A stretch of DNA of 36,998 nt from an uncultured bacterium (GTDB lineage Bacteria; Patescibacteriota; Saccharimonadia; Saccharimonadales; Saccharimonadaceae): the NCBI GenBank assembly GCA_903900345.1, contig CAIUMO010000019.1, positions 1-36,998 on the forward strand, read 5' to 3'. Below, in pieces: positions 1 through 36,998 of the stretch. Position numbers and translations under genes: made by a program. The first letter of the stretch is position 1; each line of letters starts with the position of its first letter. Below the pieces are notes generated by a model. The model was given only the letters and a program-made list of their open reading frames with translations. It made no database searches and was not told the DNA's origin.

Positions 1-74
1 ATAACGACGATAACAACCAAAAGTTCAACGATCGTGAAACCGCGTTCTTTATTGTTAATGCTTAATTGTGTCAT
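1..74 (-). CDS. Type IV prepilin-like protein, N-terminal fragment
   Basis: Only the first 24 codons are in the window; the gene runs off the left edge. The start reads MTQLSINNKERGFTIVEL followed by a hydrophobic stretch, the class III (type IV prepilin) signal: a basic leader, G-F cleavage site, Glu at +5 and a hydrophobic helix. Prepilin peptidase would cut before Phe. A strong Shine-Dalgarno (AGGGGG) sits 5 nt before the ATG, unlike most genes here, which seem leaderless. It follows three other prepilin genes on the same strand, so it is probably the last visible member of a pilus or minor-pilin cluster. The mature domain cannot be seen. Confidence 0.85.
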   Translation of the reverse strand, partial: MTQLSINNKERGFTIVELLVVIVV

Positions 75-161
75 GTATGCCCCCTAATTATTTATTATGT
101 TTATAATTTACTACAAAATTTATATTAGCACAAGCGGTTTAAATAATGAATATAGCGGCAT

Positions 162-3100
162 TTAATTAACAGTGAATGTGCCGCTGCTAGTAAAAGTATG
201 AATAGTATTGCCGCTGACCGTAGTCATTGTACCACCAGTCGCACTCATCGAGCCTGTAGGGTAGGAAATGATTACAATTCCCGAGCCACCGTGACCGCCA
301 GCTGCACTTGAATTACCGCCGCCACCGCCGCCGCCACCACCAGTATTGGTGGCACCTGCGGTACCTGCGGCGCTTGCAGTACCACCAGCCCCACCACCGC
401 CAGAACCACCTGCGCCAGGATTGTTAATATACGAGCCACCGCCACCACCACCGGCATAGGTCATTGCTGAACCGCTGATGGAATTTGAGGCTCCTGGGCC
501 ACCAGTTCCACCACTATTTGTAGAATTAAATGCAAGCCCAGCACCACCTGCGCCACCGCCGCCACAAGAGCCGTAATCTGGGCTACCTGTACTATTGCTT
601 GGTGTTCCGCCGTTATAACCTTGAACAGGGGAAACTGACGGTACGTTACCTAAACCTGTTGGATAACTAGGACTAGGGGTAACATATATACCACCACCAC
701 CAGAACCACCATTGTTATTGGAAGAGTTGATGGTCGTACCGTTTCCAGCACCACCACCGGTGGCCGTAATACTGCTAAAATTCGAATCACTACCCTTGAC
801 ATTGGAATTACCGCCATCACCAACCGTCACGGTGTAAGTTTGGCGATTTATAGCAAGAGAAGAATTATAAACAAACCCACCGCCACCGCCACCACCACCA
901 GCGAAAGCATTAATCATGGCGCTACCACCACCGCCACCACCAGCTACGGCTAGCACTTTGACAGAATATGTTTGTGGCACAACAGTGAACGTGCCATTGC
1001 TGGTAAATGTGTGAATGGTATTACCACCGGATGTAGTTATTGTACCGCCAGTTGCATTCATATAACCTGTGGGGTAAGAAATGATTACAACGCCAGAACC
1101 GCCAGTTGATCCAGCGCCTGAAGCACCAGACCCACCGCCTGCTCCCCCTCCAGTATTAGCGCTACCGTCAGTGCCTTTGACGCCTGACCCTGTAGCTCCG
1201 GCACCGCCGCCACCAGAACCACCGGCCCCAGCAGTACCTGACAGATAAGATCCACCGCCACCGCCACCGGCATAATAGACAGATGAGCCGCTGATTGAAT
1301 ATGATAATCCATTGCCGCCAGATCCACCATTGCTTGGCGATCCGTCGCCACCGTTTAGTCCTGCCGAACCAGCCCCGCCACCGCCACCAGCAGCTCCGTT
1401 GCTTGCTCCACCATTACCACCAGCATTTCCTTGCCCAGATGTTCCAGAAAATCCCGTACCTTGTGCGCTAGATCCACCTCCGGAGCCACCAGTTGATCCT
1501 CCGTAATGATTATAGCCCCATCCAGTACCACCACCACCACCTATCGCCACTAATGTACTAAATACAGAATTACCACCCTGTTTTCCGCCACGGCTGATAT
1601 CAGCAGGTGATGTACCAGGCAATCCACCGGCGCCCACTGTAACGGCTATACCAGAGGCAGAAGAGACCGAATATGCCGAATTGTAAATAAGACCACCGCC
1701 ACCGCCACCAGCACCGTAGTCATATCCGCTACCGCCACCACCAGCCACAGCTAAAACTTTGACAGAATATGTTCCTTGGGTGTCATTAAAAGTGCCACTA
1801 CTGGTAAAAGTGCCACTACTGGTAAAGGTGTGAATTGTATTGCTACCAGATGTAGTTATTGTGCCGCCAGTTGCTGTCATCGAGCCTGTGGGGTAGGAGA
1901 TAATGACTATACCAGAACCGCCATTTCCGCCACTATAATAATAAATAGGACCGCCATTGTATGATCCGCCGGCTCCGCCACCACCAGTGTTGGCGACACC
2001 ATTACTACCAGATGTATTAAGGGCTGCATCACCACCGCCGCCATTTCCGCCAAGTCCAACGTTTGTACCCCAAACTTCACCGCCACCGCCACCACCAGCC
2101 AGGTAGTATGTGCCAGAAATATTTTCACCTGCGGTTGATCCAATAATCGGGTTGATAACACCTAAACCGCCATTGCCGCTATTTACAACATTAGTCCCGT
2201 TGTTACCTGGACCACCGGCCCCACCACCGCCACCACTACCGCCGACCCAGCCAGCATCGATATAGCCAATGCCACCATTATATCCTTGCGAACCTAATCC
2301 ACCAGGGTTAGGTGATCCACCGGTTGTAATTGATCCGCCACCACCGCTACCGCCAGCACCACCGTATTGGCCACCGTGCGTTACACCAGCGCCACCTCCC
2401 TCGGCGGTAACATTTCCAAATGACGAATCGCCACCTTTCAAGCCGTTGCAGGCACAGCCATTAGGACCACCACCAGTCCCACCATTGCCGATTATGACTG
2501 AATAAGATTGAGAACTAACTGCAAAAGCTGGATTATAGACATAACCACCAGCCCCACCGCCCGAACCTGTATCACCGCCGCCGCCACCACCACCAACTAC
2601 AACTAATTTAATCGTTTGATTACCTGTGGCGGTTGTGTTGTTGTTCGGACTAGAGGCGCGCATTGTGCCGGACTGGCTAACGTCGCGACCGGCGATTGTA
2701 TTAGCGGCGTTAATAGTAACCTCGACTGTACTGGTTGTTTGCAATGCGGTTTGTCTGGTAACATCTGCTTGGCTGCTGTCGCTGGCTGTGGTATTTTCGG
2801 ATGTAGAGCTAGGGCTTGGATAATATTTAACACTAAAGCCGCCGACTGTTATGCCATCGACAAGTTGAATATCTTTGGCCTTACAAATTGTGCCCGATAT
2901 ACTTGGTGCGCAACTGGGTTGTTGCCACGGTACGCCTAATGATCCGTTAGCACAACCGATTATCGCGTAGTTAGCCGGTGCGACGACTCGACGCCACAGG
3001 CTGCTGACGCCATTTATAGTCTTGACGAAGTAAATGATATTCATCATGACTGGCTTGTTTTGATTAACTTGCGCACTGCTGCAATCATTAGGACTGTTTT

Positions 3101-3482
3101 GATAGATAAGGGTTTTTGTTGAAGCCGATGGATTACCAGTAGTTGTATAGGCGTTCAAAATTAACATTGTACCGTTCACGGAATCGGCATTATGAAAATT
3201 AGTGATGTCGTTACTGTAGCCCTGGGGGGAGGTGAGTGAAATGTTATTGGTGGCCAGGAAGGCGCCACTCAATTTGACATCTTGTTCGATACGATTCAGC
3301 GCATCTTGGACATTGTAAGCCAGAGCATTAGATCCACGAGTTGACAATACATCACCAGTCATATTGACGATGGCGCCGACAAAAATACCAATTACTAGAA
3401 TAACAATCGGCGCGACAATCAAAATCTCGACGATCGTAAAGCCTTGTTGATGTTGCTTAATTTTCTTCATGAATCCAAGCAT
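162..3482 (-). CDS. Giant prepilin with three tandem glycine-rich modules
   Basis: About 1100 aa. The N-terminus (KKIKQHQQGFTIVEILIV) is a type IV prepilin signal with a G-F cleavage site, Glu+5 and a hydrophobic helix, so the protein should be assembled or retained at the cell surface by the type IV pilus machinery. Residues about 30-290 form a pseudopilin-like head with several Cys. From about 290 there are three copies (starting near 294, 575 and 840) of a roughly 260-residue glycine-rich module, each opening with a VKVLAVAGGGG-type strand and closing with SGIVIISYPTG, then a T-I-H-T-F-T-S-S-G-T-F strand. The last strand is an orphan half module at the C-terminus. Start: the first ATG follows an extended -10 (TGCTAAAAT) by 12 nt; an internal ATG at 3470 gives a more typical leader peptide and is equally possible. 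Function is probably adhesion, by inference. GGN-rich codons make the DNA a CCACCGCC-like low-complexity tract. Confidence 0.85.
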   Translation of the reverse strand: MLGFMKKIKQHQQGFTIVEILIVAPIVILVIGIFVGAIVNMTGDVLSTRGSNALAYNVQDALNRIEQDVKLSGAFLATNNISLTSPQGYSNDITNFHNADSVNGTMLILNAYTTTGNPSASTKTLIYQNSPNDCSSAQVNQNKPVMMNIIYFVKTINGVSSLWRRVVAPANYAIIGCANGSLGVPWQQPSCAPSISGTICKAKDIQLVDGITVGGFSVKYYPSPSSTSENTTASDSSQADVTRQTALQTTSTVEVTINAANTIAGRDVSQSGTMRASSPNNNTTATGNQTIKLVVVGGGGGGGDTGSGGGAGGYVYNPAFAVSSQSYSVIIGNGGTGGGPNGCACNGLKGGDSSFGNVTAEGGGAGVTHGGQYGGAGGSGGGGSITTGGSPNPGGLGSQGYNGGIGYIDAGWVGGSGGGGGAGGPGNNGTNVVNSGNGGLGVINPIIGSTAGENISGTYYLAGGGGGGEVWGTNVGLGGNGGGGDAALNTSGSNGVANTGGGGAGGSYNGGPIYYYSGGNGGSGIVIISYPTGSMTATGGTITTSGSNTIHTFTSSGTFTSSGTFNDTQGTYSVKVLAVAGGGGSGYDYGAGGGGGGLIYNSAYSVSSASGIAVTVGAGGLPGTSPADISRGGKQGGNSVFSTLVAIGGGGGTGWGYNHYGGSTGGSGGGSSAQGTGFSGTSGQGNAGGNGGASNGAAGGGGGAGSAGLNGGDGSPSNGGSGGNGLSYSISGSSVYYAGGGGGGSYLSGTAGAGGSGGGGAGATGSGVKGTDGSANTGGGAGGGSGASGAGSTGGSGVVIISYPTGYMNATGGTITTSGGNTIHTFTSNGTFTVVPQTYSVKVLAVAGGGGGGSAMINAFAGGGGGGGGFVYNSSLAINRQTYTVTVGDGGNSNVKGSDSNFSSITATGGGAGNGTTINSSNNNGGSGGGGIYVTPSPSYPTGLGNVPSVSPVQGYNGGTPSNSTGSPDYGSCGGGGAGGAGLAFNSTNSGGTGGPGASNSISGSAMTYAGGGGGGSYINNPGAGGSGGGGAGGTASAAGTAGATNTGGGGGGGGGNSSAAGGHGGSGIVIISYPTGSMSATGGTMTTVSGNTIHTFTSSGTFTVN
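1791..1826. repeat. 18-bp tandem duplication inside the glycine-rich prepilin gene
   Basis: The unit AGTGCCACTACTGGTAAA occurs twice back to back. In the protein (minus strand) it duplicates the T-S-S-G-T-F strand at the junction of two glycine-rich modules. It is in frame and looks like recent replication slippage or unequal exchange. Confidence 0.9.
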
Positions 3483-3494
3483 ATTACTATGCGT

Positions 3495-3500
3495 ATTTTA
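3495..3500 (-). promoter_or_regulatory. -10 box of the giant prepilin gene
   Basis: Extended -10 TGCTAAAAT on the minus strand, 12 nt before the first ATG of the glycine-rich prepilin. This suggests the gene has its own promoter although it follows another prepilin gene by only 63 nt. Confidence 0.45.
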
Positions 3501-3545
3501 GCACGAGCGGTATAGGTCAACAATGCGAGATTAGCCCCAACTATG

Positions 3546-5087
3546 TTAGCGAGCGACACGGAACCCGACAGCCGAGGACGTGAAGCTGGGAACGTAGTAC
3601 AAAAACAGCGCCAACACGCCGTCGCCGCTGGCATCGCCCCAAGCGCCGCCACGGAAGAAGCCACGCAGGGCTGCATCGCTTGTAAATCCATATAGCTGGC
3701 CAATGCCTTGAGCACCACTCCAACTACTTGATCCACTAATGCCAGTACCAGATGGATAAGGATTAACGGCAAAAGTGCCACCAGACGCAGCTGTCCACTG
3801 ATACCAGTTCCAACTAGCCATGCCAGTTGGTTGTCCGCCAGTCATTGTGCCATTAGTCCACTCCCAAACATTTCCAGCAAAATCCCAAATAACTTGGCCG
3901 TTTGACAAAGTTAGGGTTCGTTTTTGGTTAGATGGCGAGGTGTTGCCAGTCAAATAATAACCGTCAGTGTCGTCAGAACTAGCTGCTAAAGCATTTGCGG
4001 GTGAATTATCATTGTGACCGCTGTAAATAAAACCATTACCAACTATGCCACTACTCCAGTTACTGGCGACGCTTAGCACGTTTTGGGCGATAGTCATCCA
4101 TTCAGCCTCGGTTATCAAGTGGCAACCAGTGCAGGCCGCTGCGGCTTCAGAGGTGGCGTCTAATCTTGAAAAGGCCTGAATCTCGACCCAATGGTTGCCT
4201 GAGTTTACGCTAGACTGATTAGCCCAATCTCTGATATAGCGAACGTTAATTGGATTAAATGCTGTTGTCTTGCCGGCCGATGACTCGGGGTATGTGCCAC
4301 TTTTGGCACTATCAAATACAGTTATCCAATTAACGTTGTCAACGCTAACCTCTGTCTTGGTGCCGTAGTAGGTCCGTGAGTCAGCGTAGTAATGCCAAAT
4401 CTTAAGCATATTAATACTATAGACTTGACCCAGATCGACTGAGGCTGGCTTCAAACCATAATCATCACCGTAATACGGATCAGTTGCTGTGTTGCCATCT
4501 GTCAATAGTGAGCTAGTAGCGGCTTTACCGGCCGCGACATTAACATTAGTGCCGCCATTCTGCGCAATACTGACCCATGGTGTGCCGGCGGCTGTCGACA
4601 CGGCATTGTTATTGCCATCATTCTTGGCCTCATATTTCATAACACAGAAATCTTTTGTACCATAAGTGGCACTGCCAGGCACAGGAATGAAACCTATTGG
4701 ACAAGCTGACGACACAAAAGTCGCATTAACAACTGTTTTTTGAGGGGTATTATAATTCAGGCTAACATTAACTTTCGAAATAGCCGATAATGTGCCGTAT
4801 GGACACGTTATCGTTACAGTCACAGTGACACTTGAAAGGTTAGCTGGTGTAATTGATTGGTTAGTCAAAGGTGATTGAGTTGTGCATGGATTGGTCGCCA
4901 CTGCTTTATAGCGTTGCAGATAATCATAGGCGATATTGCTGGCGCGAGCTTGCATGCGAGTTTCACCACCATCCTTGATGATCAATGCATACAGTTGATA
5001 GCCAGACATCAAAAAGGCCGCTGCAATAAACAGAGTGATTAGTAACTCTACGACAGTAAAGCCAGATTGTCTAATTTGCCTTGTCAT
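3546..5087 (-). CDS. Prepilin with discoidin-like and FGE/C-type-lectin-like domain; probable DGR target
   Basis: 513 aa. Residues 1-30 are a type IV prepilin signal (RQSGFTVVELLITLFI), followed by a short pilin-like head to about 125. Residues about 185-305 resemble an F5/8 type C (discoidin) domain (SVDLGQVYSINMLKIWHY, then VRYIRDW and HWVEIQAF). Residues about 310-513 resemble a formylglycine-generating-enzyme/sulfatase-modifying fold, related to C-type lectins (HLITEAEWMTIAQN, WDFAGNVWEWTNG, final VGFRVAR). The last 40 residues have the layout of a diversity-generating-retroelement variable region: constant RGG-W, G-VLAL, VPS and VGFR blocks separated by positions that are usually Asn (AAC/AAT) in a template. 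The 110 bases 3551-3660 contain only 7 adenines on the coding strand and are visibly GC-rich. The ATG overlaps the stop of the upstream prepilin gene by 4 nt, so the two are translationally coupled. Likely a variable surface-binding pilin; no reverse transcriptase or template is in the window. Confidence 0.8.
   Translation of the reverse strand: MTRQIRQSGFTVVELLITLFIAAAFLMSGYQLYALIIKDGGETRMQARASNIAYDYLQRYKAVATNPCTTQSPLTNQSITPANLSSVTVTVTITCPYGTLSAISKVNVSLNYNTPQKTVVNATFVSSACPIGFIPVPGSATYGTKDFCVMKYEAKNDGNNNAVSTAAGTPWVSIAQNGGTNVNVAAGKAATSSLLTDGNTATDPYYGDDYGLKPASVDLGQVYSINMLKIWHYYADSRTYYGTKTEVSVDNVNWITVFDSAKSGTYPESSAGKTTAFNPINVRYIRDWANQSSVNSGNHWVEIQAFSRLDATSEAAAACTGCHLITEAEWMTIAQNVLSVASNWSSGIVGNGFIYSGHNDNSPANALAASSDDTDGYYLTGNTSPSNQKRTLTLSNGQVIWDFAGNVWEWTNGTMTGGQPTGMASWNWYQWTAASGGTFAVNPYPSGTGISGSSSWSGAQGIGQLYGFTSDAALRGFFRGGAWGDASGDGVLALFLYYVPSFTSSAVGFRVAR
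3549..3664 (-). other. Candidate DGR variable region (VR)
   Basis: This is the 3' end of the prepilin gene, just before the stop. On the coding strand invariant-looking blocks (CGTGGCGGC, GTGTTGGCGCTG, GTTCCCAGC, GTCGGGTTCCG) alternate with codons such as TTT, TAC, TAC, TTC, TCC, TCG and GCT where known templates carry AAC. Adenine is strongly depleted. The GC-rich tail GTCGGGTTCCGTGTCGCTCG could serve as the initiation-of-mutagenic-homology site. The call is by pattern; the template repeat is not in this window. Confidence 0.6.
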
Positions 5088-7105
5088 TGATTTTTACTGG
5101 TTACCATGTGAACTAAGTTATCAGATTCGGTTATATAATATAAGTTAAATTTTTGACACGACGAGCCAGTGGTGCAAAGCGATCCATCTTGATTGAGCGG
5201 CTGATAGATATATTGGTTTTGTGATGAGCTTGTTATTGATGTTGACGATATAGACGTAACAATGAATGAGCCACTGCTGGTAAAGGTGTGAATTGTATTG
5301 CCATTATTTGTAGTGACATTTCCGCCAGTTGCTGTTATAGAGCCAGTAGGGTAGGAGATTATGACGATTCCTGAGCCACCAGCGCCACCGCCCGCGAATC
5401 CGCCTGTGCCGCCGCCACCACCACCAGTGTTCGCAGTACCAGGTCCGCCTGGTACAGTACCATCACCTCTAATAGGACCTGTGCCGCCACCACCATTACC
5501 ACCGACACCAGTTCCACCATTACCACCAGCACCACCACCGCCGCCGTAATAAGTCGATGTACCAGATATAGAGTTCTGAATACCAACTCCTCCAGCACGT
5601 CCATTACCATCAGTAGCTGTTAATCCGGCCCCACCAGCACCACCACCTGAACCGCCGCCAAGAGAACCTTGCCAGCCATGGCCACCGTTATATCCTTGTC
5701 CGCTAATACCAATTCCTCCCGCGCTTCCAGGACTGTTCCATGATCCGCTAGAACCACCACCGCTGCCTCCAGGGGAACCTGCACCACCATCCCACCATCC
5801 GCCGCCGCCACCGCCTATCGCATTAACACCAGTAGTTATATCGGCTGTGTCACTTATATTACGACCATAAACTTCAACTCTGGCTGTACGGTTCATACCA
5901 GTGCCAACAGCACAACATCCGACATAATCTCCAGCGCTATAGCCAATCTTCAGGCCTATACCATTACTAACATCGTCACTATTCCAGTCAGCCTCATTAT
6001 TATATCGGCTACCCCAACGTGCACCGTTACCTGATCCACCTAGGTCTCCAAGCTTTGTGCCATGCTGCATAATTCCGGTCTGAGTGCTGAAATATGTCGC
6101 ATTCCAATATGGTTGTCCTGTTGGACTACCCCAGTTGGCATAAGTATTAAAACCAGTTAACGCTGTTACATTTGACCAAGTTGAGTTTCGCAGCCAGCGC
6201 ATATCGCCAGCGTCTGGCCATCTGGCCATTATGTCGGTTAGTCGCATTTCATTAAACGATCTGAATTTAGCATCAGCATTATTCCTGGTTGCGTCAGTCG
6301 AGTTAAGTGTGTTAGTGGTAGTCCAGTAGTTAGCATCGTAGTTAAAAGTTGAGCTTGGTTGCGTAGCCTTCATTAACATTGTCCAGCCGCCGCCGTTATA
6401 TGTCATATCGCAATAGACTTGGAATGGTGCATTAACGCCAGCACCATCTGGATCAATCCAATATGTTCCATCGGCATAGTTGATTCCATCTAATTTTAAT
6501 GAGTAGCAACTTTTTCCAGGATTAGCCGATGATGATCCGTAGGTGTTAGACCCACTTGGAACAATAGATGAGTTTTGACCATAATAATTACTACTACCGC
6601 CACTGCCAACGGTTACAGTATAAGTTTGAGGCGTCACCCCGTAGGCTGTATTGTAGGTAACGCCACCACCGCCGCCACCGCCACCAACGTCGCCACCACC
6701 GCCGCCACCGCCACCAACAGCTAAGGCTTGTATTACACCAGAGAAAGGTACAGCACTGGGTGTTTGACTGTTCGTTGTTGCCACTGCCAATGATGTACTT
6801 GAAGTATCTGGCGATCCTGGTGCGATTAGGGATTTTGGATCAATATCGCGTAGAGTGGTTTGCTGAGCCGCTTTGGTATTCATAACGCTAGTTGATGGAT
6901 AACTACCAGTTGAAGTACTACCGTCAGTTCCCGATAGATAAAAAGTCTCTAACTGAGTTGCAATTGTTTCGATGTCAGTTTTACGTTCGGCGTCACGAGC
7001 GCTTGCCTGAGCTCCATTCAGATTAACTACGCCTAGAACAAGCAAAATACCCATTACTGCGATGATAATCATAAGTTCAACAATAGTAAATCCACGACGT
7101 TTCAT
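5084..7105 (-). CDS. Prepilin with a fibrinogen-like domain inserted in a glycine-rich module
   Basis: 673 aa. MKRRGFTIVELMIIIAVMGI is a canonical type IV prepilin signal with a very short leader, followed by a pseudopilin-like helix (ASARDAERKTDIETIATQLE) typical of major pilin and GspG-like proteins. A glycine-rich module begins near residue 125 but is interrupted at about residue 180 by a fibrinogen/COLFI-like domain (SCYSLKLDG, YWIDPDG, PFQVYCDMT, GGGWTMLMKA; ending near VEVYGRN, about residue 415). The module then resumes (AIGGGGGGWWDGG to SGIVIISYPTG and IHTFTSSGSF), followed by a C-terminal tail with two Cys. The start lies 6 nt after a -10-like TATGCT, so it may be leaderless. Its stop overlaps the next prepilin gene by 4 nt. 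Inferred role: surface adhesin displayed on or with a type IV pilus. Confidence 0.8.
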   Translation of the reverse strand: MKRRGFTIVELMIIIAVMGILLVLGVVNLNGAQASARDAERKTDIETIATQLETFYLSGTDGSTSTGSYPSTSVMNTKAAQQTTLRDIDPKSLIAPGSPDTSSTSLAVATTNSQTPSAVPFSGVIQALAVGGGGGGGGDVGGGGGGGGVTYNTAYGVTPQTYTVTVGSGGSSNYYGQNSSIVPSGSNTYGSSSANPGKSCYSLKLDGINYADGTYWIDPDGAGVNAPFQVYCDMTYNGGGWTMLMKATQPSSTFNYDANYWTTTNTLNSTDATRNNADAKFRSFNEMRLTDIMARWPDAGDMRWLRNSTWSNVTALTGFNTYANWGSPTGQPYWNATYFSTQTGIMQHGTKLGDLGGSGNGARWGSRYNNEADWNSDDVSNGIGLKIGYSAGDYVGCCAVGTGMNRTARVEVYGRNISDTADITTGVNAIGGGGGGWWDGGAGSPGGSGGGSSGSWNSPGSAGGIGISGQGYNGGHGWQGSLGGGSGGGAGGAGLTATDGNGRAGGVGIQNSISGTSTYYGGGGGAGGNGGTGVGGNGGGGTGPIRGDGTVPGGPGTANTGGGGGGTGGFAGGGAGGSGIVIISYPTGSITATGGNVTTNNGNTIHTFTSSGSFIVTSISSTSITSSSQNQYIYQPLNQDGSLCTTGSSCQKFNLYYITESDNLVHMVTSKNQ

Positions 7106-7145
7106 GTTATTAGCATAAGGTTTTTAAAGCCAATTCGCAAGTGAC

Positions 7146-8165
7146 TCAAATTTCCAATGGTTCTTGTTCGATCTGAATATGGAATTTGTCGCGTATAGCG
7201 CCGATAATCTCGTCACGGGCCTCGGCTAGATCATTGTACGAAGTGGCTGATTCATTAACTAACACCAAGGCGTTCTTGTCATAAACACGCATGCCATGAA
7301 TTAGTTGGCCTTTTAATCCGACGTTTTCAATCAGCCAACCGGCTGGAACTTTATAATGACCGTCACCCATATCGTACAAAGGAATATTTGGATTAATTGC
7401 TTTTAAATCATTCAATTGCCAGGTTTCGACGATGGCGTTTTTAAAGAACGATCCAGTATTAGGCGTGTCTTTGGGGTTGGGGAGTTTACTATTTCTAATT
7501 TCAATGACGGTATTTCGAATTATTTCTTGGGTATATATTTTAATATTGTGATCATCAAGATACCTTTGTAAAGAATCGTAAAAGGGTGGCTGTGGTAGGT
7601 TTTTTGACAGTTTCAAAGTAATGTAGGTAATAATATATCGCCCTTTGTCATAACTTCGGAATATACTGTCGCGATAGGCAAAACCGCAGTCGGTGTTTTG
7701 TAATGTCACAAAAGTGTCATTCAAATTATCGTAGGCTTCCAAGGATTGCAAAGTATCGGCGATTTCTTGACCATAAGCGCCGACATTTTGAACTGGCGAT
7801 GCACCGGCTGTACCTGGTATACCAGACATAGCCTCGACTCCACTTAGGCGCAGGTCAACTATACGTTTGACGACTGAATCCCATATTTCGCCTGCGCCTA
7901 TGCGAATAGTCGTCGTGTTGATATCGTCGGCGACAATTTCGAAGCCAGGTATGCGCATATGGATAACAATTCCACTATAACCCTCGTCGCGAGCAATGAC
8001 GTTACTGCCGCCACCAATTACGAATATCGGTAATGATTTAGATTTAGCTTCATGACAGATTGCTGCTGTTTCGTCGGCAGTTCGAACTTCAGTCATAAAG
8101 CGGGCAGTGCCACCAAGCCTCATAGTAGTGTAATTTTTGAGCGGAATGTTGGTGTGAATATCCAT
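7146..8165 (-). CDS. murB: UDP-N-acetylenolpyruvoylglucosamine reductase
   Basis: Reduces UDP-GlcNAc-enolpyruvate to UDP-MurNAc with NADPH and FAD, the second committed step of peptidoglycan synthesis in the cytosol. Visible family motifs: the FAD-binding GGGSNVIARDEGY block, SGIPGTAGASPVQNVGAYGQ, YRDSIF with the catalytic Ser that protonates the intermediate, and NTGSFFKNAIV near the C-terminus. The compact layout with YRDSIF fits the type I (E. coli-like) group. Length about 339 aa is normal. I chose the ATG at 8165 (MDIHTNIPLKNYTT), where family similarity begins and which lies 9 nt after a perfect TATAAT; a TTG start at 8186 would add 7 residues but lies upstream of that promoter. The prepilin cluster follows 40 nt downstream on the same strand. 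Confidence 0.93.
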   Translation of the reverse strand: MDIHTNIPLKNYTTMRLGGTARFMTEVRTADETAAICHEAKSKSLPIFVIGGGSNVIARDEGYSGIVIHMRIPGFEIVADDINTTTIRIGAGEIWDSVVKRIVDLRLSGVEAMSGIPGTAGASPVQNVGAYGQEIADTLQSLEAYDNLNDTFVTLQNTDCGFAYRDSIFRSYDKGRYIITYITLKLSKNLPQPPFYDSLQRYLDDHNIKIYTQEIIRNTVIEIRNSKLPNPKDTPNTGSFFKNAIVETWQLNDLKAINPNIPLYDMGDGHYKVPAGWLIENVGLKGQLIHGMRVYDKNALVLVNESATSYNDLAEARDEIIGAIRDKFHIQIEQEPLEI

Positions 8166-8174
8166 ATGGTTTTG

Positions 8175-8180
8175 ATTATA
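8175..8180 (-). promoter_or_regulatory. -10 box of murB
   Basis: TATAAT on the minus strand, 9 nt before the ATG at 8165. Transcription would start at or within about 2 nt of the start codon, so the mRNA is probably leaderless. No Shine-Dalgarno is visible. Confidence 0.6.
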
Positions 8181-8201
8181 GCTCAAGATTGATTGACATG
8201 G

Positions 8202-8207
8202 TATAAT
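8202..8207 (+). promoter_or_regulatory. Extended -10 promoter for tRNA-Arg
   Basis: TGGTATAAT (TGn plus TATAAT) about 78 nt before the tRNA-Arg gene. The transcript would include the double-hairpin repeat at 8227-8262 as a 5' leader. Confidence 0.5.
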
Positions 8208-8215
8208 TACCCCTG

Positions 8216-8226
8216 GTACGCACCCG
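8216..8226 (+). repeat. 11-bp direct repeat of the tRNA-Arg 5' end
   Basis: GTACGCACCCG here is repeated exactly at 8281-8291, where it forms the 5' acceptor strand of tRNA-Arg plus its flank. The two copies bracket the 54-bp double-hairpin segment, as if that segment had been inserted with a target duplication or the tRNA end had been partly duplicated. Confidence 0.7.
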
Positions 8227-8262
8227 CCATGTCATCCGACATGGCCATATCGAATGATATGG
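8227..8262. repeat. Double-hairpin dispersed repeat, copy 1
   Basis: Two adjacent perfect hairpins: CCATGTC-ATCC-GACATGG and CCATATC-GAAT-GATATGG, each with a 7-bp stem and 4-nt loop. Identical to 9317-9352, with shared flanking G and TA bases, and similar in design to 22284-22327. It lies between the tRNA-Arg promoter and the tRNA. Confidence 0.9.
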
Positions 8263-8284
8263 TAGCGTGAGTATCAAATAGTAC

Positions 8285-8361
8285 GCACCCGTAGCTCAGC
8301 TGGATAGAGTATTTGGCTTCGAACCAAAGGGTCGGCGGTTCGAGTCCGTCCGGGTGTACCA
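8285..8361 (+). tRNA. tRNA-Arg (anticodon TCG)
   Basis: Acceptor GCACCCG pairs with CGGGTGT (G1-U72 wobble), D-arm GCTCAGCTGGATAGAG, anticodon stem TTTGG/CCAAA around CTTCGAA with anticodon TCG, T-arm with GTTCGAGTC, and encoded CCA at 8359-8361. A terminator hairpin follows directly. Confidence 0.93.
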
Positions 8362-8397
8362 AAGAAAGTAGCCTACGAACTGTAGGCTATTTTCTTT
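8361..8397 (+). terminator. Intrinsic terminator after tRNA-Arg
   Basis: Stem TAGCCTAC/GTAGGCTA with loop GAACT, extended by AAAGAAA/TTTCTTT, directly after the CCA end. The T-rich arm serves as the U-tract. Confidence 0.85.
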
Positions 8398-8417
8398 TGC
8401 AAGGATAATCCTTGCAA
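8397..8417. repeat. Perfect inverted repeat between tRNA-Arg and uppP
   Basis: TTGCAAGGA-TAA-TCCTTGCAA, a 9-bp stem with a 3-nt loop, just after the tRNA terminator and about 40 nt before the uppP -10 box. It could be a second terminator stem or an operator. Confidence 0.7.
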
Positions 8418-8455
8418 ATAAAAGCTGATTGCTATTATGTTAAATATAAATCTGT

Positions 8456-8461
8456 TAAAAT
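8456..8461 (+). promoter_or_regulatory. Extended -10 of uppP
   Basis: TGTTAAAAT (TGn plus TAAAAT) ends 8 nt before the uppP ATG. No Shine-Dalgarno is present, so a leaderless mRNA is likely. Confidence 0.55.
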
Positions 8462-8469
8462 TATTTTAA

Positions 8470-9267
8470 ATGCTTATTATTAACGCGATTATTTTGGGTT
8501 TAGTACAAGGTTTGACGGAATTTTTGCCGATCAGCAGTTCAGGCCATTTGGTTATTGCCAGTCACTTACTTAAACTGGACGACGCTTTTACCTTTGATGT
8601 TTTGCTGAACTTCGGTTCTTTGCTGGCGCTTGTTGTCTATTACAGGCAGCGAATCTGGTCGATTATTGTTCGAATCTTTGGCGGCAAAGAATGGTTATTA
8701 TTGACGAAGGTTATTGTCGCCACAATTCCGGCTGTAGTCATTGGCCTGTTATTCAATTCCCAGATTCAAAAGTTAGATAACATGATTTGGGTTGTTATAG
8801 CCGCTTTAATTATATTTGGTATACCGATGATCTTGGCTGGCAAGGCTAATCCAGATGCTGATGATCGTGAGATTGAACAGTCGGTTGGCTGGAAATTATC
8901 TATCAAGACTGGTTTAGCTCAAACTTTAGCTTTAATACCAGGTGTATCACGATCTGGCATCACAATATTAACTGGTTTACGTAACAATTTGAGCGCCGAA
9001 CGAGCGGCTGAATTTAGCTTTTTACTGGCCATCCCAATAATTACTGGCGCTAGTTTAAAAACGTTATTATCTAATGGCGGTATGGAATTTGTCAAAAACA
9101 ACATGGCGGCATTTGCGATTGGCAACATAGTTTGTTTTATAGCTGGTATCTTGGCGATTAACTTTATGATTAAACTCATCGCAAATAAGGGCTTAAAGTA
9201 TTTCGGTTGGTACAGAATTATCCTGGCGGCTGTATTAATTGTCCTTGTATCAGTTAAAATTTTGTAA
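8470..9267 (+). CDS. uppP: Undecaprenyl-diphosphatase (BacA family)
   Basis: Integral membrane enzyme that dephosphorylates undecaprenyl diphosphate to recycle the lipid carrier for peptidoglycan and other wall polymers. The two family motifs are visible: GLVQGLTEFLPISSSGH at residues 10-26, with the catalytic Glu and Ser residues, and PGVSRSGITILTGL near residue 157, with the phosphate-binding Arg. There are about eight hydrophobic segments. Length 265 aa is typical. It stands alone between two tRNA genes but is functionally linked to murB 300 nt away on the other strand. Start codon and -10 box are only 8 nt apart. Confidence 0.95.
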   Translation: MLIINAIILGLVQGLTEFLPISSSGHLVIASHLLKLDDAFTFDVLLNFGSLLALVVYYRQRIWSIIVRIFGGKEWLLLTKVIVATIPAVVIGLLFNSQIQKLDNMIWVVIAALIIFGIPMILAGKANPDADDREIEQSVGWKLSIKTGLAQTLALIPGVSRSGITILTGLRNNLSAERAAEFSFLLAIPIITGASLKTLLSNGGMEFVKNNMAAFAIGNIVCFIAGILAINFMIKLIANKGLKYFGWYRIILAAVLIVLVSVKIL

Positions 9268-9316
9268 ATCGTTCAGCCTTGTATCAACAGAGGTGATAGT
9301 GTACAATTGGTTTTTG

Positions 9317-9352
9317 CCATGTCATCCGACATGGCCATATCGAATGATATGG
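9317..9352. repeat. Double-hairpin dispersed repeat, copy 2
   Basis: Exact copy of the 36-bp element at 8227-8262 (arms CCATGTC/GACATGG and CCATATC/GATATGG). It lies about 30 nt before the -10 box of the GIY-YIG gene, so both copies are upstream of a tRNA-containing transcription unit. Confidence 0.9.
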
Positions 9353-9381
9353 TAAATGGTGACACGTATGTATATATCGGA

Positions 9382-9387
9382 TATAAT
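9382..9387 (+). promoter_or_regulatory. -10 box of the GIY-YIG gene and tRNA-Lys
   Basis: TATAAT followed 9 nt later by the ATG of the GIY-YIG gene. No other promoter is obvious before the overlapping tRNA-Lys, so the two are probably co-transcribed. Confidence 0.55.
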
Positions 9388-9396
9388 TATTAAAGA

Positions 9397-9657
9397 ATGT
9401 ACTATGTATATTATTTAAGAATGAATAACGGTCAGATATATACTGGTTCAACAAAAGATCTAAAAGCAAGAATTAGATTACATGAATACGGAAACGTAAA
9501 CACAACCAGTAAATATCTGCCTGTTACTCTGATCGGATATGAATCATATATCCTAAAATCAGATGCACAGCGCAGAGAAGAATATCTCAAAACTACTGAA
9601 GGCAAACGCTTATTTAGGCAACAGTTTAGGGATATTTTGAAAAGTATGGGCCAGTAA
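9397..9657 (+). CDS. GIY-YIG nuclease-superfamily protein (UPF0213-like)
   Basis: 86 aa single-domain protein. The GIY-YIG fold motifs are visible: VYYL (first strand) and GQIYTGSTKDLKARIRLHE, with the conserved Arg in the helix, and a later Glu in RREEYLK that would bind metal. Small proteins of this type (YhbQ/UPF0213) are widespread; their role is poorly defined, with DNA repair or homing-like activity suggested for relatives. The last codons (ATG GGC CAG TAA) lie inside the acceptor stem of tRNA-Lys, a 10-nt same-strand overlap. The start codon follows a TATAAT by 9 nt with no Shine-Dalgarno. Being wedged onto a tRNA gene could mean past tRNA-targeted insertion, but no mobile-element ends are seen apart from the double-hairpin repeat upstream. 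Confidence 0.85.
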   Translation: MYYVYYLRMNNGQIYTGSTKDLKARIRLHEYGNVNTTSKYLPVTLIGYESYILKSDAQRREEYLKTTEGKRLFRQQFRDILKSMGQ

Positions 9658-9724
9658 CTCAGCTGGTTAGAGTGCCTGCCTCTTAAGCAGGATGTCGAGG
9701 GTTCAAGTCCCTCCTGACCCACCA
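9648..9724 (+). tRNA. tRNA-Lys (anticodon CTT)
   Basis: Anticodon stem CCTGC/GCAGG around CTCTTAA gives anticodon CTT; T-arm GAGGG-TTCAAGT-CCCTC; discriminator A and encoded CCA at 9722-9724. Acceptor GGGCCAG against CTGACCC leaves a C4-A69 mismatch. The 5' end overlaps the end of the GIY-YIG gene. Confidence 0.92.
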
Positions 9725-9760
9725 TAGAAAAACCCAGACCTCTTGGTCTGGGTTTTTCTA
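9725..9760. terminator. Bidirectional intrinsic terminator after tRNA-Lys
   Basis: Perfect 16-bp inverted repeat TAGAAAAACCCAGACC / GGTCTGGGTTTTTCTA with loop TCTT, starting one base after the CCA end. A- and T-runs on both arms allow termination in both directions. Confidence 0.92.
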
Positions 9761-9820
9761 TGGCAGCCTTAAGCTAGGATCCTAAACCTCGACACCTAGT
9801 CTAATCCGCTCAAAAAGTGT

Positions 9821-9826
9821 TATTAT
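9821..9826 (+). promoter_or_regulatory. Extended -10 of the 522-aa membrane protein gene
   Basis: TGTTATTAT (TGn plus TATTAT), 7 nt before the ATG at 9834. A leaderless start is likely. Confidence 0.5.
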
Positions 9827-9833
9827 TAACTCC

Positions 9834-11402
9834 ATGACTACAAAAAAGCAATTGGGCGCAAATGGCCATCAATTAAGTGTGCAATTAGCCGCTGCCAAAG
9901 CCAACAAACGCAGTGCAGATGATGAACAACGTATTAATGTTGCCGGTGTTGGCCGAGAAGTCTCGGTGGCCTATGAACAGCTTCGTAATGCCGCTGAGTA
10001 CACTCAAGAGCATTTGTTAATACAGAATGCGATTCGTCGTTTTTTTGTACGCAACTTGTCTTTTTCTAGCCAAACTAATACCAGTCGATCGATTGCCAAT
10101 GAACTTGTTATCGAACTGATCCAGTCTGGTTACATAGAAAATGACACTCAACCAATCGAAATAATTGATAAATTAAGTGATGTTATACAGCAGCATTATG
10201 GTAATTATTGGCGTTTAAAGAATTCGGGCGTCAAGCCAATCACAGCTCAAAAGTGGACGCTCGATTTATTGTCGGTCGGCAGTGAAAAAATTATTATTGA
10301 CGATGCTATTCAATCTATCTTTATTCAATTCGCTTATCATCATTACCAGACCGTGATTAACAAGGATATTTTTGATTCAGGTTCTGGTGAAGTTGCAAAT
10401 TATGAGGCCAGCTTGTATGTAGCGGTCTATAAAGCTTTATTGAAGTCTGACATAGCCAGTGTTCGTTACGAAATGCAGCGACTATATAATGTTTCTGACC
10501 AAGATATTAATGAATATTTTAACTTCCATAAAAATGTCGATGCTGTTTTCTCTTCGGATTTAACGGAGAGGATTGAACGTTACATCAATAAGTTCGGAGC
10601 GCCGCTGCGAATATTAAAGAATATGATTCAGGATAATGATGAAGCTAGTGAATTATTGAATGATAGCGACAGTTTTCATGCTGCCTACGACGAACAAATT
10701 ACAAAAGAATATCGTTCAGCTCGCAGTAAACTCAACAAAGGTTTGATCAAAAGCATTGTTTTCTTGTTGATTACCAAAAGCCTGATTGGCATAGGTGTCG
10801 AAGTGCCATATGACAAATTGACGATTGGTGACATCGTATGGTTGCCGCTGATTATTAATTTGTTGGCGCCGGTTGTTTATATGACTTTGTTGAGGATAGG
10901 GCTTAAGTCGCCAGGTACGGCTAATACAAAAGCCATACAGTTGTATATGGACAACATGCTATATGCTGATCAAAGTCAGGCTAATTTATATCCATCGTCA
11001 AAAAAGAGCAGTTACCCAATAGGTTTCAAGATAGCTTTTGCCTTGATGTTCTTGATAGTGTTCGTGTTAGTTTGGATGATTCTTACCAGACTAGAATTTA
11101 ACTTTGTTCAGAGTACGATATTCTTTATCTTTTTTGCCACAGCTAACTTTTTGGGCTTTAGATTGTCCCGTATTGTACGCGAACTTGAATTGGTCAGCGC
11201 CAAGTCGGGTCTTTTAACAACACTTCGAGACTTTTTGTATATGCCATTTATCCTATTGGGACAATGGTTGTCAGATAAGTATAAAGAGGTCAATATCGTT
11301 GCCTTGATTCTGGACACGATAATCGAACTGCCACTTAAAACCGTTTTACGTTTAATTCGACAATGGGCCGAATTTATCAACGACAAAAAAGACGAGATTT
11401 AG
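9834..11402 (+). CDS. Conserved-looking membrane protein of unknown function
   Basis: 522 aa, not recognised. The first roughly 300 residues are soluble and mainly helical (RSADDEQRINVAGVGREVSVAYEQ, repeated RYEMQRLYNVSDQDINEYF-like segments). From about residue 300 there are four hydrophobic segments: near SIVFLLITKSLIGIGV, IVWLPLIINLLAPVVYMTLL, IAFALMFLIVFVLVWMI and STIFFIFFATANFLGF. A cytoplasmic C-terminal tail follows with amphipathic stretches (LRLIRQWAEFINDKK). No enzyme motif is seen. The gene is monocistronic, with its own -10 box 7 nt before the ATG, and converges on the phosphoketolase gene with a 10-nt gap. The architecture (large soluble head, C-terminal membrane anchor) would fit a membrane-tethered scaffold, but this is only a description. 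Confidence 0.8.
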   Translation: MTTKKQLGANGHQLSVQLAAAKANKRSADDEQRINVAGVGREVSVAYEQLRNAAEYTQEHLLIQNAIRRFFVRNLSFSSQTNTSRSIANELVIELIQSGYIENDTQPIEIIDKLSDVIQQHYGNYWRLKNSGVKPITAQKWTLDLLSVGSEKIIIDDAIQSIFIQFAYHHYQTVINKDIFDSGSGEVANYEASLYVAVYKALLKSDIASVRYEMQRLYNVSDQDINEYFNFHKNVDAVFSSDLTERIERYINKFGAPLRILKNMIQDNDEASELLNDSDSFHAAYDEQITKEYRSARSKLNKGLIKSIVFLLITKSLIGIGVEVPYDKLTIGDIVWLPLIINLLAPVVYMTLLRIGLKSPGTANTKAIQLYMDNMLYADQSQANLYPSSKKSSYPIGFKIAFALMFLIVFVLVWMILTRLEFNFVQSTIFFIFFATANFLGFRLSRIVRELELVSAKSGLLTTLRDFLYMPFILLGQWLSDKYKEVNIVALILDTIIELPLKTVLRLIRQWAEFINDKKDEI

Positions 11403-11412
11403 TTAGATTAAC

Positions 11413-13803
11413 TTAAAGTTTGCCGTAGTCACCTGAAGTATCTTGTGAGATGTGCTGTGTCGTGTCGATTGCGGCTTTCCATTGCCAATTATCAATTTCA
11501 GGTGTATCGATGCCATTTTGTTTAATGTATTCTACATTATCAGTTAGCTTTTGTCTGTATTTAGCGATTATTTCAGCAGCTGTGGTATGTGGTATGCGAT
11601 TCATATCAGCCAATCTTTCAAAGATAGCTATTATCATGTGATAGCGACTGGTTTTGTTGCGAGCATGCATATCAAATGGTGTAGTCGTGCTGCCGCTCTC
11701 GATATAGCCGCGAATGTCAAACCTTTCGGCGTCGGCATTGTAGTTAAATAATGCTGATTTTAGAGTCTCAGGATAGCCATGGAAGTTACAGATAACTGGT
11801 TTATCAGTTGTAAATAGTTCGTTAAAACGTTCTTTGCTGATATGGTTTTGGCCTTGACCAAAGCCGCGAGCGGTTAATGAACTGACGTTGATGCAACGTA
11901 GCCGTAAATCTGGCCATTCTCGTTTTGCCAGATCAATTGTCGCCATAACTTCTTTGGTTGGATAATCGCCAATGCCGGCCAAGATTACATCTGGATTGTC
12001 ATCACTTGCGAAATCCCAAATCATAATGCCAGCTTCAACTTGTTGGCGAGCTTGTTCGACAGTTAGCCATTGTGGTTCCATCGTTTTACCAGCAGCCACG
12101 ACATTAATCTGTTTGGTTGCAGTTAACATCCGTTCCATGACAACTAATGTGCTGTTTGTGTCGGCGGGGAAGTAGACATCAACAAAGTTACCATGTCGAC
12201 GTAAAACATCATCAATAAAGCCAGGGTTTTGGTGACTAAAGCCGTTATGATCTTGGCGCCAAGCCGAACTGGTTAGAATATAATTTAATGACGGAAATTC
12301 GCCACGCCACTTAAATTCAGCACCATGTTTTAGGAATTTAGCATATTGGTCGGTCATGCTTGATATAACTTGAATAAAGGCCTCGTAACTGGCAAAAACT
12401 GAATGACGACCGGTAATAGTGTAGCCTTGGGCAATGCCTTGCAAGTTATGCTCACTTAACATTTCCATGACGCGTCCATCTGGTGACATGTCCATATCCC
12501 ATGATTCGTGTGGCCAAACCCAACCACGTGATGTGGCGCTGAATATGGCATCTAATTTGTTAGAATATGTTTCATCTGGTGACATCATGCGGAAGTTGTG
12601 ATTTTCTTTATTCAGATTGAATACTTCTGCCAAGTATTTTCCGGTTTGAACCATGCTACTGGAAAGAGTTTCTCCTGGGTTAGTCGCGTCAGCTGCAAAT
12701 TCTTCAACTTTTGGTAGGTGCAAAGGTTTGTAGACTGCATCGCCACCACGGGCGTGGGGCGACATACCCATGCGTTGACTATCTTCTGGGATAATAGCTT
12801 TAACGAAATCGCCAAAACCTTTTTCACGGTCGAATAACTCGTTGATTTTATATGACGATAGCCAATCTTCTAGTTGTTTTAGCTGTTTAGGGTCGGTTTT
12901 AGCCTCGGATAAGACAACTTGGTGAGATAGACAGTTACCCTCGATCTTTTTGCCGTCTAGTTCTTTGACGCCAGACCAGCCTTTGACGGTGCGCATAATA
13001 ATCATTGGCATTCTTGGTGATACGATGTCATTTGGTGACTTTTTAATGCTCCAAATCAGCTGATGGGCCCATTCTAGGGTATCTTCCATTTGTTGATCCA
13101 GGTTGTCGCCACTAACAATGCGAGGCTCATAGCCGTATCCATAGAATAGTGCCATTAATTCGTCATCACTCATTCGGCCGAATACAGTTGGGGCTGAAAT
13201 TTTATAGCCGTTTAAATGCAGGATAGGTAACACTGCACCGTTGGTTTTTGGGTCAACTATTTTGTTGATGTGCCAAGCCGCCGCAGCTGGACCGGTCTCG
13301 GCTTCACCGTCACCAACCAGACAAGCAACGATCATATTAGGGTTATCGAGAGCTGCACCATAAGAGGTCGCAAGTGAATAGCCTAATTCGCCGCCTTCCA
13401 AAATAACCCCAGGCGTGCCTGGATTAGAGTGGCTAGGGAAGCCGTATGGCCAACTAAAGTTACGACAAACATATTCGATACCTTCGTAAGTATGGGTCGC
13501 CTCTGGATAAAATTCACCTAAACTACCTTCCAAAAAAAGATTAGCTTGCAAGGCAGGAAAAGCATGTCCTGGCCCCAGAACGAACATCATCTCTTGACCA
13601 TATTTTTTGATCAATTTATTTAGATGTGCATAAATCAGATTAACGCCAGGTCCAGAACCCCAGTGGCCTAATAAACGAGGCTTAACGTCGTCGGCCGTCA
13701 AAGGTCGTTCTAATAAAAAATTATCCTGTAAAAATATTTGTGCCGCTGTTAAATAATTCGTAACCCGTCGAAACTTTTCGAAATCTGTTATTTTGTCGTT
13801 CAT
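11413..13803 (-). CDS. xfp: Xylulose-5-phosphate/fructose-6-phosphate phosphoketolase
   Basis: ThDP-dependent enzyme that splits xylulose-5-P (or fructose-6-P) with phosphate into acetyl-P and glyceraldehyde-3-P (or erythrose-4-P). It is the core of heterofermentative sugar breakdown and gives ATP through acetyl-P. Motifs: GHWGSGPGVNLIYAHLN near the N-terminus, the ThDP site ACLVGDGEAETGPAAAAWH, HLNGYKISAPTVF, TGRHSVFASYEAF and DHNGFSHQNPGF. Length from the chosen start is 796 aa, normal for the family. The reading frame extends 21 codons upstream, but MNDKITDFEKFRRVTNYL is the family-like N-terminus and its ATG lies 10 nt after TACAAT. Divergent from folD, with 86 nt between start codons. 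Phosphoketolase in a streamlined CPR genome suggests fermentation of pentoses or scavenged sugars. Confidence 0.95.
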   Translation of the reverse strand: MNDKITDFEKFRRVTNYLTAAQIFLQDNFLLERPLTADDVKPRLLGHWGSGPGVNLIYAHLNKLIKKYGQEMMFVLGPGHAFPALQANLFLEGSLGEFYPEATHTYEGIEYVCRNFSWPYGFPSHSNPGTPGVILEGGELGYSLATSYGAALDNPNMIVACLVGDGEAETGPAAAAWHINKIVDPKTNGAVLPILHLNGYKISAPTVFGRMSDDELMALFYGYGYEPRIVSGDNLDQQMEDTLEWAHQLIWSIKKSPNDIVSPRMPMIIMRTVKGWSGVKELDGKKIEGNCLSHQVVLSEAKTDPKQLKQLEDWLSSYKINELFDREKGFGDFVKAIIPEDSQRMGMSPHARGGDAVYKPLHLPKVEEFAADATNPGETLSSSMVQTGKYLAEVFNLNKENHNFRMMSPDETYSNKLDAIFSATSRGWVWPHESWDMDMSPDGRVMEMLSEHNLQGIAQGYTITGRHSVFASYEAFIQVISSMTDQYAKFLKHGAEFKWRGEFPSLNYILTSSAWRQDHNGFSHQNPGFIDDVLRRHGNFVDVYFPADTNSTLVVMERMLTATKQINVVAAGKTMEPQWLTVEQARQQVEAGIMIWDFASDDNPDVILAGIGDYPTKEVMATIDLAKREWPDLRLRCINVSSLTARGFGQGQNHISKERFNELFTTDKPVICNFHGYPETLKSALFNYNADAERFDIRGYIESGSTTTPFDMHARNKTSRYHMIIAIFERLADMNRIPHTTAAEIIAKYRQKLTDNVEYIKQNGIDTPEIDNWQWKAAIDTTQHISQDTSGDYGKL

Positions 13804-13813
13804 ACTTATGCTT

Positions 13814-13819
13814 ATTGTA
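13814..13819 (-). promoter_or_regulatory. -10 box of phosphoketolase gene
   Basis: TACAAT on the minus strand, 10 nt before the chosen ATG at 13803. It supports that start over the longer reading frame, whose upstream start would precede the promoter. Confidence 0.5.
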
Positions 13820-13867
13820 TATGAGACCTTGGCGTTTGTAAAACAGTTTATGCTATGCATTTTCATC

Positions 13868-13873
13868 TATAAT
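13868..13873 (+). promoter_or_regulatory. -10 box of folD
   Basis: TATAAT, 16 nt before the folD ATG, giving a short leader with a weak AGAG ribosome site next to the start. It lies back to back with the phosphoketolase promoter. Confidence 0.55.
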
Positions 13874-13889
13874 TTGCTAAGCTAGAGAG

Positions 13890-14717
13890 ATGAAGATATT
13901 AGACGGCTTAGAACTGGCTGGTTATATAAAAGAACGCCAGGCCAAACAAGTGCGAGCATTGCGCCAATCTTGGCGGGTTATTCCGCGTTTGGCGATAATT
14001 CAAACCAGTGATAGTCCAGTTATTGATACCTATGTGCGATTAAAACGAGCCTATGGTAGTGATATTTTAGTTGAAGTTGATGTTTACAAACCTTCGGAAT
14101 CTGACTTGATAAAACAAATTGAAACATTAAATAACGACGTTAATGTTCACGGTATTATTATTCAACTACCGCTGGCTAATCCTAATCAAACAGATATTGC
14201 TGTTAACACAGTTGCGCCCGAAAAAGACGTTGATGGCTTAGGTAAAGCACCTGTTTTTGTACCGGCGACAGCCATGGCAATCGACTGGTTATTGGCAGGC
14301 TATAACGTTGAATTAAGCAACAAAAAAATTGCGATTATTGGCAACGGTCGTCTAGTTGGCGCGCCATTATTTCGAATTTGGCAAAGTGCTAACCTGGATG
14401 TGTCAGTTTACGACAGCAAAACTAATGACCTACCGGCTGCCGTTAAAACAGCCGACATTATTGTGACGGCGACTGGCGTACCAGGCTTGGTTAATGATGC
14501 GATGATCAAAGAAGGGGCGGTGGTAGTTGACGCCGGCACTGCGTCCGAAAACGGTAAGATAGTTGGTGATTTAGCCAACGAAGTTCGACAACGTCAGGAC
14601 TTGACTATTACGCCAATCAAAGGCGGTGTTGGTCCATTAACTGTGGTGGCGCTGTTCGATAACGTTATCCTAGCAGCTCGCAGGATAGCTGACAAAAACG
14701 GACAAAAAGACATCTAG
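13890..14717 (+). CDS. folD: Methylenetetrahydrofolate dehydrogenase / methenyl-THF cyclohydrolase
   Basis: Bifunctional cytosolic enzyme interconverting 5,10-methylene-, 5,10-methenyl- and 10-formyl-tetrahydrofolate, feeding one-carbon units to purines and formyl-Met. Visible: catalytic Lys at about residue 52 in YVRLKRAYG, IIQLPLANPNQ, PEKDVDGLG, the NAD(P)-binding IIGNGRLVGAPL (a Gly-Arg-Leu-Val variant of the usual GRSxxVG) and the C-terminal KGGVGPLTVVALFDN. Length 275 aa is slightly short but complete. It is followed after 20 nt by the polyprenyl synthase gene, which has its own Shine-Dalgarno, so the two may share a transcript. The GRL change may affect cofactor choice; that is inference. 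Confidence 0.92.
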   Translation: MKILDGLELAGYIKERQAKQVRALRQSWRVIPRLAIIQTSDSPVIDTYVRLKRAYGSDILVEVDVYKPSESDLIKQIETLNNDVNVHGIIIQLPLANPNQTDIAVNTVAPEKDVDGLGKAPVFVPATAMAIDWLLAGYNVELSNKKIAIIGNGRLVGAPLFRIWQSANLDVSVYDSKTNDLPAAVKTADIIVTATGVPGLVNDAMIKEGAVVVDAGTASENGKIVGDLANEVRQRQDLTITPIKGGVGPLTVVALFDNVILAARRIADKNGQKDI

Positions 14718-14737
14718 AATTAAAAAAAGGGGTTCAA

Positions 14738-15763
14738 ATGACGAATGCTGGTTTAGTGAAAAAGATATCAGAAGTAAATATATTAGTTGGCCCAATTATA
14801 AAAGAATTATTGACGCGTGATGTCGAAAAACAAAATGCTGAATTGGCTTTTTATCAATGTAATATGGGCGGCAAAAGGCTTCGGCCGACACTTGTTGTAA
14901 TTTGTGGTCAAATTTTTGGTGCAGACATCAAAGATTTGATCTATCCAGCGGCCGCTATTGAGATATTACACAATGCCACATTAATAACTGACGATATTAT
15001 TGATCATTCTACAACTAGGCGCGATCAGCCGACCTGTTGGAGTAAATTTGGAAAGTCGATCGCAGAATGTGAAGTTTTAGTTTATGTTGCTTCGGCTTTT
15101 GCTGGCTTAAGCCATACGCAGAATAGCTCAAAATTAATAGATCTTTATGGTAGAACTCTTAAAATTGTCATCGATGGTGAAATCAAAGATATACTATTTG
15201 AACGATCAGGACGGCAAGATGAGAATTATGTTGTCCAAAATAGATACAAGACGATAACCAAAAATGATTATTTTGAAATGATTGGCCAAAAAACAGCCGT
15301 ACTGCTGCAAGCAAGTTGTGAAGCTGGGGCGATCTGTGCTGGTGCGGGCGATGAGGAAGTCAAACTAGTCGGCAATGTTGGCTATAATCTGGGAATAGCT
15401 TTTCAAATCCAAGACGACATACTGGATATATTTGGCGATGAAAAAGAATTTGGTAAAAAGATTGGCAAAGATATTATCGAAAAAAAGATGGGCAACCTGT
15501 TGATATTACTGGCGATCGAACAGCTGGAACCAGCGGAGAAGGCGATAGTTGTCGGCTTGCTGGAGGGCGAAAAGGGAATATCAGATGATGACGTTGTAAC
15601 CGTAAAGTCGCTAATCGGAAAAACTGATGCAAAAAAGGTAGCCCTAGACCTGGCGCAGTCGCATATCAAGATTGCCTATGAATCGCTAAAAACCTTACCT
15701 GATAATATATATCGTCAAGAACTTGAATCAGCCATAGAATATGTTGTCGGCCGCAAAAAATAA
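14738..15763 (+). CDS. Polyprenyl diphosphate synthase (trans-isoprenyl, IspA/IspB-like)
   Basis: Condenses isopentenyl diphosphate with allylic diphosphates to make linear trans-polyprenyl diphosphates. Visible: GGKRLRP (diphosphate binding), first Asp-rich motif DDIID at about residues 87-91 and second Asp-rich motif FQIQDDILDIFGD. Chain length cannot be told securely; Ala-Thr-Leu-Ile before the first motif gives small side chains that would allow medium to long chains. 341 aa. A clear Shine-Dalgarno AAGGGG lies 5 nt before the ATG, so translation is leader-dependent, as expected inside an operon. The UbiA-family gene follows directly, suggesting that its product is used as a prenyl donor there. 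Confidence 0.92.
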   Translation: MTNAGLVKKISEVNILVGPIIKELLTRDVEKQNAELAFYQCNMGGKRLRPTLVVICGQIFGADIKDLIYPAAAIEILHNATLITDDIIDHSTTRRDQPTCWSKFGKSIAECEVLVYVASAFAGLSHTQNSSKLIDLYGRTLKIVIDGEIKDILFERSGRQDENYVVQNRYKTITKNDYFEMIGQKTAVLLQASCEAGAICAGAGDEEVKLVGNVGYNLGIAFQIQDDILDIFGDEKEFGKKIGKDIIEKKMGNLLILLAIEQLEPAEKAIVVGLLEGEKGISDDDVVTVKSLIGKTDAKKVALDLAQSHIKIAYESLKTLPDNIYRQELESAIEYVVGRKK

Positions 15764-15767
15764 GTCT

Positions 15768-16712
15768 ATGTTTATTAAGGGGCCACAAAAGAAGATTTTG
15801 TATTCCATAAAATCATTAATAATGCTAAAGTTTATTATAATGAGTACAAGAGAAGCCAAAACGAACACGATAATTAAAAATATTTTCAATGAGTTTGTTT
15901 ATGGCGGTCATTTATTATCACTAAGTGATGCGTCTGTCGTCTTGGCATTAACAATATTGTTAAAAAAGCCTATATCGTGGCCACTTCTCTTGATTACCTA
16001 TCTAATACCACAAGTCGTCTACTCGTTCGATCATATTAAAGAGCTAAAGGACGACAAAGAAACCAATCCTGAAAGAGCTGGCTATCTTGAAAAAACTAAA
16101 ACAATCTATCCTTTGCTGGCGGCCGTTTACCTTATTATTTTAGTGTTGACCGCAGTGGTATATTCTAATATCGGCACTATTTTGTTAGTGATATTTATTG
16201 GTGTCAGTGGAGTTTTATATCCTAAGAGCTTGACGAAAAAGATTGTTGGCTTCAAGAATTATTACGTTGGCATAATCTCTGCCATTGCTTTATCATTCTT
16301 GCCATTCTTTTACTACAACTTAAGTTTAAACAGCTTGTTCGTATCTTTAGCCGTCTTTGCCTTTTTAAGGCTGTTCCTTAATACGGTTTATTTTGATTTT
16401 AAAGACTATGAGTCAGATAAGAAACAGGGCCTTAAAACTCTGGTTGTCACCTTAGGTAAAGATAAAACTGTGATGTTACTGTCAATTATCAATATTATTT
16501 CTGTTTTAGTTATTGTGGCGTCAGTATTGCTATTTGGACTGCCAAGCTATGCTCTTGGCCTTGTACTGGTGGCTCCATATTCGTTTGTGTATCTGTTTTT
16601 AGCTAATAAACTCAATGAGTTTCAGCTAAGAAAGATTTCATATTTGATGGTTGATGGGGAATATATTCTCTGGCCGTTATTAATATTAATGTTTGGGAGT
16701 ATAAACAAATGA
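15768..16712 (+). CDS. UbiA-family prenyltransferase
   Basis: Polytopic membrane protein of the UbiA superfamily, with about eight to nine hydrophobic segments. The two Asp-rich metal/diphosphate motifs are seen in degenerate form: SFDHIKELKDDKETNPER in the first half and DFKDYESDKKQG in the second. The acceptor is unknown: quinone head group, phosphoribosyl diphosphate (DPPR synthase type) or another lipid are all possible. Start is uncertain. ATG at 15768 is 5 nt after the upstream stop; an ATG at 15840 (MSTREAKTNTI) gives a more usual N-terminus. The 3' end overlaps the histidine kinase start by 4 nt (ATGA), so the synthase, prenyltransferase and sensor form one operon. Confidence 0.85.
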   Translation: MFIKGPQKKILYSIKSLIMLKFIIMSTREAKTNTIIKNIFNEFVYGGHLLSLSDASVVLALTILLKKPISWPLLLITYLIPQVVYSFDHIKELKDDKETNPERAGYLEKTKTIYPLLAAVYLIILVLTAVVYSNIGTILLVIFIGVSGVLYPKSLTKKIVGFKNYYVGIISAIALSFLPFFYYNLSLNSLFVSLAVFAFLRLFLNTVYFDFKDYESDKKQGLKTLVVTLGKDKTVMLLSIINIISVLVIVASVLLFGLPSYALGLVLVAPYSFVYLFLANKLNEFQLRKISYLMVDGEYILWPLLILMFGSINK

Positions 16713-18877
16713 ATGCATTTTTTACACAGGTCGTTATCTTAATAGTTATTAATATAATAGCTTTGTTGTTGAGCTTTTGGGTTGTAAGAAATGACAGACA
16801 TAATCCACAAAACAGATTCTTCTCTTTGATGTCTTTTGCGATTATACTTTGGGTTGATTTTTCATTTGCAGGTTCGTCCGTGATGGACGCTACATACTCA
16901 TCAATCTTTTATAAATTGAACTTAGCCTCAGTGGTATTAACGCTCTTGGCGTTTTATTACTTTTTTGTCGTATATTTTTTGGGTCAAGAAAAGCACAAGA
17001 TATTAAACACGTCCGTTCTCGTAATCTCGATCATTATGATTGCAATGTCACTGTTCACGAACAGTTTTAATAACGGCGTGATTGCAAGTTCGTGGGGTAT
17101 GGAAGCGGTTCAGGGTGATTTAATAAATATATTTAACATTTTTGCCGCGATAGTATCGTTGTTGTTCGTATATTTTGGAGTAAAAAATTATTCCTCTCTG
17201 GGTGCCAAAGAGAGAAGTAAGGTAGTGTATTTCTTTGTCGGAACATTTCTGTTTATATTTGCAAATATAATATTCAATGTTGTGTTGCCTAGTATGTTTA
17301 AAACCTATGAGTATCAACACATAGGAGATTTTTCGGCTATATTATTTTTGGGTTGTGCGGCCTATGCCATAGTTCGACAGCGCCTGTTTGATGTCAAACT
17401 AGCGATCATACGAAGTGTTGTCTATGTATTGGTGTTGTTAACTCTAACCAGTATATATCTGGTTATAGCATTCTTCTTGTCCACTTTAATTAATAGGGCT
17501 ATGACTGTTTCCGAACAGGTAGTTAGCGGAGTTGCTATCAGTTTAATACTGGTCTTTGCATTTCAGCCTGTAAAACAAGTCTTTGATAAATTAACAAATA
17601 AATTCTTTTATAAAGGCAGGTATCACACCAACGAATTCTATGCTCGACTTAATGATGTATTGACTATCAACACTGACCTACGCGGCATATTACAGCGCGC
17701 TGCCAAAGAAATAGCCGATACACTTAAGTGCGAACAGGTTTTCTTCTTCATCAATACAACTAACGGACACTACGTATCAGCTGGTACTCCACATCATAAC
17801 CAACTACCAAAAAACGATGCAGCTAAAATAGGTGAGCTGCGAGGAACAGATTATAGTGCTATCTCGGCGTCTCTGTTAAAGCAGAATGACCCACTTCGAC
17901 GGCTGATGTTAGATCATAAAATTGAGATTATGTTGCCGTTAATTCATGTCGATCAGGTTGTTGGCTACCTATGTCTAGGTGAGCAGCTGGCTTCAGAAGG
18001 CTATACTAGCCGAGATATTAATGCTTTGAATATGATAACAGACGAATTAGTTATCGCAGTTCAAAACGCCTTAGCTGTTCAGCAAATTCGCGATCTCAAC
18101 TCAACTTTGAAACAAAGAATTTATAATGCAACCAAAGAGCTGCGCCAAAAGAACTTACAACTTCGTCAGCTAGACAAGGCAAAGGACGAGTTCGTGTCAG
18201 TGGCTGCGCACGAGTTACGTACACCGATGACCGTCATCAGGGGATTCATTAATTTATTGCAGCGCAAGCAAATAGGTGACTTAAATCACGAACAACAGGA
18301 CATACTAAGTAAGATTAATCTTAATGCTAAAAACTTAATTGATTTAGTTAATAACATGCTTGATTTGTCGAAACTTGAGGCTAACAAATTAGTTATCAAT
18401 AAATCAGACAATTTTCTCGATGATTTAGTTAATGGATCAATCGACAAGATCTCTCTTTTGTATGAGTCCAAGGGTGTGGCTCTGGTTTATAATAAGGCAA
18501 ATGTTCGAATCAGTACTGATGCTGAAAAGTTTGAACGCGTAATTTTGAATCTACTCAGCAATGCCTATAAGTTCACTCCAGCTGGCGGTAGTGTCACTAT
18601 TAGCAGCAGCATAAACATTCAAGATCATATTGTCACTGTTTGCGTAGCTGATACTGGTATCGGTATGCCAGCTGATGCCATTAATAAATTATTTAGAAAA
18701 TTCTCACAGGTTGATAATTATTTACAGAAAGAATCTGGCGGTACTGGGTTGGGTCTATCGATTTGTAAACAGATGGTTGAAAAGATGGGTGGCGAGATTT
18801 GGGCAACAAGTAAACCTGATGCTGGTAGTCAGTTCTATTTCACGACATTAATCAGTGACAATAAAATAGCAGATTAA
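16709..18877 (+). CDS. 7TM-type sensor histidine kinase with GAF-like domain
   Basis: 722 aa. About eight hydrophobic segments in residues 5-285 match the 7TM sensor module found at the N-terminus of some bacterial histidine kinases. A linker (FQPVKQVFDKLTNKFFYKGRY) leads to a GAF-like domain (about 310-455), then a coiled segment (RQLDKAKDEF) and the HisKA domain with phospho-acceptor His at about residue 501 in AAHELRTPMTVI. The HATPase domain has the N-box (NLLSNAYKFTPAGG), G1 (DTGIGM) and G2 (GGTGLGLSI). Translation is coupled to the UbiA-family gene by an ATGA overlap. Its 3' end overlaps the convergent receiver gene by 4 nt. Signal and partner are unknown; the neighbouring receiver is an obvious candidate. 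Confidence 0.93.
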   Translation: MNAFFTQVVILIVINIIALLLSFWVVRNDRHNPQNRFFSLMSFAIILWVDFSFAGSSVMDATYSSIFYKLNLASVVLTLLAFYYFFVVYFLGQEKHKILNTSVLVISIIMIAMSLFTNSFNNGVIASSWGMEAVQGDLINIFNIFAAIVSLLFVYFGVKNYSSLGAKERSKVVYFFVGTFLFIFANIIFNVVLPSMFKTYEYQHIGDFSAILFLGCAAYAIVRQRLFDVKLAIIRSVVYVLVLLTLTSIYLVIAFFLSTLINRAMTVSEQVVSGVAISLILVFAFQPVKQVFDKLTNKFFYKGRYHTNEFYARLNDVLTINTDLRGILQRAAKEIADTLKCEQVFFFINTTNGHYVSAGTPHHNQLPKNDAAKIGELRGTDYSAISASLLKQNDPLRRLMLDHKIEIMLPLIHVDQVVGYLCLGEQLASEGYTSRDINALNMITDELVIAVQNALAVQQIRDLNSTLKQRIYNATKELRQKNLQLRQLDKAKDEFVSVAAHELRTPMTVIRGFINLLQRKQIGDLNHEQQDILSKINLNAKNLIDLVNNMLDLSKLEANKLVINKSDNFLDDLVNGSIDKISLLYESKGVALVYNKANVRISTDAEKFERVILNLLSNAYKFTPAGGSVTISSSINIQDHIVTVCVADTGIGMPADAINKLFRKFSQVDNYLQKESGGTGLGLSICKQMVEKMGGEIWATSKPDAGSQFYFTTLISDNKIAD

Positions 18878-19245
18878 TTGATATTCAGAGCTTCTTTGAC
18901 CCGACCTACGACTTGTCGTGGTGTCAGGTCGGCTTTGACGATATAGCTGTGAATGCCAAGGGCGCGTAATTGCTTAGGCGATTCTTCTTCGCCTAAGTTG
19001 GTCAAGATGATAACTGGTATATTTTTACCCCAGTCGTTTTTTCGAATAATCTCAAGAGCCTCAGCCCCGTCCATTTCGGGCATTTGTATATCAAGTAAAA
19101 TAAGGTCAGGTAAAAAAGCTTTAACCAAGGCGACGCCGCGTTTACCATCACTAGCCAATTGAACATCAAAGCCGTCAGACTCAAATTTCATACGATACAT
19201 TTGGCTAATAACTGGGTCGTCTTCGATGATGGCTATTTTTGTCAT
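18874..19245 (-). CDS. Single-domain response regulator (CheY-like receiver)
   Basis: 123 aa receiver domain with no output domain. Acidic pocket IIEDD (residues 7-10), phospho-acceptor Asp52 in LILLDIQMPEMDG, Thr82 in IILTN and Lys104 in YIVKADLTP are all present, so it should be active. It is convergent with the 7TM kinase and divergent from the second kinase (56 nt between starts), so it is shared or sandwiched between two paralogous sensors. Without DNA-binding output it must act by protein contact or phosphorelay. A TATAGT box lies 7 nt before the ATG. Confidence 0.93.
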   Translation of the reverse strand: MTKIAIIEDDPVISQMYRMKFESDGFDVQLASDGKRGVALVKAFLPDLILLDIQMPEMDGAEALEIIRKNDWGKNIPVIILTNLGEEESPKQLRALGIHSYIVKADLTPRQVVGRVKEALNIN

Positions 19246-19252
19246 AATACTT

Positions 19253-19258
19253 ACTATA
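19253..19258 (-). promoter_or_regulatory. -10 box of the receiver gene
   Basis: TATAGT on the minus strand, 7 nt before the ATG at 19245; leaderless arrangement. Confidence 0.45.
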
Positions 19259-19289
19259 ATATCACGTATTAATATCGATGTATTCGCGG

Positions 19290-19295
19290 TAGAAT
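19290..19295 (+). promoter_or_regulatory. -10 box of the second histidine kinase gene
   Basis: TAGAAT followed after 6 nt by the ATG at 19302; no Shine-Dalgarno. It is divergent from the receiver promoter 30 nt away. Confidence 0.45.
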
Positions 19296-19301
19296 AAGAA
19301 T

Positions 19302-20678
19302 ATGATTCCGTTCATGCTTATTACTATAATATTGTCTTGTTTTCTGATGGGCGTCTTAGTTAGCTTGATGTTTTTTCAGCCGGCTAAGAGATTATTTGAT
19401 AAGTTAATTAATAATATTATCTATAAAAACAACTATAGCACCGAAGAGTTCCTTGACACTCTTAATAAATCTTTGAGTGTGACGACTGATTTACGAGCTT
19501 TACTTGAAAAGGCAGCTTATACAATCGGTGAAGCGCTGAAGAGTGAACAAGCCTTCTTTTTCGTTAACACGTTTAATGACCATTATATTACAGCTGGTAC
19601 GTCGAATCACAAGCGGCTACCCAAGGATGACGCCATTAAATTTGATAACACACTAGAGGTTAAAGAAAAATCAGTCATAGTAGCGTCTTTAAGGCCATTA
19701 GACGACCCTATTAGACGATTAATGGTCAGTCATCGCATCGAAATTGTTTTACCGTTAGTCAAAGATCATAAAACCATCAGTTATCTGTGTTTAGGTGATC
19801 ATCTAAGCTCTGGCTATACCAGCCGTGACATAAAGGTTTTAAAGACTATCTCAAATGAATTAACGATTGCGATTCAGAACGCCTTGGCGGTCTTGGAAGT
19901 CCGTGAATTCAACACAATTTTGCAGCAGGAAGTCGCCAATGCTACCAAAGAACTTCGAACCAGCAACACGACTCTAAGGCAGTTGGACAAGGCCAAGGAT
20001 GAATTCGTCAGTATGGCCAGCCATCAGCTGCGTACGCCACTAACCAGCGTCAAGGGCTATATCAGTATGGTGCTAGAGGGTGATGTCGGCAAGATATCCG
20101 ACGCCCAACGACAATTACTCGGTGAGGCCTTTAACAGCAGTGAGCGTATGGTCCGTTTGATAGGTGATTTCTTGAACGTTTCGCGTCTGCAAACTGGTAA
20201 ATTTATTATCGATAAATATCCAATTGATTTGTCTAAATTAGTCGAGCAAGAAGTCGATAGTTTGCAATCTTATGCTTTGGCTCGCCAAATGGAATTAATC
20301 TATCACCGACCGACAGATTTTCCTGTTATCGACGTCGATGAAAGTAAGATTCGTCAGGTCGTGATGAACTTCACCGACAATGCTCTTTATTATTCAAAGG
20401 GTTATTCCTCGATTAATATTAGCTTGTCTGTCGTTGGCAACAACGCTGTTTTCACCGTCAAAGATTACGGTATAGGTGTACCTTACGAAGAACAAGCCAA
20501 GTTATTTACAAAGTTTTATCGGGCCAGTAACGCAAAAAAGGCCCGACCTGATGGTACCGGTGTGGGATTATATCTAGCCAAAAAAATCATCATTGCCCAT
20601 AATGGCAAGATGATATTCGAATCAATCGAAGGCAAGGGCAGTACTTTTGGTTTCAGCCTACCTATAAAACAGGTTTAG
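19302..20678 (+). CDS. Sensor histidine kinase with one TM segment and GAF-like domain
   Basis: 458 aa. A single N-terminal hydrophobic segment (FMLITIILSCFLMGVLVSLMFF) is followed directly by FQPAKRLFDKLINN, closely similar to the linker after the 7TM domain of the kinase at 16709-18877. Similarity continues through the GAF-like domain (EQAFFFVNTFNDHYITAGT against EQVFFFINTTNGHYVSAGT), so this is a paralogue that lost the 7TM sensor. HisKA: His at about 240 in ASHQLRTPLTSV; HATPase: N-box MNFTDNALYYSKG, G1 DYGIGVP, G2 DGTGVGLYLAKK. The 3' end overlaps a convergent small gene by 4 nt. The pair plus the receiver probably form a branched signalling module (inference). Confidence 0.92.
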   Translation: MIPFMLITIILSCFLMGVLVSLMFFQPAKRLFDKLINNIIYKNNYSTEEFLDTLNKSLSVTTDLRALLEKAAYTIGEALKSEQAFFFVNTFNDHYITAGTSNHKRLPKDDAIKFDNTLEVKEKSVIVASLRPLDDPIRRLMVSHRIEIVLPLVKDHKTISYLCLGDHLSSGYTSRDIKVLKTISNELTIAIQNALAVLEVREFNTILQQEVANATKELRTSNTTLRQLDKAKDEFVSMASHQLRTPLTSVKGYISMVLEGDVGKISDAQRQLLGEAFNSSERMVRLIGDFLNVSRLQTGKFIIDKYPIDLSKLVEQEVDSLQSYALARQMELIYHRPTDFPVIDVDESKIRQVVMNFTDNALYYSKGYSSINISLSVVGNNAVFTVKDYGIGVPYEEQAKLFTKFYRASNAKKARPDGTGVGLYLAKKIIIAHNGKMIFESIEGKGSTFGFSLPIKQV

Positions 20679-20896
20679 TGAACGGTAAAGACTTGAACAA
20701 TCCCGATAATCAAGATGATGATAAATAGTATCACACCAGAGGTTATTAGTATTGGTTTTAATGTGGCTTTGCGATCAAACCACCATTGGCCAACTTTTGA
20801 TCGATTGGCAGCTTCAATACGAGTGATGATCGGTTTTGTAACGGCCGCATCTATGCCCTTGTAAGCTTTGTTGCGTTTCTTTTTATTCTTTGCCAT
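20675..20896 (-). CDS. Small single-TM basic protein
   Basis: 73 aa. A Lys/Arg-rich N-terminus (AKNKKKRNKAYKG), a middle segment with WWFDRK, then one C-terminal hydrophobic helix (ILITSGVILFIIILIIGIV). Not recognised as a named family. Probably cytoplasm-facing with a C-terminal anchor. An extended -10 (TGTTATAAT) lies 11 nt before the ATG. It overlaps the end of the histidine kinase by 4 nt, tail to tail. Confidence 0.7.
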   Translation of the reverse strand: MAKNKKKRNKAYKGIDAAVTKPIITRIEAANRSKVGQWWFDRKATLKPILITSGVILFIIILIIGIVQVFTVH

Positions 20897-20918
20897 ATTA
20901 ATTATTGATTATAACAAA

Positions 20919-20949
20919 AACTACCCCCGCATGGATAGCGGAGGTAGTT
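20919..20949. terminator. Terminator between small TM gene and surface-protein gene
   Basis: AACTACC-CCCGC and GCGG-A-GGTAGTT form an 11-bp stem with one mismatch and loop ATGGATA. On the minus strand it is followed by TTTTTG, so it ends the surface-protein transcript. Confidence 0.75.
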
Positions 20950-20955
20950 AGTTTT

Positions 20956-20990
20956 GTCTGAATCACTTCAGAATTGAAGAGCGGTCAGAC
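20956..20990. repeat. Nested inverted repeat just after the surface-protein stop codon
   Basis: Outer arms GTCTGA/TCAGAC enclose an inner hairpin CTTCA-GAAT-TGAAG. It lies 5 nt beyond the stop codon of the surface-protein gene and before the terminator, so it may protect the mRNA 3' end. Confidence 0.6.
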
Positions 20991-20995
20991 TCGAA

Positions 20996-22186
20996 TTATT
21001 GGTTCAATGGAACGCGGCGGCGACTTGCTAGGTAATAACCTAGGCTTGTAACCAACGCACCAAGACCCAATACTGCTGACAAATCCTCACCGGCACCAGT
21101 GTGTGGAAGTTCAGGTGGAGTAACTGTACATGTCTTGACGACAGTTACGTCGGCAGTGTCTTCGATTGATCCACCACCAGTAGTTACCTTAGCAGTGTTA
21201 ACAAGTTTGTTCGCGCCACATGTTGGCAACTGATCATTACTTGCAACACGTGCGCTAAAGATAGCCCATGCGTTTGCACCCGAAGCGTATGAACCGATAT
21301 TAATACCAGTTCCATTAGCGATGTTATCGCTTGCTTTTGCTCCGGCTGGAGTTACGGAATTACCAAAGGTAGTTGAACCACTAACATAAGTTGTACCGGC
21401 AGGTAAGCTGTCACGTAATGCGACATCGTTCTGTTGAATATCACCAGTATTTTTGTACTGGATCAAGTAGTCAACGGTTTCACCTGCAACGGCAGTGTAG
21501 TTTTCAACCCATTTGTTAGCACCGTGCTTGCTAACCATTTTGCTCATCGTGAATTTAGAGCTAACAGCAAATTGTGGCTTAACTGTAAAAGTTACATAAC
21601 CAGCGTATTGAAAACAGCCAGGTATTTTACCATCAAGTTTGTCATAGCCTAGTTTTGCACCAGCGCTTGTAAAGATACTCTCAGGAAGAGCGATACCAGC
21701 TGCGCCAAATGCGTTATTCTCGAATTTCAAGCTACCACTTATGTAGGCAAGGTTAAAGTCAGAACTACTTGTAAAAGTTGCACTGTCATAAACCTCGGTT
21801 GGTGTAGCGTTGCTTGAGTCCAAAAAGCCATCAACTTGGATTGATTTTCCGGTTGTTGTTGGCAAATTAAACTTAGCGGTTACATCTTGGGCAACTAAAT
21901 TCAAGTTTGCAGCCGCGTTATTGTGAACGTACATACGAACTGTATAGTTTTTGCCACTTTGCACTGTCATATTGTCAGACCACAAATTTGTTGTACCGGT
22001 TTCACGGATACCAACGAAATTACGTTCGTCGCCAATATTTGAATTGTCGGTGATTGAGTTAAATGTTACATGATCGGCAGGAACAGCCATCGTGTAAGTT
22101 GGGCGACTAGGTCCCCAGGCGAATAAAGTTGCAGGTACGATAATTGCAGTCGCAACCATCGCAAAAACTGCGCTTAATTTCTTCAT
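20996..22186 (-). CDS. LPxTG-type surface protein with DUF11-like repeat
   Basis: 396 aa from the chosen start. A signal peptide (KKLSAVFAMVATAIIVPATLFA, cleavage about residue 23) and a C-terminal sorting signal (LPHTG, a hydrophobic stretch LSAVLGLGALVTSLGYYLA, then SRRR) mark it as a sortase substrate anchored to peptidoglycan. The mature part is beta-rich. Residues about 215-345 match the DUF11/conserved-repeat style (VENYTAVAGETVDYLIQYKN, ALRDSLPAGTTYVSGS, NTAKVTT). Start: the ATG at 22186 has a perfect Shine-Dalgarno (AAGGAG, 5 nt away); the frame opens 7 codons earlier, but that would put the Shine-Dalgarno inside the gene. A sortase is expected elsewhere. Likely an abundant envelope protein, given the strong ribosome site and its own terminator. 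Confidence 0.9.
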   Translation of the reverse strand: MKKLSAVFAMVATAIIVPATLFAWGPSRPTYTMAVPADHVTFNSITDNSNIGDERNFVGIRETGTTNLWSDNMTVQSGKNYTVRMYVHNNAAANLNLVAQDVTAKFNLPTTTGKSIQVDGFLDSSNATPTEVYDSATFTSSSDFNLAYISGSLKFENNAFGAAGIALPESIFTSAGAKLGYDKLDGKIPGCFQYAGYVTFTVKPQFAVSSKFTMSKMVSKHGANKWVENYTAVAGETVDYLIQYKNTGDIQQNDVALRDSLPAGTTYVSGSTTFGNSVTPAGAKASDNIANGTGINIGSYASGANAWAIFSARVASNDQLPTCGANKLVNTAKVTTGGGSIEDTADVTVVKTCTVTPPELPHTGAGEDLSAVLGLGALVTSLGYYLASRRRVPLNQ

Positions 22187-22283
22187 AAATTCTCCTTCTT
22201 GATTCATCTCGCAGATAAAATCAAATTAATAAACATAGTTAATAAAATAAATATAGATTGGTGCCGAATTATTAAATGTTAAC

Positions 22284-22327
22284 CCCTATCATTCGATAGG
22301 GTGCAGGCGCCCTGTCATCCGACAGGG
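22284..22327. repeat. Double-hairpin repeat, divergent copy
   Basis: CCCTATC-ATTC-GATAGGG and CCCTGTC-ATCC-GACAGGG, separated by 8 nt. Same design as 8227-8262 and 9317-9352 (7-bp stems, same loop tetramers or their complements, in swapped order), but different stem bases. It lies about 100 nt upstream of the surface-protein start. Confidence 0.8.
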
Positions 22328-22337
22328 TGAAGCAAAA

Positions 22338-22363
22338 TCAGATCATTATAACGTGCATGTTGA
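22338..22363 (+). repeat. Left inverted repeat flanking the hairpin-rich gene
   Basis: TCAGATCATTATA-AC-GTGCATGTTGA. The same sequence, minus AC and with one extra T, occurs on the opposite strand at 23721-23745. The two copies face inward and bracket the hairpin-rich gene with its leader. Confidence 0.75.
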
Positions 22364-22400
22364 GCCAAAATGACTCACGAGTAAAATAAATTACTCGGAA

Positions 22401-22430
22401 TGTGTGTGCGGTTTTGAGGCCGCACACACA
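22401..22430 (-). terminator. Hairpin at the 3' end of the hairpin-rich gene
   Basis: Perfect 11-bp stem TGTGTGTGCGG/CCGCACACACA with loop TTTTGAGG, 10 nt beyond the stop codon. There is no U-run after it on the minus strand, so it may stabilise the 3' end more than terminate. Confidence 0.6.
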
Positions 22431-22439
22431 GACTATGCC

Positions 22440-23564
22440 CTACATCCCAGGTGCCGTCACTGTTCCAGTGGCTGGCGCATCCGGCGTTGGAGCACTAGGC
22501 TCTATTGCCGGAGCTGGGGTTTGGTCGGGTGTCGACCCAACTGGCACCAACGTTACCGTTGGTGGAGTCGGGTTGACCCGTGGCGCAGCTGGTGGCTGCG
22601 TCACTTCAGCTGGGGTGGTAAATTTTCCAGAACTTTGGTCCTGGTTTTTACCACTCCCATCCGGGGAATTGCCCCGAACCGAAGGATCTTTTGACGGATC
22701 CTTCGCCTCCAGTTGGGTAACTGGAGGTTTTCCAGGAGTTACTACGTTGCCGCAGACTCCTAGAATCCATATCTCTTTTCCGTTTGGAAGCACGATGTGG
22801 ATCGCCCTACGGTCACCGTTGACTCCTGGGTTGGTTTCCCAAACAACAGCACCGTTTTGGACGCCACTGTTGTAACCGTTCGCCGGTGCATTATCAAGAG
22901 TGATTCTTGATTTTGCCAGCGTTAAGCTTAATTCAGCAGTTAGCTGAACCGCTTTGTCAGTTGCGCAGTTGTTTTCGTTGACCAAAGCAGTCTTATCAAC
23001 TGCTATACCGAAAGAGCTTGCGGCACCAACCAAAAGGTTAGGTGCTTTCTTAACTCTTTCTAGCCAATTAAAGGCGAGTTTGGACGCATCTGCGTCACTT
23101 TTCGCCTTGTAAACGTCTTTGTATCCCTTAACAAACCAGTTGCCATCCGGATTTATGGCCGGATCGCTGGTTTCGTCTTTCATCACCCAGCTACCACTGC
23201 AAACTGCAGCGGTTTCCTCGGTTTTTGTACCGGGGATGGTTACCTGAGTTTTGTTGTTGTTTGCAACAACTACCCAGATTAATACTAGCGCTGCTAGTAT
23301 TAATAATGCCCAGCCAATCATCGGAGTCTTTCGGCTCCGATTGGTCAACTGAGCGAACCTTTTGTTCGCCGCCTCCTTAAAAGTGGCTTTTTTGTCTTTT
23401 GGTAGTTTATTTGCGGCAGCTTCTAGCCTAGCCGCAAAATTTCCATCCTTATTATAGAAGGCCTCTTTAGCCCCCCCATATGTAGGATGAAACCAAAAGA
23501 TTCCATTCTCTCTCAATCCTCCAGAGAGAGATCTTTCTTCGATGGTAAATGTGATAATACGCAT
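22440..23564 (-). CDS. Unrecognised single-TM protein with Pro-rich tail; hairpin-saturated gene
   Basis: 374 aa, family not recognised. Residues 1-80 are cytoplasmic (RIITFTIEERSLSGG, then a basic helical segment). Residues about 82-101 are one TM helix (MIGWALLILAALVLIWVVVA). The outside part has a folded region of about 115-275 with four Cys (CSGSW, NNCATD and ILGVCGNVV are visible), then a roughly 100-residue Pro/Thr/Ser-rich tail. The coding DNA is packed with short perfect inverted repeats, for example 12-bp arms ATTAATACTAGC/GCTAGTATTAAT near 23280, CCTCCAGTT/AACTGGAGG at 22706-22727, CACCAACG/CGTTGGTG at 22545-22564 and CGAAGGATC/GATCCTTCG at 22680-22705. The start has a strong Shine-Dalgarno (GAGAAAGGGG) that a leader sequence can mask. 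The ORF is coherent, so I treat it as coding, but an overlapping structured RNA function is possible. Possible role: envelope-spanning surface protein. Confidence 0.75.
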   Translation of the reverse strand: MRIITFTIEERSLSGGLRENGIFWFHPTYGGAKEAFYNKDGNFAARLEAAANKLPKDKKATFKEAANKRFAQLTNRSRKTPMIGWALLILAALVLIWVVVANNNKTQVTIPGTKTEETAAVCSGSWVMKDETSDPAINPDGNWFVKGYKDVYKAKSDADASKLAFNWLERVKKAPNLLVGAASSFGIAVDKTALVNENNCATDKAVQLTAELSLTLAKSRITLDNAPANGYNSGVQNGAVVWETNPGVNGDRRAIHIVLPNGKEIWILGVCGNVVTPGKPPVTQLEAKDPSKDPSVRGNSPDGSGKNQDQSSGKFTTPAEVTQPPAAPRVNPTPPTVTLVPVGSTPDQTPAPAIEPSAPTPDAPATGTVTAPGM

Positions 23565-23700
23565 CTTAACCCCTTTCTCCCCCTGTAGGGGCGATTATCA
23601 TAACCTTAATTGGTTATGATTGTCGCACCCTGGGTAAGGGTTCAACACGTAGGCTAGCCGTATAGGCTAACGAACGCGTTAAACCCCGAGAAAGGAAAAA
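23565..23700 (-). promoter_or_regulatory. Structured 5' leader with Shine-Dalgarno sequestration
   Basis: Reading on the minus strand, CCTTTCTC (23688-23695) is complementary over 8 bp to GAGAAAGG (23572-23579), the Shine-Dalgarno of the downstream gene. Between them lie four local hairpins: TAGCC-TATAC-GGCTA, ACCCT-TACCC-AGGGT, GCGA..ATCATAACC / GGTTATGAT..TCGC, and CCCC-TACA-GGGG. The GGGG after the anti-Shine-Dalgarno can also pair with the CCCC of the last hairpin, giving alternative folds. Ligand or trigger is unknown; it does not match a riboswitch I recognise. Confidence 0.55.
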
Positions 23701-23720
23701 CACAAAATACATAGTCTTAT

Positions 23721-23745
23721 TCAAACATGCACTATAATGATCTGA
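23721..23745 (-). repeat. Right inverted repeat flanking the hairpin-rich gene
   Basis: On the minus strand TCAGATCATTATA-GTGCATGTTTGA, matching 22338-22363 except for a 2-nt gap and one extra T. It contains a -10-like TATAGT pointing into the leader. Confidence 0.75.
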
Positions 23746-23910
23746 CTTGTTAACGATCCTCCGTCATCCCAGGCCTCACACCTTTGATAACTGATGTCAC
23801 TAAAGTATCATACAATGGCCAAAATGTCAATGCTTAACAACACATTTTCACGATAAGCACAAGCTTATTGGCAAAATATATCACCTCTAGCCAAAACTGA
23901 CTTTTTTTGA

Positions 23911-23916
23911 TACAAT
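23911..23916 (+). promoter_or_regulatory. Extended -10 of tRNA-Glu
   Basis: TGATACAAT (TGn plus TACAAT), 31 nt before the tRNA. Confidence 0.5.
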
Positions 23917-23947
23917 CATCTGGAAATTGTCGTCACAGATTAATCAT

Positions 23948-24022
23948 GGTCTCATCGTCTAACGGTTAGGACACCAGGTTTTCATCCTGGCAATCCGGGT
24001 TCGATTCCCGGCGAGATCACCA
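23948..24022 (+). tRNA. tRNA-Glu (anticodon TTC), integration target
   Basis: Anticodon stem CCAGG/CCTGG around TTTTCAT gives TTC; T-arm CCGGG-TTCGATT-CCCGG; discriminator A and encoded CCA at 24020-24022. Acceptor GGTCTCA against CGAGATC leaves an A7-C66 mismatch. The 3' half overlaps the antisense 3' end of the serine recombinase gene by 41 nt, the usual look of a tRNA attachment site, where the element supplies the tRNA 3' end. Confidence 0.93.
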
Positions 24023-25694
24023 AACGGAAATTATCCGAGTGTAAAGCTCGAAACAATGAATTCACCTCTGTTAAAAGGGGTGAATTTTGTTTTCCAGGAC
24101 ATATTTCTGAGTACCTAGGCATTTTGTCAAAAATCACTCCAAAGAACTGGGCTTTCTTGATCGGGTCTATCTGTTGCAACAGTAGTTTATCCATGTTTTC
24201 CAGGAAGTATTTGACCCTGGCGATAACTTTCTCGGTATTTTTCGGCTGAGCCTCATTCGTGGTCTTTTTGTCGTTTTCAAGGGTTTGTATCTCATTTTCT
24301 ATGCGCATTAGGTCTTCCTCCATGTATTTTAGTGCCGTTTGAGATGTAAGCGACTTCATGCTTCGGACTGTCATCATGGCTTCGTCTTTTAGTTCCTTGA
24401 TGCGTTCGTCATAGTTTTCGACGACCTTAATGACGTCAATCTGACGCTTTTCCCATTCTTTAGCAACCGCGCTCACTACCATATCTATTTGTTCCTGAGA
24501 TACTGTTATATGACCGATAAACTCAGCGACATTAGCTTCCAGCTCATCTTTGGGAATACGGAAGTAATGACCGTGATTACTGCAGTGATATGCCGGATAG
24601 AGTTTTCCATTCTTACCTCGTGAAGCGCTCCCAAGTAGTGGGCGACTACAAATCGGACAACCGATATACTTACGGTACGCGTAATCCTGATTATGTACGC
24701 CTTTATTGGCTAGATATGGTGGTGCCTGTTTGGTGTAGACCTCTAACTCATCACCATTTTCAATAATCCCAAATTTGCCTTTATGAGCCCGATTAAATAG
24801 CTCAATGTCTACAATTCCGTCAAAGACACAGCGCACAGGTTTGTTCTCGGTCCATTTTTCGACATTTACGCCTGCATAGATATGATGACGAGCTAATTTC
24901 CATAGTGCAGTAACTGTCAGCGGCCCTCCACCAGATTGTGAGACGATTTTAGTGCGATCTTGCTTGCTTCTTTGATAGCGAATTCGAGTCTTAAAACCCA
25001 GTGCATTTAACTTGTCGCATATCTGTTGGTCGCTATATATTCCGACTGCTCTTAACTCAAACATCTTTTTAACTAACGGGGCTTCGGTTGGGTGAGGTTT
25101 TAGTACAGTGCGTTTGCCGTTTCTAGTTTCAATCTTTTCGCTAACAAAACCGTATGGAGCTTGGCGCATCCAATAGCCTAGACGCGTATAGCGTACTTCT
25201 GCGCCTATCATACGGCTCAAGATGTCTCGTAGCTCATCTTTGGCTCTTTCAGCTTCTAGGTATTCAGCCTTCTTGCTTGGTGAGTATTTGCTCCACGAGT
25301 ATTCAACGCCTAAATGTTCAAGTGTATTTACTTTCTGAGAGCTAATGACGCCGTAAATATCGACAAGCGTTACATTTATCTGTTCAAGTTGTAATTTAAG
25401 CTGGTCATACGGCGATCCGCCACCACGCGTAAAACGGTCTATGGATTTAATGACAAAGAATTGAATGTCGTTTTTAGCGTCCTTGCAGTAATTTATAGCC
25501 AGCTGCATGGGCTGTTCTATTTTAGATCCCGATTCCAGGAAGACGAATTGCTCTTTGACGTTTAGGTTATGTGTTTCGGCGTAGCGTAGTAGTTGTTCGC
25601 GCTGAGCTTCCGGTGAATCGCCGTCAGTACCTTGCTTGGTAGTTGAGACGCGTATAGCGATAACAGCATTAGGGCGTTTTATTTCGCTTTGCAT
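23982..25694 (-). CDS. Serine recombinase (resolvase/integrase family)
   Basis: 570 aa large serine recombinase that probably integrated this accessory island. N-terminal resolvase domain with catalytic Ser17 in AIRVSTTKQ, later IKSIDRFTRGG. The recombinase domain follows (GYWMRQAPYGFV, KKMFELRAVGIYSDQQICDKLN), then a zinc ribbon (CPICSRPLLGS ... YHCSNHGHYF) and a coiled coil at about 425-490. The last residues (ISPGIEPGLPG) are antisense to the tRNA-Glu T-arm and the stop is formed opposite its anticodon arm. The natural end of the protein has therefore been replaced by whatever the attachment site encodes. Translation is coupled to a 45-aa gene, with a 16-nt overlap. A tRNA target is less typical for serine than for tyrosine integrases. 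Confidence 0.92.
   Translation of the reverse strand: MQSEIKRPNAVIAIRVSTTKQGTDGDSPEAQREQLLRYAETHNLNVKEQFVFLESGSKIEQPMQLAINYCKDAKNDIQFFVIKSIDRFTRGGGSPYDQLKLQLEQINVTLVDIYGVISSQKVNTLEHLGVEYSWSKYSPSKKAEYLEAERAKDELRDILSRMIGAEVRYTRLGYWMRQAPYGFVSEKIETRNGKRTVLKPHPTEAPLVKKMFELRAVGIYSDQQICDKLNALGFKTRIRYQRSKQDRTKIVSQSGGGPLTVTALWKLARHHIYAGVNVEKWTENKPVRCVFDGIVDIELFNRAHKGKFGIIENGDELEVYTKQAPPYLANKGVHNQDYAYRKYIGCPICSRPLLGSASRGKNGKLYPAYHCSNHGHYFRIPKDELEANVAEFIGHITVSQEQIDMVVSAVAKEWEKRQIDVIKVVENYDERIKELKDEAMMTVRSMKSLTSQTALKYMEEDLMRIENEIQTLENDKKTTNEAQPKNTEKVIARVKYFLENMDKLLLQQIDPIKKAQFFGVIFDKMPRYSEICPGKQNSPLLTEVNSLFRALHSDNFRLVISPGIEPGLPG
24059..24093 (+). terminator. Probable terminator of tRNA-Glu inside the recombinase gene
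   Basis: AATTCACC ... GGTGAATT (8-bp stem, 12-nt loop) followed by TTGTTTT on the plus strand, 37 nt beyond the CCA end. It is antisense to the recombinase C-terminus. Confidence 0.65.
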
Positions 25695-25816
25695 AAGTCC
25701 TCGCTTATGATGTCGACTAGTATTGCAGCCAGCATTTCAATGCGCTCTTCGGGAGATAATGAATAAACTTCTGGAAGTTCGATTTCTTTATTTTGTGTAC
25801 CCTTTGTTCTACCCAT
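25679..25816 (-). CDS. Small protein upstream of and coupled to the recombinase
   Basis: 45 aa: MGRTKGTQNKEIELPEVYSL, then SPEERIEMLAAILVDIISED and a short tail. A basic start and one amphipathic helix; no named family recognised. Its stop lies 16 nt inside the recombinase gene, so translation is probably coupled. Size and position suggest an accessory or excision-control factor for the recombinase (inference). Its promoter carries a palindrome that could be its operator. Confidence 0.65.
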   Translation of the reverse strand: MGRTKGTQNKEIELPEVYSLSPEERIEMLAAILVDIISEDLCKAK

Positions 25817-25831
25817 TTTTGCGATTTCCAA

Positions 25832-25854
25832 CTATCCTTTATAAGGATAGTATA
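25832..25854 (-). promoter_or_regulatory. Promoter with palindromic operator of the recombinase operon
   Basis: TATACT (25849-25854, minus strand) is followed immediately by the perfect inverted repeat CTATCCTT-ATA-AAGGATAG (25832-25850), which would cover the transcription start. A half-site (GGGATAG) lies at about 25866. This is the layout of a repressor operator. Confidence 0.6.
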
Positions 25855-26018
25855 GCACCTAAATAGGGATAGCTGCAACACTTTTTTTCATAAAAATGTT
25901 GTATAAAAATCCCCACTAAGGTAATTGCATATTTTTGATTCATTTCACCACTGTTATTACTTGCATTATTTTCTCTCTTCTTTTATATATACATATAGGC
26001 ACAAAGATTAGGAGAAAG

Positions 26019-26807
26019 ATGAAAAGGTATGAGCCCAAACAAAGGTATAGTGTTTCCAAGTCTCAATTAGATATATTACTGTATTTACTTAAGTATCGGT
26101 TTTTAACAAGTGATTTATTAGCAGACATATTAGACAGGGATAGATCAACTATATATGAAAGATTATCAGTATTAGTCAGTCAAGGTTATATAGCAAAGCA
26201 ATATGACAAAACTTTTAGACTTAGAGGAAGATCGGCAACTTATTGTCTAGCGCCAGCAGGCATTCGCTATTTAAAACATCATGGTCATGAACGTACTCAG
26301 CTTCATTACAAGAATAGATACTTTACTGACGAGCAAATCGATACCCAGCTATTGTATATAAAGATTTGGTTAATACTCCGCAAACACTATGCAGATAAGT
26401 TCTATGGCTATACCAAATACCAACTTAATCCGAACAGCTATATTAAACCGACTCCTCATTTAAAACTTGAAGGAATTACTGACGCGATACCTGATTATTT
26501 TGTTGAATTATTTCCGGCATTTACATTGAGCTGGAGAATTAAAAAGCGCATCAACCAGCATATAGAGGCCGCAGATGAATCCGAATACCGATATCCGCAT
26601 TTACTGCTCATTGCTGGCAACAGCAGCACTGAACGACGAATTATAAAAATGACCGCCGATACATACGCAGGTTTTGATATATTTACGACCATCTTAGATA
26701 GGTTGATGGGTGGCGAAAAGGAGATTTGGTTACGACCGGAGGATGTGTATTTGGATGAATATAAGACTACGCAAAGGGTTCTATTGCCAATCGAGATTGA
26801 GAAATAA
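26019..26807 (+). CDS. Replication-relaxation family protein
   Basis: 262 aa. The N-terminal winged-helix-like region (SVSKSQLDILLYLLKYRFLTSDLLADIL, RDRSTIYERLSVLVSQGYI, then CLAPAGIRYLKHHG) matches replication-relaxation (Rep_relax) proteins carried by plasmids and integrative elements, linked to origin or relaxase functions and transcriptional control. The C-terminal half has no clear domain (ERRIIKMTADTYAGFDIF). The frame opens at 25935, but the ATG at 26019 has a clear Shine-Dalgarno (AGGAG, 5 nt away) and gives the family-like basic N-terminus; the upstream 28 codons look like a spurious hydrophobic extension. It sits 30 nt before the restriction-modification gene and is probably the element's own maintenance protein. 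Confidence 0.8.
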   Translation: MKRYEPKQRYSVSKSQLDILLYLLKYRFLTSDLLADILDRDRSTIYERLSVLVSQGYIAKQYDKTFRLRGRSATYCLAPAGIRYLKHHGHERTQLHYKNRYFTDEQIDTQLLYIKIWLILRKHYADKFYGYTKYQLNPNSYIKPTPHLKLEGITDAIPDYFVELFPAFTLSWRIKKRINQHIEAADESEYRYPHLLLIAGNSSTERRIIKMTADTYAGFDIFTTILDRLMGGEKEIWLRPEDVYLDEYKTTQRVLLPIEIEK

Positions 26808-26821
26808 CCGAATATTTAAGT

Positions 26822-26827
26822 TATAAT
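26822..26827 (+). promoter_or_regulatory. -10 box of the restriction-modification gene
   Basis: TATAAT ending 9 nt before the ATG at 26837; no Shine-Dalgarno, so leaderless. Confidence 0.55.
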
Positions 26828-26836
26828 ATTATTAAT

Positions 26837-29800
26837 ATGAACGAAACAGACCGAACAGCAATTGTCCTGAGGTATTTAGACGAAGTCCGTGAACAATTCG
26901 AGAGTGGTCATGCTATTGAACACGCATACAGACCAGCACTTAAAGCACTAATGAGCAAATTTGAGGATACTGTTGCCGTCAATGACCCGAAGCATTCTGA
27001 GCACGGCGCTCCAGACTTTATTTTTTTAAAGAAATCTAATCTCAAGATAATCAAAGGACATGCTGAAGCAAAAGACATTGGCAAGGATTTGGATAAAGAA
27101 GAAAAATCTGATCAGATGTCGCGCTATGCGGGTTATGCCAACCTTATACTAACTGACTACCTGGAATTCCGTTTCTTTCGTAACGGTGATAAATACGAAA
27201 CAATAAGCCTAGGTTGTGTAAAGAATAATGTATTAAACTTAACTCCAGAAAACGGTGAACGTCTGATTTGTGAGCTTGAAGCGTTCTTAGATCAGACTCC
27301 AGAAAGCATCAAAAGTGGTAAGCGTTTAGCTCAAATCATGGGTGGCAAGGCCCGTCGTATTCGCGATAACGTATCGGAATATCTTACAAGTGACGATATT
27401 GACAGTACTGAGTTGAGCAGAATATACGAAATGATGACTAAACTCTTGGTGCATGACCTAGAGCCAAAGAAATTTGCCGATATGTATGCTCAAACGCTTG
27501 TATATGGCCTTTTTGTTGCTCGTTATGGCGATGATACCCCAGATAGCTTTACGCGTTCAGAGGCCCGTGATTTGGTGCCAAAAAATAACCCATTCTTACG
27601 CCACTTCTTTGATCATATTGTAGGGCCAAATTTTGATACTCGATTAGGATATATTGTCGACGAGTTATGTGAGATTTTTAGCGTTAGTAATGTTCAAGAG
27701 ATTGTGCATAAGCATTTACGTATTCAGGACATTACTAATGACGACAAAGATCCGATCATCCACTTTTATGAGGATTTTTTACAAGAGTATGATCCTAAAA
27801 TACGCAAAGATATGGGCGCATATTACACACCGACACCAGTCGTTAAATTTATTATTCGCCACGTAGACAAGATTCTAAAAGAAGATTTCGGTATTACAAA
27901 AGGCCTTGCTAGTATAGAGACCTTTACGAAGAAGGTTAATATAGGGCAAAAGGTTTCCATCGTTAAGACTGGAAATACCCGCGTTACTAGTACGTCTGTA
28001 ATAGATAAAAAGTTTCACAGAGTTCAGATACTTGATCCTGCAGTCGGTACTGCAACATTCTTAAACGAGACCATAAAATTCATTTACGAACAGTTCAAAG
28101 GGCAAGAGGGACGTTGGCCAAGCTACGTAGCCGAAAATCTTATTCATCGTCTACATGGCTTTGAACTAATGATGGCACCGTACACGATTGCACATTTGAA
28201 ACTGGGTATGACTCTGAAAGAAACTGGCGTAGAAAATCTAAAAGATCGCCTGGGGGTATATTTGACTAATACACTCGAAGAGGGCACGCCGACACAGCAA
28301 GATCTGTTTAGCTTTGGGCTAGCACAGGCCGTTAGCGAAGAGAGTCAGCATGCTGCTGAGGTTAAAAATGAACGACCGATTATGATTGTAATGGGTAACC
28401 CTCCTTATAGTGGCGTAAGCTCTAACGAGACAGAATATGCTAATAAGCTAATCGCGAAATACAAAGTTGAACCAGGCGGTATGCAGAAACTTCAAGAACG
28501 TAAGCACTGGCTAAATGATGATTATGTAAAATTTATAGCTTTTGCTGAGGATATGATAAACAAGAATGGCGACGGTATTGTTGCTATGATTACTAACAAC
28601 GGGTATCTTGATAACTCAACGTTCCGCGGCATGCGTTGGCAACTTCTAAAATCTTTTGATAAAATCTACATCCTAAACTTGCATGGTAATGCGAACAAAA
28701 AAGAAGTTTCCCCTAATGGAGATAAAGACGAGAATGTATTTGACATTATGCAAGGCGTGGGTATTATTATTGCAATTAAGAACGGCGACGATAGTAGTGG
28801 TTTGGCGGATATTTATCATGCTGAGATTTATGGTAAACGACAGTATAAATTTGACATGTTGAATATGGGAGTAGAATTCAAGAAGATTGAATCGTTAGCT
28901 CCAAGTTATTATTTTGTTCCAAAAAACAATATAGGAAAAGATGAGTACGATCAAGGTGTCGGTGTTGATGAGCTTTTCTGTAAATATGTTACCGGTATTG
29001 TTACTATGGGTGACGATTTTATTATTAATGAAAATCCCAATGTCATAGCGGAACGAGTGGAAAAATTACAAAACGGCGATTACACTAAAGATACACTTAA
29101 TAACGAGTTTAGGCTTGGCAAAAACTATGCTGATTTCATATTAGCTAATGCGTCGAAGCTGCAAGTCGACCCATTGAAGATCATTAAACTAAGTTATAGA
29201 CCGTTCGATGAACGCTATACTTACTTCGATAACAAAGTTTTGTGGCGATGGCGAGAAGAGGTAATGCGCAACTTTATTGGGCACGAAAACATCGGCCTAG
29301 TAACAACTCGGCTACAAAAGGAAAATCCAGGAGCGTTCATTACAGCGACTATCATGGGCCATAAAACTTATAATGCCTACGACTCAAATTCAGTATTTCC
29401 ACTCTATATTTATCACAGTGACGGATCAATTACTCCGAATATCAAGCGCGATCTAGCTCTAAATCTTCTTGAGGGGATGTCGTTCAAATTGGGTAACGAA
29501 GTTATATTCCTAAAATATCAAGAAGACAAAATTGAACGAGACTACGTATTAGCAAAGTCACAACGCGAAAAGCAGAACGTATATCCAGCCGATCTATTAG
29601 ATTATATATACGCGACATTGAATAGCCCTTCGTATAAAGAAAATTACAAGGAGTTCCTAAAGGCTGACTTTCCTCGAATTCCAAAACCCAAGGACGGCTT
29701 AGAATTTTGGCGCTTAGCACAGCTAGGCAATGAGCTTCGCAATCTACATCTCATGAGATCATCATTGATTGATGATTACAGCACTACATTTCCAGTACCT

Positions 29801-30100
29801 GGTGATAACATAGTTGCTGATGTTAGGTATTTTGCACGTTCGGTAGATATTAGCATTGCTGGTAAACCAGACACAAAAGAAAAATATAACGAAGAAAATG
29901 CCGTATATATTAACAAGACCCAATATTTTGGTAACGTACCAAAAGAAATATGGGAGTTCTATATCGGTGGGTATCAACCTGCTCAAAAATGGCTAAAAGA
30001 CCGCAGGGGTCGCGAACTAACCAATAATGACATTGAACACTACCAACGTATAATAAAAATCCTCATCGAAACTGACAGGATTATGAAGCAAATCGGATAG
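26837..30100 (+). CDS. Single-chain restriction-modification enzyme (type ISP/IIG-like)
   Basis: 1087 aa fusion. An N-terminal PD-(D/E)xK nuclease is visible as PDFIF (Asp60) and EAK (77-79). A helical connector (about 170-340, with YARGLDDTP-like YGLFVARYGDDTPDSF) leads to an N6-adenine methyltransferase: AdoMet motif I LDPAVGTATFLNE at about residue 399, catalytic motif IV NPPYSG at about 521. The C-terminal third is a target-recognition region ending in YIGGYQPAQKWLKDR and HYQRIIKILIETDRIM, as in type ISP enzymes. No helicase domain is present, so it resembles type ISP enzymes that lack the motor, or type IIG. It would methylate and cut with one protein and guard the island. There is no separate specificity or antirestriction gene beside it. 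Confidence 0.88.
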   Translation: MNETDRTAIVLRYLDEVREQFESGHAIEHAYRPALKALMSKFEDTVAVNDPKHSEHGAPDFIFLKKSNLKIIKGHAEAKDIGKDLDKEEKSDQMSRYAGYANLILTDYLEFRFFRNGDKYETISLGCVKNNVLNLTPENGERLICELEAFLDQTPESIKSGKRLAQIMGGKARRIRDNVSEYLTSDDIDSTELSRIYEMMTKLLVHDLEPKKFADMYAQTLVYGLFVARYGDDTPDSFTRSEARDLVPKNNPFLRHFFDHIVGPNFDTRLGYIVDELCEIFSVSNVQEIVHKHLRIQDITNDDKDPIIHFYEDFLQEYDPKIRKDMGAYYTPTPVVKFIIRHVDKILKEDFGITKGLASIETFTKKVNIGQKVSIVKTGNTRVTSTSVIDKKFHRVQILDPAVGTATFLNETIKFIYEQFKGQEGRWPSYVAENLIHRLHGFELMMAPYTIAHLKLGMTLKETGVENLKDRLGVYLTNTLEEGTPTQQDLFSFGLAQAVSEESQHAAEVKNERPIMIVMGNPPYSGVSSNETEYANKLIAKYKVEPGGMQKLQERKHWLNDDYVKFIAFAEDMINKNGDGIVAMITNNGYLDNSTFRGMRWQLLKSFDKIYILNLHGNANKKEVSPNGDKDENVFDIMQGVGIIIAIKNGDDSSGLADIYHAEIYGKRQYKFDMLNMGVEFKKIESLAPSYYFVPKNNIGKDEYDQGVGVDELFCKYVTGIVTMGDDFIINENPNVIAERVEKLQNGDYTKDTLNNEFRLGKNYADFILANASKLQVDPLKIIKLSYRPFDERYTYFDNKVLWRWREEVMRNFIGHENIGLVTTRLQKENPGAFITATIMGHKTYNAYDSNSVFPLYIYHSDGSITPNIKRDLALNLLEGMSFKLGNEVIFLKYQEDKIERDYVLAKSQREKQNVYPADLLDYIYATLNSPSYKENYKEFLKADFPRIPKPKDGLEFWRLAQLGNELRNLHLMRSSLIDDYSTTFPVPGDNIVADVRYFARSVDISIAGKPDTKEKYNEENAVYINKTQYFGNVPKEIWEFYIGGYQPAQKWLKDRRGRELTNNDIEHYQRIIKILIETDRIMKQIG

Positions 30101-30141
30101 CCGTTCGATTCTATATTAGAGCCAAACATGAAACTATATGG

Positions 30142-30147
30142 TAATAT
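30142..30147 (+). promoter_or_regulatory. -10 box of the sce7726-family gene
   Basis: TATGGTAATAT has TG one base before TAATAT (extended -10). The ATG at 30154 follows after 6 nt; leaderless arrangement. Confidence 0.45.
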
Positions 30148-30153
30148 TGATAC

Positions 30154-30795
30154 ATGAGGGGTAAGCAGAAGCATTATTTAGTTTGCGATATGCATAACCA
30201 TAAAATAAAAAAAACACACTTTGATACAAAAGATTTCGAAATACGCCAAGCGCTAGTTCGTGATTTAGAGGTTGCCTATGCAAACGATCCAGATCACAAG
30301 ATTGTAGAGGAACTTGGTATTAATCACGGTTCAGTACGTGCCGACGTCGCCGTTATTAATGGAATTATGGATTGTTACGAGATTAAAAGTGATCGCGATA
30401 CTTTACAGCGACTACCCGAACAGATTCGTGCATACAACGCAGTATTTGACGAGGTGACATTAGTAGTTGGCTTTACCCATATTTATGAGGCAATCGAAAT
30501 GATTCCTGATTGGTGGGGCGTTACTATCGCCAAAACTAACATTCATGGAGATATAGTTTTCAGCACCATTCGTAAAGCTGAGCCAAATACCAACAAGGAC
30601 AAGGATGCCATCGCGCGTCTACTTTGGCGAGATGAAGCTCTCCGCATTTTAGAGAATAAGAAGCAGGATGTCGGCGTGCGCTCAAAGCCTAAGGTGTTTA
30701 TTTATGAGCGGCTTGTCAGTACTCATAGTATTGACGAGCTATCACTTATTGTTCGTCAATCTTTGCGCTCTCGCCCGATGTGGCGAGCTGCTTAG
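30154..30795 (+). CDS. sce7726 family protein (PD-(D/E)xK-like)
   Basis: 213 aa. The core GSVRADVAVINGIMDCYEIKSD, followed by TLQRLPEQIRAYNAVFD, is the sce7726-family signature; Asp in RADV and Glu-x-Lys in YEIK look like a PD-(D/E)xK nuclease active site. The C-terminal part (LLWRDEALRILENK) is also typical. Members often lie beside sce7725/beta-family genes, and here the convergent neighbour is a beta-family gene whose 3' end overlaps this one by 50 nt. Function in cells is not established; a nuclease role in defence is inference. The gene starts 53 nt after the restriction-modification gene but has its own -10 box. Confidence 0.82.
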   Translation: MRGKQKHYLVCDMHNHKIKKTHFDTKDFEIRQALVRDLEVAYANDPDHKIVEELGINHGSVRADVAVINGIMDCYEIKSDRDTLQRLPEQIRAYNAVFDEVTLVVGFTHIYEAIEMIPDWWGVTIAKTNIHGDIVFSTIRKAEPNTNKDKDAIARLLWRDEALRILENKKQDVGVRSKPKVFIYERLVSTHSIDELSLIVRQSLRSRPMWRAA

Positions 30796-31876
30796 TAATC
30801 AATGTTAGGTGATGATTCAGGCCAGCTTTGAGCCAGGTTGTTGGGTTGCCAGTTTTTGTATTATCAGCTGCTCTCTCGGCAATGTATTTATCTCCTGCGC
30901 TAAAGTTCTCACCCTTGAAAAAGTTTTGTCCAATAATTATTTGTGCTAAGGCGGGGTATTGTTTATGTCCTGCGCCCTTTTTATTACGCAAACCTTCGCC
31001 GCGGCTCACTTCCCATTGAGTGTCATCCGTATACCGGACGCTCGCGCTAGCGTTAGTTCCCGGTATTTGGCCGTAGAAGATAGGATGCTGTATAGCGTAG
31101 TCCGAATAATAAGGGAGCCGTGATGGGTTGGCCTCGCGTAAGTCGTTCCATATTCGCCAGTCATGACGCTGAATTTGGTTCTGGGAGTGCTTATCGAACT
31201 CAGACAAATCTTTGGGGAATGCACCTCCAGAAAGAATCAACGTTCGCCAACTATTGATTGACGGCAATCTGGAAAGTTGGTCTTTTACCTTCTTGGCGTC
31301 ATCGCCTTTGTCAACAATGCCTAAATCTATTAAAAGGTCTGTATTTGAGATATCGAGTTTATTTTGTGTCACAAAATCGTTGATGATTTGGCTTAAATTG
31401 TCTTCGTTGTCTAAATTATGTCGATCAATGCGAATACATAATCCGTAGCTGCTATTGGCTGCATATTCAACAGCAACCTGGCGTGTGGCCGTGTCGGCAT
31501 CTGTACTAACCACCGGTATAATATGGGTGACTGGTATTAATGTGGCGTGAAATAATTTAAGTGAGTCGTTAAGTATCTGTTTCAATGTCATAGAGCGAAG
31601 GTCGCCATCAATTAAGTGAACATCTACGAATGCAGTACTGTCCATCGGGCAGCACTTATTCAGTTCCTCAACAGTACTAGGCAGGACATTCTGCAGTACG
31701 GTCTTTGAATCACTGAGTATTTTATTATAGTCGCCTTTGTCACGTTTCGGAGCGGGCATTATTAACTCAAAGAGTGGAGTGATGTTTCCTCTCACTTTAG
31801 TGTCGAGAGTCGCTAACGCATCTCTTTCTGCTTTTTTCCATCTTAGTATTGGTATATAACTTTTTATAGTAACCAT
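30746..31876 (-). CDS. Beta family protein (phage T4 beta / sce7725-like)
   Basis: 376 aa. The N-terminus (SYIPILRWKKAERDAL, then ITPLFELIMPAP) and the C-terminal region (FYGQIPGTNASASVRYT, WEVSRGEG, QYPALAQIIIG) match the beta-protein family found in phage and in bacterial islands; the activity is unknown. It begins 9 nt after the HigA/ImmA stop, with Shine-Dalgarno AAGGA, so it is the third gene of the higB-higA operon. Its last 50 nt overlap the convergent sce7726 gene, so the two mRNAs would be complementary at their 3' ends. The pairing of beta and sce7726 genes, here tied to a toxin-antitoxin operon, suggests a joint defence function (inference). Confidence 0.8.
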   Translation of the reverse strand: MVTIKSYIPILRWKKAERDALATLDTKVRGNITPLFELIMPAPKRDKGDYNKILSDSKTVLQNVLPSTVEELNKCCPMDSTAFVDVHLIDGDLRSMTLKQILNDSLKLFHATLIPVTHIIPVVSTDADTATRQVAVEYAANSSYGLCIRIDRHNLDNEDNLSQIINDFVTQNKLDISNTDLLIDLGIVDKGDDAKKVKDQLSRLPSINSWRTLILSGGAFPKDLSEFDKHSQNQIQRHDWRIWNDLREANPSRLPYYSDYAIQHPIFYGQIPGTNASASVRYTDDTQWEVSRGEGLRNKKGAGHKQYPALAQIIIGQNFFKGENFSAGDKYIAERAADNTKTGNPTTWLKAGLNHHLTLITKQLATSGESAKIDEQ

Positions 31877-31885
31877 GTCGTTTCC

Positions 31886-33082
31886 TTATGCGAATTGTCC
31901 ATTGAATAAATGCCTAACACCTGTATTTGTGTCATTGACTATCTTTTTTAAGTAGAAATAATTTTGGTGCTTGTACCGTATGTATCCGGCGACCACTGCG
32001 ACATGTACGCCAAGTTCGTTGGCTAAACTTTGAGCTGCCATTGGAGACGGTATGATTTTCGCAGGACTAATTTCCCATTTTGCGGCGGGGATTATAGCCT
32101 CCTGTGCCATTAAATCTGCATCATATTCCATATCATTAATGTTTATTCCTAGACCATCTTCAAGCTCATCAAAAAATACTGAATCATTATTTAGGTGCAG
32201 TGATACGTGCGCAAGTTCATGCAAGAGAGTAAACCAAAAATTATCTATTCGATCAAAGCGTAGCGATAGCCCTATTATCGGGTGTTTTTTATCTTTTAAT
32301 ATAGTTACGCCATCTACACGAGTTTTTGGTAAATGGGGGGTAACGACTAACGTTATTCCATTATCTTCTAGCATTTTTTGTGCGCGCAACGGTCCGTCGT
32401 CGTAAATACTAAGCTTTAGTATCGATTTCATGAAGTCAAGGTTGACGGTGCCATCTCGGTATTCTATTGTGTGTACCGTTGAAGCCTTACTCTCTATGTG
32501 AGTCGCCCATGCCACTAACGCATTTTCGTCAGTTCTAGGGGAAATTCTTTGGTCTGTTTTTCTCCATGCAAGCTGAGCGGTGTTATTTACCGAGCTGCTA
32601 AAGAATCCTGCGAGTAAAGACTCCTTATTCCTCCCATCATACGAACTATCTTCGAAGTATCCAAGTCTATTCATGGCTTTGACAAGAGTATCGCTCCAGG
32701 TTTGAAACCGACCACCATCCTCTGGTTTTTTTATTAACACTCTTGCGGGTATCCCTAAGCCAGATTCGAGGGCGCGAATCATTTCGAGACTCAAAGGTCT
32801 CTTACCCGATAGTACTTCGGATACCTTGCTTCTACTACCTATAAATGGAACTAGGTCTATAGGCGAAAGATCAGCTTGCTCCATGCGGAATTTGATCGCG
32901 TCTATAGGGCTGGGTAATGTAGATGGGTAGCAATCATTTTCGTAGCTCTCAATTAAAGTAGCTAGCACATTTAGACGGTCTCCGTCCTCAGAGTCTGAGG
33001 CTGGATCCGCGGAGACTAGAAGTTCTAGCGCATGTAGCGCCTCGTTGTAGTCGTTGTCGTTTCTGATTGGTCTGATATTCAT
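31886..33082 (-). CDS. HigA-type antitoxin fused to ImmA/IrrE metallopeptidase
   Basis: 398 aa from the ATG at 33082 (MNIRPIRNDNDYNEALHALE), the classic HigA N-terminus; an in-frame ATG at 33103 lies inside higB and is less likely. Residues about 65-115 are an XRE helix-turn-helix (SPIDLVPFIGSRSKVSEVLSGKRPLSLEMIRALE). The C-terminal half is an ImmA/IrrE peptidase with the zinc motif HELAH at about 286-290 and the third-ligand region YDADLMAQEAIIP. An AGTAGG ribosome site lies just upstream, and higB ends 5 nt before. The fusion combines repressor/antitoxin and protease in one chain, so the antitoxin could be self-cleaving or could respond to phage or DNA-damage signals, as ImmA proteins do with their repressors. 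Confidence 0.88.
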   Translation of the reverse strand: MNIRPIRNDNDYNEALHALELLVSADPASDSEDGDRLNVLATLIESYENDCYPSTLPSPIDAIKFRMEQADLSPIDLVPFIGSRSKVSEVLSGKRPLSLEMIRALESGLGIPARVLIKKPEDGGRFQTWSDTLVKAMNRLGYFEDSSYDGRNKESLLAGFFSSSVNNTAQLAWRKTDQRISPRTDENALVAWATHIESKASTVHTIEYRDGTVNLDFMKSILKLSIYDDGPLRAQKMLEDNGITLVVTPHLPKTRVDGVTILKDKKHPIIGLSLRFDRIDNFWFTLLHELAHVSLHLNNDSVFFDELEDGLGININDMEYDADLMAQEAIIPAAKWEISPAKIIPSPMAAQSLANELGVHVAVVAGYIRYKHQNYFYLKKIVNDTNTGVRHLFNGQFA

Positions 33083-33087
33083 AATGC

Positions 33088-33375
33088 CTACTTTATTACC
33101 CATTTGTTATATTCTTGATGCGTACCAATTTTTATTACTTGAATCACACCGGTTTTATATGCAATTTTTACCCATAGCCTATATTTATTGCCAGCTATGT
33201 TGAAAATGGTATTGCCTCCACCTGGCGTATCGGCTTTTGGGTATCTTGCCTTAAGCTCCATGGGGTTTTGCCACTTTGCGTTAGTAGCCTCATTCTGCCA
33301 AGAGTTAATTGACTTGGCGGAATCTGCATGGAATCGCGTAAAGTCGTCTAGCGCTTTTTTACCTAATACCTTCAT
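33088..33375 (-). CDS. higB: HigB-family toxin
   Basis: 95 aa RelE-superfamily mRNA interferase of the HigB (PF09907) type: MKVLGKKALDDFTRFHADS, then SINSWQNEATNAKW, LKARYPKAD and NTIFNIAGNKYRLWVKIAYKTGVIQVIKIGTH, the characteristic beta-sheet core. It cleaves mRNA, probably on the ribosome. It precedes the antitoxin gene, as is usual for higBA. A TATACG-like -10 lies 9 nt before the ATG, with a palindrome further upstream for autorepression. Confidence 0.9.
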   Translation of the reverse strand: MKVLGKKALDDFTRFHADSAKSINSWQNEATNAKWQNPMELKARYPKADTPGGGNTIFNIAGNKYRLWVKIAYKTGVIQVIKIGTHQEYNKWVIK

Positions 33376-33402
33376 TTTATTTTGCGTATAGTCCTTTATG
33401 TG

Positions 33403-33417
33403 TTCCCATGTAGGGAA
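33403..33417 (-). promoter_or_regulatory. Candidate operator of the higB operon
   Basis: Inverted repeat TTCCC-ATGTA-GGGAA, 28 nt before higB and overlapping where a -35 would lie. A natural binding site for the HigA helix-turn-helix (inference). Confidence 0.45.
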
Positions 33418-33475
33418 TAATACTACTAGCAGGTTGGTGTGTCAAGATATTTCGTATAAAATACCAAGATTGTCA

Positions 33476-33481
33476 TATAAT
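33476..33481 (+). promoter_or_regulatory. -10 box of the small XRE gene
   Basis: TATAAT 8 nt before the ATG at 33490. An ATG at 33484 is only 2 nt away and so would precede the transcription start, which decides the start codon. Confidence 0.5.
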
Positions 33482-33489
33482 ATATGTAT

Positions 33490-33702
33490 ATGCCGAATAA
33501 AACCTCGCTATACATTGGACGTCAACTACATTCTGCTCGTAAACGAAGTGGATTAACGCAAGGTGAAGTAGCCAGACAAGCCGGTACCGAGTCTAATTAT
33601 TATGCCAAGCTCGAACGTGGTGAATCTGTACCATCGATTAAAATGCTTGAAAAAATCGTCAAAGCTCTTGGTATAAAATCGTCTGACGTTTTGCCGTTTT
33701 AA
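33490..33702 (+). CDS. Small XRE-family transcriptional regulator
   Basis: 70 aa from MPNKTSLYIGRQL. It is one helix-turn-helix domain of the phage repressor type (RQLHSARKRSGLTQGEVARQAG, ESNYYAKLERGESVPSIKMLEKIVKALG) and nothing else. Divergent from the higB operon with about 110 nt between start codons, so it may control that promoter, its own, or the island's transfer genes. No partner toxin is adjacent on its strand. Confidence 0.88.
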   Translation: MPNKTSLYIGRQLHSARKRSGLTQGEVARQAGTESNYYAKLERGESVPSIKMLEKIVKALGIKSSDVLPF

Positions 33703-33815
33703 TTATTTCTGGCATATTTTTTAGTTCATATGCAGTAATACGTTGGGATTATGTATATTTAAATTGCATGCTTCTTGGCGGTGTTTCTATGTTATTATTA
33801 CAAACCCAAAACCTA

Positions 33816-33821
33816 TATACT
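33816..33821 (+). promoter_or_regulatory. -10 box of the HNH-like gene
   Basis: TATACT, 6 nt before the ATG at 33828. It supports this start over the longer frame opening at 33768. Confidence 0.45.
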
Positions 33822-33827
33822 TATAGA

Positions 33828-34754
33828 ATGAATAGCGATAGATGGAAAATTGTTACAAAAGACCCATCAATTATGAATGATGAGATTGATCGGTTATTTA
33901 ATGATGGATTGGCGGCAGCTCCAAGTAATTATCTGAATGAGGATGTGATTGCAATGTTACCAAAAAAAGCTGTGACTGGAATTTGCAGAATTTGTGGCAA
34001 CACTAATGTATTAACGAAAGAGCATATACCCTTACGCAGCAGCGGCAACAAAGATAGGTCTACTAGCTATAGTTTGTCGCAATGGTTGGAAAACAAGAAT
34101 ATTGAAAATATGGGCAAAGGTAAGGTAACTCAAGGTGGCATCTACGGTTTTACTCTTTGTCGAGACTGTAATAGTGCTACTGGTGCTAAGTATGGTAATG
34201 AGTATAAGGATTGGTCGCATAGCGGAGTACTTGCATTGCAATCAATACCCTTGGATGAAATAAATGGCAGAGTCGGACCATTTGCCCAAAAAATTCAGTT
34301 TGGTACGAAGAATAAACCTGTTAATCCGGGCGCAATGGTTAGACAAGTTATATCAATGATGTGTAGCCTCAGTGGCACATGGGACATTGCTGGCATGTAC
34401 CCTGACATTAGAAAAATACTTCTTGGCGGAGAATCGATCGCGTTACCGGCTGAACTTGATTTGGGAATGGTGTTATATGCAGGACCCAGGTCACGAATAG
34501 TTGGCCCACAATTGAAAGTTGATGTTAAAACAATGACTTGGCAATGGGTGATGGAAATGGCATATCCGCCTTTTGCTTTTCAGATGGTATTGGCTAGTAG
34601 TACAAAAGCAACACTCAACGGTATAGTTATGAATGAGTGGTCTTTGAAAAAAACCAAAGAGCCCATGGTATTTATGGGTGAAATTGAGGTTGGTTTTGGA
34701 TGGAGCCCATACCCAGCGGACTATAGGACACTTTACGCGATTAACAAAGATTAA
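33828..34754 (+). CDS. HNH-endonuclease-like zinc protein
   Basis: 308 aa. Residues 53-56 (CRICG) and 111-114 (CRDCN) form two CxxC pairs around TKEHIPLRSSG (His66), the layout of HNH/McrA-like zinc-bound nucleases with the DH/EH catalytic pair and a later Asn (CNSATGAKYG). The C-terminal 190 residues have no recognisable domain (ALQSIPLDEINGRVGPF ... MAYPPFAFQMVLAS ... GFGWSPYPADY). The frame opens 20 codons upstream, but the -10 box favours the ATG at 33828. In this setting it is a plausible restriction-type or toxin nuclease; the exact family is not identified. Confidence 0.65.
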   Translation: MNSDRWKIVTKDPSIMNDEIDRLFNDGLAAAPSNYLNEDVIAMLPKKAVTGICRICGNTNVLTKEHIPLRSSGNKDRSTSYSLSQWLENKNIENMGKGKVTQGGIYGFTLCRDCNSATGAKYGNEYKDWSHSGVLALQSIPLDEINGRVGPFAQKIQFGTKNKPVNPGAMVRQVISMMCSLSGTWDIAGMYPDIRKILLGGESIALPAELDLGMVLYAGPRSRIVGPQLKVDVKTMTWQWVMEMAYPPFAFQMVLASSTKATLNGIVMNEWSLKKTKEPMVFMGEIEVGFGWSPYPADYRTLYAINKD

Positions 34755-34805
34755 AATAACAAAACTCTTAAAATATTATCTCTTTATAGGCCACCATAAA
34801 CGGCG

Positions 34806-34811
34806 TATAAT
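34806..34811 (+). promoter_or_regulatory. -10 box upstream of the candidate structured RNA
   Basis: TATAAT with no start codon nearby (next plausible gene start more than 200 nt away), unlike the leaderless promoters around it. It would give a long untranslated leader or an ncRNA starting near 34818. Confidence 0.5.
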
Positions 34812-34874
34812 ACACCTAGAACTTTAACAGATTAAGTTATTCACCTAGCACTTACTATGAAGCCTGCTCCATAA

Positions 34875-34936
34875 GGACGCCCTAGGCCACCGGTGCTTTG
34901 CATTACAGAGCATCGCTGGTCGCGTGCGTCCTGGCC
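34875..34936 (+). ncRNA. Candidate pseudoknotted structured RNA
   Basis: GGACGC (34875-34880) pairs with GCGTCC (34926-34931); GGCCA (34885-34889) pairs with TGGCC (34932-34936). The order makes a pseudoknot. Inside, ACCGG pairs with CTGGT and TGCTTTG with CAGAGCA around loop CATTA. A downstream hairpin ATGTAA-CTTTTAT-TTACAT (about 34958-34976) follows. Whether it is an ncRNA or a 5' leader for the 31-aa and 231-aa genes is open. It matches no RNA family I can name. Confidence 0.4.
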
Positions 34937-35032
34937 ATTAGCGTAAATGCGAACATTAATGTAACTTTTATTTACATCCAAAATACTTCTAACCGATGCA
35001 ACGTTGTTGTGTCAGAGAAAAAAGAGGCGACA

Positions 35033-35128
35033 ATGAAAACAGATGTAAGTTTTGAAGCTATTGCAGCTTCGCACAAGAAATCAGAGAGAATTGCAACTAT
35101 AATTACGCAATGGCTGCTAAGTAAATAA
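35033..35128 (+). CDS. Possible 31-aa peptide downstream of the structured RNA
   Basis: MKTDVSFEAIAASHKKSERI and 11 more residues, amphipathic. A ribosome-site-like AGAGG lies 7 nt before the ATG. The frame is open further upstream but crosses the structured RNA. It could be a leader or small toxin-like peptide; weakly supported. Confidence 0.3.
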   Translation: MKTDVSFEAIAASHKKSERIATIITQWLLSK

Positions 35129-35156
35129 CTTAATATAACGGACATCTTAAAAGAAA

Positions 35157-35162
35157 TATAAC
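35157..35162 (+). promoter_or_regulatory. -10-like box of the 231-aa gene
   Basis: TATAAC, 6 nt before the ATG at 35169; same spacing as other leaderless starts here, but a weaker hexamer. Confidence 0.35.
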
Positions 35163-35168
35163 AATCGT

Positions 35169-35864
35169 ATGTTGCTGAAAGATATTGTGGCAGAATATGG
35201 ACCACTCAAAATCCGACCGTACCTTTCGGCGGAAAGGGCATTTCTTGGATTTATAGAAGATTTGAATGAATTTAATGCAGTATCGTTGCACAAATCATTC
35301 TTACGGGAAGGGCCAAAAGATGTGGAGTCTGGCTTGCGACCACGAGAAATATTGGGATTAGTCATAGTGGCAAATATGGCTATGTTTCTGACTGATGACG
35401 TATGGGTTCCAGGATATCTTACGGATGTCAACGGCAAAGAACTTCCGGAAGATGTAGCGCATGACGGAGTGATACAATGCATATCTGGTCCTCGAAAAGG
35501 CTCTATAATGCATTTTGAACAAGCGCTCACTACCTCGTTAGCTCATAATGCTATGCCTGACGACATTGAGGCTGCTATCCTAATGGAAGCTGGACGCAAA
35601 TCGGAACGTGGAATTAAATACACTGACGGTATGGCACTTATCGTGATGGTGGATTATCCCGGGGAGCTTAGTGATTTACGGAAACTCGCAGCCGATATTT
35701 CAGATTCGAATTACAAAACCATCTATTTGATTGCCAACACGTCTGAAAAGCTCAAAGACTTTGTGTGCGTGATACTTAAGAGCCCAGGTGATACTTTAGG
35801 TTCTATCGATGTGAACTTTAATCGTCCGGATGGAAGACCTGATATCGATAGAAAGCTTAAGTAA
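35169..35864 (+). CDS. Hypothetical protein, 231 aa
   Basis: Not recognised. Soluble, no signal peptide or TM segment. The N-terminal half is helical (MLLKDIVAEYGPLKIRPYLS, LRPREILGLVIVANMAMFL). The C-terminal half alternates short hydrophobic strands and helices (GMALIVMVDYPGELSDLRKL, SNYKTIYLIANTSEKLKDFV), as in a Rossmann-like or nuclease-like fold. Asp/Glu in MVDYPGE could be functional, but no catalytic motif can be named. It lies downstream of the candidate structured RNA and is convergent with a 65-aa gene (2-nt gap). As part of the island it may be a defence component. Confidence 0.65.
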   Translation: MLLKDIVAEYGPLKIRPYLSAERAFLGFIEDLNEFNAVSLHKSFLREGPKDVESGLRPREILGLVIVANMAMFLTDDVWVPGYLTDVNGKELPEDVAHDGVIQCISGPRKGSIMHFEQALTTSLAHNAMPDDIEAAILMEAGRKSERGIKYTDGMALIVMVDYPGELSDLRKLAADISDSNYKTIYLIANTSEKLKDFVCVILKSPGDTLGSIDVNFNRPDGRPDIDRKLK

Positions 35865-35866
35865 AT

Positions 35867-36064
35867 TTACTCTAATGTTTTCTCGTAAGCTTCGTACATA
35901 GCTTCAATATCATCTGGATTATTTTGGGCAATTTTGGCAAGCCCAGATTTGATATATTCTAACATCGCACGAGCATATTCGCGATTGGCGCGTTCTGGAT
36001 GATAAATCTTCATATAGCGAATAACTGCATCGATATTTTCTTCAGTAATTTTATAGTCACTCAT
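35867..36064 (-). CDS. Small hypothetical protein, 65 aa
   Basis: Acidic helical protein (SDYKITEENIDAVIRYMKIY, then REYARAMLEYIKSGLAKIA and IEAMYEAYEKTLE). No named family recognised; it resembles small antitoxin-like or regulatory helical proteins only in size and charge. It begins 8 nt after the PLD-like gene on the same strand, and a TATAAT within the end of that gene, 11 nt before this ATG, could give it separate expression. Possible partner of the PLD-like nuclease (inference). Confidence 0.6.
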   Translation of the reverse strand: MSDYKITEENIDAVIRYMKIYHPERANREYARAMLEYIKSGLAKIAQNNPDDIEAMYEAYEKTLE

Positions 36065-36072
36065 AATTAACC

Positions 36073-36531
36073 CTAATTATACCACTTCGACATCTTTACA
36101 AACTTTATTAACTGATTAGTATATTCAGTTGATTCGGTGCGGCGCATTATTTCACAACTGTTTGATTGTGATAGGATATTCAGACTACCTTCCCAGACAG
36201 TATTATCTATAATAGCCAACTTGCGGTGCAGACCGGAAGTGTAAAACACGTCAGCGCCAATATCTTGCAGCAAAGACACACATTCTAGCGCCTGATTTTT
36301 CATAAAAAATTCGTGTTCAACTGGGTTGCGTGTATTGACGATAATTTTTACTTTGTGTCTCGCGGCTTTTTTAAGTAGCGGGTATATAACGGCAAATCGT
36401 TTTGTGGTAATAAATGGACTTTCGATAATTACACGGCGTTTTGCGCGCTTTATGTCTTTTACGAATGCTTCATAAAACGTATTATCATTAAATAAATGCG
36501 ATGTGGTGTAGGTTTTATTCCTTAGAAACAT
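36073..36531 (-). CDS. PLD-like (HKD) nuclease-family protein, single motif
   Basis: 152 aa phospholipase-D-superfamily domain. One complete HKD motif is visible: His102, Lys104 and Asp109 in LHRKLAIIDN, then WEGSLN. Early strands (RRVIIESPFITTKR; VKIIVNTRNP) fit the fold. One HKD per chain means it should work as a dimer, like Nuc-type endonucleases; non-specific DNA cleavage or a restriction role is likely, lipid hydrolysis unlikely. A strong Shine-Dalgarno (GGAGG) lies 6 nt before the ATG, inside the end of an upstream reading frame (17-nt overlap), so it was probably translated together with a gene that is now truncated. Confidence 0.8.
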   Translation of the reverse strand: MFLRNKTYTTSHLFNDNTFYEAFVKDIKRAKRRVIIESPFITTKRFAVIYPLLKKAARHKVKIIVNTRNPVEHEFFMKNQALECVSLLQDIGADVFYTSGLHRKLAIIDNTVWEGSLNILSQSNSCEIMRRTESTEYTNQLIKFVKMSKWYN

Positions 36532-36622
36532 TGTCTGCCTCCATCAAATCGTCAATGCCGAGCTTTTCAAGTCTGTCGCTTAATACCTCAAAAGATTTCC
36601 AGGCGCTTTTCCACGAGTTCAC
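36515..36622 (-). pseudogene. C-terminal remnant of a gene upstream of the PLD-like gene
   Basis: About 35 codons (SWKSAWKSFEVLSDRLEKLG, then IDDLMEADNVSKE) with protein-like composition, ending over the PLD gene start in a coupled overlap. Upstream, the frame runs straight into the terminator palindrome and tRNA-like fragment, so the 5' part seems lost. A GTG at 36620-36622 could still start a short peptide. Confidence 0.4.
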
Positions 36623-36663
36623 CAAAGTAAAATACCCATCGGATGATGGGTATTTTACTTTGG
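36622..36663. terminator. Long perfect palindrome, bidirectional terminator
   Basis: 19-bp perfect stem CCAAAGTAAAATACCCATC / GATGGGTATTTTACTTTGG with loop GGAT. Same style as the tRNA terminators at 8361 and 9725, which also start at a CCA end. Confidence 0.85.
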
Positions 36664-36700
36664 TGGCGTCCCGTGGAATTGAATCCGGATTGCCAGATGT
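36664..36700 (-). repeat. Degenerate tRNA-Glu 3'-half-like sequence, inverted
   Basis: On the minus strand, CTGGCAATCCGG, then TTC, ATTCC and, after the same spacing, CACCA align without gaps to the 3' half of tRNA-Glu (about 28 of 37 positions, counting the CCA shared with the palindrome at 36661-36663). T-stem pairing is broken, so it is not a working tRNA. It is oriented opposite to the tRNA-Glu at 23948. Confidence 0.5.
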
Positions 36701-36712
36701 CAAGACGGGTGA

Positions 36713-36768
36713 GCAGTGCAAGTCTGCACTGCGCAAGGCCGGAAGCCGGATCATATCATACGATATGA
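36713..36768. repeat. Cluster of short hairpins near the right end of the island
   Basis: GCAGTGCA-AGTC-TGCACTGC (36713-36732), CCGG-AAG-CCGG (36739-36749) and TCATATC-ATAC-GATATGA (36751-36768), all perfect. Together with the terminator and tRNA-like piece they fill 36622-36768. No gene is seen between 36623 and 36843. Confidence 0.7.
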
Positions 36769-36843
36769 CCGACTGAGGCGGGGTAGCGAAAAATTCGGAA
36801 CGAATTTTATCGTGACCGATTCCCAACTATAGTGACTGTCGTT

Positions 36844-36998
36844 TTATCTCGTCTCGCTGCTACTCATCGCCACCGTAAAACAAAAAGTACTGCCTTCGCC
36901 AACCTTGCTTTTAACCCAAATCGTTCCACCTAGCTTTTCCACTAGTTCCTTACAGATAGCCAAGCCTAATCCAGTGCCGCTAGTCTGTCGTTGTAGAT
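36844..36998 (-). CDS. Histidine kinase, C-terminal fragment
   Basis: The last 51 codons of a sensor kinase, cut by the right window edge. The ATPase G2 box [20 protein letters not shown], then the final strands [19 protein letters not shown], are clear, and the protein ends shortly after (SSSETR). A third histidine kinase in the window, most similar in this part to the 7TM kinase at 16709-18877. It marks the return to ordinary chromosomal genes after the island. Confidence 0.9.

Follow-up and report, generated by a model that had tools for sequence, protein, structure and literature searches.

The prepilin operon and the target gene

The window (the whole stretch of DNA that was analysed, 36,998 nucleotides) is the whole of contig C19 of a 788-kb genome that is 97.4% complete in 29 contigs. 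The target gene (3546-5087) is the middle one of three prepilin genes adjoining murB (7146-8186; PF02873, MurB_C), a conserved neighbour that marks the operon; all four genes are on the minus strand. Prepilin 1 (5084-7105), whose stop and the target gene's start overlap, has glycine-rich and fibrinogen/collagen-C-like domains. Prepilin 3 (162-3482) has three glycine-rich domains according to Pfam. The order murB, prepilin 1, 2, 3 is common to the loci L109, L140, L144 and L145. Based on the open reading frame, Pfam and an alignment with 20 relatives, the target gene encodes 513 aa consisting of a prepilin N-terminus, an FGE/C-type-lectin module with a discoidin-like insertion, and a variable region (VR). 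The protein ends in RGGAWGDASGDGVLALFLYYVPSFTSSAVGFRVAR, and its named relatives are mostly labelled Candidatus Saccharibacteria.

The prepilin 2 part of the gene (4704-5087, minus strand; residues 1-128) contains the motif GFTVVEL; its orthologue is, in most of the genus, a prepilin of about 130 aa that stands alone. The carrier had been read as a type IV prepilin, which was borne out by the class III signal motif GFTVVELL with a hydrophobic N-terminal helix, by matches of the prepilin-2 family profile to solved pilins and by orthologues in 25 of the 28 genus genomes; PF07963 scored 20.3 bits, just below its cut-off of 21.2. In 21 of these 25 genomes the open frame is just 128-146 aa. The stand-alone prepilin 2 ends in ...NTPQQTLNVATYVKP or similar, whereas at the same position the window continues into SACPIGFIPVPGS, with which the FGE module starts. 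By its identical prepilin-2 ending, locus L109 appears to belong to genome G229. Hence, the genome with the closest template to our VR (see below) apparently has an unfused prepilin 2. A domain scan showed that the end of prepilin 2 carries LamG in genomes G140 and G198, and in G156 a glycine-rich insert together with a LamG-like region was recognised on visual inspection. The end of prepilin 2 (4704-5087 in the window; L144, L145 and L148 in relatives) thus carries no added domain, LamG, a glycine-rich insert with a LamG-like region, or the FGE-discoidin-VR head, which indicates an exchange site for binding domains.

The FGE/C-type-lectin module (3549-4691, minus strand; residues 133-513) is a known scaffold of targets of diversity-generating retroelements (DGRs). 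An AlphaFold2 model of the module gave a pLDDT of about 80-98 outside the insertion; a model of the whole protein, at pLDDT 39, was of too low quality. The nine highest-ranking Foldseek matches of the module were, without exception, variable proteins of DGRs, namely TaqVP, Mtd variants and Treponema TvpA. VIA-align against TaqVP gave Z 17.1 and 2.8 A over 212 residues, while the next rows had Z of at most 12, and a PDB sequence-profile search with the module returned TaqVP (5vf4) as its sole match (E 3e-5). The scaffold proposed from sequence was thereby confirmed by structure and profile matches, although PF03781 (FGE-sulfatase) itself reached only 19.2 bits in the target protein, below the cut-off of 23.3. 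The module shares the fold, and we do not claim that it is a formylglycine-generating enzyme.

Within the module lies a discoidin-like domain (F5/8 type C, galactose-binding-like; 4152-4556, minus strand; about residues 178-312), detected by PF00754 (1.8e-8) and PF22633 (1.5e-8), with the Pfam match spanning residues ~191-300. The insertion is private to the window protein and is missing from all 20 aligned relatives. The sequence-only reading had assigned discoidin and fibrinogen domains to neighbouring prepilins. Pfam and the alignment located the discoidin-like domain inside the target protein itself; the fibrinogen part stood, as the fibrinogen/collagen-C-like domain of the neighbour at 5084-7105. 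Among phage records, the discoidin domain (4152-4556) is nearest to a minor tail protein encoded by the Arthrobacter phage Mimi, with 62% identity across 90 aa, and tblastn matches to known phages were restricted to discoidin-like tail proteins.

Elsewhere in the window, at 23982-33375 and judged by reading alone, the gene at 23982-25694 looks like a large serine recombinase, that at 26837-30100 encodes a long protein resembling DNA methylases or restriction proteins, and 31886-33375 holds a HigB/ImmA-like pair. This gene content suggests an integrated island or defence region.

The variable region and its sister templates

The VR core (3555-3653, minus strand) comprises the 33 codons RGG...GFRV, as delimited by a gap-free alignment to sister templates and by adenine-directed differences. 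It is located at the C-terminus of the target protein, inside the C-type-lectin fold. The adenine-poor block plus the shared borders extend to about 3549-3664. Our recount of the coding strand of 3551-3660 agreed with the 7 adenines in 110 bases reported earlier (the others being 37 G, 34 C and 32 T). With 27.5% adenine in the gene body, where each 110-base stretch holds at least 20 adenines, the binomial probability of this count is 2e-8; when both strands of the window are compared, 3551-3660 is the 110-base stretch with the lowest adenine content.

Related DGR cassettes are found in the same genus, where 18 of the 28 genomes encode the FGE module. Full cassettes, with an FGE prepilin, bAvd, reverse transcriptase (RT) and template, occur on G200:C40, G186:C12 and G186:C30, while G229:C6 has an RT, Avd-like fragments and a template. 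The template of the sister-species cassettes is RGGNWNNGGNAGVLTLNLNNAPSNTNTNIGFRVSR, and the G200/G186 template type reads RGGNWNNGGNAGVL-LNLNN--SNTNTNIGFRV. The sister bAvd matches PF22296 (3e-18) and scores 79.1 bits against the NCBIfam Avd model, whose cut-off is 80. The sister RTs have 381-406 aa with IPIGNLTSQLFAN; PADLOC and NCBIfam name them generically, and the DGR label comes from the adjoining bAvd, template and VR. A strict template pattern was found in seven of the 295 family genomes, always about 0.3 kb from an RT. In six cassette VRs, every non-adenine base equals that of the own template (the G117 template in the case of G105), and 31-72% of the adenines are changed. Remote VRs also follow a template on another contig, with agreement at 71 of 72 non-adenine bases in G186 and at 69 of 72 in G200.

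A full cassette was also found on a putatively viral 53-kb IMG/VR contig (L115), at 531-7702, beside a large protein kinase/ATPase/TPR gene. It has its VR at 4500-5780, RT at 6400-7515 and template at 7550-7702, and its VR agrees with its own template at all non-adenine bases, as in the six genus cassettes. In G156 (L069, 1173-4203) an RT adjoins an FGE prepilin VR; a template was found neither in the 6 kb covered at this locus nor by the strict pattern across the genome, and this cassette is possibly decaying. Genome G114 (L042, L062, L066, L087-L091) encodes nine FGE prepilins, whose VRs are in no case template-like at their silent sites, and it has no template; these prepilins apparently form a large family that evolves without a DGR.

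Of the G229 template, the window VR has kept five out of 25 adenines, as against 35 out of 41 non-adenine bases at codon positions 1-2 and 27 out of 33 at third positions. Changes thus affect 20 of 25 adenines versus 12 of 74 other bases of this template, which is a sister template rather than the cognate one (Fisher p = 1.3e-8). Similar results were obtained with the L115 template, of which six of 27 adenines, 34 of 40 non-adenine bases at codon positions 1-2 and 25 of 32 at third positions are kept (p = 5.8e-8). The proposal that variable positions correspond to template Asn codons held throughout, as all ten template Asn columns are NNY codons in the window. Across 32 VR copies the Asn columns are hypervariable, with an entropy of 3.0 versus 1.1 bits. 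The cognate template peptide is predicted to be approximately RGGNWNNASNDGVLTLNLNN[A/N]PSNTNTNIGFRVAR, which would fit the non-adenine bases of 3555-3653. At codon positions 1-2 the window VR differs from the nearest (G229) template in six non-adenine bases. Genus templates differ less among themselves, so that the cognate template is probably none of the sister templates compared.

The silent sites were evaluated with synonymous-codon nulls, drawn at random or according to gene usage, GC3 or the usage in other VRs (20,000 draws). For the G229 and L115 templates these nulls gave means of 11-14 third-position matches and maxima of 20-23. In the rest of the module, third-position identity with relatives is saturated at 0.32-0.48, and the figure for the remainder of the gene is 0.40. 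Inside the VR it is 0.51-0.65 with most copies that have template-like VRs and 0.16-0.42 with drifted copies. Hence, the silent-site likeness is confined to the VR and tracks DGR templates, which points to template copying rather than ordinary descent or protein selection. Third-position identity is 57-71% among the genus templates themselves and 82% between the window VR and the G229 template. Because the genus templates diverge from each other to an equal or greater extent, the silent sites give no proof that the window VR is any older than a living template.

A second FGE prepilin with a drifted VR-like tail is encoded on contig C8 of the same genome (G000:C8; L007, 1216-2451 and 2399-3406). 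Its third positions match at 12 of 31 sites, and from its sequence this tail looks long out of use. We rejected the idea that a single template serves both C8 and the window VR, as third-position agreement between C8 and the window VR is just 0.37. The prepilin gene beside the C8 FGE prepilin ends, as judged by eye, in a LamG-like region.

Missing machinery and competing explanations

The sequence-only reading had suggested a remote target whose RT and template lie elsewhere in the genome. Neither an adenine-rich near-copy of 3549-3664 nor a DGR-type RT was found in the 97.4%-complete, 29-contig assembly. This is half of what that reading had itself named as grounds for its rejection, seen in a fragmented assembly rather than a complete genome. 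Searches of the assembly with the VR DNA, the sister template DNA and a degenerate pattern gave chance matches only, and the strict template pattern is absent from the window genome. There was no RVT_1 match in the assembly and no match to the sister RT protein in a protein search run without positive control; likewise, a search without positive control gave no match to the Avd protein in the assembled part of the genome. Since the assembly holds no RT and no Avd, the locus is not classed as a complete DGR cassette. An RT query against the viral_contigs set returned no relative, in a scan that is insensitive since the L115 contig, which was found via its target protein, carries such an RT.

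The 3' end of the window VR differs from that of most cassettes as well. It reads GCTCGC, whereas most cassette VRs end in TCCCGG or GCCCGG. Downstream of the window VR the longest perfect stem is 5 bp (threshold 6 bp), while some cassettes do have a stem. In the phage BPP-1, an IMH-like 3' end and a downstream hairpin are required (PMC3240598). A long stem is not decisive here, because the G117 and G105 cassettes are likewise without one.

Is a DGR history needed at all? The tail could be an ordinary FGE/C-type-lectin C-terminus, shaped by point mutation together with selection acting at the ligand face. RGG...GFR is a conserved fold motif, and G114, G206 and G162 do have drifted FGE prepilins whose silent sites are not template-like. 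However, this explanation would leave unaccounted for the adenine-directed change (p = 1.3e-8), the NNY codons at 10 of 10 Asn columns and the silent-site match to DGR templates in the VR only, and we regard it as very improbable. The earlier interpretation that the tail is a variable region of a DGR proved right by descent: the tail has homologues in VRs beside a template, bAvd and RT, and it differs from sister templates mainly at adenines. We therefore hold with high confidence that 3549-3664 is a DGR variable region by origin.

Two explanations that share this origin differ in what happened afterwards. The VR may be a frozen relic, written by a DGR that was then lost, with one fixed binding face that has since undergone ordinary mutation. 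The absence of the machinery from the assembly fits this explanation, as do the non-adenine replacements at codon positions 1-2 and the altered VR end without a stem. The C8 copy in the same genome would then represent a later stage of freezing. Leftover targets are also retained by Treponema denticola isolates without RT and template (PMC4891356). Against a relic, the silent sites of the window VR have drifted no further than the templates of sister species, and we consider its chances about even. Alternatively, the VR may be a working remote target, with a cassette that lies in unassembled DNA of the chromosome, a plasmid or a virus and still rewrites it in trans. Its 82% silent-site identity with the G229 template is at least as high as the likeness between living templates of different species. 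Moreover, four of the five RT loci beside FGE-prepilin targets in the genus are on contigs of 3.6-14 kb, so that cassettes are easily lost from MAGs. The remote VRs of G186 and G200 do follow the template of their own genome, and the L115 contig provides a full cassette. The 97.4%-complete assembly without RT, Avd or template, and the loss of the IMH-like end and stem, argue against a working target, which we consider possible at somewhat less than even odds. That the VR is still active in the window lineage is accordingly a tentative suggestion.

The best overall explanation, to which we assign a probability of roughly 0.9, is a DGR-descended VR in a module that was fused to prepilin 2, with the machinery absent from the assembly. 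Judging from the footprint, the last writing of the VR would have been a mutagenic copying of the template repeat, which randomised ten AAY (Asn) codons plus a small number of further adenines. The VR forms part of the variable face of the FGE/C-type-lectin module. This module, with its discoidin-like insertion, became fused to the C-terminus of the minor prepilin 2 in the window lineage. The resulting head may be displayed on a type IV pilus, where it would probably bind a host cell or another surface. The RT, bAvd and template would either be on unassembled or extrachromosomal DNA, rewriting the VR in trans, or have been lost recently.

Comparison with known systems

The four genus cassettes (G200:C40, G186:C12, G186:C30 and G229:C6) and L115 resemble the window in their FGE prepilin target domain, VR layout and C-terminal VR. 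Their template reads RGGNWNNGGN(A/D)GVL-LNLNN..., and their RT, bAvd and template adjoin the target, whereas the window assembly is without these components. Their targets also have a different prepilin N-terminus and, unlike the window protein, no discoidin insertion. The TaqVP protein of Thermus aquaticus (5vf4) is the best fold match of the window module, at about 20% identity and on another carrier protein. The DGR of Treponema denticola (TvpA) likewise has FGE-sulfatase/C-type-lectin targets, with remote targets in addition to leftover targets in isolates without RT and template (PMC4891356). This DGR belongs to a different phylum, and its targets are not described there as fusions with a minor prepilin operon of type IV pili (PMC4891356).

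Pilins with an added C-terminal domain are known from PilB of Streptococcus sanguinis (PMC8179133) and PilX2 of TM7x (PMC12206443), and in this respect they are similar to the window protein; their added domains are not described as DGR-diversified. Host binding of TM7x, a Saccharibacterium, is linked to type IV pili and is lowered by deletion of the minor pilin PilX2 with its additional C-terminal domain (PMC12206443). Earlier reports of pilin-like DGR targets are mentioned in another source (PMC6642488). What is new here is the fusion of a VR module, with a private discoidin insertion, to a minor prepilin from a conserved operon linked to murB.

In a global DGR survey, targets encoded by CPR genomes (clade 2) were typically without recognisable transmembrane or other conserved domains (PMC8144416). 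In the window and its sister species, by contrast, the carrier of the DGR target is plainly a type IV prepilin. The G229 genome, which is without the head, and the window, which has it, form a before/after pair for the movement of a DGR target. It is conceivable, though we think it unlikely, that DGR target modules are plug-in heads travelling in Saccharibacteria. One of them would have joined a conserved minor prepilin, and a cassette on unassembled or mobile DNA would go on diversifying it in trans, so that an obligate episymbiont would tune its pilus to new host surfaces. Other microbes reportedly serve as hosts to all cultivated Patescibacteria, and little is known of how these hosts are recognised (PMC12206443). 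The fused, DGR-descended head offers a testable idea of how host binding may be tuned.
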